From a virus, in IMG/VR virus record IMGVR_UViG_3300008267_011718, positions 1 through 59,312 of that record: 59,312 bases of DNA, one strand, 5' to 3'. This document shows positions 1 to 59,312 of this stretch, piece by piece. The notes beneath the pieces were generated by a model. It saw nothing but the letters and a program-made list of their open reading frames with translations. It had not been told where the DNA came from and ran no database searches. The translations under genes and the position numbers were made by a program. How positions within the stretch are numbered: the stretch's first letter is position 1; every line of letters starts with the position of its first letter.

Positions 1-50
1 ACAGAATTATTGGTCTTTAACTTATTTTTTTTAATTTTTATTTTTATCAT
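1..50 (-). CDS. Possible start of a further gene, cut by the window edge
   Basis: An ATG at 50..48 overlaps the primase stop codon in an ATGA arrangement, the same junction type used elsewhere in this genome, and the frame stays open to the window edge (about 16 codons, Lys-rich, beginning MIKIKIKKNK). No Shine-Dalgarno sequence is visible before it, so translation would depend on coupling to the primase gene. There are too few codons to assign a function, and it could be a chance open frame in AT-rich DNA. Confidence 0.3.
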   Translation of the reverse strand, partial: MIKIKIKKNKLKTNNS

Positions 51-991
51 AGATTTGCTAGCTTATTTAGTAGAAAATAATCTTTACCATTAATTAGTTT
101 TGCTTTTGATTTATATTCTAAGAATTGTTCATGTGACATATCTCCAACGTCAATTCCATATGGAATATTAATTTTATAAACTTCTGCGTCGTATTGGATT
201 AGATCTAAAATAAGTCTTTCTGCTTTCTTCTCAGCATCTGGATCTAATGCAATGTATATCGCTGGGTCATGTCGTATGACTTCTTTAAAGAGTCTGGAAT
301 TTTCCCGCATTGTGGAACCAAGAATAGGAATTGCATTTCTAGCTTTAATCGCGTCAAAAACACCTTCAACAATTGTAACATCTTCACTCCAATCTATATA
401 AAGCTCATTAAACACTAAATCTTTACTTACATCTGGGTTTTTATACTTAGACCAGCCGCCGCCGTCATAACGTCTACCAACAAAATAATTAACTTTCCCA
501 TCTGTATTGAAAGACGGAACTATAATTCTATTTTGATATTCACCGGAAACAGCATATCCTATCTTCCAAAATAAAATATCTTCTTGCGTAATGCCTCTTT
601 CTCTTAAATATCTGCGGGCTGGAAGCGAGGTTAGAGAGTTATCTTTATTACAAAGAGTTTGAAATTCACTTGGAAGTGTTGGTAGCTCTATTTTTTCTTC
701 TACTGCTTCTGAAAAATCAAAAATTTTTTCATAGTCTGAAATTTCAACAATTCCATGAATTTGATTCCATTCACGATTATGGTTAAAATTACCAAAACGT
801 ACAATAATTCTACGAACAGTAGAACCATTCCAATCACAAACCCAGCATTTAAATTTATCTTTGTTAAGATTAACTGAAAGTTTCTTTTTGTGATGCTTAC
901 ATTTTGGACAAAAGAAGAGATACTCATTCCCAACATGTGTACAATCGCCAAGGATTTCTTTTAGGATATTTATTTTTTTTGACTCTGACAT
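47..991 (-). CDS. DnaG-type DNA primase (zinc finger plus TOPRIM)
   Basis: This 314-residue protein has the two hallmark parts of a bacterial or phage primase. A CPKC...CWVC zinc ribbon (C28, C31, C49, C52) would recognise the template. A TOPRIM domain has the acidic VEG motif (E209) and an ALDPD motif (D250, D252), which bind the metals used to make RNA primers. It is shorter than cellular DnaG (about 580 residues) and has no helicase domain, so a separate phage helicase would be expected. The gene overlaps the RuvC-like gene upstream by 22 bases, so the two are probably co-translated and belong to a replication/recombination group. The domain assignment is firm; which helicase it works with is unknown. 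Confidence 0.86.
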   Translation of the reverse strand: MSESKKINILKEILGDCTHVGNEYLFFCPKCKHHKKKLSVNLNKDKFKCWVCDWNGSTVRRIIVRFGNFNHNREWNQIHGIVEISDYEKIFDFSEAVEEKIELPTLPSEFQTLCNKDNSLTSLPARRYLRERGITQEDILFWKIGYAVSGEYQNRIIVPSFNTDGKVNYFVGRRYDGGGWSKYKNPDVSKDLVFNELYIDWSEDVTIVEGVFDAIKARNAIPILGSTMRENSRLFKEVIRHDPAIYIALDPDAEKKAERLILDLIQYDAEVYKINIPYGIDVGDMSHEQFLEYKSKAKLINGKDYFLLNKLANL

Positions 992-1500
992 AGAATATAG
1001 CCAGCCTTTGCAATCACATAACTATCTGCGCGGTCATAAGTACCCGCTACTGGATTGCCGTGCTTAGTATACTCCACCTTAAATGTAGGTTCAAGCACTA
1101 AAACGCTCTTAAGAACTATTTCTTTTGTATTAGCGCCTTTCTCTACTTTAATGTCTAATTTTTTTCTTGCGCTTGAAGCCCCGATATAATTTGGCTCTTT
1201 ACCGAATAACTCACAGCAAATCCAACTGACTATCCCATTAAATTTTCCAAGAGTCAAGATAACTTGTGCGCTGCTTAATCCTGGTCTAAAGGCATTAAGA
1301 GATTGTTCAATATAAATATCCGTTATATCGTATAAATTTTTTATTTGTTGTAGGCGCTCCTTAACAACTTGAGCTTTTTGAAACATTGATTCAAGTTTTT
1401 TAGAATCTAAACGTATCGCTTCATTATGAAGAATATGGCCATCAACCGTTAAAACGGTGAAGCCAGTTATTGATGTGCTTATATCTAATCCAAGTATCAT
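970..1500 (-). CDS. RuvC-like crossover junction endonuclease
   Basis: The 176-residue protein has the RNase H-like fold signature of RuvC resolvases. The opening strand MILGLDIST carries the first catalytic Asp (D6), IYIEQ carries the Glu (E65), and a C-terminal YDRADSYVIA segment supplies two Asp (D156, D159). This acidic tetrad cuts four-way DNA junctions. Length matches cellular RuvC (about 170). In phages such enzymes resolve recombination intermediates and branched DNA before packaging, a job done by gp49 (endonuclease VII) in T4. The gene overlaps the primase gene, which supports a DNA-metabolism role. About 35 bases separate it from the fibre fragment upstream. Confidence 0.85.
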   Translation of the reverse strand: MILGLDISTSITGFTVLTVDGHILHNEAIRLDSKKLESMFQKAQVVKERLQQIKNLYDITDIYIEQSLNAFRPGLSSAQVILTLGKFNGIVSWICCELFGKEPNYIGASSARKKLDIKVEKGANTKEIVLKSVLVLEPTFKVEYTKHGNPVAGTYDRADSYVIAKAGYILCQSQKK

Positions 1501-1535
1501 AAAGATATTATAAAACCTTTTATAATTTTGTAAAA

Positions 1536-1946
1536 CTATACAACATAATAATCTGGATCTTCGTTAACGGCTATCAATTTATATTGATCAGCGTTAGCTA
1601 ATGCTGGGGCTGATAATTCAACATAAATATTTGTACTTGATGTATATAATTGTATGGAAATAAGATCATTAATCCATCTTTCATCTTCTTTTATAAAAAC
1701 ATTAACATTAATAAAGTTTAAAGATGCTACTTGAAAAGACGCGCCGCCATATAAAGTTGTAGGTAGTTCTATAATAGCGCCACCAGAAATATCAAAACTG
1801 CCAGTTTTTTGATATCTTAAACGCTTATAAGCATTCTGTATGTTTGCCGTGTTGGTTACATTTACAGCATACGAAGCAGTACCATAAAGAGTACCAGTTA
1901 TTTGCGGAGAATAAATATAGGAAGATGTAATAGTATTAATAATTAA
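1536..1946 (-). CDS. C-terminal part of a second tail fibre, in the -1 frame and lacking a start codon
   Basis: An open frame of 136 codons ends at a TAG at 1538..1536. Upstream it is bounded by an in-frame TAG near 1963, and between that TAG and the protein there is no ATG, GTG or TTG. Its C-terminal 60 residues (containing RWINDLISI, SAPALANADQYKL and VNEDPDYYVV) clearly match the C-terminus of the fibre at 2676..4163 (TWTNDLVSV, EAPALPDNNQIRL, VNDTNYILQG). The segment TGTLYGTASYAVN is typical of phage fibres. It continues the 66-residue ORF at 1943..2143 if the ribosome, or the true sequence, shifts by -1 at the GGT GGT TAA junction, giving a 202-residue fibre. Alternatives are a sequencing indel, a broken gene, or an unusual start codon. 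Confidence 0.7.
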   Translation of the reverse strand, partial: LIINTITSSYIYSPQITGTLYGTASYAVNVTNTANIQNAYKRLRYQKTGSFDISGGAIIELPTTLYGGASFQVASLNFINVNVFIKEDERWINDLISIQLYTSSTNIYVELSAPALANADQYKLIAVNEDPDYYVV

Positions 1947-2143
1947 CCACCAGATGCACTTATATTTGTTAAGTATCTACCATCGCCAACAAAATATGAG
2001 GCAGTAATCGGTAGAGAAGAACTTACATGACCATTTTCTAGAGTTCCACTAACATTAAATAAGACATTATTATTGGAATCTTGTTTTATTATTTGCTTCT
2101 TAGTAAGAAGGTCAGATAAAACTTTTACTGGCTTTGTTGCCAT
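1943..2143 (-). CDS. N-terminal part of a second tail fibre (zero frame)
   Basis: A strong ribosome binding site (GAGGA, seven bases before the ATG) precedes this 66-codon frame, so it is very likely translated. It begins MATKPVKVLSDLL, which resembles the start of the larger fibre nearby (MADLKVLTGL). It ends in YFVGDGRYLTNISASGG, the kind of sequence that normally sits in the middle of a fibre, not at its end. The frame then meets TAA directly where the fibre C-terminus opens in the -1 frame. I read it as the first third of a 202-residue fibre or attachment protein. On its own it would be a truncated stub. Confidence 0.7.
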   Translation of the reverse strand: MATKPVKVLSDLLTKKQIIKQDSNNNVLFNVSGTLENGHVSSSLPITASYFVGDGRYLTNISASGG

Positions 2144-2146
2144 TAA

Positions 2147-2401
2147 TTATTCCTCTATCCCATACTCTTTTTTAATTTGTTTTAAATTTTTTAAAAAGTC
2201 TGGTTGAATGCCCATTAAGCGGACATTTTTATTTAATATATCTTTAATTAGTTCTAAGTGGCGCTTTTGTGATTTTAATATATTTAGACCATCTTCTTTA
2301 TTAATTTTTTCTTTGTCTAATGCTACTCTAAAATCTCTTAAATTCGTTCTTATAATATAAATCCAATTCGCTACTTGCAAAAAATTAAAACTATTCTTCA
2401 T
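2147..2401 (-). CDS. Small Lys-rich hypothetical protein between fibre genes
   Basis: I do not recognise this 84-residue protein. It is mostly helical in appearance and basic (many Lys and Arg), with no cysteines, signal peptide or membrane segment. It starts inside the end of the upstream small gene (11-base overlap) and stops three bases before the fibre fragment at 2143. It therefore forms a tight three-gene unit with 2391..2594 and the second fibre. That position, between two fibre genes, makes a fibre assembly chaperone or similar helper a possibility, but nothing in the sequence itself proves it. Confidence 0.6.
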   Translation of the reverse strand: MKNSFNFLQVANWIYIIRTNLRDFRVALDKEKINKEDGLNILKSQKRHLELIKDILNKNVRLMGIQPDFLKNLKQIKKEYGIEE

Positions 2402-2594
2402 TGTCAGATTCGCCTTCTAACTCTATTTCTGCAATAATTTTATCATATTTTTTACACATTTTATCAACTTCATTAATTATTTCTTGTTTATTCTTCATTA
2501 ATTCTGCCTGAGTTCTTATATCTTTTGTATGCGCTAATACTACACCTACCATATAATCAAAATCTTTCAAAAGGTATGTTATCTTTCGTTTCAT
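2391..2594 (-). CDS. Small helical protein with acidic tail, next to fibre genes
   Basis: This 67-residue protein is unrecognised. It has a predicted long amphipathic helix (roughly residues 20-57, rich in Lys, Glu, Ile and Met) and an acidic tail ending GESDNEE. The ribosome binding site is excellent (GAGG, five bases before the ATG at 2594). It is the first gene after the intrinsic terminator that closes the main fibre gene, so it may need its own promoter or terminator read-through. Small helical proteins beside fibre genes can be fibre chaperones (T4 gp57A is a 79-residue example), but I see no direct sequence match. Confidence 0.6.
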   Translation of the reverse strand: MKRKITYLLKDFDYMVGVVLAHTKDIRTQAELMKNKQEIINEVDKMCKKYDKIIAEIELEGESDNEE

Positions 2595-2626
2595 TAAAAC
2601 CTCAAAATATATATAGTATAAAATAA
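2595..2626 (-). promoter_or_regulatory. AT-rich leader with possible late-type promoter element
   Basis: Between the terminator hairpin and the 67-residue gene there are about 30 bases. Read on the minus strand they hold the T-tract of the terminator, a TATACTATATATA run at about 2608-2620, and the GAGG ribosome binding site. T4-type late promoters need only a TATAAATA-like -10 box, so there is room for one. This run is only loosely similar, and the call is weak. Confidence 0.2.
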
Positions 2627-2656
2627 AACAGGGTGGCTTTTTAGGGCCACCCTGTT
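2627..2656 (-). terminator. Rho-independent terminator after the main fibre gene
   Basis: An 11-base-pair perfect stem (2627-2637 pairs with 2646-2656, minus strand AACAGGGTGGC with GCCACCCTGTT) encloses an 8-base loop. It is followed on the minus strand by a T-rich tract (TTTTATTTTAT). GC content of the stem stands out from the AT-rich surroundings. It lies 20 bases after the stop codon of the fibre gene at 2676 and is the strongest terminator I can see in the window, so it probably ends the long tail transcript. Confidence 0.88.
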
Positions 2657-2675
2657 AAATTAAAGACTTAAATGT

Positions 2676-4163
2676 TTAACCTTGTAATATATAATTTGTA
2701 TCATTTACAACTATTAAACGAATTTGATTATTATCTGGTAAAGCTGGTGCTTCAACAGTAATAAGAGGATACCAAACATCATCAATTAATGAAGCTGATA
2801 CATTGACCGATACTAGATCGTTTGTCCAAGTTTGATTTGGCCCGTTTCTTACTGCAACGTCAATAGAAGCACCAAACATTCTATTTAATAATTCTGATGG
2901 TCCTTCTACGGCACTAGCCGTTAATTGTGCTGGTAAAGCACCAGTAACATTTGCGGTTGACCAAGAATTAGTATCATTACCAGAGCCTGACAACAAGAAT
3001 GTAACAACACCACCGCTTGAAGCTCCTTTCATGCTAGATCTTACGCTATAGTATTTATTAATTGATAAGGGTGTCTCTTGTGGAAGAGCATTAGCTAAAT
3101 TGCTTAAAACACCTGTTAGGTTAAGATATCCAGTACCAGCTCCAAAATCTGTATCTGATAAAATTAAAACAGCGCCACTTAATGTTGAAGTACCTTCAAC
3201 TGTAAGACCAGTAAGGTTGCCTAAACTTGTTAGCGAAGAGTTGACAACAGTGCTGCCTAGTGTGGTGGAACTAAGAACTGATGAATTATTAATCTTAAAT
3301 TCTTTGCCTGACGCTAGATCAATATGCTCACTTGAAGTCCAAGAATCAGTGCTATTAGACCATTGAAATGTTTTATTAGTAGATCCGCTAAGAGTAATAC
3401 CACCACCATCAGCGCCTATATCTGTTGCAGCTGCACCGCCATCTGGTACACCTAAAATAACATTTTTATCTTTGATTGTTACGTTTTGTGAAGCTACTGT
3501 TGTTGTTGCACCATAAACAGTAAGATCACCAGTAATTGATAAATTTCCACCAACGCTTGCAGTGCCTGGTATGCTTACTGTTGCACCGGCAGCACCTATA
3601 GTGATTGTATTGCTAGTAACGCCAGTAAAAATGCTCTTATTTTCATTAGCGTCTGCAACTATATTTCCACCAAATGTAACATCACCGTTTAGCGTAGTGG
3701 TACTATTAACAGTTAAATCGCCGTTTAGCGTTGTAACACCGCCAACTTGTAATGTGCTAGAACCGCTAATGCTTGTAAATTTACCAGCTGCTTGTGTAGT
3801 AGCACCAATTGAAACTCCATCAATTGTACCGCCGTTAATATCAGCGGTTGTTACTGCGCCTAGATCACTAATTGTTGAACCATTAAAACTAAAAGTACCA
3901 GAGTTAAATGTTCCAGCTCCAACCTTATCTGCCGCTACTTGACCAGCAGCAAGAGTTAGAGTACCGGCAGAAACATTTAATGTTTTACCAGCGCCAACCG
4001 TAATATTTGAAGTGGCAATTGAAACTCCATCAATTGAACCACCATTAATATCAACTGTATTGGCAGTTAATGTGCCATTACCACCTACTGTTAAAGAACC
4101 ACTTGTATTAAGCGAGCCAGACACTTGCAGGCCTGTTAAAACTTTTAAATCAGCCATTTTCAT
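2676..4163 (-). CDS. Repeat-rich tail fibre protein
   Basis: This protein of about 495 residues has the low-complexity, Gly/Ser/Thr-rich beta composition of a phage fibre. Two copies of DINGG(S/T)IDGVSI sit in the N-terminal half, followed by LNGDLTVNSTTTLNGDVTFGG repeats. A middle module around IGADGGGITL and SSEHIDLASGK is, from memory, of a type common in marine T4-like phage fibres. The C-terminal 120 residues form a distinct domain shared with the broken fibre at 1536..2143. It probably trimerises and helps bind the host. The first ATG that suits the GGGA ribosome binding site is at 4163; an ATG two codons on (4157) is equally possible. A terminator follows directly. Confidence 0.85.
   Translation of the reverse strand: MKMADLKVLTGLQVSGSLNTSGSLTVGGNGTLTANTVDINGGSIDGVSIATSNITVGAGKTLNVSAGTLTLAAGQVAADKVGAGTFNSGTFSFNGSTISDLGAVTTADINGGTIDGVSIGATTQAAGKFTSISGSSTLQVGGVTTLNGDLTVNSTTTLNGDVTFGGNIVADANENKSIFTGVTSNTITIGAAGATVSIPGTASVGGNLSITGDLTVYGATTTVASQNVTIKDKNVILGVPDGGAAATDIGADGGGITLSGSTNKTFQWSNSTDSWTSSEHIDLASGKEFKINNSSVLSSTTLGSTVVNSSLTSLGNLTGLTVEGTSTLSGAVLILSDTDFGAGTGYLNLTGVLSNLANALPQETPLSINKYYSVRSSMKGASSGGVVTFLLSGSGNDTNSWSTANVTGALPAQLTASAVEGPSELLNRMFGASIDVAVRNGPNQTWTNDLVSVNVSASLIDDVWYPLITVEAPALPDNNQIRLIVVNDTNYILQG
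3806..3843 (-). repeat. Fibre-internal direct repeat, copy 2
   Basis: This 38-base unit inside the fibre gene matches 4016..4053 at 35 of 38 positions, with a period of 210 bases. It encodes DINGGTIDGVSI plus one flanking residue. The repeat reflects the repeated beta-strand module of the fibre shaft and could recombine to change shaft length. Confidence 0.8.
4016..4053 (-). repeat. Fibre-internal direct repeat, copy 1
   Basis: Partner of the unit at 3806..3843, in the same orientation, encoding DINGGSIDGVSI. The three mismatches are at 3827/4037, 3831/4041 and 3834/4044; at least one is a silent third-position change. Confidence 0.8.
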
Positions 4164-4225
4164 AATTTTCCCGGTCAAAAGACCTGTTGAAGTATTTCTT
4201 ATAATAAATAGTTAATATTCAGTTA

Positions 4226-5287
4226 TTATCCAATAATTGTTACAACATATTGCTGCCCAATTATTGGTGGATCGCCTAAATCAACAGTTATATTATTTAA
4301 GTCATCAAAGCTTATACCAACTTCTACTTTTTCATAATCGTTATCTGCGCTATTTGATCTAACGGAAACATACATATCTCGTGTATTAAGATTATGATTA
4401 ATGTTATAGGTTGCATAAGCGGGATCACCTATAATAAATATCTTTTTTACTGCTAATCTAGATGCCGTTTCAATACCAGCATTAGGTGAAATTTGCTTTA
4501 TCTTTTTTTCTTGTTCTTGTATAAAAGTTAAATTTTCTTTAGGAATTTTAAATTCTACTGCGTTTTCTTCTATTATTATTTGTGGTTTTTCTTGATTATT
4601 ACCTTCACCGATTAAATATCCAAGAACTTTTACACCTATTGATGTTTTATATTTTCTTTCTTCTTCATTAAGACTAGATATTGATTCTTGTTCAAAATTT
4701 TGCTCCATAAAACATTCATACTTATGATTATCACTGCTTATCAAAAAATAATTTTGTGCTGTTCTTGCCATAAATGGCTGAACCGCTTCATTCATTTGTG
4801 ATTGATAGTTAGTTAAAATATTAATTTTATATTGTACAGTAATATAAATTGGTATTGGGACCGATAAATGCTGATAAACTTGTTTTTTATTTTTTTTAGA
4901 TGTTACGAAATTTATCTGACCAGTTGATTTTAAACTATCAGCATTAGCAAAGTTAGAAGTTTTATCTTGATTTAATAGCTTTGTTATTATATATCTATCA
5001 TTCTTTGGGGATACATTAGCAAAAAAGCCGCCTTTATTGCTTGGATCTTTTGTAGAACTTACACGTTCTATAGAAATAATAGGTGGTATTAGAGAGCCAT
5101 TTGCATCTCTGATAGCTTTATTGTTTTTTATCTGAAAAGATCTTTCCGCAGACGACCAAATAACAGGAATTTTTTCCCAACCATTAATAGTTGTGCAATG
5201 AGTATTTAAATCTTCAACATATTTTAAAAATGCAGAATCAATGGTTTCTATGTTACTAGGACTAATGTTTATTTTTTTTTGTTCCAT
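4226..5287 (-). CDS. gp15-like tail completion/sheath stabiliser with a fibre-type C-terminal domain
   Basis: Residues from about 35 to 235 follow the layout of T4 gp15, the terminator that caps the contractile tail. There is an IPVIWSSAERSF segment early (gp15 has VPITYASKEHF), a PPIISIERVSS segment, then PIPIYITVQYKI followed by NEAVQPFMAR (gp15 has PIKMIYELSIF and EQILPYFQP). The last 70 residues (YNINHNLNTRDMYVSV ... VVTIIG) look like a different module. They match the small beta-domain that often closes phage fibre and structural proteins (HNL-TRDV ... VTIIG). At 353 residues the protein is longer than T4 gp15 (272), as such a fusion predicts. The start is the ATG at 5287; a TTG two codons earlier is less likely. 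The gp15 match is from pattern memory, not a search. Confidence 0.55.
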   Translation of the reverse strand: MEQKKINISPSNIETIDSAFLKYVEDLNTHCTTINGWEKIPVIWSSAERSFQIKNNKAIRDANGSLIPPIISIERVSSTKDPSNKGGFFANVSPKNDRYIITKLLNQDKTSNFANADSLKSTGQINFVTSKKNKKQVYQHLSVPIPIYITVQYKINILTNYQSQMNEAVQPFMARTAQNYFLISSDNHKYECFMEQNFEQESISSLNEEERKYKTSIGVKVLGYLIGEGNNQEKPQIIIEENAVEFKIPKENLTFIQEQEKKIKQISPNAGIETASRLAVKKIFIIGDPAYATYNINHNLNTRDMYVSVRSNSADNDYEKVEVGISFDDLNNITVDLGDPPIIGQQYVVTIIG

Positions 5288-5301
5288 TGTCAATTAAATT
5301 T

Positions 5302-5814
5302 TTAAACAGATCCGCTATAAGAAAAATATATTGATAAAACACTACAGGTAACATTTGCAGCAGAGCAAGAAAGTTCTATAGGGGCTGACAATGTAGGATA
5401 ATAACCAGAGTCACCAGGATTTTTACCAAAAGTATAAATAAAATCTATATTTCCTTCGCTTGGATTATAAGCTTTATAGCCATTATAAAAAGGCCCAAGT
5501 GGGCCACCAGGACTAGATGGGGTATAATATACAATATCAACAGGTATATCTAACAAATTTTTTGCTAAAACTAATGATCCGGTAGCGTCAGAAGCTCCTG
5601 TAACAAAAGCAACAACAGTTAAATAATAAGAAGAACCAGAAAGATTATACAAAAAATCACTTGGTAAAAAGAATGTTCCAACTTCTACTGGCGAAGTGCC
5701 AGTAACACTAAAAGGGAATGTTGTATTAATTGTTGCTGGAAAATAAGGAGGTGCGTTTTTGGCAACCGTTGTTGTTACTGTAATACCTGATGAGTTTGGA
5801 TATGAAATTGGCAT
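5302..5814 (-). CDS. Beta-rich virion-associated protein, unknown
   Basis: A 170-residue protein I cannot assign. It is rich in Ser, Thr, Tyr, Pro and Gly, with alternating hydrophobic residues that suggest beta-strands. It has two cysteines near the C-terminus (SCSAANVTCSV), which is rare in this set. A good ribosome binding site (AGGA, seven bases before the ATG) is present, and only one base separates it from the beta-repeat protein upstream. Position between the beta-repeat protein and the gp15-like gene, and the composition, suggest a structural accessory or fibre-attached part. No catalytic motif is seen. Confidence 0.65.
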   Translation of the reverse strand: MPISYPNSSGITVTTTVAKNAPPYFPATINTTFPFSVTGTSPVEVGTFFLPSDFLYNLSGSSYYLTVVAFVTGASDATGSLVLAKNLLDIPVDIVYYTPSSPGGPLGPFYNGYKAYNPSEGNIDFIYTFGKNPGDSGYYPTLSAPIELSCSAANVTCSVLSIYFSYSGSV

Positions 5815-5815
5815 A

Positions 5816-7462
5816 TTAGTATCCTATTCTTGTTACAAGAGCTTTTTGATTATTTACTGATTGGCTTATATAAAAACCAGCGTGGAACAAACTTGCAGCA
5901 TATTCATCGGCTGTATAAGTTCCAGATGGATATATTATAAACGCATAAGTCTCTGGGGCTGTTTGTATTCCTTGTAGCAAAAATCCATTAATAAATCCAG
6001 GGTCAGAGCTGCTACCTACTGATATGTAAAGTTCTTGATCGGATGGATTAGCAATTATTAAAGATTTTCTTTCCTTATCTGGTGTTGCCATAACGAAGGT
6101 TCCGCTGTTTACAGACCAGTCAAAACCAAATACATTAGCAACATATCTTTGAGTTTGAACTTGCGTTGCTGATCTTTTTTGAATTTGTAGCGGGAAAGAA
6201 TCTGATGCTGTAATAAATAAACCGTTTGACGATGTATTAGCGACATAGACTGGTTTATCATTATCTGAAATAACAAATACTGGATTGCCTTTGGACGACG
6301 TAACATTAACATTGCCTGAAATGGAATTTACATTGCTAACACTTATAGGATTTATAATAGAAGCAATACTTAAAGTACCTGTTACAGTTATTGGATCTTG
6401 TGCAGAGGCAGTTACTTTTACAACTAGCGCAGAACCAGATGGAAGAGCATATGAAGCATAATCTAAAGTAAAATTACCAGTAACTGGTAATGGTTCAGTA
6501 GATCCACTTATTTTCACTACAAGCGTTTCTTCGCCTTCTATTTGAGTAGTCTTAAGATTATCAATTGATACAGCACCAGTGACATATACTGGATTTGATT
6601 GTATTGATTTAACATAAATTGGGTTTGATTCTACTGATCCTGTAACTATTACTTTTAATTTATAATCATTGTTTGATAAATCTGTAGCGGCTGTTAAATA
6701 ATTTATTGCTTGTTGAAAACCGTTGTTATCAATAGTTACACTAGAACCAGTAGTTTTAACTAATACAGCCTCATTATTAGCATCTATGTAATATATATTA
6801 GATCCAGTTAGTTTAACCTTTAAAGAACCACCGCCAGATGGAGTATATGAATAAGAAAGAGCAGTTAACGCTTCATTGATATTATCGTTATTTATTTGGA
6901 CTAATGCTGGGTTGTTTAAAGAAGTAGTTACTTCTAAAAGACCTGTTGTATAAACTGGATTTGCGTATGAAGAAGTAACTGGTACTTTTCCATCGTTAAG
7001 AGTTAAGTCTTTGATCTCAATTTTATTTCCAGCAGCACCAGTTAAATAAACTAAAAGAGCGCTTTTAGCTGTACCGGCACCAGTAGTATAACCAGGATTA
7101 ATATCAAGTAAATGTACGCCAACAGGGTTACCAGAAGATGCAGTAACTGTAGTAATGGCTGGATAATTATTAACATTTACTGTACCTGTGACTAGTACAG
7201 GGCTATTTGCTGAAGAGGATATATAAAGAGGCGCAGCCAAAGAAGAGGTTACAAATACATTATCGCCTACTACTATATCAACATTAACTGGTTGAGAGAT
7301 TTGAACAGCTCCAGTAACATAAACAGGATTAGCAGCAGACGCGGTTATATTAACTGCTCCACTTATGCTATGTTCTGGTATTAAACCAGTACTTGAACTA
7401 TTAGCAGATAGCTTAGAGAATGCTCCGTTACCATCTTTTATTATTAAACTATTTGTCGCCAT
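5816..7462 (-). CDS. Beta-repeat structural protein (NPVYVTG repeats)
   Basis: This 548-residue protein is built from many short imperfect repeats centred on S-NP(V/I)YVTG-V-I. Clear copies include ANPVYVTGAVQI, NSPVLVTGTVNV, ANPVYTTGLLEV, SNPVYVTGAVSI, QDPITVTGTLSI, GNPVFVISDND and DKPVYVANTS. Such repeats usually form beta-solenoids or stacked beta-arches in fibres and tail decorations. The last 130 residues are not repetitive and may form a folded tip or oligomerisation domain (RYVANVFGFDWSVNSGTF ... ASLFHAGFYIS). The ribosome binding site AGGA lies seven bases before the ATG. It is likely a fibre or baseplate-attached protein; no enzyme motif is visible. Confidence 0.75.
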   Translation of the reverse strand: MATNSLIIKDGNGAFSKLSANSSSTGLIPEHSISGAVNITASAANPVYVTGAVQISQPVNVDIVVGDNVFVTSSLAAPLYISSSANSPVLVTGTVNVNNYPAITTVTASSGNPVGVHLLDINPGYTTGAGTAKSALLVYLTGAAGNKIEIKDLTLNDGKVPVTSSYANPVYTTGLLEVTTSLNNPALVQINNDNINEALTALSYSYTPSGGGSLKVKLTGSNIYYIDANNEAVLVKTTGSSVTIDNNGFQQAINYLTAATDLSNNDYKLKVIVTGSVESNPIYVKSIQSNPVYVTGAVSIDNLKTTQIEGEETLVVKISGSTEPLPVTGNFTLDYASYALPSGSALVVKVTASAQDPITVTGTLSIASIINPISVSNVNSISGNVNVTSSKGNPVFVISDNDKPVYVANTSSNGLFITASDSFPLQIQKRSATQVQTQRYVANVFGFDWSVNSGTFVMATPDKERKSLIIANPSDQELYISVGSSSDPGFINGFLLQGIQTAPETYAFIIYPSGTYTADEYAASLFHAGFYISQSVNNQKALVTRIGY

Positions 7463-7497
7463 ATTTTATTCCTACTTTTTATATAATTAGCGCTATC

Positions 7498-8496
7498 TTA
7501 TAAATCTAACTTTAATTTAAAAGTAAATTCTCTTTCTTCTGTTTTTCTAACTGGTTTTGATAATTTTGCAACTCCAATTACATTCTTTTCTTCGTCATAT
7601 ATATAAATTGAAGATATGTATGTTTCTTTATGAAAACTAGCAGTTGGTGTTGCGTAAATATTTTTTGTTATATTTTTTATTTCTTGAGTTTCTTTTTCGT
7701 AATAGTAAGTGCTACCAGTAGATAAATTAATTGATGAACTGTTTTGTGCTATAAAAGTATAATTTGAAGAATAGTTAAGTGCACCTTTTGGAGCATGTGC
7801 TAGCATAGTTATTTGTGGTATCTTATGCACACCATCAAATTCTATATCATAAGAAGTCTGTAATACTGAGCCCGTTCTCAAATTAGCAGAAATGCCCCAA
7901 TTTATCCATCTAGGATAGTCAGGATTTACTGTTGAATATGTTTTTGAATAAAAATACTCTTGATAATCTGCTAACTGAGTGCTATCAAAAAGAGCCATAA
8001 GACCTTCATCATATAAAACAACCCCAACTACTTTTCTAGAATTTGAAAGCGGTGTGGAGCCAGTGGTTTGTATGATTTCACCGTTTCTTAATATGTCTTG
8101 AGCTTTTCCTATCAATAAACCATTATGAAAAATACTTAATTCAATAGAACCTTTTGAAAGAGAATCTCCATAAAAAATACTTGGTATGCTAACAAGACAA
8201 ACATCAGCAACATTGAAATCTACATAACTTGATGAATATTCAAATACTTCACTATATTTTCTATATTTTTTAAAAAGCGGCTCTAATGTTTTCAATCTAA
8301 TTCTATTATCAGTCTCATATTGACTTGTAACAGCATTAGAACTATTTGGATAAAATTCAATATTGATTGAAGAAGTTAAAGGATAATCTTGTTTTAATAC
8401 TTCACCATAACTACTAGTAGCAAAATCAGTAGAAGATACAGAATTAAACCTGTTTAAATCAGAGCCTTTAATTATGTATCTATAATAATTTGACAT
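7498..8496 (-). CDS. Tail accessory protein, paralogue of the 369-residue neighbour
   Basis: A 332-residue protein without a recognised family. It is clearly related to the protein at 8749..9858. Both end in a VAKLS(K/E)P(V/I)(R/K)KT segment followed by a short strand closing LDL or LDV. Both share a central (V/L)-S-(P/R)-(I/L)-x-D-x(2)-KG core, a GVVLYDEGLMAL/GLIFYQAGVVVL strand and an NYSSN motif. Compared with that paralogue it lacks the N-terminal 40 or so residues, which resemble the separate 81-residue product just upstream. It is probably a virion structural component, and composition suggests beta-sheet. The ATG at 8496 lies three bases after the upstream stop. Confidence 0.7.
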   Translation of the reverse strand: MSNYYRYIIKGSDLNRFNSVSSTDFATSSYGEVLKQDYPLTSSINIEFYPNSSNAVTSQYETDNRIRLKTLEPLFKKYRKYSEVFEYSSSYVDFNVADVCLVSIPSIFYGDSLSKGSIELSIFHNGLLIGKAQDILRNGEIIQTTGSTPLSNSRKVVGVVLYDEGLMALFDSTQLADYQEYFYSKTYSTVNPDYPRWINWGISANLRTGSVLQTSYDIEFDGVHKIPQITMLAHAPKGALNYSSNYTFIAQNSSSINLSTGSTYYYEKETQEIKNITKNIYATPTASFHKETYISSIYIYDEEKNVIGVAKLSKPVRKTEEREFTFKLKLDL

Positions 8497-8500
8497 ATCA

Positions 8501-8746
8501 TTAAATTAGAGGTATATATTGCGAGTTACATTCTTGAGAAAAATCAAATGAATCATTACAAAGAACAATAGGCTCAGTGGTTAGATTTAAATTTAAATCG
8601 TTTATTGCAGTATACCCTTTTTCAACAGTATTAGCAAAATCAGCTCTATAATTTATTTCACCATTAAAAATAGAAAATTTTGTATGTGGTTTTGCTTTTA
8701 AAACACTGACAAAAACATCATTTTGTTCAAATTTTCTTATTGACAT
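8501..8746 (-). CDS. Small tail protein matching the N-terminus of the 369-residue neighbour
   Basis: This 81-residue protein aligns by eye with the first part of the protein encoded at 8749..9858. RKFEQNDVFVSVLKAKPHTK lines up with YKRLGAEDITVTRTPLYEA, with matching spacing of hydrophobic residues. It seems to be the detached N-terminal piece of the second paralogue (7498..8496). The remaining 40 residues are acidic, with Cys at 63 and 73, and have no obvious counterpart. Translation is coupled: the upstream stop and its ATG are three bases apart. It is probably structural and may act with its downstream partner. Confidence 0.62.
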   Translation of the reverse strand: MSIRKFEQNDVFVSVLKAKPHTKFSIFNGEINYRADFANTVEKGYTAINDLNLNLTTEPIVLCNDSFDFSQECNSQYIPLI

Positions 8747-8748
8747 CT

Positions 8749-9858
8749 TTATACATCCAATCTAACTCTTAAAAGTATTGAATCGTCTGGAGTCTTTTTT
8801 ATAGGTTCAGATAATTTTGCTACCGCAAGCAATTCATTATCAACAGAATATAGACCGACTGTTGTTATATAAGAAACAGGCGCATCGGAAGCAAATGTCT
8901 TAACGGCTATTTTGCTACCAGACAAATATGTTGGATTTGATGAATAATTAAACTCATTGTGATTTGCACGGCAGAAATATATTGTTGAATTTAGTTCGGT
9001 TGTATTATTAAAGGAAATACTCTGTACGCGCTTCCTAAATGCATTTGCAGCACCATCAATTGAAGCGCTTAATAGCATAATACCAATGTCTCCTGATATT
9101 ATTGTTGAGCCATTTGTGCCTGACATGGCGGCTGGATTGCTTAACTGACCATATTGATTTAACTCAAGAGAAGCTAATTCACCAGCCGTACCAGAAGCTG
9201 CAAAAATTGATGGTGATAGAACAACAACACCAGCTTGATAAAAAATTAAACCAGCTTCTGTAAAGTTTGAATTTGATCCACCAGAGGTTTTTAAAATACC
9301 ATATTCGCCAGTTGGTGAATCAACATAATAGTTTGATAAAGATGAAGTATCGGTAATTGTAAGTAATGATGTAAATGGGTCATTTGCTGAAGTTGATGAA
9401 GAGCCAACGCCAACAACCATTCTAAATGTACCTTTTTTAATTTCATCTTTAACTAGAAGTCTTGAAAAGGATAGGAAATAAGCATTATTTAATAAAGAAG
9501 AAACTAAGCCAGTAGCAGCGCTTTTATGTTCAAGTTGCTTTATGCTGCCTGTTTGATCATAACCATTCAATATTTGGCACATTTGATTATAGATATTTTC
9601 TTTTTTTGCTTCTTGAATAACTGTACCTGTTGTAACAGTGGCACGACCAACTGTTATATCAAATAAAGCATTTGCAGAAGAGCTTAAATATGGGTAATCA
9701 TACACAGTCTGAAACATACCATGTGAATAGCTTTTAATATTTGATGTTCCGTATACTGAACTGCTTACGAGAGTACCAGTTATTGGTATCGCTTCGTATA
9801 AAGGTGTTCTTGTAACTGTAATATCTTCTGCGCCTAGTCTTTTATAAGTGGAAGCCAT
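8749..9858 (-). CDS. Tail accessory protein, fused form of a duplicated pair
   Basis: A 369-residue Ser/Thr-rich protein, probably structural. Its N-terminus resembles the 81-residue neighbour and the rest resembles the 332-residue neighbour, so this gene looks like the undivided version of the two genes downstream. The C-terminal block (TTVGLYSVDNELLAVAKLSE, then PIKKT) is the best conserved part. A good ribosome binding site (AAGGG, nine bases before the ATG) supports the start. It lies between the 308-residue protein with the LT-G-DD module and the split paralogue, inside the tail operon. No enzymatic motif is seen; a baseplate or fibre-anchoring role is an inference from position. Confidence 0.7.
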   Translation of the reverse strand: MASTYKRLGAEDITVTRTPLYEAIPITGTLVSSSVYGTSNIKSYSHGMFQTVYDYPYLSSSANALFDITVGRATVTTGTVIQEAKKENIYNQMCQILNGYDQTGSIKQLEHKSAATGLVSSLLNNAYFLSFSRLLVKDEIKKGTFRMVVGVGSSSTSANDPFTSLLTITDTSSLSNYYVDSPTGEYGILKTSGGSNSNFTEAGLIFYQAGVVVLSPSIFAASGTAGELASLELNQYGQLSNPAAMSGTNGSTIISGDIGIMLLSASIDGAANAFRKRVQSISFNNTTELNSTIYFCRANHNEFNYSSNPTYLSGSKIAVKTFASDAPVSYITTVGLYSVDNELLAVAKLSEPIKKTPDDSILLRVRLDV

Positions 9859-9875
9859 ATTTTTATACCCTTAAA

Positions 9876-10802
9876 TTATTGTTTTTTTACAAATGTTACT
9901 GGAATGCTAACTGAAAAACCAGTTGTTACACCTGTTACTGTTATAGTACTTTTTATTACATAGCATGGAATACCGGCTATCGTCGTTGACTGTCCAAATG
10001 TGGTAAACAAATAAGTGCTTGTTTGTGATTCTAAAGAAGATCGTATGCTAAACACTAAAGCTGTACCTTTTGGACCTTTAATGGTGTTTCCAACAGAAGA
10101 TAACGTTCTAATATAGTTACTGTCTTGCACGTATTTGTCATCGGTTACTAAAGAAAAATAGTATTGTGCTATATTATCATCATCAACAAATGATTTAGCC
10201 GCTTCTTCAACAGTTTGCTGAGTGCTTGTAGGAGCAATAATAGTGCCTAATCTATTATCAATTTCAACAACATATTGTGTTTCTTTTAGATCTTGATCAA
10301 TAGTAAATTGAGAATTCACCTCAGAAGTATCTAACCCTTGATGTAATTCTATAGGATCAGACCCATTTATACCATAACCAAAAATAACACCATTAGCTGC
10401 ATTATTTACTCCACCAAAGTTTGCATCATTCTGTATAAAAGCTTCTTCTGTGGTTTGGTCAACTGTAACTAATACTGTATTAGTATTAACATACAAAGGC
10501 GTAGCAAGTTTAATAACTGGTAAAAATAGTAAATTATTTCTTGGAATAGTTAATAATTTACTGTTCAAAGAAGCAATATTATTTGTAAATGCCTCTAAAA
10601 CTGGTGTCTGTAAAATATCTAGATCGTAATAAGCGCTACCACTAGCATTTGTACCATCAAATAATCTATAATTTATTTCATCATCACCAAGAGCGAATTG
10701 AACAATTTTAAAACTACCATCTCCCCTAGCTAATCTTTGTCTACCAGCGTCAGTTAAAACAGCGTCTAAAATAATATCACCAGAATTGTCTAAAAATGCC
10801 AT
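9876..10802 (-). CDS. Virion structural protein with N-terminal LT-x2-G/DD module
   Basis: The 308-residue protein opens with MAFLDNSGDIILDAVLTDAG, a beginning I recall from uncharacterised structural proteins of marine phages. It continues to a GDDEINY motif. The same module (LT..G...L..G.FK...F...DD.I.Y) starts the protein at 17214..18068, so the two share a domain. The C-terminal third is Val/Thr-rich with alternating strands ending VSIPVTFVKKQ. The ribosome binding site GAGG lies eight bases before the ATG. There is no enzyme motif. Location among baseplate and fibre genes suggests a tail component; the exact role is unknown. Confidence 0.75.
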   Translation of the reverse strand: MAFLDNSGDIILDAVLTDAGRQRLARGDGSFKIVQFALGDDEINYRLFDGTNASGSAYYDLDILQTPVLEAFTNNIASLNSKLLTIPRNNLLFLPVIKLATPLYVNTNTVLVTVDQTTEEAFIQNDANFGGVNNAANGVIFGYGINGSDPIELHQGLDTSEVNSQFTIDQDLKETQYVVEIDNRLGTIIAPTSTQQTVEEAAKSFVDDDNIAQYYFSLVTDDKYVQDSNYIRTLSSVGNTIKGPKGTALVFSIRSSLESQTSTYLFTTFGQSTTIAGIPCYVIKSTITVTGVTTGFSVSIPVTFVKKQ

Positions 10803-10847
10803 TATTATATCCTCTTTTGTTTATATAACTAGTACTAAAATTTATAA

Positions 10848-13466
10848 TTAGTTACCTTTATTTCTATTTATATCATTTCTAATTGGTCTATTAACGCTAG
10901 TTGGAGCTGCATCAGTCTGCGGTGGTGTAGATATTGGACGGTTAGGCCTTATAGCATTTCTGGTGTTTCTTATAATATTATTTGTATCTTGATTATATTG
11001 CATTTTAAAATTAATGTCTAATTTGCGCCCTGTTTGTTTAGAAGTCAATCTTATTTTATAATTTTTATTCCAAACACTTGGTCCAATACCAAAATTAGGT
11101 GCTTGTTCATACGCAGAAGCAGCTGAGCTGTTATTAAGCATTTGATTGTAAGATACGTTTACGTATAAATATCTATTTAAGGTTTTATTAGTAGAAACAC
11201 CAGAAAATTTTTCAAATTCAAAAACTTTTATTATTGGATAATAAATATCACTATTTTCAATGATTTCTATTTCGTATATAATCGTTGGATTTGATTTATA
11301 GCCAGCAGCATCAACTGCTCTAAATAAATAATAATATTTTTTATTATACTCTAGAGTATCTATAAATGAATCATTATTAATTGTTTTATATTTTTTATTT
11401 CTAAAATCTTCATAACTAAATGGTTTTGTGTCAATTCTAAATATTTCATAATTTTCAACAAACGTAAAAGGTTTATTTTCTTCACCTCTTATTTGTTTTA
11501 TTGGTTCATCGTCACCAAATACAAGCTTTTCATCCACATTTTTTTGTTGAGCGCTAGCCATATTTTCTAAAAGCACAACATCACTGTCTTCTAAAATAAC
11601 AAATTTTTCCGAGAGTGTGTCTAGTGATCTTTGAAAATTGAATTTTATTTTATCTTTTAAATCTTTATATGGAATTGGTTCTACTAACGGTGATACTGGC
11701 GGCTTAGAGATTTTTGGTTTTGATTTTGGAATATCAGTGAATACATCATTATCTGAAAAAACTGGTATTTCAAAAACATATACCAAAGGGGTGTTTTGCA
11801 CCAAAAGAATACCAGAATTATTTTCAGATGGTGCGCTTACTGGTTCTAAAAGAGCATTTATAGGTTGAATAGGAAAAGGTATTTGCAAGGAACCTGTAGG
11901 TTGTGCTGGTCTTTGCTGCATATACAAAGATGTTCTATTTAAAATGGGTTGACTTAATTTTATTTCTGTATCCGATAAATTTATTTTAGAAGAAAAATTT
12001 ATTACTGATTGATCTATATTTAATTTGCTTATATCAATATTATTATCAGGAGATAATTGCTGGCTCAAATCTCTAGAAAGCACAGCATTCGTACCAGCAG
12101 CACTATTTGCATCATTTGTTACAGACTTTGAACGAGCGATTAAATTATAAGAATATGCATTTCCTATTACTAAAAGATAATAGGAAAATCTATATGAATA
12201 TTCTTGATCAGTTTTAAGCTGAGTGTCAATAAAATTTAGTATATCTTCTTCAGTATTTTCAATATAATAAGTTTGTATTACGCCAACATTAGTTTTAAAT
12301 TTTTCAATCTTTAAACCTATTGGTTCTGTGTAACATTCTTTTCCTGATAAAACTTCTTTAAAATTTCTAAAATTTTCTTTTACTATATAATTTGTTTTAC
12401 CAAGTAAAACTCTAGACATTAAATTAAAAAGAAATAAGTTATCATCTGTTGAGGGCACTTGCTGATTGGTAGTATTGCCTATAAAATAGCAAGGTAATCT
12501 ATTATTTTGGAAATCAAAATATTTTGCGCCAAAATCATCATTATTTTCTATTGTTCTTTCTAGCCATCTTGTATAGTCATAAAATTTTATACCAACAGAT
12601 TCATAGTACTTAGATTCTATGCTTCCATTTAAGCTACCAGTATCCAGCAATAGATTTGATAATTTTCTTTTTAAAATATTAAATTTTAGCTCTCTATTAG
12701 GATTTTGGTTTGTACCTAAAAATACGTTATTGGAAAGAATATTTAAATTAAAGTATGTATCCTTAAAAGCTTTTGAAAATTCTCCACTTTTTTCTTTAAC
12801 AAATTCAACATTTATAAGATTTGGAAATAAAGAACTTCTATTTTCATTTACAGGCACATCAGCAGGATTGAATGCAATATTTACTAACTTTTTTTTATAT
12901 TTTTTAAATTCTTGTTTCCAATCATCAAAAGTATTAGCATAGTTAGTAACGTATCTATCAGAAAAATTTTTTTCTAAATCGGCATCGTCTATTCTTTTAC
13001 CGTTTGTTACTATATTTTCTATATCATCATTTTGTCTTATATCTTTTGCCAATAAAATATAATAATTTAATAAATCTAATTCATCTATATCATCTCTTTT
13101 TACAAAACTTTCATAATAAGAATTATAAAAATTATATTTTGTTTTTAGTTCTACTTTTGTTGCATTTGAAACATTATATAAGGTACTTAATTCTTTATTT
13201 TTTATAAGATATGGCGATGCTATATCAAAATTAAAATCAATATATACATTTGAAGAGTTTTTTATCTTATTTACAGTATCAGGATCTAAAAAATTAGTAG
13301 GAATATAAAAATTAGTTTTATCAATAGTCTGTTTTAAAATATCTATATATTCTTTGGATTCTAGTTCTAAAGAATTGTCTTTAACAATCCAAGAATTTTT
13401 TAGGTCCGATCTTATCGGGTCTTCCACCGCAGTAAAATAAAAATTTTGGTTTCCTGTTCTTTTCAT
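10848..13466 (-). CDS. Large tail/baseplate protein with fibronectin-like segment
   Basis: An 872-residue structural-type protein without a family I can name. The N-terminal half is rich in Asn, Tyr, Lys and Asp. Around residue 700 there is a fibronectin type III-like stretch (YNKKYYYLFRAVDAAGYKSN followed by an alternating strand), a fold that often mediates carbohydrate or protein contacts in tail proteins. The C-terminal 50 residues are Arg/Asn/Pro-rich and probably disordered. It begins two bases after the 1247-residue gene and is followed by the longest spacer of the module (about 45 bases, which includes the next ribosome binding site). A baseplate or distal tail role is inferred from position only. 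Confidence 0.72.
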   Translation of the reverse strand: MKRTGNQNFYFTAVEDPIRSDLKNSWIVKDNSLELESKEYIDILKQTIDKTNFYIPTNFLDPDTVNKIKNSSNVYIDFNFDIASPYLIKNKELSTLYNVSNATKVELKTKYNFYNSYYESFVKRDDIDELDLLNYYILLAKDIRQNDDIENIVTNGKRIDDADLEKNFSDRYVTNYANTFDDWKQEFKKYKKKLVNIAFNPADVPVNENRSSLFPNLINVEFVKEKSGEFSKAFKDTYFNLNILSNNVFLGTNQNPNRELKFNILKRKLSNLLLDTGSLNGSIESKYYESVGIKFYDYTRWLERTIENNDDFGAKYFDFQNNRLPCYFIGNTTNQQVPSTDDNLFLFNLMSRVLLGKTNYIVKENFRNFKEVLSGKECYTEPIGLKIEKFKTNVGVIQTYYIENTEEDILNFIDTQLKTDQEYSYRFSYYLLVIGNAYSYNLIARSKSVTNDANSAAGTNAVLSRDLSQQLSPDNNIDISKLNIDQSVINFSSKINLSDTEIKLSQPILNRTSLYMQQRPAQPTGSLQIPFPIQPINALLEPVSAPSENNSGILLVQNTPLVYVFEIPVFSDNDVFTDIPKSKPKISKPPVSPLVEPIPYKDLKDKIKFNFQRSLDTLSEKFVILEDSDVVLLENMASAQQKNVDEKLVFGDDEPIKQIRGEENKPFTFVENYEIFRIDTKPFSYEDFRNKKYKTINNDSFIDTLEYNKKYYYLFRAVDAAGYKSNPTIIYEIEIIENSDIYYPIIKVFEFEKFSGVSTNKTLNRYLYVNVSYNQMLNNSSAASAYEQAPNFGIGPSVWNKNYKIRLTSKQTGRKLDINFKMQYNQDTNNIIRNTRNAIRPNRPISTPPQTDAAPTSVNRPIRNDINRNKGN

Positions 13467-13468
13467 CT

Positions 13469-16400
13469 TTATATTTTTCCAGTTGTCTCTATTCTTTCAA
13501 TATGTTCCTGAAATAAGTTTTTATAAATAATCTTAAATACGTTTAAAAACAAATCTTTTGTATTATCAACAACTTTTCCATTTTCAATTCTAGTTGCATT
13601 TTGAGCAACATAGCACTCTTTTATGTTATCTCCGAATTGAGCATCGTTTGTAAGACCATAATTTTTTACAAAATAATCAGCTAAAATATCGCTACTAAAT
13701 TTTCTATCACTGAAATAATTCGTTATATTTTGATCGTTTAATATATCTTGTAAAATTTTATCTTTTAATGTATTACTAATCGCTATAGCCTCTTGTTCAT
13801 CCCCAGCAATATTATCTCTAACTGATAGCTGATCGTTTTCAAATTTTATAAAACACACTGTTCTCCACTTATTTGCTTGTCTATCATTGTAGTATAATTT
13901 AAATTCTAAAATATCTTCACCAAAAAATTCACTGTCAACAGTTAAACTTATAAAATAATTTGTTTTTTCAGCAAAAATATATCCTAAAGTATCTCCTCTA
14001 GAAGTTTGTAAGTCGCCAGATATATTACTTCCTTCAAGTGTGTACTCGTCAAAGAAATAATTTTCTATAACACGTTCAGTATATACGTATCCTGGTTTAT
14101 CATAAAACCAAGTAACATCGTAAGATTTTACTAGAGATGGTGCAACTACTGGAAGGTTTGTTGGTAGTTGGTTCAAAATAATTGGTGTTACAATTGCAGG
14201 AGTCAGAATATCAAACTGTATAATTCCCTTATCTAGTATAAAAAATTTATTATAAACTGGTATGTTTTCGTATACGGGTGTATCTAAAAATGCTTCTGCT
14301 TTCACATAAGGCTCTAATGAACATAAATAATAGCCAGCTGCATCTTCAGGATTTACTTTCATGTATTCTGGATTTTTTAAATTATAATAACCGTCTGCAT
14401 TTTTTGTAAATCCTATACGGTATATTTCTTTCAGTGTTTCATTTTTTATTTTAAATTCACTACTTTTTATTAGTTTTTTATCATAAAAACTACTTGTTGA
14501 ATCAATTTTTATTGCAGTAGAATTTTCAGGACTAGAATAATATTCTATCTTATTCTGAAATATCGTTTTGCCATTTATTAATTTTGAGTTATTTAAAAGT
14601 CCAATCGCTATATTATAGCAAGAAAAAATTTGTAATATATTAAATAATCTCTCTGCGTTTTGTACTAAGCGAGCTTGTGAAGAGTCTGCACTTATTGCAT
14701 CAAATTTTTTTCTTAAATCGTCTGGAAATTCTAAAGAAACATTGTTTTCATTGAATACATCGTATAATGAAAGAATGCGATTAACAACATCATTAGCTGT
14801 GAGAGTTGAAGGAACTGCAAAAATTTTATTTAAATATGCATCAAAATAAGGCGTTCCATAAAGACTAAAAATAAAATCAATATTAGAAAATATTATACTT
14901 TTCATATATTCTAAAAGATTTACAGTAGAATTATTTAAAGGTATATTAGAAACCGCATTAAGTCTCTGCTCTAATTCCTCTAAAGTTGTTTTAATAATTT
15001 TGTCTTTTCCTGGCGTTACAATATCTTTCAAAAATACATCAAAGCTAACAAGCCCATCTACGACTGAAAATCCAACTAAATCTTTATTTTTATCTTCTAT
15101 AAATTCAAAACCAAAAGAATCAGGCAGTTCAGAATCAGCGACAGGATTTAATTTTTCTTCATTAAATTTATTTATTGCTTGTGCCTGAATTCTATTTTTA
15201 GCAGAAGTAAAAACATGCTCAACTTTTAATGTCTGCAAGTAATTAGCATATGCGTCTACCGATAAAAAACCGCCAATTAAATTTCCTGCCAATTGATTAT
15301 TTAATGGTAGTTGCCTATTGGCTGGTATTGGCGAATCCTTTATGCTTATTTTTGGTTTATTTTTTGTCTGTAATAAGCTATCAAATTGTACAAGTAATTT
15401 TTCATGCATATTTAATACATGTGTAACCGCTTCAGGATTAGAAATACCAGGTAGCATCGCGTTAATAATCCCTTGTCTGATATTGTCATAATAAATTTCA
15501 TTTAAGTTGTAATTGTTTAATCCATCAACAATTTTCTGCATTAAAGAGTATAAATCCGCTATCTTAATCACGGCGGTAGGATTAAATATTTCTCTTAAAT
15601 CTTCACTAAATCTATTTTCATCGGTTATAAAATATCCTCTTTTGAAAGAACCTACTGAATTTTCTCTTGTTTGATCAATATATGGGTTTTGATCTAATAA
15701 CACATCACCTGGTATTTCAGGTAATGAGGCTACTTGTAGATAATATCTTATATTATTTAAGTTACCTAGCAAAATTGATTTAAGAAGAAGAATAAAAATA
15801 TAAGATGGATCTATGAGTTGTATTTCAAATTTATAGTTAAATTTTCCATAGGTATTTTTTGTTATATTATGATCTTTACCCGAAAAAAACAACATATCGT
15901 TCAATATAGAAACACCTATTTCATCTCTTTTTGATTCTAATTTAAAATCAAAATTTTCTTTTAAAGTAGTTGAAACTATTTTTTCCTGAAAATCTCCATA
16001 AATATCTGCTTTTTCGTTAATTCTAGTTAATTTACAATAATTTGCTTTTGATAAAGAAATTAAATTTTTAAGTCTTTCTGGCGGTAGAAGATCTACTAAT
16101 TTTCCAAATATCATATTATCTTTTAAGAAATTTTTTATATCAAAAAAGAAACCGTATTTAATATAATTTAGTGGCTCACCTTTTGTTTTCTGTTGAATAT
16201 CGCTTGGTAAAAATACATCATATGAAGCAAACATATCAGAAAAATATGGATTTTTTTGCTTTGATTCGTTTTTTTGTTTTTCTTCTAGATTTCTTAAATA
16301 ATCTTTAGCAGCGGGTGACGATACTTCTGGAGTGTTTTCAATGATACTTAAATCTAAAACTCTATTTGAAGAAATAGTTCCATTCTCAACTATTTTAACA

Positions 16401-17212
16401 GCCTCTGGCTTACCATAAAAATATTTTTCTATATCATAAGTGTTTGAAAAATTTATATTAAATGCTTTAGAAATTTCATCTGTATCATAGTAAACAAAAT
16501 GAACTACAGATATATATTCTATTGTTGGAGTAAGAACTATATTGCTATTATCATTAGCGCTATTAGCTATTTCTTCTTTTGTTTTTGGGCGAGTATAAAA
16601 ACCTATATAATCTTTCAGAAGAGAATTTTCAAAATCAATAAAAAAATTTCCTATAATTTCATTTTTGTTTTTTATAGATTGTAATTGGTTTACTTCTTGA
16701 TTTTGGACTGTTAATTGTGCTTGAGCGCTTTGCAGTGGCTGAACTAGATCTCTTTGTTGTATAGAAGACAAGCCTTCATCAGTATTAATTTTAGGAAAAT
16801 TTCCATCTGTTATTTTTTTCGTATTAAGCCCAGATCTACTTTTAAAATTTTCAAATGTAAAAGTATGAACCCTATTTTTATCAAAACCTTTAACTTGTCT
16901 AGGGTCTAGCAATAAAATATCTTCTTCTTCTTTAGAAACACAAAAAATTGTTTTAAATTTTAGAAATTTACTTATAACTTTATTATTCCACCAATAACCA
17001 TTTTTTTCTATTAAATTTATTCTATCGTTTAATGTAAATTTAAATTTAAAATTAAGTTGATTTTTTGTAGTTTCTCCAGGCGCATCAAGTAAAAAATCAA
17101 TTTGATTTACGCCATCGTATTTTTGTTTAGATATAATACATCTATCAAAAGTTAATTGTGGTGTTACAACCGTTGAAATATCATTTATTAATGTTTGAAA
17201 TTCATTTGCCAT
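13469..17212 (-). CDS. Large tail protein, unknown (1247 residues)
   Basis: A very large protein, rich in Asn, Lys, Ile and Phe, that I do not recognise. It has no signal peptide, clear membrane segment or catalytic motif. A Gln-rich helical stretch (AQAQLTVQNQEVNQLQSIKN, near residue 165) could form a coiled coil. The start is taken as the ATG at 17212 (MANEFQTL), since the only earlier in-frame start is a TTG that overlaps the upstream gene. It lies between the 284-residue module protein and the fibronectin-like protein, within one tight run of tail genes. A baseplate or fibre-network role is likely but inferred. Confidence 0.7.
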   Translation of the reverse strand: MANEFQTLINDISTVVTPQLTFDRCIISKQKYDGVNQIDFLLDAPGETTKNQLNFKFKFTLNDRINLIEKNGYWWNNKVISKFLKFKTIFCVSKEEEDILLLDPRQVKGFDKNRVHTFTFENFKSRSGLNTKKITDGNFPKINTDEGLSSIQQRDLVQPLQSAQAQLTVQNQEVNQLQSIKNKNEIIGNFFIDFENSLLKDYIGFYTRPKTKEEIANSANDNSNIVLTPTIEYISVVHFVYYDTDEISKAFNINFSNTYDIEKYFYGKPEAVKIVENGTISSNRVLDLSIIENTPEVSSPAAKDYLRNLEEKQKNESKQKNPYFSDMFASYDVFLPSDIQQKTKGEPLNYIKYGFFFDIKNFLKDNMIFGKLVDLLPPERLKNLISLSKANYCKLTRINEKADIYGDFQEKIVSTTLKENFDFKLESKRDEIGVSILNDMLFFSGKDHNITKNTYGKFNYKFEIQLIDPSYIFILLLKSILLGNLNNIRYYLQVASLPEIPGDVLLDQNPYIDQTRENSVGSFKRGYFITDENRFSEDLREIFNPTAVIKIADLYSLMQKIVDGLNNYNLNEIYYDNIRQGIINAMLPGISNPEAVTHVLNMHEKLLVQFDSLLQTKNKPKISIKDSPIPANRQLPLNNQLAGNLIGGFLSVDAYANYLQTLKVEHVFTSAKNRIQAQAINKFNEEKLNPVADSELPDSFGFEFIEDKNKDLVGFSVVDGLVSFDVFLKDIVTPGKDKIIKTTLEELEQRLNAVSNIPLNNSTVNLLEYMKSIIFSNIDFIFSLYGTPYFDAYLNKIFAVPSTLTANDVVNRILSLYDVFNENNVSLEFPDDLRKKFDAISADSSQARLVQNAERLFNILQIFSCYNIAIGLLNNSKLINGKTIFQNKIEYYSSPENSTAIKIDSTSSFYDKKLIKSSEFKIKNETLKEIYRIGFTKNADGYYNLKNPEYMKVNPEDAAGYYLCSLEPYVKAEAFLDTPVYENIPVYNKFFILDKGIIQFDILTPAIVTPIILNQLPTNLPVVAPSLVKSYDVTWFYDKPGYVYTERVIENYFFDEYTLEGSNISGDLQTSRGDTLGYIFAEKTNYFISLTVDSEFFGEDILEFKLYYNDRQANKWRTVCFIKFENDQLSVRDNIAGDEQEAIAISNTLKDKILQDILNDQNITNYFSDRKFSSDILADYFVKNYGLTNDAQFGDNIKECYVAQNATRIENGKVVDNTKDLFLNVFKIIYKNLFQEHIERIETTGKI

Positions 17213-17213
17213 A

Positions 17214-18068
17214 TTAACAATTTTCCCCAAATGGAGGCTTAACAGTTTTAACTAATTTAGTGCCTATTTCTACAGATACTTGTTCTAAGTCTATTTCATT
17301 ATCAACTAATATATTAAAATAATTATTAGCTAAAATTAAATCTTGATTTATATTTTCTTCCTTTATTTCTTTATCGTCTAATAGAATATCATTTACTATA
17401 ACTTGTTTTGGTTTTTTAAAATATATTTGCTCTAATTCTTCTCCGTTATTACCATCTCCCTTGACTTCAAAAAGTTCTATTTGAAAATATTCGCCTTCAA
17501 AATCAACGTTTAGCTCTTCAATATCTAAAAAACAATAATTATTTTCCATTCTATATGCTGTTCCATCTGAAAATATAATATCGTCTGGTTGTTTTTCGTC
17601 TTCTTTGTTTAATATTTTAATTTCATAAAATATTGGTTTTAAGTTTATCTGGGGTACGTCTAATTCATTATTAGCTGCTGTATATTTTTGAGCAAATGAT
17701 TCTGCTTGACCTTTTAATATTTTTAAATTCCAAGACGGTTTATATTCGCTACTAAGAGACATATTTCCAAGTAAATTAGTAAACAATCCAGTATCTGTTT
17801 TTAAATCTAAAGGAGATAATTTTCTGCTTGTATTTTCAACAGATGTAAATCTTGTCTGTGGCTTTAAATATGGAGTTTCATTAAGTATTCTTATTGATGA
17901 AGATACTTGTAGTTCTTCGCGGTTTTGAGAATAAGCAACATCGTAGATAACATCGTCATCGTGAAAAGTATAATAAGAAGGCTTAAATTTTCCTTCTAAT
18001 AAAAGCTTTTTCCCATAAGGAGTTAGTTCTATTTTTAATACTTCTTCTTTGCTATCAAAAAAAGACAT
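17214..18068 (-). CDS. Tail protein with N-terminal LT-x2-G/DD module
   Basis: The start at 18068 is decided by a perfect GGAGG eight bases upstream (an earlier in-frame start would lie inside the previous gene). The 284-residue product begins MSFFDSKEEVLKIELTPYGK and runs to FHDDDVIYD. This shares the LT-x2-G ... L-x2-GxFK ... DD-x-I-Y pattern with the protein at 9876..10802. The remainder is acidic, with many Glu, Asp and Leu, ending KPPFGENC. I recall similar openings from marine phage structural proteins of unknown function. It is coupled to the 2800-residue gene upstream, whose TAG lies one base before this ATG. Confidence 0.74.
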   Translation of the reverse strand: MSFFDSKEEVLKIELTPYGKKLLLEGKFKPSYYTFHDDDVIYDVAYSQNREELQVSSSIRILNETPYLKPQTRFTSVENTSRKLSPLDLKTDTGLFTNLLGNMSLSSEYKPSWNLKILKGQAESFAQKYTAANNELDVPQINLKPIFYEIKILNKEDEKQPDDIIFSDGTAYRMENNYCFLDIEELNVDFEGEYFQIELFEVKGDGNNGEELEQIYFKKPKQVIVNDILLDDKEIKEENINQDLILANNYFNILVDNEIDLEQVSVEIGTKLVKTVKPPFGENC

Positions 18069-18069
18069 T

Positions 18070-21000
18070 CTACACTCCTCCAATTATAAATCTAGCGCCA
18101 CTATTTTTTTCTGAACTTAGTCCTAATTCTATATTAGCTAATTCAATTAATGAAAAGAAATCATAAGGCCAGTTATAAGAATAATTTGGTGTAACTTTGT
18201 TATTATTTATAAAATTAAATTTAAATCTAGTGTCATCGCTTGAATCATCAGTAAGAGCTGAATAATCTATATTTGCCTTCTTTTTTACTTTAAAGACCTT
18301 AAATCTCACATTGTCTGGTAATTTTTTACCATGGAATATTTCAGCTGCATTTAATGGATGCTCAATTGATGTTGTATCCAATTTTGCTATCCTAGAGGCT
18401 TTTGGCATTAATCCTTGCCAAATATCCGATAAATCTTGTTGATCTAGCTCTGTAGAAAATTCTAAGAAATACATTGCAAATGGTTTTATAGTTTTGTTTG
18501 TAACCCAATCAAGATGAGGTGGTAAATTATAATTTAACATACCTTTTATGCACTTAACTATAGAATTATTTTTTGGTATATCAGTTTTTAATAATAACTT
18601 AGACAATTGGCTTCTGTCCGCATTTTTAAATTCTGTTTGAAGCAATAAATTAATTGCTTGTTCTTCTATTGAAAAATAAAAAGGACCGGCATTTATTGTT
18701 TGTTCTGTAACGCCATTTTCACCAGCAACACCTAATATGTTTTTTGCTTTTTCATTATCTACAAAATTTTCATACCCTTTTTCTACATATGGTATTAATA
18801 CAATAGCCTCAGAAATTTCTTTTTTAGCTGCTATTGTGCCTATGTCCCTTTCTCCAATTTCAAAACCACATAACGAAACAAGAGAACCTTTCGTTGTATC
18901 GGTTTTATAGATGTCGTCGGAGAAGCTTTCTTTAAGCCCAAAAACAACACCTTTTCCAGAAGATGGGATCTCTCCATAACCAGACCACATTCCAAGGGTT
19001 GAAGCATCAAAAATATTATATTCTGTATATGATCTATAAAGATTAAAGCTAATACTATAGTTGCTGACTGAATAATATTTTGAGTTTATTATTTCTGTAT
19101 TATTTTTATTTAAAGAATTATTAAAATTTAAAACAGGGGTTTCAAATTTTGTTTGTATTGACCAAACATCTAGAGTATTATCTGAAGCATCGCTAATTTG
19201 TATAGGATTACCATACTGATCGGCTGTCAAATTTTTCAAACTAGTTACTTGTTTAAAATTAATAGATGCATCTAGCTTCATTCTATTTTTATAAGCCGTA
19301 GAAGCAGTGTATTGATTATTATAGTTCAAAACACTGCTAGAAAAGATATTCTCTAGTTCTGGGCTTAGATATTCTATAGAAGAACTGTTTATTATTTCAT
19401 TTATTGTTGCTTGACCAGTAAAATTTGCCTTATAGCTTATTCTAGCAATTGAATTTCCATAATAATATGGTGGAGTATAAGGAGCATATGCTGGGTCGTC
19501 TATAAGATTGTTTAAAGATGAAGTAGGCCCAGCGTTAACACCTATTCCATAAAAAGTAAATTTTCTTCCATCAAGAATATTTGTGTTTTCCGCTAAGCTT
19601 GCAGTGTTCCAATATTTGCTTGGCGGCCCATAAAATTCAGATTCTTTCAAGCTAGGGACTGAAAAAGTTCCATATCTAGTGCTACTAAAATAGTCATTAA
19701 AGCTTTGTGAAATTATTTGTTTACAATCTTGATCTCTTTTAAGATAGACATCCATATAATAAGTTTTACCATCTTCAACGCGAATCTCTTTTGGTTTTGA
19801 TAAGAAATTATTTAATTTTCCATTTTTTAAAAAGAAATTAGGTATCTCGGCAGTAAAATTATTTATACCCAAATTATATATTGAATTTTTTTGTGTAAAA
19901 TTAGAGTTATAATCATTATATGTATATTTTAAATTATACATGGGGAATCTAATATTATTTCTATCGCTTCCGCTAATAATATCATTAGAATAAAAAGTTG
20001 GATTTAAATAATATAAGTTATTTTCTTTTAATGCTTCTGGGAACATACTATTGATATCAAGTATGTTTTCAAATTTCATTCTATAGTCAAAGTCTCCATC
20101 CAATACATAAAAAGCTCTTGATTGAGAAAGAGCAGTCACGGAGGCTGTAGTATAAAATTCTGGGAATGTTGACGAACTATAATTAACAGAATTTCTAACC
20201 ATACAAGGCCAATCAACAGCAATACCGGCTTTTATTGTGTTAAATAATACACCTGGAGCAAATAAAGGCTGAATCAATGTTAATATCTGCTGATCTATTG
20301 GCGTTCCAGCAAAGCCTAAATCAGAATCTCTTTTAGAATGTGTAGAAATAGTGCCTGTCAACAAATTTTCTGTTGCTAAGTCAATAAAAGATTTTCTAAA
20401 TAAATCAACTATTTGTATACTTCTATCTTGTGGATAAAAACCTTTATATGGTAAAAGTTTTAAAGCAGCATTCGCCGTGATTTTAATTTTTTGAACTCCA
20501 AGATTATTTTCAGCAATTACTGCTTTATTAAAATTATCTGTTGAAATGTATTTATTTTTTATATCATTGATATCTAGTTCAGAACCAGGCAATGATAAAT
20601 AATTTCCCGTTAAAGGAGTTAAAAATAAAGGGTCTTGCTTTTTTGAATAAAATTCAATAAAGTCTGAAATTTTAAATTCTGGTAATATTGAATATTTTTT
20701 TGATAATGGTTTTAAATCAGCATAAAATTCTTCATAAGAGTCATAAAAAGGCTTATTATTTGATAAAATATCAGTTTTATATTTTAATCCAGAATTATTT
20801 ACATAATAATAACCAGATGCAATTATAGTCCTTAAAATGGAAAAGTCAAAATCAGTTCCAAAATAAGATTCAGCCGGTCTATGATTAATAAAAGTAAATT
20901 GTGGTCTTGGATAAAACCTCTCTACGAATGTCGGTGATGTATAATCAAAATATCTCCATGAGTATTTATTTAAAAAATAATTATTTTCTGATAGTGTTTG

Positions 21001-24000
21001 ATTATAATACGCACCTTCTGGTAGTAAAGAAAAATATCTTAATTCACGTTCTCTATATGGAGCTAATTCTCCTTGTAGGCTTGCGCTAAAAGATGCTGTT
21101 TTTGAAAGAGCGCTTGACGTAAAATGATAATTATTATCAATAGTCCAAATGCTAGAACTATTAAACACTGTATTTGTCTGTAAAGTTAATTGATCAGGAA
21201 ATGTTGTTGATAGTAAGTTTACTAGAGTATCGCGGATCGTGGCAGACGATGCTCCACCTTTTTGATAGTAAACATCTGTATAATTTAAAGAGTTTGTTGA
21301 ACCAGATAGCTGATTGAAGCCGCCACCGCCTCTTGCAGAGGTTCTAACTCTATCAGTTATATTATTACGCCAGAAACTTCTTATTTGTGCTACATTCCTG
21401 TCATATCCATTAGAGCCAGAGCCTCTTACTTCTTGATAGTTTGGTTTTGTTCGTATATTTGCTAAGCTAATTTTTTCTTTTCTTGGGAATACTAATTCTG
21501 TATGAGTAATTTTTTCTAAAGTTGGCTCAGTTTCATCTAACTGTGGTGACGTATAAGAACTATAAATCTTTTTATATGATAAATTATCTATATTAACTTC
21601 TGGTGGGTTTATAGCGCTTTTTAATTGTGGATTTGCAATATTATCTAAATTATTAGAATAGTCTGTTTTTATAGTATTTGTTACTTTCAATAATTCATTA
21701 ATGTTTATCAAAGAACCACTTGAAGTTTCACCTGTAGGTAGACTAATATTGGACGCTAAAGCATCATTTCCTACATTTAATTCTAATGGATAGTTCCACT
21801 CAACAGCTGGTTCAATGTAAGATGACGTTAAAATTTCTTCACTAACATTTAATGCTTTTCTTAATTGTCCTATTCTTGAATTAACTTTTACAAATTTATT
21901 TTTAACAACAAATTTATTATTTTTAGCTAAACTAGTAGCGACTTGATTATTATCTCTTGTTCTTATTTGTTTCCAAGAAGGATAACCATAAGGTCCATTT
22001 TGTTTTAATAGCGAAGTATTTAAATCAATAGAAGCTGGGAACGACAAAGTAAGACTACCAGTATTTGCTTCCATCAAAAAGCTGCCATTATTTATACCAG
22101 CAAAATCAATAGTGCCAATACTACCTGATGAAGCGCTGAGAAATGGCAATGATCCTATGGAAATATTAGGATATATAGAAGAATAAGGTCCATTTGAAGT
22201 TGCTGAAGCTGTTACAGAAGCCGTAATCCAAGCATAACCAAAGTCACTTCTTGGAATTTGATGAGAAACGAAGGCATTATCATAATTTGTATTGCCTGCT
22301 GATATCAATTTATTTTTATTAGTTTTGTGATAAGAAGGGTTATTGTTATCAATAGAACCAGTTTCACCCGACCAACTATTAAATGCCGCTCTAATATTAG
22401 AGTTTCTATAATTTACTGTATTATAGGGAGATAATGATTCACTTTCTCTGTCAACGACAATATTTCCATCTAAAGAAGAAAATTTATTAACTATTATTCC
22501 TTCATATCTTGTTCTATTTAATTTTGGATAATCATAACTAGAGCTAATAACGCTACTTAATGTACCAGCTGGTAATTCCCCTTCTAGCTCAACAAAATAT
22601 TTATTATTTACTTCGCGGCCAGCCGCCTGTAAAACATTATACAACTTATTATAATTTGACTTTTTCTTGTTATATATGGAAGTTCTAGCATATGAAGAAC
22701 CAGATAATAATGGTCTTAATTCTACTTGGCTAGAAGTTGTTTGACTAATATTGTCTACGGAAAATACATCTACGCTGTCAGACAATGAAATAGGCTGTGT
22801 TACTGACAAGTCATATATTCTAGCTAGTTTTCTATCATAATAAGTTGTTTTATCATAAGATAATGATGTAGCTGCATCAAAAGCCTTAGTGACAGGTTTA
22901 TTTGTTTCATTATTTATAGATTTAAGCATTCTTTGCTTATTTGAATCAGCGTCAACTCCTGCTGATGTTATAAACTCAGAATTTTCTCTTTCAGCTCTTT
23001 CCTTTAACCACAAAGAGCTACTTACTTGAGAGCCGCTCAAATCAGAAATAAATGTATCTGGAGCGTGTCCTCTCTGCCAGTTATATTTTAGTTCTTTAAT
23101 ACCTTTTATTTGACCATAAGGAGTAGAATCTTTTTTGAATTGTGAAACATTGTGCTTTAATTTTGATCTTTCAAAGACATGGCTTTCAACCATATTCCTA
23201 ATAGAATCAGAAAATGCAGATCCTGCTGGTACTAATTGATATAAAAATTGTCCTATAGCCGAATCAACCCATACATAGTATTCTAGGTATCTCTCTAAAT
23301 CAGGCTCATTATTTACTTTTTCAAAAAATTTTGCTCTTAAAACATTTAAATCTCTATATTCATCACGGTATTTATTTATTGGTGCGCCTATTAAATGATT
23401 AAAATCAGCAATACCAGCAAACATATTTAACATATCTTCTGATATTGTTTGATACATGCTTTTTTCAAAAGCCCAGAATAGATTGACTGGCCTGGTTTCT
23501 CTTGTAAACGCATAATCTGATTCACCAAAAATGTTTATAGTATCTGTAGAATATAAATTTTCTGGTATTTGTGGCTTATAGGTCAAGAAATATTCTTTCT
23601 TGACTATATCAGAGTAATTTTCAATAGTGTTTGTTACTTTTGCTGGATATCTGTATTGGAGATTACTATAGAAATTTCCACCAACTGTTACATCTGGATG
23701 GCTATCTTTTACTAGCACTTCTCCGCTTGAGTTTGAACCACTAATAAGATCAAATTCCCAGTTAAAAGCGACTGTATTAATCCTTTCTATCTTTTCGCCT
23801 AAAGTATCGTAAGGCTTTTTTAATGGATTTTTAACACCAAAGTTTAATGAGTCTCTAGAATGTTCTTTTATTTCTTCATCAGTTATATAATCAAACCAAA
23901 ATCTAGCGCTTGAAACTAAAATATCTGTTGGATTTTGTAAAGTACCAGTAAAGTTATTTCTACGAGCGCCAACATAAAATCTCTTAGCACCAGAGTGTAT

Positions 24001-26472
24001 ATTTTTTACTGAATTTATAGTCAGCGCGGAGCTTGTAACCATAAATTCATTCTTAATGGTTCCTTCAACGGTATTAACGCCATAAAATTCTAAAACAAAA
24101 TTTCCACCAGTTGGAGTTGTTTCAAAAGCTGTTATATCATAATTTAGCTGGTCATAATTACTGTATGGTGTCTTTAGTCTAACAGCAAAATTCCATTTTT
24201 CTCCTTCATAAACATCGCTATAATAAGAAGAAGTTAACGCTTCGCCCGTTGCTAAGCAATCAAATTTAAAATATCCACCGCGATCTTCTTTTTTATTTTT
24301 TACAAAATAAACATCATAGTTGTAATAACCGGATGTTGTAGTAATATCATAATCGCTTGTAGAGGTTTTATGCGCTCCAAACAAAGATAATTCACTAGCA
24401 GTTGGAACTGAATAGTCTACGTCGTTTGTAGGAAGTTTTTTTGGAAATATTATCTCCGTTTCAAAAGTTAATGGAACAAGATAATATGGTATTGATGACG
24501 TTAAGGCGTCTAGCGTTGTATTAACATACCCAGAAGCATTTGTGGTCCCGTCATCAACTTCGGAAGTATTTATAATATTTGCATAATAGCTATCTGGTGT
24601 TGATAAATTTAAAACTTTTTTGTTTAAAACAAAAGATTTTTTGTTATCAGATAAAGCAAACTCAGTATTATTAGCATAAATATTTAATTTAACTAATTCA
24701 TCGTCTATACCAAATGAGCGCAAGAGATTTCTAAAAGATTTTTCAGTGCCTTTTGTTTTAAAGATATAGGTTAAGTTGTTGTAAATATTTTTATAAATTA
24801 AATTTTTTAAATCAGATATTTTTTCTTCAAAAAGTCTATCTTCGTCTCTATCTTTTAAGGCTTGTATAATAGAAGTATCAATAAAAATATCAGGCGATAT
24901 TAAACCATGAGACTCTAATATTGTGTTAATAAAAGGTGCTGGTTTTTTATTTTGCTCGTAATATTCGCTAAATTCAAATGTTGGTAAGCTTTTTATTTGT
25001 AAATAAAGCTTATCAAAATAGCTTGCAATTATTTGTGTAAGCTTTTTTAGTTCTTCTGTGGCTATTTCTGTATCTTCTGTAGTAATCCACTCGGGTAGCG
25101 ATCTATAAATGCTTGAACCATTTGTTCCATCCCATTCAGCGCCAAGCATTTTTAATTCTTCACTACAAGAAAGAACTAAAGGGTGATCTGAGAAAAGAAT
25201 TGGTTCTTTTGGCTCTAAACTATCAAATAAACCACTTTCATCTATAGCTGATGACGTTGACCTAATTGCATAGTCATAATTTATAATTTGTCCGTTTGAT
25301 AATCTACCAGAATAATCTAAAACTATAGAATCTCTAAGATTAGTATATGAAGAATCAATTATTCCTTCATTGAATCTATAATATAGACCTAAATCTGTAT
25401 TTACTGTAGAATTATTGGTGCCACCATAAACTCTATCAAATCTATATCTTGATATCTCTTTTTCTGTTTTTGCTACTTTCCAAAATCTAAATTCATCAAA
25501 TGAAGCTGGTATTGAACCGATATTTCTTAAAGAAGAAAATGCGGCTTCGGTGTCTAGGGGAGTATAGCGGTATGAGCCTATATTAGAAATTAAACCAAGG
25601 TTATTAATTGATGTTATTGCTGTTCCTAGGCTTTTTTCTTCTATTAAATTTCCGTCTACATAAAAACAAAACTTTAATTTAGAATTATCATTTTGAGCAG
25701 TAAAGGCGTAATGATGCCAGTTAGTTAATTCGGTTAAATTATAATTAAATGTTGCTCTTTGATAGCCTTGTGAGCCATTTTTATAAGTTACATGGAAAGA
25801 AGCGTCTGCTGGTGTTATGTCAACTAAAAAGCGCGAATAATCAGATGATGATACGTTCGTTACTGAATTCCATAAATCAAAAATACAAAAAGATGCGGAC
25901 AAGACTGAACTAGATAAATCTTTTTGTAATTTAAACCATGTTTCAACTGTGTTACCAAAAGCTGGTCTTAGCTCTAAATTTGCTCCTTGCAAACTAGCAG
26001 TATTATAAAGATTACCGTTTGTGTATGTTGATCCGTTATTTGGACCAGATAATGTTTTAATATATTGGCTATTGGAGCTTGAAATAACGGTTATTCCAGA
26101 TCCAGTAACAGTAGAGTAAGAGCTAAAAGATGAAGAATTAAGAGTTAAATATCCAGTTGTTTGTGGATATTTATTTTCAAAAACATATTTTTCTAAATAC
26201 GATAGATCATTTTTCCATTTTAAAATTTCACTCTCTGAGCCGTCGTATGGAAAATTACTGTATATGTGTTCAATTGCTTTAGAATAATATTCTTCCGCTA
26301 AACCAAATCTAGCAAAATTACTAGGATCAGAAAAGTCAACATTTGGTACGAATTGTTGGCTTTCCTCATTTTTTATTTTTATATACTCTTTTGATTCTAA
26401 TTCTTGATATAACTCTTCTGGTTTTGCATTAAATACTCTACCAGTTTCTTTAAACAAATCTTTTATTGACAT
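18070..26472 (-). CDS. Giant tail protein with LamG/concanavalin-like domain (2800 residues)
   Basis: The longest gene in the window. Residues about 170 to 350 form a LamG/concanavalin A-like lectin domain. There is a VETWFKL strand, later WHHYAFTAQNDNSKLKFCFYVDGN, and finally SFDEFRFWKVAKTEKEI, which together are the usual laminin-G signature. A second similar segment may lie near residue 800-870 (NFAVRLKTPYSNYD ... SSARFWFDYITDEEI). The rest is Ser/Tyr/Asn-rich with many YY and SS pairs and no catalytic motif. Position right after the gp6 and DNRLRE genes is where P2-like phages keep tail-tip and fibre genes. A role as a baseplate-attached adhesin or fibre network is inferred. The ATG at 26472 (MSIKDLFKE) is preferred over a TTG three codons earlier. 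Confidence 0.8.
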   Translation of the reverse strand: MSIKDLFKETGRVFNAKPEELYQELESKEYIKIKNEESQQFVPNVDFSDPSNFARFGLAEEYYSKAIEHIYSNFPYDGSESEILKWKNDLSYLEKYVFENKYPQTTGYLTLNSSSFSSYSTVTGSGITVISSSNSQYIKTLSGPNNGSTYTNGNLYNTASLQGANLELRPAFGNTVETWFKLQKDLSSSVLSASFCIFDLWNSVTNVSSSDYSRFLVDITPADASFHVTYKNGSQGYQRATFNYNLTELTNWHHYAFTAQNDNSKLKFCFYVDGNLIEEKSLGTAITSINNLGLISNIGSYRYTPLDTEAAFSSLRNIGSIPASFDEFRFWKVAKTEKEISRYRFDRVYGGTNNSTVNTDLGLYYRFNEGIIDSSYTNLRDSIVLDYSGRLSNGQIINYDYAIRSTSSAIDESGLFDSLEPKEPILFSDHPLVLSCSEELKMLGAEWDGTNGSSIYRSLPEWITTEDTEIATEELKKLTQIIASYFDKLYLQIKSLPTFEFSEYYEQNKKPAPFINTILESHGLISPDIFIDTSIIQALKDRDEDRLFEEKISDLKNLIYKNIYNNLTYIFKTKGTEKSFRNLLRSFGIDDELVKLNIYANNTEFALSDNKKSFVLNKKVLNLSTPDSYYANIINTSEVDDGTTNASGYVNTTLDALTSSIPYYLVPLTFETEIIFPKKLPTNDVDYSVPTASELSLFGAHKTSTSDYDITTTSGYYNYDVYFVKNKKEDRGGYFKFDCLATGEALTSSYYSDVYEGEKWNFAVRLKTPYSNYDQLNYDITAFETTPTGGNFVLEFYGVNTVEGTIKNEFMVTSSALTINSVKNIHSGAKRFYVGARRNNFTGTLQNPTDILVSSARFWFDYITDEEIKEHSRDSLNFGVKNPLKKPYDTLGEKIERINTVAFNWEFDLISGSNSSGEVLVKDSHPDVTVGGNFYSNLQYRYPAKVTNTIENYSDIVKKEYFLTYKPQIPENLYSTDTINIFGESDYAFTRETRPVNLFWAFEKSMYQTISEDMLNMFAGIADFNHLIGAPINKYRDEYRDLNVLRAKFFEKVNNEPDLERYLEYYVWVDSAIGQFLYQLVPAGSAFSDSIRNMVESHVFERSKLKHNVSQFKKDSTPYGQIKGIKELKYNWQRGHAPDTFISDLSGSQVSSSLWLKERAERENSEFITSAGVDADSNKQRMLKSINNETNKPVTKAFDAATSLSYDKTTYYDRKLARIYDLSVTQPISLSDSVDVFSVDNISQTTSSQVELRPLLSGSSYARTSIYNKKKSNYNKLYNVLQAAGREVNNKYFVELEGELPAGTLSSVISSSYDYPKLNRTRYEGIIVNKFSSLDGNIVVDRESESLSPYNTVNYRNSNIRAAFNSWSGETGSIDNNNPSYHKTNKNKLISAGNTNYDNAFVSHQIPRSDFGYAWITASVTASATSNGPYSSIYPNISIGSLPFLSASSGSIGTIDFAGINNGSFLMEANTGSLTLSFPASIDLNTSLLKQNGPYGYPSWKQIRTRDNNQVATSLAKNNKFVVKNKFVKVNSRIGQLRKALNVSEEILTSSYIEPAVEWNYPLELNVGNDALASNISLPTGETSSGSLININELLKVTNTIKTDYSNNLDNIANPQLKSAINPPEVNIDNLSYKKIYSSYTSPQLDETEPTLEKITHTELVFPRKEKISLANIRTKPNYQEVRGSGSNGYDRNVAQIRSFWRNNITDRVRTSARGGGGFNQLSGSTNSLNYTDVYYQKGGASSATIRDTLVNLLSTTFPDQLTLQTNTVFNSSSIWTIDNNYHFTSSALSKTASFSASLQGELAPYRERELRYFSLLPEGAYYNQTLSENNYFLNKYSWRYFDYTSPTFVERFYPRPQFTFINHRPAESYFGTDFDFSILRTIIASGYYYVNNSGLKYKTDILSNNKPFYDSYEEFYADLKPLSKKYSILPEFKISDFIEFYSKKQDPLFLTPLTGNYLSLPGSELDINDIKNKYISTDNFNKAVIAENNLGVQKIKITANAALKLLPYKGFYPQDRSIQIVDLFRKSFIDLATENLLTGTISTHSKRDSDLGFAGTPIDQQILTLIQPLFAPGVLFNTIKAGIAVDWPCMVRNSVNYSSSTFPEFYTTASVTALSQSRAFYVLDGDFDYRMKFENILDINSMFPEALKENNLYYLNPTFYSNDIISGSDRNNIRFPMYNLKYTYNDYNSNFTQKNSIYNLGINNFTAEIPNFFLKNGKLNNFLSKPKEIRVEDGKTYYMDVYLKRDQDCKQIISQSFNDYFSSTRYGTFSVPSLKESEFYGPPSKYWNTASLAENTNILDGRKFTFYGIGVNAGPTSSLNNLIDDPAYAPYTPPYYYGNSIARISYKANFTGQATINEIINSSSIEYLSPELENIFSSSVLNYNNQYTASTAYKNRMKLDASINFKQVTSLKNLTADQYGNPIQISDASDNTLDVWSIQTKFETPVLNFNNSLNKNNTEIINSKYYSVSNYSISFNLYRSYTEYNIFDASTLGMWSGYGEIPSSGKGVVFGLKESFSDDIYKTDTTKGSLVSLCGFEIGERDIGTIAAKKEISEAIVLIPYVEKGYENFVDNEKAKNILGVAGENGVTEQTINAGPFYFSIEEQAINLLLQTEFKNADRSQLSKLLLKTDIPKNNSIVKCIKGMLNYNLPPHLDWVTNKTIKPFAMYFLEFSTELDQQDLSDIWQGLMPKASRIAKLDTTSIEHPLNAAEIFHGKKLPDNVRFKVFKVKKKANIDYSALTDDSSDDTRFKFNFINNNKVTPNYSYNWPYDFFSLIELANIELGLSSEKNSGARFIIGGV

Positions 26473-26473
26473 A

Positions 26474-27904
26474 TTATTCAACCTTAAACTTAAAAGTCTG
26501 TGGGAGTTCTTTTAGTGTGACACCATCATATGTTGCAAATTTAAATCCATATGTATAACCACTTTCTAATAATGACATATCTAAGTCAAAATAATTACCT
26601 ACAGAATCATAAGAAGTTTTAGAAAAAGCTATAGACCCAGTAGAATAATCAAGTACTAAATAATTATCGCTTAATCTAAAAATTTTATAATAAAGATTGT
26701 TTATTATATCATTTTCTACAATATTGTTAGCTACAGAATAAATTGTCGGACTCCAGTCTTTTTTTCTAGAAAATATTTTAAATCTTGCTGTTTCTTTTGG
26801 AGAATATGAAACTTTCATATTTGTTATATTAAATATATTTTCTGCTTCATAATCATAATCGTATGATTCTGGCTGCAAGACATCAAAAGAGCTTGAAAAA
26901 TAATTTACTAGTGATCCTGTATTATACCATTTATCGTATACAACGCTAGCTGTGGTATCAATTGCAACTTGTACTTTATAAACACCCGCGCTAGGGTTTG
27001 TGATAACTTTATAAGAAGACGAAATTTCGTTTGTGAGGTTGCTATTGGAATAAAATTTAACACCTGGTAAAATATTTCCTACTATATTTTTTGAAATACC
27101 TCTTGGTTTGTTAAAAAAGTAAAGATTCATAATATTATCTGAATCAGAAAAAGCACTACTTGAAGCAAAAAAATTATTTCTATCGTCGGTTACAACTGCC
27201 GCCCATCTTGCTTCTATTGATGGCTTTTTGAAGAAATATTGTGTTCCTCTAGCAGAGAATTTTTTTGTATAAAAGCTTGTTTTTTGGGTTCCATCTTCAA
27301 AACTACCAGATAACTTAACTATAAAGCCATGATTTTCTATCGCTGAATTAATCCAGCTTTCAACTATTTGAGTAATATCAACCTCTAAGTCTTCTAACCC
27401 TGATGAAAAGTTTTGAGTTAAAGTATATGAAGAACCAGTTAAAAACGATCCACCATTTGAGCCTGTCCAAGCGGAACCGCTGGTTGCATAAAGCCAAGTA
27501 GAACCAGCACCAGCTGTATATTGGTTCCAGCCATCATCAGAATAGGCTTCCATATCTAGTCCATAACCTTCATCCCATTCTTGGTTTAATGGATTTACTG
27601 TAACTGTAAAATCTCTTGGAACGCTAAAAGAATGCTCAACGTTATATAATTTTAAATAAAATTTAACGCTACCAGATTCTGGTATTTTAGTGTTCGCTCT
27701 GTCGGCTATTATATCTGTTATAGGAAACTGAACAAGTATTCTACTCTTCTCTAGCGAAGTATTAGACGCTTGCCCATAAATAGAAAAAATCTCTAAAGAA
27801 TCAGCAGCGCCCATATTAGCATTTTCTGCTCTTGTAAACAAATCATACTTATATGCATCAGTTATTGTTGTATCTTTATTTGCAATATATTTTTTTATTG
27901 GCAT
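26474..27904 (-). CDS. DNRLRE-type beta-sandwich adhesin
   Basis: The first 230 residues of this 476-residue protein fit a DNRLRE-type domain. They contain DTTITDAY near the start, an N-G-ADSLEIF strand, a SRILVQFPI strand and a later WINSAIENHGFIVKLSG strand pair. Such domains occur in carbohydrate-binding and surface proteins and would suit a host-binding or glycan-contact role on the tail. The C-terminal half is a set of Ser/Tyr/Phe-rich beta-strands. The ATG overlaps the stop of the gp6-like gene (TAATG) and the stop sits one base before the next ATG, so the three genes are translationally linked. The family call is by pattern memory; function on the virion is inferred. Confidence 0.68.
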   Translation of the reverse strand: MPIKKYIANKDTTITDAYKYDLFTRAENANMGAADSLEIFSIYGQASNTSLEKSRILVQFPITDIIADRANTKIPESGSVKFYLKLYNVEHSFSVPRDFTVTVNPLNQEWDEGYGLDMEAYSDDGWNQYTAGAGSTWLYATSGSAWTGSNGGSFLTGSSYTLTQNFSSGLEDLEVDITQIVESWINSAIENHGFIVKLSGSFEDGTQKTSFYTKKFSARGTQYFFKKPSIEARWAAVVTDDRNNFFASSSAFSDSDNIMNLYFFNKPRGISKNIVGNILPGVKFYSNSNLTNEISSSYKVITNPSAGVYKVQVAIDTTASVVYDKWYNTGSLVNYFSSSFDVLQPESYDYDYEAENIFNITNMKVSYSPKETARFKIFSRKKDWSPTIYSVANNIVENDIINNLYYKIFRLSDNYLVLDYSTGSIAFSKTSYDSVGNYFDLDMSLLESGYTYGFKFATYDGVTLKELPQTFKFKVE

Positions 27905-29706
27905 TAGATTATTGTTCCACGTATATCAGAATTTGGATATTTTATTTCCCAAATAGCATTTAAAGGCATTTTTATCATACTATCATATAAATTAGTATTA
28001 GTACTAGTATTTATCATAAGATTTGTTCTAGCGTAAGAACTACCAGTTTTAGTTTTTATAGACACCGATTTAACATCTAAAACGCTATCAACTCTCTTTA
28101 AAACCGATAGAACGTCATTAATCATAAAGGGTTCGCCTATTTCTGGGATTCTAGCAAAATATTCTCTTAACGCATTCAAAGAATCATCTAAGACATCGGC
28201 TTTTGATTTTCCAGGTACACCAATAGCTACAAATTCTATTGATAAATTTACAATTTTTGCATCTATTATATCTATTGTATCTGATAAAACTTTATTTTTG
28301 TCTAACCAAGTTTTTAAATTCTTTTTTATATTTATTGAAGAATTTACAAGATGGCCATTTTCGTCTTCTGACATTACGTATAGATTTAAATTTCTTTTAA
28401 AGGAATTTTGATCTTTAACTATTTTTACTCTTTTAATTGATCCAAATTTTCCAGGCATTGAATAAGACAGAGCTTCATAATCTTTTTCAGTTACTGCTCT
28501 ATTTTGTGATGCAAAATTATTTAAAATTCTGATTTTTAATTCTTCAGAGTCTGGAACTTTGATGTATCCAACAACAGGATCTTCATTTTCTACTATTATG
28601 CTTGCTCTAACATCTTCAACATCTAAGGCATTTAACTGTTGCTCATTTTGGAATTCTGCTACAAGACTAGAAACAGCATTTATTGTTCCTACTGCCGCAT
28701 TGACATTTTCTAAAGTATTTACGCGATAAGTTATTTTTAAAGTTGTATTTGAAGGAGCAATACCAAATTTATCACTGTTTATTAGCTTTTTTGGGTCAAA
28801 AGAAACATCAGAAACATACTTTCTTCCATACATTTCAAGAACAAATTTTGTAGGATCTTCTAGCATTTGGTCATTTTGAACATCAACCATATCAGAAGCG
28901 CCAAAAACTAAATAAGTTGAGTCCCTATCTTTTTCAACTACAAATCTTCTTGGCATAGCAAATGGTATTAATATATTTGGAGCAGTAGTTGAATCCTCTG
29001 AAACATTTGGAATCTCTCTATAACTTATATTTTGCGATAAATATTCTGCTTCATAATACTCATTACCTTCTGAATCTACAACTGAAACAATGTCTGCTAT
29101 GTTTGATTCATTTATTTGAATCTTTCTAAACCTTTTAAAAGATCCGATAGAAACATTTTGGTTCTTGTATATACCAGAAATAACAGTTCCATAGCCCTTT
29201 ATGGCGTAATGTGTAGGTTCGCCTGTAGTTGGATTAGTTTTTGCAATACGAACAGAAAATTTTGGATTGTTCATATTGATTTCATCAATCAACGTGAAAG
29301 CGTTAGATCCAGCTGAAAATGATGTTCCTTTTTTTAATATAGGTGCATAAGACAAATTAGGACCATAGCCAGTAGAATTAGCTGGCACTATGCAATATAC
29401 AGCAACTGTTCCATAAGAAGATGGAAACGGATTATGCTTATAACCTAATTTATAACCATGTTTTAAAATATTATTATATTCTATAGCAGTTTTTAGATGG
29501 CTTTCATTTGAACTATAGTCTGTATAGAATGATAACACATCGCCTATATAAGAGACTGTTTCAAGCATCAAAGAGCCAAAACTGGCTTCATTGAAATCCT
29601 TATAAGTATCTGGATAATACTTTTTGGCATACTCAACAAGTTCAGACTTTATTGAGTTAAAATCTCTAGCTGTGTATTTTATTGGTACTAATTTTTTAGT
29701 TGTCAT
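27904..29706 (-). CDS. Baseplate wedge protein, gp6/baseplate J-like
   Basis: A 600-residue protein with baseplate J-family features. The N-terminus has YTARDFNSIKSELVEYAKK and then ASFGSLMLETVSYIGDVLSF, the classic opening of gp6/J proteins. The core has SQNRAVTEKDYEALSYSMPG, typical of the J C-terminal half, and IGEPFMINDVLSVLKRVDSV near the end. In T4, gp6 forms the wedge ring that links baseplate segments and changes shape on sheath contraction. The gp25-like gene is directly upstream, as W is next to J in P2-like phages. This is one of the most secure assignments in the tail module. Confidence 0.9.
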   Translation of the reverse strand: MTTKKLVPIKYTARDFNSIKSELVEYAKKYYPDTYKDFNEASFGSLMLETVSYIGDVLSFYTDYSSNESHLKTAIEYNNILKHGYKLGYKHNPFPSSYGTVAVYCIVPANSTGYGPNLSYAPILKKGTSFSAGSNAFTLIDEINMNNPKFSVRIAKTNPTTGEPTHYAIKGYGTVISGIYKNQNVSIGSFKRFRKIQINESNIADIVSVVDSEGNEYYEAEYLSQNISYREIPNVSEDSTTAPNILIPFAMPRRFVVEKDRDSTYLVFGASDMVDVQNDQMLEDPTKFVLEMYGRKYVSDVSFDPKKLINSDKFGIAPSNTTLKITYRVNTLENVNAAVGTINAVSSLVAEFQNEQQLNALDVEDVRASIIVENEDPVVGYIKVPDSEELKIRILNNFASQNRAVTEKDYEALSYSMPGKFGSIKRVKIVKDQNSFKRNLNLYVMSEDENGHLVNSSINIKKNLKTWLDKNKVLSDTIDIIDAKIVNLSIEFVAIGVPGKSKADVLDDSLNALREYFARIPEIGEPFMINDVLSVLKRVDSVLDVKSVSIKTKTGSSYARTNLMINTSTNTNLYDSMIKMPLNAIWEIKYPNSDIRGTII

Positions 29707-29732
29707 GTTTATTTTCTCTAAATTATAAATAG

Positions 29733-30110
29733 TTATCTTAATATAATATCTAAAGATAAAACATCATTTATTGAAACCGTAGGTACGCTATAATACATAG
29801 ATATTGAAACTTTATTCTCATCTGCACTTCTTATAACATCCAGTTTTTTTATGTTTACAAATGGCATATATTTTGCTATTTGACTATTGATTCTAGAAAT
29901 TACCTGAGAATCAAACGTATCGGACATATTTTCAAACAAATAAGATTTTATTCCAACGCCAAAATTTGCATCAAAAACTTTTTCGCCTGGATTGGTCAAT
30001 AAAAGATTTTTTAAATTTTGATTTATTGATTCTTTTAAATTTTTGTTTAAAGCATAACCCAAGTCAACTTTGTTAAAACCTAAAGGTAGTTTTGGTGAAA
30101 TACCGGCCAT
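29733..30110 (-). CDS. Baseplate wedge protein, gp25/GPW family
   Basis: This 125-residue protein matches the gp25-like lysozyme-fold family in length and motifs. NLKNLLLTNPGEKVFDANFG and IKSYLFENMSD are the signature segments, followed by a C-terminal strand pair ending SLDIILR. In contractile tails gp25 clamps gp6 dimers and nucleates the sheath. The ribosome binding site GAGGA is seven bases before the ATG. It sits between the 1809-residue gene and gp6. Family assignment is secure. Confidence 0.92.
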   Translation of the reverse strand: MAGISPKLPLGFNKVDLGYALNKNLKESINQNLKNLLLTNPGEKVFDANFGVGIKSYLFENMSDTFDSQVISRINSQIAKYMPFVNIKKLDVIRSADENKVSISMYYSVPTVSINDVLSLDIILR

Positions 30111-30113
30111 TTT

Positions 30114-33100
30114 TTATTCCTCGTCTGGGCATTTATCGTCTTCGTTTGTAGTTCCAGAAGCTATTTCAAAAGTTTCATCACTAACAGATATCGCAACTGC
30201 TGCATAGCCTTGCGGCGTGATTGGGGGCAAAAGTGTTGACAAAGCAGCACTTGGTACATAAAGTGGTAAATTTTTAGCAGGAATTTCAACACCAGCGTTT
30301 TCAGCGGCAGCAACTCCTGATTTATATGCAAGGGAGATAGCAGAAGAAATAGTAATATTTGGGTCAGTAACCTGTGCAAATGATTTTGTAAACGACTTTG
30401 CAATTTGTGGTATAACTTTTAACTGCGATAACAGAAAAGTTAATCCTGTATCTTCTATTTCTTTTGTATAGTCTGAAGCCCTATCAACAACTGAAAAAAT
30501 ATTTCTTATTTGCTGTTTTGTAGCATTAAAAGAATCATTTATCTTATTAACACTACTCAAAGATAATAATATTGCACTAGAATAACAAGAAATCATTTCT
30601 TCTATAGGATAATATGTTGAAAAGTATTCATAGAAAACTTTTTTAAAGTTTGAATCTTTCTTATAATCAAAATTATCATCAATAATTCCAAAATTATATA
30701 AATCTATAACATCAATATTATACTGTAGATTGGCTACTGTGATATTTCTTGTTGGGCACAATTTAAATTGCGCTCTTTTGTCAAAAATATTTATTGCAAA
30801 AGGTAAAATATTAAGCTGCTCTTCTACATTTTGATTTTCAGCCTTGAAAATTTCTAGTAATTCTTTCTTTTCTTTTATTTTGGCTTCGCTTTCTTTTATA
30901 GCATTTATATATAAAGATGGAGTAAACCTTAATTCATACTTAATGAAAGACTTTTCTCCGTCATCTATAGGCTTTCTTTGGTCCTTATTTATTAAATATT
31001 GATTAAGGCTAAAAGGATCTGCAACAACAGCTTCACCACCAACCTGATTAACTTCTGTGTAGTTATCGCTTATATATTTAATCAAATCATCTATTAGCTC
31101 TGGCGGCAACAAACCAGTTAAGACCTCTTTTAAGACCTCTGTAGTTATATTACTAAATCTACCAGTATTTGGATTTATAAAAAAGTCTATAAGTGCAGCC
31201 ATCGCTGCTTCTTTTGATTGTTGCTGTGCGCTTATTTCATACTCTAAAGATTTTATTTTATTTATTAATGATAATGAAGAGTTAAACTCTGAATTAATTA
31301 CTAGAATATTATCAAATAAGTAATCTAAATAATTTTCATATTTATTTTTATATATTATTTTTTCTGCAAAAGAAAAATCTTCTTTATTAATTTTTTTATT
31401 TTTAAGCGCTTTTTCATATATTGGATAGATTTTTTTTGCAATTTCTATAAATTCTTTTTTAAAATATGTTTTAAAAGAATTAAATTTATTGTTATCAGTT
31501 AATATATCTCTATCTAAGTTGTAATCTTTTATATTATTTTCTAAAAAATACTTCTCTAGTAATATTTTCTCTATTCTATTTTTAAATGTTGAACCAAATA
31601 ATTGTTCTATATCTTTTAAAATTATGCTATGGCATACAGCATAAAAACTATCAATCTTCAGCATGGTCGCCACTGCATTTAATGGTAATAATTTTAAATT
31701 AAAATCAATCGCATATAACCTTAATAAAATTATTGCAGCGGATTCAAGATTAGCTCTATTGACTTCTGACTCTAAAACTTTTCCATTTTGATCAACCTTT
31801 GGTTGGATACAGGCATTTTTTGCTGCATTTTCCTGCATAATTTTAACTAAATCATCTATAGTTAATAATCTTAAGTCTTTTTCTCCGCATTTTTTCTGTT
31901 TTAGCGTTAATAGTGGGTTAAAGTTAATGTTATAAGCTTTTGAATATTTAGAATTTTCTGTTGCAGCTATTTTTGTAAAAAGAAAACTTCTATGATATTG
32001 TTTCACATAAGAGTTATTTATTTTTTTAAAAAGGTCATTCCATAAATTTTTACCTAATATTGGTGAATTGGATAAAAATAAATTAGTCTGATAAATATTA
32101 TAATTTTGATCTACTAATTTAAATGGTGTTTCTGTAGAAGAAGTCAGATAAGAGCTTGAAACAGATAAAAATTTGCTATTTTTTATAGTCTCTATTTGCT
32201 TTTGCGTAAAATCTTTTTGTAAGCCATTTATTTTGCTGATTGAACTACCACTAACAAAGCTGTAAGAGCTTGTTAATAAACTACTACCTATTTGTCTATT
32301 TATAATAGTGTTACTGCTAGATATTTCGTTTGACTGAATTGTTATTTTACTAACTGGGAATAAGTCAAAATATTGGTCTTCACCAGGATTTATAAAATTA
32401 AAATTGCTAATATTGTATTTTACTTCAATTTTATTCGTTATTAATGAAAAAGTATTATCAATAATAAATTCTGAATTAAAGCTACGGTTTAAAAAATCAG
32501 TAAAAGTTATCTTTGGAGTTTCTAAAAATAAATTATTTGTTGTATTACCACTAGACGTTACCTGTGTACAGTTATTTAACCAGCTATTAATATCAAAATT
32601 GTAACTTTGATCAACAGTTTTTAATAAACCATTTAATGTATTGTTAGTGGCTTTTTTAAAAGAGTCTGGAAATGGTCCAACTTTATCACTTATACCTGGC
32701 GTAATAGAACCGTCTGGGTTTTTTTGGCAGTTCATTGGAGGCATCTTAATAAATTCGCTATTTAGCGCATTTAATGCAATACCTAATTCTGCAATAACTT
32801 TTTTTACTTCTTCATCTTTTCTTTCTATTTCTTTTAACGCATCTTGCTCACTTAAGCCTTTTTCTAAATAAGATTTTTTTAAATTATTATTTAAAGTTTG
32901 ATTATCAATGCAAAGTAAGTCAGGATCGGAGCTTAAATCTTTAGTCTGATAATCTTGCAATACTTGAGAATTTATTAAATTCTTAAATTTACCGAAATAG
33001 TTTATTACTTTTGAATCGGAGAGAGTAGTAAAATTATTTTCTGCTTTTTTAGTACCAAGTTTTGGTGGTATTATTTTTATTGGATTTTGCTGTAATTCTA

Positions 33101-35543
33101 GATTATTTATAGTGCTTTTTGTTATTTTTAAAGTTAAATTATTTGGGACTCCTAAGAATAATGATAAAATTTCTTCTTTAGTAAGGGATTGAGAAATGTT
33201 TGAAAGAATTAATTTTATTTCGTTTAATTCTTGTTCGCTATTTTCTTGAGCCGCGTCTAATACACCTTCTTGTTCTAAACCTTGTGATAGATCTCCATTT
33301 AATAAATCTTCTGCGTTTGTATCGCCAAATCTATCTGGATTTACATTTGTTCTGCATTTCTCTGAAAGATTTAACAAAGATCTAATAAGTGTTACTAAAA
33401 TATCTGTTCTCGCATCTACAACTGCGCTTCCAAATTGTGCATAATATGAACTTACAAGCGAAGGTAAATGTGGAAATGTTGGAAGTTTTATTAAAGGAAA
33501 TTTTGGTATTGGTAAAGGAGGAATTTGGCAAGCTAAAGGAATATCATTAATAAGCCAATTTTTTAGAGCTTCTAATAAGAATCTGACAAGTTCTCTTGTT
33601 TCTGCATCTACTATGCAGCTAATCAATTCTTCAATTATTGCATCCCAATTTATTGTTTTAAAATCTTTAAGTTGATCAAATCTATCTTTAGTAATTTGTT
33701 TAAGATTATCTAGTGTTGTTTGCCATTCCTGTTCGGAAAAAGAATCTTTAGCGTTTTGTATCGTTTCACCAGAAACTATATTATTTAAAAATTCATTACT
33801 GTTTGTTTTTAAGTTGTCAATAGTTCTAGTTTTATAATCTCTTAAACACTGTTTATTACTTTCACTAAAATTTCCAAATGTGCCTTGTGCAAATTTTATT
33901 TCTGCTAATGAGCCAGGAGTTATATATTTTGCTAAAAATTGGCTTATTGAGACTGAATTATCTTCTTTTGATAAAGGAATTATATTACAAAGTAGAAATG
34001 AAAAGGTTATATCTGTTACAGGATCATTTTCTATTAATGATCTAGCGCCAATAAGCTCTTGAATCTGAGGCGGTCCTACTTCTGGGCCGCTTATCATAGA
34101 AATAGATTCTAGAATAGCATTTGAAAATTGTAATAATAAGCTCTTTTTTTCTTGAGTGGCTACTATTTGTGTACTATTTTTCTTTCTTAAATTTAATAGC
34201 GATTGATAAAAATTTAAAATATTTTCAGCATAACTAGACAAATCTATAAACACTTTAGTGTCTTCATTTTTTCTTATTTCTTCGTCTATTTTTAATTGAT
34301 ATTGAAATATATTTTCTGCACTTTTTTCAAATATTACTTTTAGCGCCTCATAATCTTCAAAAGGTAAAACGACTATTCTTGAAGGAATAATCTCTATTTC
34401 TTGAGGAGAAATATATTCTTTTGTTAGTGGATTGTCTCCAAAGGCTGCATTTACATAATCAAAAGTCGCACCAGCGTTTGGCCCTCCTTGCAAAGCTGCT
34501 GAGATATTTGGTGCTAATTCATTAAAATCAAAAACAGTAATATTTTCTACCTTGCTTGCTAAATCAGGTAAAGCAGCTAAAGCGTCTGCTGTGGCTGTAA
34601 CTATTTCCTGGGCTACGTTTTTTACTTTAGTGACTGCTTCTATGTTTTTAACAGGTACGGAAACTATTATTAATACTCTTTCTCCAGCTCTTGGACTAAT
34701 ATAATAATTGTCTATTCTACCAAATAGATAATATTTGTCTTCAAAATTTTGACCATTATCCGTTTCTTCTTTATTCTGGTCTAACAAAATTTCTTTTATG
34801 CCTTGAGAAAATGTTTTTCTAAATTCTTCTTTAACTACTTCTTCCGTTAAGCCTTCAAAATTTAATATATTTACTTCTTTGGCTGTATAATATGCTGCTG
34901 TTTCATCACTAGAAACAACCTTGTTAATATCAACCGCTGAAGGAATTACGCTATTGTTTATACTTCTAGCGTACATATTTGATTTAAGAATAGAGCTTTG
35001 TACGTCTATTAATTGTTTATTGCTAGTATTAGGTAATTTTCTAATAGATTTTTTTAAACAATAACCTTCTTGCAGCTTTTCTCCTTCTGCGGTATTGATC
35101 TGAAAAAGAATCTTACACCAAGATAAGTTTTTTCCTAAGCCATAATCTATAATTTTTATTGATTTTGCATTAGAAAAAGCAATAACATTAAAAAATGTGT
35201 TTTCAAAAGTAAATTCAGCTATAGATGAAACATCTTTATTGTATGCATAATCATAAATAAATGTAGCTGGCGCTTTGAGAACTTGCCCAACAGTATCAGC
35301 AAATTTAGCAAAGTCAGCATCTGTTTCGGATATAGCTCTTTCAAATCTTTTCCATCGGCTTTCTGCTTGTACGAAATCTTCTGCTCCCAATAAATGCTTT
35401 ATGATTTTAGTATCGTCTGAATCATTTATTGATAAAGCTATATTTTCTCCTGCTCCAACAATAAAATCAGCAGAGGTTGGAAAATTTTCTTGAGAAAAAG
35501 ATAAATCTTCTATTATTTTTTGAAAATTGATACTATTTGCCAT
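30114..35543 (-). CDS. Giant baseplate-region protein (1809 residues), unknown
   Basis: A very large protein located between the spike-like gene and gp25. I cannot assign a family. Composition is Lys/Asn/Ile/Leu-rich, with several helical Glu/Lys stretches that may form coiled coils (around residues 1520-1575). A striking Pro-rich hydrophobic segment spans about residues 668-692 (PPLPIPKFPLIKLPTFPHLP). The C-terminus is acidic, ending DDKCPDEE. There is no signal peptide or enzyme motif. The start ATG lacks a clear Shine-Dalgarno site but follows the previous stop by five bases, which suggests coupling. Position fits a hub, hub-wedge linker or tail-core component, but that is inference. Confidence 0.75.
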   Translation of the reverse strand: MANSINFQKIIEDLSFSQENFPTSADFIVGAGENIALSINDSDDTKIIKHLLGAEDFVQAESRWKRFERAISETDADFAKFADTVGQVLKAPATFIYDYAYNKDVSSIAEFTFENTFFNVIAFSNAKSIKIIDYGLGKNLSWCKILFQINTAEGEKLQEGYCLKKSIRKLPNTSNKQLIDVQSSILKSNMYARSINNSVIPSAVDINKVVSSDETAAYYTAKEVNILNFEGLTEEVVKEEFRKTFSQGIKEILLDQNKEETDNGQNFEDKYYLFGRIDNYYISPRAGERVLIIVSVPVKNIEAVTKVKNVAQEIVTATADALAALPDLASKVENITVFDFNELAPNISAALQGGPNAGATFDYVNAAFGDNPLTKEYISPQEIEIIPSRIVVLPFEDYEALKVIFEKSAENIFQYQLKIDEEIRKNEDTKVFIDLSSYAENILNFYQSLLNLRKKNSTQIVATQEKKSLLLQFSNAILESISMISGPEVGPPQIQELIGARSLIENDPVTDITFSFLLCNIIPLSKEDNSVSISQFLAKYITPGSLAEIKFAQGTFGNFSESNKQCLRDYKTRTIDNLKTNSNEFLNNIVSGETIQNAKDSFSEQEWQTTLDNLKQITKDRFDQLKDFKTINWDAIIEELISCIVDAETRELVRFLLEALKNWLINDIPLACQIPPLPIPKFPLIKLPTFPHLPSLVSSYYAQFGSAVVDARTDILVTLIRSLLNLSEKCRTNVNPDRFGDTNAEDLLNGDLSQGLEQEGVLDAAQENSEQELNEIKLILSNISQSLTKEEILSLFLGVPNNLTLKITKSTINNLELQQNPIKIIPPKLGTKKAENNFTTLSDSKVINYFGKFKNLINSQVLQDYQTKDLSSDPDLLCIDNQTLNNNLKKSYLEKGLSEQDALKEIERKDEEVKKVIAELGIALNALNSEFIKMPPMNCQKNPDGSITPGISDKVGPFPDSFKKATNNTLNGLLKTVDQSYNFDINSWLNNCTQVTSSGNTTNNLFLETPKITFTDFLNRSFNSEFIIDNTFSLITNKIEVKYNISNFNFINPGEDQYFDLFPVSKITIQSNEISSSNTIINRQIGSSLLTSSYSFVSGSSISKINGLQKDFTQKQIETIKNSKFLSVSSSYLTSSTETPFKLVDQNYNIYQTNLFLSNSPILGKNLWNDLFKKINNSYVKQYHRSFLFTKIAATENSKYSKAYNINFNPLLTLKQKKCGEKDLRLLTIDDLVKIMQENAAKNACIQPKVDQNGKVLESEVNRANLESAAIILLRLYAIDFNLKLLPLNAVATMLKIDSFYAVCHSIILKDIEQLFGSTFKNRIEKILLEKYFLENNIKDYNLDRDILTDNNKFNSFKTYFKKEFIEIAKKIYPIYEKALKNKKINKEDFSFAEKIIYKNKYENYLDYLFDNILVINSEFNSSLSLINKIKSLEYEISAQQQSKEAAMAALIDFFINPNTGRFSNITTEVLKEVLTGLLPPELIDDLIKYISDNYTEVNQVGGEAVVADPFSLNQYLINKDQRKPIDDGEKSFIKYELRFTPSLYINAIKESEAKIKEKKELLEIFKAENQNVEEQLNILPFAINIFDKRAQFKLCPTRNITVANLQYNIDVIDLYNFGIIDDNFDYKKDSNFKKVFYEYFSTYYPIEEMISCYSSAILLSLSSVNKINDSFNATKQQIRNIFSVVDRASDYTKEIEDTGLTFLLSQLKVIPQIAKSFTKSFAQVTDPNITISSAISLAYKSGVAAAENAGVEIPAKNLPLYVPSAALSTLLPPITPQGYAAVAISVSDETFEIASGTTNEDDKCPDEE

Positions 35544-35548
35544 GTTTT

Positions 35549-36478
35549 TTAATTAGTGTTGTTAAATCTACTAGCTATATAGGTATCGCCAGATTTTTCT
35601 AAATAGGTTTCTTTAAAATTAAATAAATCTTTTCTTATCCCGTCAAGTTTTGTGTTTGTAAACTGTGTAAATACATAGTTAGCGGCCATGCCTCTCACTA
35701 ATACATCATCGTCAAGGGGTTGGGTTGGAGAACTTGCCACTGATGACATGTGCTGATGGTTGGCATACGACTCGTTAACGTCAGCCTGATGATAAACAAT
35801 TTCCATAATTGCATCTAAAGTTAGCTCAAAAAGTTCTATCAATTTCCTTATAGCTAATATTGTGTTGTCGCCTTTTAACAATGGTTGAAGCTCTTTATCG
35901 TCATTACCGGCGATTAAATCAATGCCTTTAAAATTAATATGTTTTTCTCTCTTAGAGTCTTCATTATATCTTCTTGTTACTAATTTTATTCCTCTTTCGC
36001 CTATTACTCTTATGTCATCTGCCTTTATAGCTATTGCAGATTTTTTTATTGATTTGCCAATAGTACCATCTGCTAAAGATAGATAATCATCTATATCCGC
36101 TGTTTGTGACATATAAATATATGATGAATCAAGCATAAAATTAGGATTAGTACTTACTGGATTTTCTGGATCTTCTGAATATAAACCAAGCCCTGCTCCG
36201 AAATGACCAGTTACAAGATGAATCATGCCGGATTCTGGATAGCCAGTACCGCCATAACCAGTCCAAATATCATCAATTCTATCTTTTCCTAATACAATAT
36301 GAGAATTATTGTAGCCAGAATATACTTTTTCTGCTACGCTGTTTATTCTTTCAGGATAAGCTTCTCTTTTAACACTATCACCAACGCCAGATTGACGTAA
36401 TTGTGTCGCCGTGGAAGAATTTTGATTAGCTTCTTTGGCTTTATCAGATAAATTTTTACTTTCTAAATAATCAGCCAT
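35549..36478 (-). CDS. Baseplate spike-like protein
   Basis: A 309-residue protein whose middle carries the alternating strands common in gp5/gpV-type spikes (KKSAIAIKADDIRVIGERGI, then KLVTRR). This is followed by a QPLLKGDNTILAIRKLIELF segment and an NESYANHQHMS motif, features I recall from many phage spike proteins. Such proteins form the needle at the tip of the tail tube. It lacks a lysozyme domain, but the gene just upstream carries an M15 peptidase, so the two may jointly form the membrane-piercing hub. The ATG at 36478 follows the upstream stop by one base and has GAGAT-type spacing to a ribosome site. Assignment is moderate and from pattern memory. Confidence 0.58.
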   Translation of the reverse strand: MADYLESKNLSDKAKEANQNSSTATQLRQSGVGDSVKREAYPERINSVAEKVYSGYNNSHIVLGKDRIDDIWTGYGGTGYPESGMIHLVTGHFGAGLGLYSEDPENPVSTNPNFMLDSSYIYMSQTADIDDYLSLADGTIGKSIKKSAIAIKADDIRVIGERGIKLVTRRYNEDSKREKHINFKGIDLIAGNDDKELQPLLKGDNTILAIRKLIELFELTLDAIMEIVYHQADVNESYANHQHMSSVASSPTQPLDDDVLVRGMAANYVFTQFTNTKLDGIRKDLFNFKETYLEKSGDTYIASRFNNTN

Positions 36479-36479
36479 T

Positions 36480-37706
36480 TTATACCATCTCTGTTAATTT
36501 TATGTCTTTTGCTTCAAGATACAAATTAATTCTTTGTCTATTATAAATAGCGTATTTGGACCCAGAACCAGCGTTCCAAGCGCCCATGCTTAAAACTTCT
36601 TTTCGTGGTTTTCTACCGACTGGTGCTATTGACATATGAAACCAAAAACTACCAGGTCCATTGCTTTCAAAAATTAATTGATCTATAGGCAAATCAGGAG
36701 ATTTTATTATTTCATCAAATCTATCAAATAATTGTTGGTCAGTTAGATTAGAAAACTTAACATCAGCTGCTTGTCCTAATCTATGTTGGCTTGTTGCAGC
36801 GCCATTTACAGCAGTATTCAAATCTTCATTTCTAAAAGCATTAGTTAAATAAAATGAATTTTGTCCATACTTATCAACCAAAACATCTAATAGTTTATTC
36901 GCTAATAAAGTTAAATATTTTGTCTCTTCTTCATCTGGCGTATTATCAATACCCAATCTTTTTGCTGTAGAAGATTTTGTTAAATCCTGTAGGGTAAAAT
37001 ATTTAGAAATTTTTTCACCACTAATAGAATTATATTTTGATAATTCTTCTTCTATGGTTTCACAACCTTGTACTGAAAAAGAAGGAGTTGGCTGTTTTGT
37101 TTGATCAACGTCCTGCGTATTAGAAGAGTTTATCGCATCAGAATTACTTTTTATATTTGCTTTGTCTGAGCAGGCACTTGCGTTAAATGGTTCTTTAGCA
37201 CTGCTTGGTTTTAGATTTTCAACTATTATTGGTGGAAGTTGACCATGTACATAGGTGATACTTCCGTCTTCTTTTGCGCTATTAGTAAACGAAAATTCTA
37301 TAAAAGAACCAACTGGTATTTTTTCTTTGATTTTCGTACTGCATCTTATAAAACTTATTGATTTGAGAATATCAAGTTTTGTTTTTAAAAGACCTTCTAT
37401 GCTACCATGCGCTTTTTCAACTGGTAGAACAACATATTCAATAAATAAATCATTAGTGGAAAATGTGTTCTGTTTGATTACTTTATTAATATTAGTTTGA
37501 GGATTTTTTGTTTCCACTATTTCCATTACAACACCATAAGTGCTATAATCATTTATGGAATTTAAGCTTTTTATTGTTTCAATATCAAGCTTTCTTTTTA
37601 CAATTTGTGGATTTTCTCTTAGAAGATCACTATCAACATTAAAGCCAAAATTAGGTTGTTCTCTGGTTAATTGTACTTGTCCTGTACCAATTTTTTCAAA
37701 AAACAT
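36480..37706 (-). CDS. Baseplate hub/tail lysin with M15 peptidase domain
   Basis: The C-terminal half (residues about 235 to 375) is a Peptidase M15_3-type domain. SQHRLGQAADV supplies the zinc ligands H308 and D315, E347 is a candidate catalytic Glu, and FWFHMS supplies H357. These enzymes cut D-Ala-containing peptidoglycan crosslinks. The N-terminal 160 residues are a beta-rich structural part (SIEGLLKTKL ... GSFIEFSFTN), possibly OB-fold-like. A Ser/Asn-rich linker (170-215) joins the two. Being first in the tail operon, just before a spike-like gene, it looks like a tail-borne lysin that replaces the gp5 lysozyme of T4. The ribosome binding site AAGGA before the ATG is good. Confidence 0.8.
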   Translation of the reverse strand: MFFEKIGTGQVQLTREQPNFGFNVDSDLLRENPQIVKRKLDIETIKSLNSINDYSTYGVVMEIVETKNPQTNINKVIKQNTFSTNDLFIEYVVLPVEKAHGSIEGLLKTKLDILKSISFIRCSTKIKEKIPVGSFIEFSFTNSAKEDGSITYVHGQLPPIIVENLKPSSAKEPFNASACSDKANIKSNSDAINSSNTQDVDQTKQPTPSFSVQGCETIEEELSKYNSISGEKISKYFTLQDLTKSSTAKRLGIDNTPDEEETKYLTLLANKLLDVLVDKYGQNSFYLTNAFRNEDLNTAVNGAATSQHRLGQAADVKFSNLTDQQLFDRFDEIIKSPDLPIDQLIFESNGPGSFWFHMSIAPVGRKPRKEVLSMGAWNAGSGSKYAIYNRQRINLYLEAKDIKLTEMV

Positions 37707-38009
37707 TTATTTTTCTTCCTTGATCAAATCAAAAATTTCATCCCTTTCTTTAGCCGATAAAGTGTCTTGTAGGCCGTCTCTTTTTTGAATAATTGAAGCA
37801 ATTTTTACTAATTGTTCATTTGATCTTTGTAATGTTTCAAGATATTTGCTTGCTATTTCTCCAAAGTCTTTATGAACGTGTTTAGTGCCTTCTTCGCCCA
37901 TTTGGCTGACTAATTCAAGCAATAATTTATGAGCTATAGCCCTATCATTACTGATATTATCAGTCGCTTCAGTTAAATATTCTTCTAAGGTTTTTGAATT
38001 ATTTTTCAT
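37707..38009 (-). CDS. Small helical protein, unknown
   Basis: A protein of about 100 residues, mostly helical and charged (MKNNSKTLEEYLTEATDN ... SAKERDEIFDLIKEEK). I do not recognise it. It has no cysteines or membrane segment. The start is taken as the ATG at 38009; a GTG two codons upstream (38015) is possible. It overlaps the end of the sigma-factor gene and abuts the M15 hub gene, so it is co-expressed with both. A regulatory or assembly helper role is possible but not shown by the sequence. Confidence 0.65.
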   Translation of the reverse strand: MKNNSKTLEEYLTEATDNISNDRAIAHKLLLELVSQMGEEGTKHVHKDFGEIASKYLETLQRSNEQLVKIASIIQKRDGLQDTLSAKERDEIFDLIKEEK

Positions 38010-38703
38010 TTTCACTTTTTATATATTTAATTTGTCCGTCGTTCCACTCTATTTTAAATTCTTCATATTTATTTTTAAATCTTTTTAGATTACTAACTAC
38101 TTGTTTTGTATTTAAGCCTGTTATTTCTCTTATGTAAAGATAAATAGCTTTCTTATTAAAAATTTCTATATTGTCTTTTTCACTAAATAATATTTGTATA
38201 GCTTTATAAACTTTGGCTTCATTGCTTTTCATTTTCTTATTTTCCCAATTAGCCATATCTTTTTTTAAAGCCAACCAAAATTCAATTTTTTCTCTTTCTT
38301 CAATATACGTATCTTCATAAATTAATTCATCTGTTTCACCAGACACAAGGAGATCTTCAAGATAAACTTCCTTACGATTACTATTTTTTTTCACTTTATG
38401 TATAAACCAATTTTTGGTTATTACAGAAAAATAGGAAAACGCTTTAGAGCCTTTGGAAGAATCATATTTGTCTAAAATTGTTGTCAACCAAACCTTACAT
38501 TCACTTTTTAAATCATCAATATTAGGCAGTGTGTTAAATTTATAAGTAAATACTATTTTATCAACCATTTCGTCAAAAGCTGGCTGAATTAACGTCTCAT
38601 ATAGCTCGTTTTTTCTTTTATGGTCTAATATTGTTGAATATTCTAAAATCGCATTTTCATGCAATTTTGTAAAATATTGATCTTTTTCTTTGTTATCGCT
38701 CAA
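37999..38703 (-). CDS. Late transcription sigma factor, T4 gp55-like
   Basis: Residues 31-106 form a divergent sigma region 2. NELYETLIQPAFDEMVDKIV, then TYKFNTLPNIDDLKSECKVW and KAFSYFSVITKNWFIHKVKK match the layout of T4 gp55 and its relatives, the small sigma factors that direct host RNA polymerase to late promoters. The 234-residue length is a little above T4 gp55 (185). The gene sits between the glycan cassette and the tail operon, where a late regulator would naturally act on structural genes. T4 gp55 works with the sliding clamp and gp33, which are not in this window. Assignment is by motif pattern; I found no clear TATAAATA late box in a sensible position. Confidence 0.8.
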   Translation of the reverse strand: MSDNKEKDQYFTKLHENAILEYSTILDHKRKNELYETLIQPAFDEMVDKIVFTYKFNTLPNIDDLKSECKVWLTTILDKYDSSKGSKAFSYFSVITKNWFIHKVKKNSNRKEVYLEDLLVSGETDELIYEDTYIEEREKIEFWLALKKDMANWENKKMKSNEAKVYKAIQILFSEKDNIEIFNKKAIYLYIREITGLNTKQVVSNLKRFKNKYEEFKIEWNDGQIKYIKSENEK

Positions 38704-38980
38704 TTTCTTCTTGACCTTCTTTTTCTATGATAGTATTTTTATATGCCTTACAAGCCTCTATAACTATTTTTGTATTAGCTATTGCTGCTTTTATTGTATC
38801 GTCGCCATAATATTCTTGTAGTTCATAAACATTTTCAAGACCAGAACTATATTCATTTAAAAGTTCTTGTAGTTGATCAATATTATCTACACCATAAGAG
38901 AGCTTTTGTACTATTTTTCTAATGTACCATATTAGAACACCATTAAATATTAGTGATAAGAGCAGTAAGAATTCAATCAT
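38693..38980 (-). CDS. Small membrane-anchored protein
   Basis: This 95-residue protein begins with an N-terminal hydrophobic segment (residues 3-19, FLLLLSLIFNGVLIWYI) followed by a basic stretch (RK), so it is probably a single-pass inner membrane protein with its C-terminal domain in the cytoplasm. The soluble part is helical and ends in an acidic, Glu-rich tail. I do not recognise the family. It overlaps the zinc-ribbon gene by one base (TAATG-type junction) and the sigma gene by 11 bases. Function is unknown. Confidence 0.68.
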   Translation of the reverse strand: MIEFLLLLSLIFNGVLIWYIRKIVQKLSYGVDNIDQLQELLNEYSSGLENVYELQEYYGDDTIKAAIANTKIVIEACKAYKNTIIEKEGQEEIER

Positions 38981-39237
38981 TATTTATAGTCTCTTTTCTT
39001 TAAAGCTTCTTGCTGATCTAAAAGAAGTTTTCTATTATCTTCTATTGCTTTTTCAACACGTTCGCCAGCTAAATCTCTATCAGACTTTTGTTTATTATAA
39101 GACGTTAAAAGAGAAGGCACTTTCTCTAAAGTATCTTTACCGCTGCAATGTTCACAATCATGCAACTGCTCTGTTATACTATGCATAGTTTTGAACTTTT
39201 TTTCACAAAACTTGCATTTGTATTCATACATAGGCAT
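38980..39237 (-). CDS. FmdB-type zinc ribbon protein
   Basis: The first 35 residues (MPMYEYKCKFCEKKFKTMHS with C8 and C11, then CEHC with C28 and C31) form the FmdB/CxxC zinc ribbon found in small bacterial and phage proteins often described as putative regulators. The rest of the 85 residues is a charged helix (residues 50-85). Phages often carry such genes near late regulators; here the gp55-like sigma lies two genes downstream. The ATG at 39237 follows the previous stop by four bases. Zinc binding is supported by the four cysteines; a nucleic-acid role is a family-level inference. Confidence 0.8.
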   Translation of the reverse strand: MPMYEYKCKFCEKKFKTMHSITEQLHDCEHCSGKDTLEKVPSLLTSYNKQKSDRDLAGERVEKAIEDNRKLLLDQQEALKKRDYK

Positions 39238-39241
39238 GCTT

Positions 39242-39424
39242 TTATTCCTCTACTGGTTGATCACTAAACAATATTTGCTTTGGAGGATTAGTAACAACTA
39301 ATTCTTCATTTGGATCTTGTATAAACTCAAAGCCTTTTAGTACTGGAACAATATCTGCTTGTTCCATCAAAGACTTTTGTAAGGCTACCATTACACAACT
39401 AAGAGCTTGATCTGATAATTTCAT
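39242..39424 (-). CDS. Small hypothetical protein, start set by overlap and RBS
   Basis: The ATG at 39424 overlaps the cytidylyltransferase stop (ATGA) and has a GGAG ribosome binding site seven bases upstream, so I prefer it to an in-frame start nine codons earlier. The 60-residue product (MKLSDQALSCVMVALQKSLM ... SDQPVEE) is acidic in its second half. It resembles nothing I can name. It lies between the glycan cassette and the zinc ribbon gene. Confidence 0.65.
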   Translation of the reverse strand: MKLSDQALSCVMVALQKSLMEQADIVPVLKGFEFIQDPNEELVVTNPPKQILFSDQPVEE

Positions 39425-39843
39425 TTGTTTTCTCCATGCATGCTTTCGCATATTAATTTTTTATATTTTGTAGTTGACCAGCCATGAGATCTATCAAGGT
39501 ATTTTATTTGTTTAGTAAGCTCTTGGCCTGTCGCATACTTATTTTTATAATCATCACCTAAAATTCTAACATCTATTTTATTATTTTTTAATATTTCTTC
39601 TAAATCTTTTTCTGTTGTATATCTTAAAACCTCATTAATGTACTTAATTGATAATAATATTTCTTCTCTTTCTTCAAAAGTTAATATTGGCTTACATTTT
39701 TCAGGCCTTTCAACAGTTGGATCTGTTTGTAGAGCTACAATTAGATAATCACAATATTCTTTTGCTTGCTTAAACATTGCAATATAGCCTGGATGTATAA
39801 CATCAAAAGATCCAGCTATAATACCTATTTTAACTTCTATCAT
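39421..39843 (-). CDS. Cytidylyltransferase-like nucleotidyltransferase (TagD/RfaE type)
   Basis: A 140-residue nucleotidylyltransferase of the HxGH superfamily. GSFDVIHPGY (11-20) is the nucleotide-binding motif and RSHGWSTTKY is the C-terminal substrate loop (TagD has RTEGISTT). Relatives make CDP-glycerol (TagD) or ADP-heptose precursors (RfaE C-terminal domain). The fourth motif position is Tyr (HPGY) instead of the usual His. The gene overlaps the UDP-glucose dehydrogenase by 14 bases at the end of the glycan run, so it probably activates a small sugar or polyol phosphate for the cassette. The substrate cannot be read from the sequence. Confidence 0.78.
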   Translation of the reverse strand: MIEVKIGIIAGSFDVIHPGYIAMFKQAKEYCDYLIVALQTDPTVERPEKCKPILTFEEREEILLSIKYINEVLRYTTEKDLEEILKNNKIDVRILGDDYKNKYATGQELTKQIKYLDRSHGWSTTKYKKLICESMHGENK

Positions 39844-40660
39844 CTACCGCCGACCTACTGTTAGACCAATCCCAATTTTTTCTTATTTCTTTATTATATT
39901 TCCAGACATCTTCAAAAATTTTTGTGTTTAATTCGTTTTGTCTCATCGTATTTATCAAGGCGTTGATATCTTTTGGAAAGCATGTACCTCCAAAGCCTCT
40001 ATCGCCATCTGGGCCTGGCACTTTTGTATGAGAGGTACCGATACGGCTATCGCTAGTTATACCTTTAATAACATTTTCATAAGATGCATCAATTTTATTG
40101 CACATATCATAAACAAGATTGAAATATGCAACCTTAACAGCTAAAAATGTATTAGAGAAGTATTTAATAGCTTCTGACTCGTCAGAAGTAGTTAGCAAAT
40201 TTTTTGTATTTGGTAATATAGTTTCTAAAAATTCAGCAACAACGATTACATCTTTTATATCACCCCCTACTACATTTCTTTCTGCTTTTTTAAAATCTTC
40301 AACTGCATTTGCAGCTGTTAGGAATTCTGGATTGTGTACAATGCGTAAATCTTTACGCATTTCCTGTATGCGCTTTGTTGTTCCAATTGGCACTGTTGAT
40401 TTGATTATAAAAATTCCATTTAACCAGACAGGTAGTGATTTAAAAAAACCTTCAAGTATAGATAAATTACATTCTCCACCCTCGGCACTTTTCATTGGAG
40501 TAGGCAAACAAACAAATATTAAATCACAACTAACAGTATCGGAAAATGTATTTAATGATCTATTTTCATCTTTATCAAAAACAAAAGTATCATATTTTTC
40601 TTTTATATTTTGATAAACTGCGTTTCCAACAAAACCATTTCCTATGATTCCAATTTTCAT
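39830..40660 (-). CDS. Short UDP-glucose/GDP-mannose dehydrogenase
   Basis: NAD-dependent sugar-nucleotide 6-dehydrogenase. The Rossmann opening (MKIGIIGNGFVGNAV), the STVPIGTT segment, the conserved FLAVKVAYFN (K175) and the catalytic GFGGTCFPKD loop (C227, K230) are all present. It would oxidise the C6 alcohol of a UDP- or GDP-hexose to a uronic acid. It is only 276 residues, where family members usually exceed 380, because the C-terminal nucleotide-binding domain is absent. The protein ends KNWDWSNSRSAVDDRS, and the downstream frames encode the cytidylyltransferase, so no missing domain is hidden. It may be a reduced phage form or need a partner. Confidence 0.83.
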   Translation of the reverse strand: MKIGIIGNGFVGNAVYQNIKEKYDTFVFDKDENRSLNTFSDTVSCDLIFVCLPTPMKSAEGGECNLSILEGFFKSLPVWLNGIFIIKSTVPIGTTKRIQEMRKDLRIVHNPEFLTAANAVEDFKKAERNVVGGDIKDVIVVAEFLETILPNTKNLLTTSDESEAIKYFSNTFLAVKVAYFNLVYDMCNKIDASYENVIKGITSDSRIGTSHTKVPGPDGDRGFGGTCFPKDINALINTMRQNELNTKIFEDVWKYNKEIRKNWDWSNSRSAVDDRS

Positions 40661-40661
40661 C

Positions 40662-41594
40662 TTATTTCCTTAAAGCTTCTAAAATTAAATCAATCCTATT
40701 TTTTACTAAATGATTTTCTGTTACTTTTTTATAGAGATTATTTGCTAATTTATTTCTGTATTCTTCATCGTGTAAAAGTTTATTTATCTTACTAATACAC
40801 TCTGTTTCATTACTATAATAACAGATATCTTCATCTTCTTTAAATAAATCATATATACCAGTTTCTTTTGATATTCTGTTAGTTATAACTGCGTTCTTAC
40901 AACCACCACCCTCAAAGATTCTTCTAGTTATCTCATCCCATCTAGCATATTGAAAAACGACAGTTCCTGAGTTGTAAAAAGCATTGTTTTCTTCATTTTG
41001 TATTCTTTTATTTAAGAATTTTTTATTTAAGAATTTTGGTAATATATTTGTATATGGTGGTCTATCACCACAAGTTGTTAAACAGATATTTTCTCTTGGA
41101 ACATCTTTATTATAATAAAAAATTGATTCATCACACCAATGAGTCATCCAAAAAGAATTATATCCTTTGGATTTATAAATATCATGACATCTTAGATCCG
41201 GTGTAAAAATAGCATCAACAAAATTTATTCTTTGTTGGTTATGAAGAAAAGTTTGAGGCTCATCGCCTAACTCAAGAAATAATTTTGTTTTTGTATTATT
41301 CTTTAAAGATTGTAATTCGCTATCAAATCTTTTAGAAGCTCCAGCATAAAAAAACAAAATTAAATCATATTGATTTGCTGTATCTTTTAAAGAAAAAAAA
41401 TTGTAGTTTAAAGGATCAGATAAATAATTTTGCTTTGTTTTATATTCTATTAATGCATCAAAATTACAAGTTTTTGTGTCTAAATAAAAACTATCAACTT
41501 TATTATTTGAATTGATGAACCCTTGTTCTATACCTTTAGGAGTTGACCATTCATTTTTATAAAAATCATACTGATAAACTATCGCTATATTCAT
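40662..41594 (-). CDS. CgeB-like glycosyltransferase
   Basis: A 310-residue protein with the layout of CgeB/Glyco_trans_1-type GT-B enzymes. It opens with a short alpha/beta N-terminal strand (MNIAIVYQYDFYK), has a central LFLELGDEPQTF segment, and ends with WDEITRRIFEGGGCKNAVIT, a loop that resembles the EAGGCGT-type donor site of this family. Such enzymes transfer sugars to polysaccharides or proteins. It overlaps the epimerase gene by 29 bases. Donor and acceptor are unknown. Confidence 0.7.
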   Translation of the reverse strand: MNIAIVYQYDFYKNEWSTPKGIEQGFINSNNKVDSFYLDTKTCNFDALIEYKTKQNYLSDPLNYNFFSLKDTANQYDLILFFYAGASKRFDSELQSLKNNTKTKLFLELGDEPQTFLHNQQRINFVDAIFTPDLRCHDIYKSKGYNSFWMTHWCDESIFYYNKDVPRENICLTTCGDRPPYTNILPKFLNKKFLNKRIQNEENNAFYNSGTVVFQYARWDEITRRIFEGGGCKNAVITNRISKETGIYDLFKEDEDICYYSNETECISKINKLLHDEEYRNKLANNLYKKVTENHLVKNRIDLILEALRK

Positions 41595-42477
41595 TCATAT
41601 AATCCTCTAGCTTTATTTTAGGTTGCCAGCCTAAAATATTTTTTGCTTTTGAAGCGTCTGCTAAAGTTACTCTTGATTCACCTACTCTTGGTGGGATAAA
41701 TTCATGTTCACCTTTCAACATCCTAACTAAATCTAAAACACTATGGTTTACTCCAGTGCCAATATTAAATATCTCTCCAAGACAATCTTTTTTGTCGCAA
41801 AAAGCCGCAAGTATATTGGCATCTACTACATCGTTAACATGCGTAAAATCTCTTCTTTGCTCACCATCGCCAACGACTGTCATTTTCTTACCTTCAAGTT
41901 TTTGCTTCTTAAATAGACCGATTACTGGAGCGTATTGTCCTTTTGTTGGTTGTCTTGGCCCGTATACATTAAAATATCTGAAAACAACTGTTTCTAAACC
42001 AAATAGTTTTGTGTACATTTGACATAGTTCCTCCCCCGCTGTCTTAGAGACTGAATACGGGTTTAGACAATCTTTTGTCATTGTCTCTATAAGAGGTGGC
42101 TCGTTTTTTAATCCATAGGCTGAAGATGTTGATGAGTAGATAACTCTTTTTACTCCACATTCTCTTGCCGCTTGTAAAACGTTACAAGTACCTACAGCAT
42201 TTACAATAACTGCCTTTATCGGATTTAATATGGCTGGTTGTATTCTTGCTTCCGCAGCGAGGTGAAAAACAATATCTACTTCGTACATTGCTTTTTTTAG
42301 TTCTTCATAATCACAAATGTCTAGATTATAATTTATTGTTTTTGGATTCCAATAAAATTGTTCATGCGCGTCAGATGATTCATTATCAACCACGACAACT
42401 TTATGGCCTTGCTTGACGAGATAATCAACAATATTTGATCCTATAAAACCAGCGCCACCAGTAACTAAAAACTTCAT
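41566..42477 (-). CDS. NAD-dependent sugar-nucleotide epimerase (GalE-like)
   Basis: Extended short-chain dehydrogenase of 303 residues. It has a TGGAGFIGS dinucleotide motif at the start, DNESSD after the second strand, a YSSTSSAYG catalytic Ser region and NPYSVSK holding the Tyr-Lys pair. Closest in pattern to UDP-glucose 4-epimerase or UDP-glucuronate 4-epimerase. Together with the UDP-glucose dehydrogenase two genes downstream it could make UDP-galactose or UDP-galacturonate. The exact sugar is not decidable by eye. It abuts the Fcl gene with one base between. Confidence 0.85.
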   Translation of the reverse strand: MKFLVTGGAGFIGSNIVDYLVKQGHKVVVVDNESSDAHEQFYWNPKTINYNLDICDYEELKKAMYEVDIVFHLAAEARIQPAILNPIKAVIVNAVGTCNVLQAARECGVKRVIYSSTSSAYGLKNEPPLIETMTKDCLNPYSVSKTAGEELCQMYTKLFGLETVVFRYFNVYGPRQPTKGQYAPVIGLFKKQKLEGKKMTVVGDGEQRRDFTHVNDVVDANILAAFCDKKDCLGEIFNIGTGVNHSVLDLVRMLKGEHEFIPPRVGESRVTLADASKAKNILGWQPKIKLEDYMNEYSDSLSV

Positions 42478-42478
42478 A

Positions 42479-43405
42479 TCATACTCCTCTTATGTTTGGA
42501 TAATTTTGCTTAAACCAATCACAGGTTTTTTTTAGCCCTATTTCAACTGGCGTGTACATTTCATCACGCCAACCTAATTCAATAAATTTTTTATTTGAGC
42601 TGGGTTTTCTGACCTGGCCTTTTGGTTTACTTGTATCAAAAACAATTTCGCCTCTATAATCTAATTGTTTGCAAATTATTTCTATAATTTGTTTTAGCTT
42701 ATATTCTTTTATTGAGCCAATATTAATTGGGTTTTCCGACTTGTAATGCTCTAAAGAAAAAATTATAGCATTAGCTATGTCTTCCGCGTATGTGAATTCT
42801 CTATAAACTTCTCCATCGCCCCAAACTTCAAATGTTGGTTTGTTGTTTATTTTTGCTTCCCAAATTTTTCTTATAAGCGACGGAATTACGTGACCATTTT
42901 CTAGATCAAAATTATCATGTTCCCCATACATATTATTTGGTATCACTGATATGTATTCGTGTCCATATTGTTGATTTGCCGCTCTTAATTGAACATCTAC
43001 CATGCGCTTTGCATATGCATAACCAAAGTTTGAATCATGCGGTGGCCCATTATGTAATTGGTCTTCAGTAAGCGGATACGTTACATATTTTTCATCTGGA
43101 TATACACAGGTTGATAAACAACAAACTAATTTTGGTACTTTATATTTTATGCAAGCATCAATAATGTTATTATTTATCAACGAATTTTCAGAGTAGAAAT
43201 CTGATACTTTTTCAGTATTAGCTTTAACGCCACCGACTTTACCGGCTAAATGTATAACAGATTGAGGTCTAAAACTATAAAAATAATGAAATACCTCTTT
43301 CCTGTCTTTTAGGTCTATTGCTTCTTTTGTTGGATATCTTGCTTCAGGTAATATTTTTTTAAAAGCGTTTCCCAATAAACCATTACCACCAGTTACTAAT
43401 ATCAT
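42479..43405 (-). CDS. fcl: GDP-L-fucose synthase
   Basis: The 308-residue protein follows GDP-fucose synthase closely. It has a TGGNGLLGNA NADP-binding start, HLAGKVGGVKANTEK, CLSTCVYPD, a YAYAKR motif holding the catalytic Tyr and Lys (Y129, K133), VIPNNMYGEHDNFD, and a GDGEVYREFTY segment. The enzyme converts GDP-4-keto-6-deoxymannose into GDP-L-fucose by epimerisation and reduction. Its substrate would come from the Gmd enzyme at 54712..55692 in the same run, and a GT10 fucosyltransferase at 48227..49153 could use the product. The assignment is among the most secure in the cassette. Confidence 0.9.
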   Translation of the reverse strand: MILVTGGNGLLGNAFKKILPEARYPTKEAIDLKDRKEVFHYFYSFRPQSVIHLAGKVGGVKANTEKVSDFYSENSLINNNIIDACIKYKVPKLVCCLSTCVYPDEKYVTYPLTEDQLHNGPPHDSNFGYAYAKRMVDVQLRAANQQYGHEYISVIPNNMYGEHDNFDLENGHVIPSLIRKIWEAKINNKPTFEVWGDGEVYREFTYAEDIANAIIFSLEHYKSENPINIGSIKEYKLKQIIEIICKQLDYRGEIVFDTSKPKGQVRKPSSNKKFIELGWRDEMYTPVEIGLKKTCDWFKQNYPNIRGV

Positions 43406-44521
43406 TTAAACCTCATTTTCACAATATTTTAAAATTTTTTCAGATATGTAGTCTATTTCATCTTTTTTCAATGAAGGACTTGATGGTAATATTACTATTT
43501 CTTTTAATAAAATTTCAGCTTCTAGTTCTTTATCTTTATTAGAATATTTTTTTAAGTGTTCGTGATAAGACATTGGATAAAACATATTTCTTGTTTCTAT
43601 TCCGTTTTTTAGAAAAAAATCATTTGAATTTTGAAAATTTTTATTATTTAAAATTCTTATAGAAAACATCCATAAAGCATTTTCACAATTTTCTTCTTCA
43701 AATTGAAAAATTATTTTTCTATTATTTTTTAAATTTTTTTTGTATCTATTAAAAATTATTTTTTTCTTTTTTAATATTTCATCTTTTATTAGTAGCTGCC
43801 CATATAGAATAGCAGCTTGTATATTTGTCATTCTATAGTTGTAACCTAAAACATCGTGAATATATCTTGTTTTAGTTTGTCCTTGGCTGTGAGTTTTTTC
43901 TAGTTTTTCTAAAAGCTCTAAATCGTTTAATATTAAAGCGCCGCCCTCTCCACAAGTTATAGTTTTGTTACCATAAAAAGAAATAGAACTTGCTAAGCAT
44001 TCAGTTCCTGCAAAACTATTCTCATATTTACCAAGAAAACCTTCGCAATTATCTTCAATAACTAAATATTCTGGCAGTCTTCTCTTAATTTCTTTTGTGT
44101 TAATAATTCCACCTAAGTTATGAACAACCAAGATTGCAGTATCTTTAGCGCTTCTCTTATTACACTCTAAAATTATATCTTCTAGATCCATATTCCAAGT
44201 TTTTAAATTTGTTCTGACTGGGATTAAATTAATATTATCGCCATCAAACAGCATAGCATTCCAAGCAGCCACATAAACATTGCAGGGGACAATCAAATTT
44301 TTAATATTAGGATTCTTAAACTTTAAAGCTTTATAAATTAAATGAGTTGAAGTTGTACCATTATTTGTTAAAATATTAGATTTACAATCTAAAATATTGT
44401 TTAATAAATTTTTTGAACAATCTTTAAACTCACCTAAATTTGAAATCCAAGAAGAATCTAACGCTTGATGTGCGAATTTAATTGTTTTTTTTGGAAGATA
44501 TGGTTTATAAATTGGAATCAT
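43406..44521 (-). CDS. DegT/DnrJ/EryC1 sugar aminotransferase
   Basis: PLP-dependent aminotransferase of 371 residues. SFYGNKTITCGEGG carries the PLP lysine (K186) and VIEDNCEGFLG carries the cofactor Asp (D157, in place of the usual EDAAQA). The opening IPIYKPYLPKKTI and ISNLGEF match sugar aminotransferases such as perosamine synthase and PglE. It would replace a keto group with an amine on a nucleotide-linked sugar. A candidate substrate is GDP-4-keto-6-deoxymannose from Gmd, but another keto sugar is equally possible. Its gene abuts Fcl, so the two may form a branch point. Confidence 0.88.
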   Translation of the reverse strand: MIPIYKPYLPKKTIKFAHQALDSSWISNLGEFKDCSKNLLNNILDCKSNILTNNGTTSTHLIYKALKFKNPNIKNLIVPCNVYVAAWNAMLFDGDNINLIPVRTNLKTWNMDLEDIILECNKRSAKDTAILVVHNLGGIINTKEIKRRLPEYLVIEDNCEGFLGKYENSFAGTECLASSISFYGNKTITCGEGGALILNDLELLEKLEKTHSQGQTKTRYIHDVLGYNYRMTNIQAAILYGQLLIKDEILKKKKIIFNRYKKNLKNNRKIIFQFEEENCENALWMFSIRILNNKNFQNSNDFFLKNGIETRNMFYPMSYHEHLKKYSNKDKELEAEILLKEIVILPSSPSLKKDEIDYISEKILKYCENEV

Positions 44522-44830
44522 TTAGTATGTTTTATGCTTTCTTTGAATATACTTACCGCTATCAAGATCTTCTCCACTTGCGGCATCTTTAATCATTTGT
44601 ACGATTTTTATATCAATTTCATCAATAAGCTGATTTCGTTGAACATTAAGATCGCACGCCTTCTTAAGACATTCCCACAAGCGTATTGCGCCCTCTTCAT
44701 TTTGAAAATATTCTTTTTTATATTCTTCAAAAGTCATTTTTCTAATTTTATATAGCTCTTCCTGATTATTCCACATTTTTGTATCAGCTGTAAAAAGTTT
44801 GTCTACTAAGCTTCCTAATGTATCTGCCAT
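44522..44830 (-). CDS. Small protein resembling DUF4254
   Basis: A 102-residue helical protein. The pattern of W20-N-x-QEEL, a central LWECL and NVQRNQLIDEID (N62, R65, N66, D70, D73) recalls DUF4254, a small family often found in lipopolysaccharide and glycosyltransferase loci. It sits between the GNAT gene and the aminotransferase in the middle of the cassette, which fits that association. Normal DUF4254 proteins are longer, so this may be a compact form. Function is unknown for the family. Confidence 0.5.
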   Translation of the reverse strand: MADTLGSLVDKLFTADTKMWNNQEELYKIRKMTFEEYKKEYFQNEEGAIRLWECLKKACDLNVQRNQLIDEIDIKIVQMIKDAASGEDLDSGKYIQRKHKTY

Positions 44831-44831
44831 A

Positions 44832-45257
44832 TTATATTTTCCTTTTCATAAAAAAACTGTTTTCATTTTCTTGAAAAACTACAAAATTTTTCTTTTTATA
44901 TAAATTTATAGCCGGTATATTAGACTTATATACCGATAAAAATATTTCATTTATACCATAATTTTTAGCCGTATTTAAAGTTTCTTCTAATAATTTATCA
45001 CCAAGCTTTTTACCTATATAATTTTCTCCAATACAAATTCCAAACCAAACTTTTTCTGAATCTTTGTCTAAATGACTATATCCAGCTAATTCGTCATTAA
45101 AATATAATAAAAAAGTAGCTAAATGTTTTTCAATACATTCAAAGTTTCTTTTTTTAAAATAAGTAAAATTATTTACAGATGAGCCAGCTTTGAGCTCAAA
45201 AAAATTTTTAACTTCGCTTAAGTGTTCTTTTGGATGTATTTTTATAATTTTTATCAT
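44832..45257 (-). CDS. GNAT-family N-acetyltransferase
   Basis: The 141 residues fit the GNAT fold. The acetyl-CoA-binding loop is at about 80-90 (YIGKKLGDKLLEE, the R/Q-x2-G-x-G/A position), preceded by a WFGICIG strand, and the C-terminal part has SNIPAINLYKKKNF with the usual Asn and Tyr. Within a glycan cassette that also holds a sugar aminotransferase, acetylation of an amino sugar is a natural role, but GNAT enzymes are diverse and the substrate cannot be read. It abuts the GT9-like gene with no gap. Confidence 0.82.
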   Translation of the reverse strand: MIKIIKIHPKEHLSEVKNFFELKAGSSVNNFTYFKKRNFECIEKHLATFLLYFNDELAGYSHLDKDSEKVWFGICIGENYIGKKLGDKLLEETLNTAKNYGINEIFLSVYKSNIPAINLYKKKNFVVFQENENSFFMKRKI

Positions 45258-45947
45258 TTAAGTTAAAATCTCCCACTTTTTATTTAGCGAGCTATGATCT
45301 ATTATATTATTTCTTATATTTTTATGTAAAAATAATTTTTTAAAATTAATTGTATGCGTTAAGCAATCCAAAAGGCACAAAACACTACTTGACATACAGT
45401 GTATTTCTTCTGCGTTTTCAAATATTTTTATTAAATTAAAAAGATTTATACTTGGATCATTTTTTATTATTTTAAAATTAGATTGTATATCTATTTTATA
45501 TCCTCTTGATTCATCATCATGCACAAAGATATATTTTTCATTTTTTTCATTTAATTTATTAAATGCTTTTTCTTCTTCTTCTAAATTTCTTTGAAAATAA
45601 AAGCTTGTATATTTTTTTTCATAAGGTAGTTTAGCTATATCATAAAAAATTTGTGAACAACTCTTTTTGCCGTCATCAAATACATTCATCAAGTCATAAC
45701 CTATAATTAATTTTTCCCCTTGATGATACCGCAAAGAATGTACTGTTTCCCATCCGGTATCGTATCCAGTACTGATGACTTCAATTTTTTTATTATCTCT
45801 ATACATATATTTCATTATTTCAAGATAGCTGGGTTTACTATAGACTACCGTCTTATCGTACATACTTGCATAGTGTCTAACTATACCGTTACAGTCTATT
45901 ATGTCACCAAGACCTAAATGATGAAGGATAACTATGTTTTTTTCCAT
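45258..45947 (-). CDS. Candidate GT-B glycosyltransferase (GT9-like)
   Basis: A 229-residue protein with a heptosyltransferase-like look. It begins HHLGLGDIIDCNGIVRHYA (the GxGDxI opening of GT9) and has an EIHCMSSSVLCLLD segment near residue 185 that resembles the donor-binding region of GT-B enzymes. It is shorter than typical GT9 enzymes (about 320), so it may be reduced. Neighbours are the FkbM methyltransferase and the GNAT gene. Treat as a probable but unconfirmed glycosyltransferase. Confidence 0.58.
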   Translation of the reverse strand: MEKNIVILHHLGLGDIIDCNGIVRHYASMYDKTVVYSKPSYLEIMKYMYRDNKKIEVISTGYDTGWETVHSLRYHQGEKLIIGYDLMNVFDDGKKSCSQIFYDIAKLPYEKKYTSFYFQRNLEEEEKAFNKLNEKNEKYIFVHDDESRGYKIDIQSNFKIIKNDPSINLFNLIKIFENAEEIHCMSSSVLCLLDCLTHTINFKKLFLHKNIRNNIIDHSSLNKKWEILT

Positions 45948-45960
45948 TACACTTCCAATT

Positions 45961-46587
45961 TTATTTTCTTTTATAAAGTTGATCGTTAACTGTTATTTGA
46001 CCAACAAAAATATAATTAAAGTTAATCATATAATTATATAATTCTTTTCTTCTATGTTCGTCGGATGAAGATTCTAATAATATAAAATTTGGCTTATTTT
46101 TATTTAAATTTAGGCCATTTAAGGCGTTTATCTCATATCCCTCTACATCAAGACTTAAAAAATCAATATCTTTTTTTCTACCTATACTTTCTATTATTTT
46201 TTCAAGAGTCAACGCTTTAACAGGAACAGGAGCTTCATTTGCCCATCTTTCCTCGGAACAAAATTTATTTAGCTCAAAAGAAACTTGACCACATAATGAA
46301 TTTTCATAATCATTTTTGTTAAAAAAACCATCTATTGTTGTTTTTTCATAGTTATCATCAACTAGCGCACAGTTGAAATAATAATTATAAGGCCGATTAG
46401 CGATACATTGTTTGAACATATGGATATTTGGTTCAATTAAAATACCTCGCCAGCCAATATTTTGTAACATTAAAGTGTTGCTTTGCCAAATTCCATTGTT
46501 GGCTCCAGCCTCTATATAAAAACCATTACTAATATGTTTTAAATGTTCAAAAATTATTTGATCTAAATTATAAGGCGAATTTGACAT
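45961..46587 (-). CDS. FkbM-family methyltransferase
   Basis: SAM-dependent methyltransferase of 208 residues. FYIEAGANNGIWQSNT (about 23-38) is motif I, ILIEPN motif II, and DIDFLSLDVEGYEINAL the FkbM-type core with its Asp. FkbM enzymes O-methylate sugars and polyketides, and many are found in capsule and phage glycan loci. It is 13 bases from the upstream start of 45258..45947 and two bases from the GT4-like gene. It could methylate a sugar of the phage-made glycan; whether the target is free or attached is unknown. Confidence 0.85.
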   Translation of the reverse strand: MSNSPYNLDQIIFEHLKHISNGFYIEAGANNGIWQSNTLMLQNIGWRGILIEPNIHMFKQCIANRPYNYYFNCALVDDNYEKTTIDGFFNKNDYENSLCGQVSFELNKFCSEERWANEAPVPVKALTLEKIIESIGRKKDIDFLSLDVEGYEINALNGLNLNKNKPNFILLESSSDEHRRKELYNYMINFNYIFVGQITVNDQLYKRK

Positions 46588-46589
46588 TT

Positions 46590-47543
46590 TTAATCCAAGA
46601 AAACTCTTTTAAATTCTTTCATTACATTCTCTGGAGTGTATTCGGAAACTAAATTTTTATATTCATTCGGATTATGAGTATTTTTATCAAAATTTACTAA
46701 AATATCATAAAGTTTTTCTGGACTATCGTACCAAATACCTTTATTTTTTAACATATGATGATGGCCTTCGTCAGATCCGCCTACCCAAGAAATAACAGGT
46801 TTTCCTGAAGTTAAAAATTCTCCAATTGATAAGCTGAATATTTCACCTAATAGTCTTCCATGCATCATGGCATCACATGTATTTAAAAAATTAGATTTTT
46901 CTTGCAAGTCATATATTGGGTCTAAATGAATTATATTTGGAAGTTTCATACAGAATGGTTTAGTATTTAGAAATAAAAAATATATAAATTTATTATTTAA
47001 AGCCACTCTTTCAATAGTTTTTTGCACAAATGGAATATTAAATTCATCATAGCCGCCGTGTCTTCCGAATACTATTGCATTTTTTGGAATTTTTAATTGC
47101 TCTCTTAAGCTTTTATTTGCTTGTGGAAGATTAAACATATGAGTCACAAATGGCATTTTTCCGCCAGACATTTTTTTTGCTTCCCATTCAGCTATATAAG
47201 CATAAACATCGCCATGAGGATCATAATTTTGAAAAACAGAATGTACGACACATTTACATTTTTTTGTTATTTTTCCATCAAATTCTCCACCTTTTATCAT
47301 GTAAAGAACATCAATTTTCTCTCTCTCTATTATTGAATCAACTTCACTAAAATTTTCATATTCAAAAACTTCAAATCTATTTTTAAAATTTTTTATACCC
47401 AATTCGTGATTCATGTGGTGATTTTTTTGATAGATTATAACAGATTTATTATTTAATAAAGTTTCATTAAAATGAGCATAATCATAAATTGCTACTGAAG
47501 TGCCTCTTATGCATAATTGATTACTGTGAAAAGCTATTTTCAT
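46590..47543 (-). CDS. GT4-like glycosyltransferase
   Basis: A 317-residue protein with an E-x7-E donor motif. E234 and E242 lie in LLGEIFSLSIGEFLTSGKPV, which matches the GT4 signature. The N-terminal strand MKIAFHSNQLCIRGTSVAIY and the CDAMMHGR segment fit a GT-B fold. A retaining transfer from a nucleotide sugar is expected. It sits between GT25-like and FkbM genes. Sugar and acceptor are unknown. Confidence 0.75.
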   Translation of the reverse strand: MKIAFHSNQLCIRGTSVAIYDYAHFNETLLNNKSVIIYQKNHHMNHELGIKNFKNRFEVFEYENFSEVDSIIEREKIDVLYMIKGGEFDGKITKKCKCVVHSVFQNYDPHGDVYAYIAEWEAKKMSGGKMPFVTHMFNLPQANKSLREQLKIPKNAIVFGRHGGYDEFNIPFVQKTIERVALNNKFIYFLFLNTKPFCMKLPNIIHLDPIYDLQEKSNFLNTCDAMMHGRLLGEIFSLSIGEFLTSGKPVISWVGGSDEGHHHMLKNKGIWYDSPEKLYDILVNFDKNTHNPNEYKNLVSEYTPENVMKEFKRVFLD

Positions 47544-47552
47544 ATTTTTTTC

Positions 47553-48233
47553 CTATCTTAAAGTTGATTTATAAGTTCCATTTTCTGAGCCCTGTGAAAC
47601 AAGTGCTGGTTCCCACCAGTAAACCTTAGCATTATGTAGATAAAATTGATAAGAATATTCCCAGTCTGAAATTGTTCTAAACGGTTTCATTGTATAAACT
47701 AATTTTTTAGCTAGGCTGGTTTTTACTAAAAAGGCATCAGCACACTTAGATGCTGGGTGGTTTTTGAAATAAGCTATCTGGTTTGGCAAAATATTGTCTG
47801 GTTTTAAATTACAACAATTTCCCATAAAAATTACTTCCCAGTCTTTTGGAGTATTATCTAAATATTTATTAAATAAATTTACAAAATCTTCTTTAAAAAG
47901 AACATCATCCTCTAAAATTAGTCCATATTCTTTGCACTCTTCGCTAATTTTTTTAATAGCATGATAATGTTTAATGGTTAAAGAAATCTCAGATAAATTT
48001 AATTTTCTGAATAGAGTGGACTTATTACCATATGCTTTTGAAATTGTATTATTGTATTCCTTTTCATCGCACTTATAATATTCGTTTATAATATTTTCGT
48101 TTAAAATATCTCTGTCAAAATCATAAATATAATCAGCTTTTAATTTATTTTCTCTTAAAAAACCATCTAGTTTTTGTTTTCTTTCAGCTAGTTTTGTATA
48201 ATGTGTTACGTAAATTTTTTCTACATTTAACAT
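47553..48233 (-). CDS. GT25-like glycosyltransferase
   Basis: Short (226 residues) GT25-type enzyme. It has an early MLNVEKIYVTHYTKLAERKQ (the I-L-x-R-x-x-R start), a SEISLTIKHYHAIKKI segment typical of the family and the DXD-like GLILEDDVLF motif (LEDD at 107-110). GT25 members transfer beta-1,4-galactose or glucose residues in lipooligosaccharide or collagen. It overlaps the GT10 fucosyltransferase gene by seven bases. The substrate here is unknown. Confidence 0.8.
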   Translation of the reverse strand: MLNVEKIYVTHYTKLAERKQKLDGFLRENKLKADYIYDFDRDILNENIINEYYKCDEKEYNNTISKAYGNKSTLFRKLNLSEISLTIKHYHAIKKISEECKEYGLILEDDVLFKEDFVNLFNKYLDNTPKDWEVIFMGNCCNLKPDNILPNQIAYFKNHPASKCADAFLVKTSLAKKLVYTMKPFRTISDWEYSYQFYLHNAKVYWWEPALVSQGSENGTYKSTLR

Positions 48234-49153
48234 ATAATCTTCTCTTTAAAAAATTTTAGAATCGTGTTTGGTAAAAATTGTTCTGGTATTTTACCATCTT
48301 CAAAAACTGGCTGTAAAATTATATCTTCGTACATATGCTTATTAGAATCTATGGATTTTATATGTTCCATTAAGTCGTTTAAACTTAAAAAATCATCTAC
48401 ATTAATAAAACATTTTTTATTAAAGTCTAGATTTACTTTTGAAGATCCCCAATAAATCGGTATGCTGCCAACAGATAATGGATGAATTATTTTTTCCGTT
48501 GTATATCCATCAAATTTGGAATTTTCAGCTGAAATAGTAAACTTATAATTTTTAATAAAATCTACTTTGTGCCTCTGATCGCCTCTTCCTTGAATAGAAT
48601 AATTTGTATTATTTAAAAGTCTCCCAGCGCAATCAACATTTTTATATTTTTTTATTGCGTCTAATATTTCTATTCTTCTACCTTGATTATTAGAAAAAAT
48701 AAAATTACAAAATTTATCTTTTTTAATAATTTTTCTGTTTATTAAATCATCTAGCGGAATTAAATAAGACTGATCTCTTGTCTCACTATGAGGAACATCA
48801 AACCAATTAATAAATAATATCCATAGTGGCAATCTATAATTTCTAGGATCTTTTGAAAAATCAAAAGAAAAAGAAAAATCACATTTTCCAATACTATATC
48901 TTTCCATCTCTATAGAGCCAGGAAAATATAAATTTGGTCTAACGTTTTCTCCTGTGAAAAATATTTTTTTACATTTATGATCTAAAAATTTATTTCTTTC
49001 TCTTTTTTTAGAATAGTCAACAGAAAAAAATAGCAAATCTGGATCTTCTGATATTTCTACATTATAGCTATTTGAAAGAAGATGAAAAAAATAATTATCT
49101 TTTTTATCAAAATTGTTCCAAAAATCAACAAAGTTTATTTTTAGTTTTTGCAT
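48227..49153 (-). CDS. GT10-type fucosyltransferase
   Basis: The 308-residue protein carries the conserved core of alpha-1,3/1,4-fucosyltransferases. From residue 205 to 251 it reads FTISAENSKFDGYTTEKI, then PLSVGSIPIYWGSS and CFINVDDF. In GT10 enzymes this core binds GDP-fucose. The ribosome can find its donor made in the same run by Gmd and Fcl, which strengthens the call. The acceptor is unknown; the genes around it encode a GT25-like enzyme and an uncharacterised transferase, so fucose may be added to a short chain they build. Confidence 0.86.
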   Translation of the reverse strand: MQKLKINFVDFWNNFDKKDNYFFHLLSNSYNVEISEDPDLLFFSVDYSKKRERNKFLDHKCKKIFFTGENVRPNLYFPGSIEMERYSIGKCDFSFSFDFSKDPRNYRLPLWILFINWFDVPHSETRDQSYLIPLDDLINRKIIKKDKFCNFIFSNNQGRRIEILDAIKKYKNVDCAGRLLNNTNYSIQGRGDQRHKVDFIKNYKFTISAENSKFDGYTTEKIIHPLSVGSIPIYWGSSKVNLDFNKKCFINVDDFLSLNDLMEHIKSIDSNKHMYEDIILQPVFEDGKIPEQFLPNTILKFFKEKIIC

Positions 49154-49154
49154 A

Positions 49155-49886
49155 TTAATTTTTTCTTCTATGGTGATTAATTATTTGTTTTTCATTTTTT
49201 GGTCTAAACGCCCAGCCCCATTGGCATATATCCTCTTTAGAAAATATATCATATTTATGTCTTAATAAAGAAATAATACTTTGATCATGCCTATGTTCTC
49301 TAAAGCCTTCATAATTTGGAAGACCTAATGTATTTGGCATGTCAGTCAAAATTCTAGCATCTTCGGAAAATTTTAAATATTCTCTATAAAGATTAATAGT
49401 GAAATCAGTTTTTCTACATAGCTGTAATGATGCAGTTAGTTGTCTATCATAAGGAGCGCATGGGGTTGAATCAGTAAACATTTTATCTAAACCCATCAAA
49501 ATAAAGCAATCTCTTTTTGTCCAAGTGTGATTTAAATGAGAATTATTATAAAATAATACTATGCCTCTTTCTTGCTCACAAACTAGATCAAAATAATATT
49601 TCATATTTTCAGAAAATTCTATTGCTGCATCTGAATAGAATAATATATCGTTTTCATCCATTGCTTCTAACGTTTTTAAAATAATATATGGCTTCCAAAG
49701 CCAATAGCCAGCGCCTCTTGGTTGCATTAAGATGTTTTGATTTTTAAAAACAAATTTATCGTCTAAATTTTTAAAATTATACTTAATAACATCAGTAAAG
49801 CCACCTATTTCTAGGCCTGTTTTAGCATTTTTTTCTTGAGAAGCATAAAAACCATTATGTGCATAATTAATTAAAATTTTTCTCAT
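49155..49886 (-). CDS. Uncharacterised glycosyltransferase-like protein (YWLWKP family)
   Basis: A 243-residue protein from a family I know only as putative transferases. MQPRGAGYWLWKPYII at about 54-69 and FYSDAAIEF (83-91) are its conserved blocks, the latter in the place of a DXD metal site. The N-terminus begins MRKILINYAHNGFY. Its gene overlaps the GT47-like gene by four bases (ATGA). It is probably an inverting or retaining GT-A enzyme, but direct evidence is the motif pattern only. Confidence 0.6.
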   Translation of the reverse strand: MRKILINYAHNGFYASQEKNAKTGLEIGGFTDVIKYNFKNLDDKFVFKNQNILMQPRGAGYWLWKPYIILKTLEAMDENDILFYSDAAIEFSENMKYYFDLVCEQERGIVLFYNNSHLNHTWTKRDCFILMGLDKMFTDSTPCAPYDRQLTASLQLCRKTDFTINLYREYLKFSEDARILTDMPNTLGLPNYEGFREHRHDQSIISLLRHKYDIFSKEDICQWGWAFRPKNEKQIINHHRRKN

Positions 49887-50677
49887 TTAATTTTCTCCAC
49901 AATTCTTTCTGTAGCCTCATAAGAGCCAATTGGTGAACAATTTTTTTGATACCATTTTTTACAGTTATATGACATAAATTCCCAACGGTCTTTTGAACAT
50001 GTTTTAATAATTTTTTGTATATCTTCAGGAGATTTTACTTTAAAATAATGAAAATTTTCAATAAGCGGGTCAAAATATCTTGTGTCAACATCTTCAGTTA
50101 CTAATGGTATAACTCCAAGTGCTAAGTATTCTATTTCTCTATTACATTTTGGACCATATCCAGGTAAGCACAATCCAAATTTTGAATTTGCTACTTTATC
50201 AAGATACTCTTCCTGAGTGTAGGGCCAAGAAAAACTGTCGCCTAATTTGATCGGCATACTGAATAATTCTATATATTTTGACCAATCATACTTTGTTCTA
50301 TTTGCTTGCTGAACGCCGTTTTCTATCTTACCTAGAAAGATTGATTCTGTGCTACGCTCTTCAAATGCCTTTAAACCGCCCATAACCTTGTTATGGAGCA
50401 TTTTTGGTCTTCTACCCCAATAGATCCAAGGTGAACCGTTTGGATGCTGCATACCGCCAAATAAACCTCTTTGCCATCTATTTGGTAACCAAGGGAATAC
50501 ATCCCATCTATCATATTCATATAAAAGTATTTTTCCTGGCTCTTCTACCCATAAAAAATAATCGTTTACCTCGTTCTCAATCACTTCACAAAGATTCATT
50601 TCTTTCCAGATTTTTATTAACTCTCTGGAAGTGTCTCCTTTGTGTTCAGGAGTCTGTTTACCAACATATATTTTCAT
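49883..50677 (-). CDS. Exostosin/GT47-like glycosyltransferase
   Basis: A 264-residue protein whose C-terminal third reads KFGLCLPGYGPKCNREIEYL, followed by ALGVIPLVTEDVD (166-197), the exostosin (GT47)-like donor site where a conserved Arg-Glu precedes the ALGVIP strand. The N-terminal part is shorter than in full-length exostosins. Neighbours are two other transferase genes. The likely action is retaining or inverting transfer of a nucleotide sugar; the acceptor is unknown. Confidence 0.66.
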   Translation of the reverse strand: MKIYVGKQTPEHKGDTSRELIKIWKEMNLCEVIENEVNDYFLWVEEPGKILLYEYDRWDVFPWLPNRWQRGLFGGMQHPNGSPWIYWGRRPKMLHNKVMGGLKAFEERSTESIFLGKIENGVQQANRTKYDWSKYIELFSMPIKLGDSFSWPYTQEEYLDKVANSKFGLCLPGYGPKCNREIEYLALGVIPLVTEDVDTRYFDPLIENFHYFKVKSPEDIQKIIKTCSKDRWEFMSYNCKKWYQKNCSPIGSYEATERIVEKIK

Positions 50678-50679
50678 AT

Positions 50680-51534
50680 TTAAACCTTGTAAAAATCAGA
50701 CAAAATTTTATTTGATTTCAAACTATTTTTAATATCTTGATTAGAATCTAAAAGATAATTTAAAAGTTCTCCTCTTGAATCACAAGGCTCCCCTAACCAA
50801 GTAGTTTTTGTTATTTCTTTTATTTTATCAAATATTTTTTGTGTTTGAATATCAATGTCATAAACGCTCAAATTAGCTTCATTGCATGCAAAATCTTGTT
50901 TATTAAATTGTTTATCTATTTTACAATCTAAAAAATTTTCTTTTGTAAAATTTTCATTAGTAGTAAAAGTTTTAATCATTAAATTTTGATCTGAACCATA
51001 GCGTTCGTCTTTTTGTGAATAATAAAAATCAAAATTCATACCTTTGATTATTGGATTTATTTTATTTGGCTTAAAACTACAAAGTCCAGCCAACATGCGA
51101 CAAGGCATACCAAAATGATTTTCATGACTTCTAATAGTACCAACTGTGTTACTAGAATTTTCAAATATTTTTATATATTTATATTCTAAATCGCTAGTAA
51201 GAGAATCAACATCTCTTGCATGGAAAACTTCAATTCCTCTTTCCCAAAGAGGCATCATTCTCCAAATAGCAGGCTCAGTTAATTTATAATCTCTTTGAAC
51301 AGTTTCTGTTCTAACATTACCAAAAATTTTAAATATTTCAGATAAAGAATTATTCCATATATTTGGAGACAAATAAAAAACCACCTCATAGTCAGGATAA
51401 ATGGTTTTATTCAAGAGCAGGATTGTTGGTATATTATACCAATATCTTGCGCTATCATTTTTCCATCTATCCCAAGTTCTATGAGGTGGTAAATGTTTTG
51501 GTTCAAATAAAGAATAAGAAAAAACTTTCTTCAT
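50680..51534 (-). CDS. GT-A type transferase candidate (DVD motif)
   Basis: A 284-residue protein with FHARDVDSL (D108, D110), a DXD motif in the position expected of a GT-A transferase. It is preceded by a short MKKVFSYSLFEPKHLPP start and followed by a GMPCRMLAGLCSF segment. I do not know the family. It directly abuts the GT4/GT2 fusion upstream and the GT47-like gene downstream, so a role in the same glycan is likely. No cysteine-based motif or membrane segment is seen. Confidence 0.58.
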   Translation of the reverse strand: MKKVFSYSLFEPKHLPPHRTWDRWKNDSARYWYNIPTILLLNKTIYPDYEVVFYLSPNIWNNSLSEIFKIFGNVRTETVQRDYKLTEPAIWRMMPLWERGIEVFHARDVDSLTSDLEYKYIKIFENSSNTVGTIRSHENHFGMPCRMLAGLCSFKPNKINPIIKGMNFDFYYSQKDERYGSDQNLMIKTFTTNENFTKENFLDCKIDKQFNKQDFACNEANLSVYDIDIQTQKIFDKIKEITKTTWLGEPCDSRGELLNYLLDSNQDIKNSLKSNKILSDFYKV

Positions 51535-51535
51535 A

Positions 51536-53476
51536 TTATTTTATAATATTTGAAAATTTCTCAAAGATCTCTTCCTCTTCTTTTTGCTTCCAAGAGAAAT
51601 TTTCAAAATTGGTTGATATACCTTTTGGATTGAAATAGTATACTCCAAGAACTTCATTTATTTTAGTAAATTTTGATCCTCCAGCAACACATGTTAACCA
51701 GAATTCCCAATCTGATGCTGATTTATGTTGCTCGTTAAAATATCCAAATTTATCATGCAAAGACTTTCTCCACATTGGATTGTTGTGTGGTAGATTTCCT
51801 CTCAGCATTGCCTTAGCGGAAAACTGCTCAAAGTTATATCTTTGTGAATCTCTTGGAGCTTCTGACCATTTTTTATTTGGTTCATGAACAATAAAGCTAT
51901 CAGCATAGACCAGATCTGAATCTTTAGATGCAAATAACGCTTTGGCGTGTTTTTCTATTGAATATGGAGCTTTTCTGTCATCCATATTAGCATTAGTCAA
52001 AAATTCGCCACTTGCCATTTTTACAGCCATATTCCAAACTGCATAGATACCAGGATCTTGATCAAGTTTTTTATAGATAATATTTGGATATTTTTCCATA
52101 TATTTCTTAATTACTGGTTCTTCATTGCCTGGAGAATTAGCATTTATAAGGATAAGCTCGCATTTTTCTTTAAAGATTGTTTGGCTTGTAATATCTTCAA
52201 GATATCCTTCAATAAATTCATCCGCGTCATACACTGAGCCTATGATTGAAATTTTTGGAAGCTCTTTAGTGTCAATTTTTATTAGCTTTTCTCCACTAAC
52301 TAATTCATAAAATTTGTCATATAGCTTTTCTTCAGTGTATTGTTTTCTAATGTGTGAGCTTAATTTTTTTGACCAACTCTTAAATCTTCCATGGTCCTTA
52401 TGTACTTCCCTCATTTTACTCTTTAAATGGCTTTGAAGAGGATAAGCCCACAAAGTTCCAGCTTCTAAAACACCTTGCCATGTATGCTCTTGAGCAATTG
52501 GTTTTAGCTCATAATCAACTTTAGCAAATAATTTCTTTTCAATGCCTTCTTCATCTTTAACTGTTAAGAAGTCTAAATGACCGCTCCAATCTGTTGCAAT
52601 GACTGGTAACTCGTTGTATGAGGCTTCAAATAAGGGGAAACCAAAACCTTCACCGTGCGTTGAAGAAACAATTGCTTTAATTTTTGGATGTTTATAAAGC
52701 GACTGCATCTCTGATTCAGACATATGACCGTGTAATAAATAAACACTACATTTTCTATTTGGAAACTTTTGCAATAATTGTTTTAGTTTTGTTTCTGTTG
52801 CTTCTTGATCTAATAAAGAATCATTGGCTGTATTGATTTTTAATACTAAACCAACATTTTCTTGCCCAAATTCTTCTATAAATGCTTGAATGGTTTGTTC
52901 AACATTTTTTCTTGGGCTCCATTGACAAACAGTTAAAAAATTAAAATCATGTTTAAAATCCAACTTTAGTTCAGTTTCTTTAAAATCTCTAACAGGGAAA
53001 TGACAAACTTCTATTGGTTTTGTTACGCTGTATTTATTGCCTTGCTGGTCAGCAAAAACAGTATTAATGAAACTAGATTTTGCATGTTCGCTGATGACAA
53101 TAATTTTATCCATTTGCATAGATGGTTGTAGCCACGCAGGAGATATTCCATTTGTTTCAATACCAGCAGTATAGCCTATATTTATTGGGGCTAACTTCTT
53201 CCATTCGTTAGGAATCGTTACTTGAATAGAAATATCAAAATTTGGCTGTCCGCCTGTCTGTTGAATTAATTGTTGTGTTTTTACTATTAAAGAATCTATC
53301 TCTTTTTTTTCTTCTGAAAGCTCAAAAATATTTCCAGTTGCACCCCAGTTTGTTGGTAACAAATAAACTTCACAAGCTTCTTCTGCTGCTTTTAATGAGC
53401 GATAAGCAAATCTGGCCATTTCTCCATAACCAGAACGACTTAAGATAGGACCAGATATAACAATTTTCTTTTTCAT
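51536..53476 (-). CDS. Fusion of GT4 and GT2 glycosyltransferase domains
   Basis: Two transferases in one 646-residue chain. The N-terminal 400 residues are GT4-like, with HGEGFGFPLFEASYNELPVI (E-x7-E in 276-285), and begin ISGPILSRSGYGEM. From about residue 408 a GT2 domain starts (KISIIGSVYDADEFIEGYL), with a NANMDDR metal site (498-500) and the late HNNPMWRKSLHDKFGYF block. The arrangement suggests two sugars added in sequence by one protein. It lies immediately after the other GT4 gene. The donor sugars are not readable. Confidence 0.88.
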   Translation of the reverse strand: MKKKIVISGPILSRSGYGEMARFAYRSLKAAEEACEVYLLPTNWGATGNIFELSEEKKEIDSLIVKTQQLIQQTGGQPNFDISIQVTIPNEWKKLAPINIGYTAGIETNGISPAWLQPSMQMDKIIVISEHAKSSFINTVFADQQGNKYSVTKPIEVCHFPVRDFKETELKLDFKHDFNFLTVCQWSPRKNVEQTIQAFIEEFGQENVGLVLKINTANDSLLDQEATETKLKQLLQKFPNRKCSVYLLHGHMSESEMQSLYKHPKIKAIVSSTHGEGFGFPLFEASYNELPVIATDWSGHLDFLTVKDEEGIEKKLFAKVDYELKPIAQEHTWQGVLEAGTLWAYPLQSHLKSKMREVHKDHGRFKSWSKKLSSHIRKQYTEEKLYDKFYELVSGEKLIKIDTKELPKISIIGSVYDADEFIEGYLEDITSQTIFKEKCELILINANSPGNEEPVIKKYMEKYPNIIYKKLDQDPGIYAVWNMAVKMASGEFLTNANMDDRKAPYSIEKHAKALFASKDSDLVYADSFIVHEPNKKWSEAPRDSQRYNFEQFSAKAMLRGNLPHNNPMWRKSLHDKFGYFNEQHKSASDWEFWLTCVAGGSKFTKINEVLGVYYFNPKGISTNFENFSWKQKEEEEIFEKFSNIIK

Positions 53477-53477
53477 A

Positions 53478-54722
53478 TTAAATTTCCTTTAAAGACCAAG
53501 ATTTATAATTTTTTCTTGTTTCCCAAGAGCCATTTTTTTCATGTACTTCTTGCATAATTTTATCCCAAGATTTAGCATATTGTTCAAAATTAAATTTATT
53601 TTGAACAAATTCTAGTCCTTTTTTACCAATAGCTTTTCTTTCTTCTCTTGATAAATTATGAATTTTAGTTAAAGCATCTATAAAGTCTTCTTTTGAAATA
53701 CGATCTTCATAAATATATGGCACTTCTTGTGAGCCAATAACCGCTTTTGAACATGGTTCTATGGCTACTCCAAATACTTCTCCTGTATCTGAGATAGCTT
53801 GATCTTGCATACCACCAGTTTTATTAATGATAACTGGTGTTCCGCATGACAATGATTCAAGAACTGAAAGTCCAAACCCTTCAGCGTCTGAGATGTTTAT
53901 TGTGCAATCCGCTGCGTTATAAAATTGGGCCATAACATCTGGTGGTACTTTGGCGGTAGAAACTCCAAAATTATCTCTTGTCAAACCAATTTCTTCTGCT
54001 ATAGCAATTAAGTCTTGTCCGTTTGGATCTTTAGGATCAGTGTGCATAAGAAGATAAGCTTTATCGTGTCCTACTTTATCTAAAAATTCTTTATACCACC
54101 AAACAAGAGAGCCGCTTTGTTTTCTTCTAGCATTTCTATTAGTCCAAAAGAAAAATGTTTTTTCTTTTTGAGCTAGATTAGCATATTCTTTCTCTTCAAG
54201 AGGCTTATACCATTTAGGGTTCACAGCATGTGGTAAATATTCTTCGTCAATTTCTGGCGTGACAGTACGAACAATATCGCTTGTTAATTTACTAATTGTT
54301 ACAATCTTATCGTTTGATAGATAAAATTTCCGATTAAACTTTGGATATGGATAGTTATCCCAAACATGGTAATAAACCATTGGGACATTAGGACGAATTT
54401 CTTGAGCAAAATTCCATAGCCAAGTCCAAAAACGTGGATCTGTCATAAACCAAAGAATGTCTGGCTTAAATTCCATTAAAGCGCCACGAATATGCTCTGG
54501 GGTACCGTATCCATCAACTGGAATGATAGTGAAGTCTTCTCCCCATTCTTCAGTTCTAGCTGGTCTGTAATCAGCGTGCTTAATCGCACCGCCAAAACAA
54601 AGAACTTGATATTTGCCTGTTGATAATAGCGCATCAATCATATATTTTGTTTGAGTGCCTACGCCAGATGGAGAAAACGGATGATCGCTCAAAACAAGAA
54701 CTTTTAACTTTCTATTTGACAT
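53478..54722 (-). CDS. GT4 glycosyltransferase
   Basis: A 414-residue GT-B enzyme of family GT4. The first strand is KVLVLSDHPFSPSGVGTQTK, and the donor site DAEGFGLSVLESLSCGTPVI has the E-x7-E pair (E281, E289). A retaining transfer is expected. The gene overlaps Gmd by 11 bases and is one base from the fusion transferase, placing it at the start of the assembly part of the cassette. It is among the clearest glycosyltransferases of the window. Confidence 0.88.
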   Translation of the reverse strand: MSNRKLKVLVLSDHPFSPSGVGTQTKYMIDALLSTGKYQVLCFGGAIKHADYRPARTEEWGEDFTIIPVDGYGTPEHIRGALMEFKPDILWFMTDPRFWTWLWNFAQEIRPNVPMVYYHVWDNYPYPKFNRKFYLSNDKIVTISKLTSDIVRTVTPEIDEEYLPHAVNPKWYKPLEEKEYANLAQKEKTFFFWTNRNARRKQSGSLVWWYKEFLDKVGHDKAYLLMHTDPKDPNGQDLIAIAEEIGLTRDNFGVSTAKVPPDVMAQFYNAADCTINISDAEGFGLSVLESLSCGTPVIINKTGGMQDQAISDTGEVFGVAIEPCSKAVIGSQEVPYIYEDRISKEDFIDALTKIHNLSREERKAIGKKGLEFVQNKFNFEQYAKSWDKIMQEVHEKNGSWETRKNYKSWSLKEI

Positions 54723-55692
54723 ATTTTTTTTCCTTTTCTAGATCATATTGATACATAATTTTTGCTAATTCTTTTAAATCCGTTTTTGGATTCCACTTAA
54801 GTATATTTCTTGCTTTAGCTGGATTTGCTTGAAGTAGTGGTACTTCGCTTGGGCGTTTAAAAGATTCATCAACAATAACATAATCCATTAAATTATAGCC
54901 AGCAATTTCAGAAACGCAAGTAATAAAATCAGAAATAGTATAAGTTTTTCCAGTTCCTATAACATAGTCATCTGGTGTATCGCGCTGTAGCATTAGCCAC
55001 ATAGCCTCTACATACTCTTTTGCATATCCCCAATCTCGTTTTGCGTCAAGGTTACCAAGGCGAAGCTCTTTTTGTAGTCCTAATTTGATCCTTGCTGCGG
55101 CTTTAGTGATCTTCCTTGTTACGAATTGCTCACCGCGACGTTCACTTTCATGATTAAAGAGTATACCACTGCAAGCAAAAAGACCATAAGCTTTACGGTA
55201 ATTAACAACAAGGCTATGAGCAGCTAATTTACCACAAGCATATGGTGATACTGGAGAAAAGATTGAAGTTTCAGATTGTGGCGCATTCATATTATCGCCA
55301 AACATTTCACTTGTACTTGCTTGATAAAATCTTGTTTGTGGATTTATGTTTCTTATTGCTTCTAAACAATTTAAAACACCAGTTGAATTTATTTCAAAAG
55401 TACTTTCTGGGCTGGTAAATGAGGCTCCAACATGACTTTGCGCTGCTAAGTTATAAAATTCTTCTGGTTTATATTTTTGAACTAATCTCCAGATAGAAGA
55501 TGAGTCAGTTAAATCTCCGTTTTCTAATATAAAATTTTTATTATTTAATAAATGTTCAATATTAAAAAACTTTTTGTCTTCCATAGAAGATCTACGTACT
55601 AAGCCTATTACTTTATATTCTTTTTCTAAAAGTAATTCAGCTAAAAAACTTCCATCCTGCCCAGTAATTCCTGTTATGATTGCTGTTTTCAT
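54712..55692 (-). CDS. gmd: GDP-mannose 4,6-dehydratase
   Basis: The 326 residues match Gmd closely. They include TGITGQDGSFLAELL at the NADP site, the LVRRSS loop, NLAAQSHVGASF, the catalytic STSEMFG with E129, SPVSPYACGK (Y151, K155), and NHESERRGEQFVTRKI. The enzyme turns GDP-mannose into GDP-4-keto-6-deoxymannose, the entry point to GDP-fucose (through Fcl), GDP-perosamine and others. The ATG overlaps the stop of the 54-residue gene (ATGA). It is the first gene of the sugar run, so production of its product probably leads the rest of the cassette. Confidence 0.93.
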   Translation of the reverse strand: MKTAIITGITGQDGSFLAELLLEKEYKVIGLVRRSSMEDKKFFNIEHLLNNKNFILENGDLTDSSSIWRLVQKYKPEEFYNLAAQSHVGASFTSPESTFEINSTGVLNCLEAIRNINPQTRFYQASTSEMFGDNMNAPQSETSIFSPVSPYACGKLAAHSLVVNYRKAYGLFACSGILFNHESERRGEQFVTRKITKAAARIKLGLQKELRLGNLDAKRDWGYAKEYVEAMWLMLQRDTPDDYVIGTGKTYTISDFITCVSEIAGYNLMDYVIVDESFKRPSEVPLLQANPAKARNILKWNPKTDLKELAKIMYQYDLEKEKKYVK

Positions 55693-55853
55693 TCTTTTTC
55701 CTTTAACGGAATAACATTAAAATATTGAAAATAATAGTTAGCTTCTAATAGTTTTATTAATTTATTCACTTCTTCATCTGTTGATATAATTTCTAAATGT
55801 ACTGGCTCTTTTTGACCAAGTATCAAATAGACTATTCTTTTTTTTATGGACAT
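55689..55853 (-). CDS. Tiny coupled ORF (54 residues), unknown
   Basis: A previously easy-to-miss gene. It starts at an ATG at 55853 inside the end of the nuclease gene and stops with TGA overlapping the Gmd ATG. The protein begins MSIKKRIVYLILGQKEPVHL and has a helical middle. It contains no cysteines and no clear membrane span. Open-frame length, ATGA linkage to gmd and overlap with the upstream gene support a real gene, though it has no recognised family. Without it there would be about 150 bases of unexplained sequence. Confidence 0.62.
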   Translation of the reverse strand: MSIKKRIVYLILGQKEPVHLEIISTDEEVNKLIKLLEANYYFQYFNVIPLKEKE

Positions 55854-56617
55854 TCTTTTGTTTTCTTAAAGTCACAATATGTACAGTTTGTACGAATTTT
55901 AGGAAAATTCTTTTTATTAATATTATAAAGAGAATTTTTTAATAAGTTAAATGCATTTTGTGTTTTTTTACTACCACTTGTTACACGAAATATTTCAACA
56001 TTGTCTTTTTTGGCTGTTCTTTTAAGAAGAGCAAAGTGAGTTTCAATATTTTTTGGATCAATATTATGCTTCTGAGCGTAAAAGTGTTTATAGAACGTTA
56101 ATTGATAAGTTACCAATGGATCAGATTTCTTTTGAGAATCCCAGCCCCAAGCACAAGTTTTCCAGTCAATAATGTGTACCACATTATCTGGCGTTTGAAT
56201 TATAAGGTCAATAAAGCCTTTAAAGTTATAATCAATCTCTGGGATTTCTTTAATCTGCTCCAAGATATCTTCTTCTGCTGCAAGAAGCTTAAACCCAGGA
56301 AAATTTTTTTCAAGCTCTGGGATTATTAATGGAGCAAGCATTTTTCCCTGCTCTCTCATTTCATTAAATAATTTTTCTTCTACGTCAATTTTTTGTTCTT
56401 TTAAAAGCTGTACTTCGCTTTCAAATTTATTTAAAAAAACATCAATTTCATTTGTACTTGAATCTTGAACTTTTAATTCAGCCGCTTCATGTAAAGCAGT
56501 GCCAAAAGAAGTATGCAGAGAGCCAGCAGCTCTCTGCACCTTGTCTTCGTAAATTAATTTATATTTAAATGGGCATTCATTAAAAACTTTAAACGCACTA
56601 AAAGAAATATGTGACAT
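55844..56617 (-). CDS. Cas4/RecB-type nuclease with Fe-S cysteines
   Basis: PD-(D/E)XK nuclease of 257 residues. It opens HISFSAFKVFNECPFKYKLI, has GTALHEAAE, then GFIDLIIQ (Asp), HIIDWKT (the D-W-K of the motif) and a YQLTFYKHFY helix. Four cysteines, one near the N-terminus and three at the end (NCTYC ... ECP), are placed as in AddB/Cas4 Fe-S nucleases. It probably trims DNA ends in recombination or replication. The start is taken as 56617: the GAGG ribosome site directly touches an earlier ATG at 56626, but is nine bases from this one. A hairpin (56624..56651) covers that ribosome site. Confidence 0.87.
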   Translation of the reverse strand: MSHISFSAFKVFNECPFKYKLIYEDKVQRAAGSLHTSFGTALHEAAELKVQDSSTNEIDVFLNKFESEVQLLKEQKIDVEEKLFNEMREQGKMLAPLIIPELEKNFPGFKLLAAEEDILEQIKEIPEIDYNFKGFIDLIIQTPDNVVHIIDWKTCAWGWDSQKKSDPLVTYQLTFYKHFYAQKHNIDPKNIETHFALLKRTAKKDNVEIFRVTSGSKKTQNAFNLLKNSLYNINKKNFPKIRTNCTYCDFKKTKECP

Positions 56618-56623
56618 ATTATT

Positions 56624-56651
56624 CATCCTCTACAGTGATTGTAGCAGGATG
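56624..56651 (-). promoter_or_regulatory. Hairpin over the ribosome binding site of the nuclease gene
   Basis: On the minus strand CATCCT-G-CTAC pairs with GTAG-AGGATG (10 pairs with one bulged G, loop AATCACT). The right arm contains the AGAGG ribosome site of the nuclease gene, and the left arm starts directly after the TAA of the metallopeptidase gene. A ribosome finishing that gene would open the arm, which would couple translation of the two. There is no T-run, so it is unlikely to be a terminator. Confidence 0.6.
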
Positions 56652-57329
56652 TTATTTCTTTGTCAAATTATAAAGTTTATAATATAGCTTCGGGCTTACT
56701 TTGCTTAGATATTCTCTATCAAAAAGATGGTAATGTTCAAATCCATTAGCAAAATATTCTCTTAATGAGGTTGCGCCATAAGGTGAAATAAATAAACCTA
56801 CACAAAGTTGGTTTAAAAGATCATATCCAACAGTTTGATAAAGAAATTTATCAAAACCAGGACTATATTCAATTCTTATAAAAGCGTTTGGATCTTCATA
56901 TTCTATATCTTGTGACTTTAAAATACTTCTTAATTTTTTTCTTTTAGCAACAAACTCTGCTGCTACTTCATTGTCTTCATAAATTTTTGTTCCAAAAACA
57001 GTTTCTATTGAATGACCTAATTCATGTACAACTGAAGCATACAGCGAATCTTCATTTTGCTGCTCATTTGAAATATAGATAGCGCCTCTTAAATAAACAG
57101 ATTGTACATCTCTTAACTTTAATTCAGGAAAGTCGCCAATGTATATGTAATCTATATCTTTAAAAAGTTTTTTTGGTATATTTTTCTCTAACCTTTTTTT
57201 TACACTATTAAAGTCTACATTTTCTGGCAGCGGATCATTAATGAACACTAAAACATCAAATATAAAATACTCTTTTCTATTTTTTTGATACTTTTCAGAA
57301 GTATTTTTAACAAATTTGATGTTGCTCAT
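56652..57329 (-). CDS. Zinc metallopeptidase, HELGH motif (anthrax lethal factor-like fold)
   Basis: The 225-residue protein has the zinc-binding VVHELGHSIET (H102, E103, H106). In SLREYFANGFEHY a Glu at 191 fits the third ligand, the layout of anthrax lethal factor-type and related zincins. The rest has no recognised domain, and there is no signal peptide, so it acts inside the cell or is packaged. Targets could be host or phage proteins. It overlaps the HNH gene by four bases and ends one base before the hairpin that controls the nuclease gene. Confidence 0.78.
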   Translation of the reverse strand: MSNIKFVKNTSEKYQKNRKEYFIFDVLVFINDPLPENVDFNSVKKRLEKNIPKKLFKDIDYIYIGDFPELKLRDVQSVYLRGAIYISNEQQNEDSLYASVVHELGHSIETVFGTKIYEDNEVAAEFVAKRKKLRSILKSQDIEYEDPNAFIRIEYSPGFDKFLYQTVGYDLLNQLCVGLFISPYGATSLREYFANGFEHYHLFDREYLSKVSPKLYYKLYNLTKK

Positions 57330-57928
57330 TTTATAATATCCAATATAAATCTTTTTAAAATTTCTGTAGATTCGTATTTTCCATTTTTAAATTCTACTAA
57401 ACCGTTTTTGTAAAGATCAATAGTAATTTGTTCCAAGCTTTCATGTGCTGCATTATGCATCTGTGACGAATCTTTATTATCTTTGCCAGAAAATAAATGT
57501 AAATTTTCTATATTATTGTTTTGCTTATTTTTATCAATATGATGCACTATTTCGTAATTTTCAAGAAAGCGACCAAGTTTTTTTTCCATTACTAAAATAT
57601 GTTCAAAGATATAATTACCACCTTTTCTATCTTTTTTCCTTGGGTGATAATCATCAACTATTACTTGTTTGTAGCCTCTCCCTTGATTAAATCTAACACC
57701 ACCATTATGGGATTTTCTTTGCGCTTCTCTCATATTTTTTTTAGATTCTTCCGAGCGCTTTTTACCAGTTTGAGTATTGATAGTAGCGCATGAAATACAT
57801 CTATGTTTTGGATTGTTTTTATTAACTGCAACTCTATAACTTACTTCTCTCTCCGTATGACAAAATTCGCATTCTACTAAAACTATTTTTTCTTCCCAAG
57901 TACCTTCTTTTATAATTTTTTTTATCAT
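57326..57928 (-). CDS. HNH homing-type endonuclease
   Basis: The 200-residue protein has two parts. An N-terminal zinc finger (C20-x2-C23, C44-x2-C47) is typical of freestanding phage homing enzymes. A C-terminal HNH domain carries FEHILVMEKKLGRF, YEIVHHIDKNKQNNNIENLHL (H129, H130, N139). They cut alleles lacking the gene and spread it between phages. It is placed between the PhoH gene and the metallopeptidase. A short stem-loop precedes its ribosome site, as is common for such genes in T4-type phages. Confidence 0.84.
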   Translation of the reverse strand: MIKKIIKEGTWEEKIVLVECEFCHTEREVSYRVAVNKNNPKHRCISCATINTQTGKKRSEESKKNMREAQRKSHNGGVRFNQGRGYKQVIVDDYHPRKKDRKGGNYIFEHILVMEKKLGRFLENYEIVHHIDKNKQNNNIENLHLFSGKDNKDSSQMHNAAHESLEQITIDLYKNGLVEFKNGKYESTEILKRFILDIIK

Positions 57929-57938
57929 TTATTTTCTC

Positions 57939-57955
57939 CACTACATTACATAGTG
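57939..57955 (-). other. Weak stem-loop before the HNH gene
   Basis: Minus strand CACTA ... TAGTG, five Watson-Crick pairs extended by two G-T pairs, loop TAA. It ends right at the GGAG ribosome site of the HNH gene. Stem-loops that block early translation are known for phage homing enzymes (T4 I-TevI), but this one is short and may be chance. Confidence 0.3.
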
Positions 57956-57976
57956 TTGAAACTTTTAAAAAGCAAC

Positions 57977-59287
57977 TTAAAGAACGCTAGCAGCCAAACT
58001 GGCAACCGCAGAGCGTTCGCCCTTCTGCAAACTTATATGACCAGCTAATTCAAACGGTTTAAACTTTTCTACAGCATAAGTTAGACCATTGTTTGTTGCA
58101 TCAAGGAATGCTGAGTCTATCTGTTCAATATCTCCAGTTAAGATAATTTTAGTATCTTCACCGACTCTTGTAATTATAGTTTTTAATTCATGCATAGTTA
58201 AATTTTGAGCTTCGTCAATGATGATGAAAGCTTTAGAAATTGAACGGCCACGAATGAAGGTAAGAGCTTCAATTTCAATTGTTCCTTGTTCTTGAAGCAT
58301 CTTCATATGTTCTTTATCATCACCCATTAGAAATTCTAAGTTGTCTTGGATAGGAGCGATCCAAGGCATCATCTTTTCTTCTAGAGTGCCAGGAAGAAAA
58401 CCAATATCTCTACCCATTGGTTGTACTGGGCGGCTTACGATTAGTTTCTTATAGGTACCGTCGTCAAGAATTTGCTTCAGGCCAGCCGCCAATGCAATAA
58501 GAGTTTTCCCACATCCAGCCTTGCCAACTAGTGAAACGATCTTAACATCTTGATCCATAAGCAAATCTAGAGCAAATTGTTGTTCTTTATTTTTGGCTCT
58601 TACGTCCCAAATGCCTTCTTTGAAATCACGAACTTTTGACAGTGGGTGATTATAATTTTTAAACTTTGCTAGTGCAGTCTTTTTCTCATTTGCATTTGAA
58701 ACAAGCATTACATATTGATTTGGAAATAGTTTAATTTCCTTTTCTTCAAGAAACATTTTTTCGCCGCTATAGAAACGGTCTATAGTCGCATCATCAACTA
58801 AGTGCTGAGTGAAGCCAGTATAAACTTCTTCTGCCTTCTCAACTATTTGGTTAGTTGTGTAATCTTCTGCTGTGATTCCAAGAGCATCTGCCTTGACACG
58901 AACATTAATATCTTGGGAGACAAGGATTACTGTGTCTTGAAGATTATTAGAAACACAATTTAATACCGTAGCAAGGATTTGATTGTCTGGATCTTCCATA
59001 CTCATATCTGCTGGTAGCATAGCTCTGCCGTAACCACGGACAGTCAAAGTTCCCTTGCGACCGCCTAGTTTTGCGCCTTCAACTAAGGAGCCTTTTTCTC
59101 TTAATTTATCTAGTTCACGAATTACTTGACGAGCGTTTGCGCCAACACCATCTTGGCGTTTTTTGTGTTTGTCAATTTCTTCAAGCACTTTTAGTGGGAT
59201 CACTACATCGTTACTTTTAAAAGCATATAGAGCATTAAAATCACTTAGTAGAACGTTTGTGTCCAGAACATAGATTTTTTTAGCCAT
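57977..59287 (-). CDS. PIN-PhoH protein (PhoH2 type)
   Basis: A 436-residue two-domain protein. The N-terminal 150 residues are a PIN domain (VLDTNVLL with D9 and N11, MEDPDNQI, LVSQDINVRVKA with D126), which would cleave RNA. The C-terminal half is PhoH, with GKAGCGKT as Walker A (255-262) and FIIIDEAQN as Walker B (354-362), plus VSRPVQP and LTGDIEQID. Together they form an ATP-driven RNA helicase-nuclease as in mycobacterial PhoH2. PhoH genes are a hallmark of many marine phages. The first gene of this window on the minus strand; the promoter is outside or in the 25 bases at the right edge. Confidence 0.93.
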   Translation of the reverse strand: MAKKIYVLDTNVLLSDFNALYAFKSNDVVIPLKVLEEIDKHKKRQDGVGANARQVIRELDKLREKGSLVEGAKLGGRKGTLTVRGYGRAMLPADMSMEDPDNQILATVLNCVSNNLQDTVILVSQDINVRVKADALGITAEDYTTNQIVEKAEEVYTGFTQHLVDDATIDRFYSGEKMFLEEKEIKLFPNQYVMLVSNANEKKTALAKFKNYNHPLSKVRDFKEGIWDVRAKNKEQQFALDLLMDQDVKIVSLVGKAGCGKTLIALAAGLKQILDDGTYKKLIVSRPVQPMGRDIGFLPGTLEEKMMPWIAPIQDNLEFLMGDDKEHMKMLQEQGTIEIEALTFIRGRSISKAFIIIDEAQNLTMHELKTIITRVGEDTKIILTGDIEQIDSAFLDATNNGLTYAVEKFKPFELAGHISLQKGERSAVASLAASVL

Positions 59288-59312
59288 TATTTATCTCTCA
59301 TATGTGAAACAT

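What the first reader, a model, noticed from the sequence alone, without database searches (positions are those of the whole stretch)
1536..2143. Second tail fibre gene is split by an apparent -1 frameshift with no start codon in the second frame
The zero-frame stub (66 codons, strong ribosome site) ends SASGG at TAA. The next 136 codons, in the -1 frame, carry a C-terminal domain matching that of the intact fibre at 2676..4163, and have no ATG, GTG or TTG before them down from an upstream TAG near 1963. A -1 shift at GGT GGT TAA would join them into a 202-residue fibre. No canonical slippery heptamer (X XXY YYZ) is visible and there is no long homopolymer, so neither a textbook programmed shift nor a simple homopolymer error is obvious. 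The options are a non-canonical recoding site, a phase-variable or decaying fibre, or an assembly indel.
Basis: partly seen in the sequence, partly recalled or inferred. Interest (0 to 1): 0.6.

Follow-up and report, generated by a model that had tools for sequence, protein, structure and literature searches.

The report
Phage fibre gene broken at mosaic joint
A short tail-fibre-like gene of an uncultured phage is cut in two because a stretch in its middle is missing at a joint between two differently related sequence blocks; all 39 comparable genes found on 25 other phage contigs are in one piece, so this looks like an ordinary broken or misassembled gene and not a special way of reading the code.

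Summary
The split is real in the sequence. A 66-codon gene (1943..2143, minus strand) ends at TAA. A 136-codon continuation in the -1 frame (to 1536) has no usable start codon. Relatives explain it: on 25 other IMG/VR contigs, 39 genes carry the same N-terminal module and the same C-terminal domain in one open frame; only the window has them split. The window lacks the front of a middle module (xTTGSVTGSGxxxNPIxLxDP) that L002, L003 and L074 carry directly before the homologous stretch. The break also sits on a mosaic boundary. Up to the junction the DNA matches L003 at 57/60 bases; beyond it the match falls to 30-33/60 with L003, against 45/60 with L002, and the flanking genes are again L003-like. 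There is no slippery heptamer, no stimulatory structure, no homopolymer above 3 bases, and the junction is in no other IMG/VR contig searched. Best reading: an out-of-frame deletion or illegitimate recombination joint in a modular tail-fibre-like gene, either a recent real mutation or, less likely, an assembly chimera; only reads can decide. A programmed frameshift is not supported. Ordinary.

The parts
1943..2143 (-). N-terminal stub, 66 aa, ends at the TAA created at the joint; family-wide N-terminal module MATKPVKVLSDLLTKKQ...
   Evidence: 92% identical to the N-terminus of the 301-aa gene in L003
1536..1946 (-). -1 frame continuation, 136 codons plus TAG: rest of a middle module (LIINTITSSYIYSPQITGTLYGTASYA) and the C-terminal beta domain; no usable start codon
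   Evidence: 66% identical to L002; A2 profile
1943..1979 (-). overlap of the two open frames and the junction GGTGG/TTAATTATT; left edge of the L002-like block
1539..1838 (-). C-terminal domain (100 aa), confident all-beta model
   Evidence: mean pLDDT 87, pTM 0.78; weak, non-significant fold matches to phage tailspike and fibre structures
2676..4163 (-). intact long fibre-like gene with a remotely related C-terminal domain
   Evidence: 32% over 114 columns, E=3e-6; PHROG 6002 virion structural protein

Best explanation
This is one modular tail-fibre-like gene broken by an out-of-frame joint. The family has a conserved N-terminal module, a variable repeat-rich middle and a conserved C-terminal beta domain. 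In the window an L003-like N-terminal part was joined, by illegitimate recombination or deletion, to an L002-like middle and C-terminal part without the front of the middle module. The joint does not keep the frame and creates the TAA. Translation should give only the 66-residue stub; the C-terminal domain has no start and should not be made. The C part is still open and conserved, so the event is recent. Shown: the break, the unbroken state of all relatives, the missing module front, the mosaic boundary at the break. Inferred: the joining mechanism, the loss of function, and that the protein is a tail fibre.
For: 39 genes on 25 other contigs have both parts in one frame, none split. The module front present in L002, L003 and L074 is absent in the window. 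Identity to L003 drops from 57/60 to 30-33/60 exactly at the junction while L002 matches 45/60 beyond it, and the flanking genes on both sides are L003-like (82-97%). C part versus L002: dN 0.22, dS about 2.1; stub versus L003: dN 0.05, dS 0.58, so both halves have a history of purifying selection. No recoding signals. The junction 25-mer is in no other IMG/VR contig searched.
Against: No relative with the same N and C alleles in one frame was found, so the lost piece and the donor are not known exactly. The dN/dS values mostly reflect time before the break. The locus lies within about 2 kb of the contig end, and reads were not available, so an assembly chimera is not excluded. The collection may leave out records very near the window.
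Confidence: 0.68

Rival explanations
1. Assembly chimera: two coexisting strains with different fibre alleles were joined wrongly in the metagenome assembly, so no phage carries this junction.
For: The break coincides with a boundary between L003-like and L002-like sequence, the junction is unique, the locus is near the contig end, and fibre genes are where strains differ.
Against: Assemblers normally join over long shared words; the window's own flanks share no word longer than 6 bases, and the sequence returns to L003-like genes downstream.
Confidence: 0.22
2. Programmed -1 frameshift or other recoding makes a 202-residue fibre.
For: Both frames are open and conserved, and the shift would join homologous parts.
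Against: No in-frame X XXY YYZ heptamer in the stub, RNA folds downstream no better than shuffles (z 0.55 and 1.09), no relative needs a shift, and the shift site was created by the joint itself.
Confidence: 0.02
3. Two proteins: the C domain is started at an unusual codon such as ATT near 1941 after termination at the TAA, with GGTGG as a weak ribosome site.
For: ATT codons lie 1-5 nt beyond the stop in the -1 frame, with GGTGG just upstream.
Against: ATT starts are very rare (general knowledge), no ATG/GTG/TTG is available, and no relative makes the C domain separately from this N module.
Confidence: 0.04
4. Phase variation: the phage population switches this fibre on and off at the joint.
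For: A second, intact fibre-like gene with a related C domain lies 0.5 kb away, so loss may be tolerated; the family has a repeat-rich middle.
Against: No tandem repeat or homopolymer above 3 bases at the joint and no relative in an off state. Invertible elements were not searched for specifically.
Confidence: 0.04

Closest known systems
Modular phage receptor-binding proteins (tail fibres and tailspikes) with a conserved N-terminal anchor and exchanged C-terminal domains (e.g. PMC10408124)
   Same: Conserved N-terminal module, variable middle, C part with a different nearest relative from the N part; all-beta C domain.
   Different: No sequence or significant fold match to a characterised fibre; receptor binding untested; here the gene is split.
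Pseudogene or disrupted gene at an illegitimate recombination joint or deletion
   Same: Frame broken, stop at the joint, missing internal piece, intact homologues elsewhere.
   Different: The C part carries no further damage, so the break is recent or only in the assembly.
Programmed -1 frameshift genes (such as the tail assembly gpG/gpGT pair of lambda-like phages, from general knowledge)
   Same: Two overlapping open frames, the second without a start codon.
   Different: No slippery heptamer, no structure, not conserved in relatives, different type of gene.

Membership tests
Programmed -1 frameshift | slippery heptamer X XXY YYZ in the zero frame inside the overlap | tested here: not met
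   none in the stub frame
Programmed -1 frameshift | downstream stimulatory RNA structure | tested here: not met
   fold energies no better than shuffles, z 0.55 and 1.09
Programmed -1 frameshift | split conserved across relatives | tested here: not met
   39 genes on 25 contigs are in one frame
Disrupted gene (out-of-frame deletion or joint) | homologues intact in one frame | tested here: met
Disrupted gene (out-of-frame deletion or joint) | a defined piece missing at the break | tested here: met
   front of the middle module, present in L002, L003 and L074; exact ancestral length unknown
Disrupted gene (out-of-frame deletion or joint) | junction present in the real phage DNA | not testable with these tools
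   no reads available
Phage tail fibre / receptor-binding protein | sequence match to a known fibre family | tested here: not met
   no Pfam or PHROG match for either part; no similar record in annotated phages
Phage tail fibre / receptor-binding protein | fibre-tip-like fold and structural-gene context | tested here: inconclusive
   confident all-beta model; top PDB matches include a tailspike, pyocin fibres and the AP22 fibre, but all with E>0.1; baseplate wedge genes in the same window

The most novel reading that the evidence does not exclude
The split is functional: the C domain is made by a non-canonical shift or from an ATT start as a minor or separate product, letting the phage tune the dose of a receptor-binding domain.
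Probability: 0.04. Interest if true: 0.6.

Novelty: new member of a known kind. Interest (0 to 1): 0.13.

Why it matters
It matters little beyond annotation: the two frames should be recorded as one disrupted fibre-like gene, not as a recoding candidate. It is a clear example of a mosaic joint inside a fibre-like gene that failed to keep the frame. It also shows an unannotated family of modular fibre-like genes, without a Pfam or PHROG match for either module, on 25 uncultured phage contigs.

Tried and rejected
A single-base indel or homopolymer error was rejected as the simple account, because a module piece is missing and the break is a mosaic boundary. A programmed frameshift was rejected. 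Reassignment of the stop codon is irrelevant, because reading TAA through does not change the frame. Two independent genes were rejected, since relatives have one gene. Searches that gave nothing: annotated phage genomes by DNA and protein, prokaryote genomes, the exact junction in IMG/VR, Pfam and PHROGs for the two pieces, solved structures by sequence, and significant fold matches. Two alignment calls failed on wrong coordinates and were repeated with corrected ones. A literature search for programmed frameshift, tail fiber and phage together returned five papers; only titles and abstract openings were looked at, and none pointed to a recoded tail fibre.

Full report
Observation. On the minus strand the stub runs from ATG at 2143 to TAA at 1943-1945 (66 aa, ending SASGG), and a -1 frame of 136 codons runs from 1946 to the TAG at 1536. 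It has no ATG/GTG/TTG until a TTG some 15 codons before its end. None of 20,000 composition shuffles kept 146 codons open, so the C part is real coding sequence.

Relatives. A scan of IMG/VR with the C part found L002 (66% identity); a scan with the stub found L003-L009 (92-61%) and more distant matches. In all of L002-L009 the N-terminal module and the C-terminal part lie in one open frame. Profiles of the two parts (A2, A3) brought in more loci. Counting stop-to-stop frames, 39 genes on 25 distinct contigs carry both parts in one frame, 176 to 483 codons long. Two other N-module genes are single long frames (702 and 710 codons) without this C domain. Only the window has an N-module frame that ends after the module (67 codons stop to stop).

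Anatomy of the break. L002, L003 and L074 carry a middle module reading approximately T[TS]GS[VI]TGSGxxxNPIxLxDPL[IV]I. The window has it only from LII onward: the N part ends GCATCTGGTGG and is followed directly by TTAATTATTAATACT. The sequence up to the junction is L003-like (57 of 60 bases, the last 25 identical). The sequence after it is not (30 and 33 of 60 against the two L003 copies) but resembles L002 (45 of 60). The neighbouring genes on both sides are again L003-like: 97% for the gene at 970-1500, and 89% and 82% for the two small genes upstream. So an L002-like block sits in an L003-like background, and its left edge is the frame break. That is what an out-of-frame joint of illegitimate recombination or deletion looks like. 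Which lineage swapped, and how long the lost piece was, cannot be told, because no relative with the same two alleles in one frame was found.

Recoding. There is no in-frame X XXY YYZ heptamer in the stub, and the longest homopolymer in the 34-nt overlap is 3 bases. RNA folds downstream are no better than shuffles. The split is absent in all relatives, and the junction 25-mer is absent from the rest of the IMG/VR copy searched (records very near the window may be left out). A programmed shift therefore fails three tests. A start at ATT cannot be excluded by sequence but has nothing in its favour beyond position.

State of the gene. Between the C part and L002, dN is 0.22 and dS about 2.1; between the stub and L003, 0.05 and 0.58. 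Both halves have been under purifying selection for most of their history, so the break is recent or exists only in the assembly. A real joint is favoured over a chimera, because the window's own flanks share no word longer than 6 bases and because the downstream genes return to L003-like sequence. Reads are needed to settle this.

What the protein is. No Pfam or PHROG family covers either part, and nothing similar is in the annotated phage collection. The C domain is predicted as an all-beta fold (pLDDT 87). Its weak fold matches include a phage tailspike, R-pyocin fibres and the phage AP22 fibre, none significant. With baseplate wedge genes in the same window, 'tail-fibre-like' is a reasonable inference, not a demonstration. 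Exchange of C-terminal domains behind a conserved N-terminal anchor is well described for phage receptor-binding proteins (PMC10408124).

Verdict. The gene is an ordinary disrupted (or misassembled) modular fibre-like gene, and recoding is not supported.

Noticed in passing
window 39421..55692, minus strand: A run of about 17 genes whose translations read like nucleotide-sugar epimerases and dehydratases, an aminotransferase, glycosyltransferases and a methyltransferase (by eye), a large sugar-modification cluster for a phage.
   Followed up: no
25 IMG/VR contigs (L002-L009, L051-L087): Many contigs carry two fibre-like genes of this N+C family side by side (for example 178 and 425 codons in L006 and L007), with the same C domain on different middles; no Pfam or PHROG match was found for the modules.
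   Followed up: partly
window 57326..57928, minus strand: A 200-aa ORF that reads like an HNH homing endonuclease (by eye), next to the PhoH-like gene at 57977..59287.
   Followed up: no
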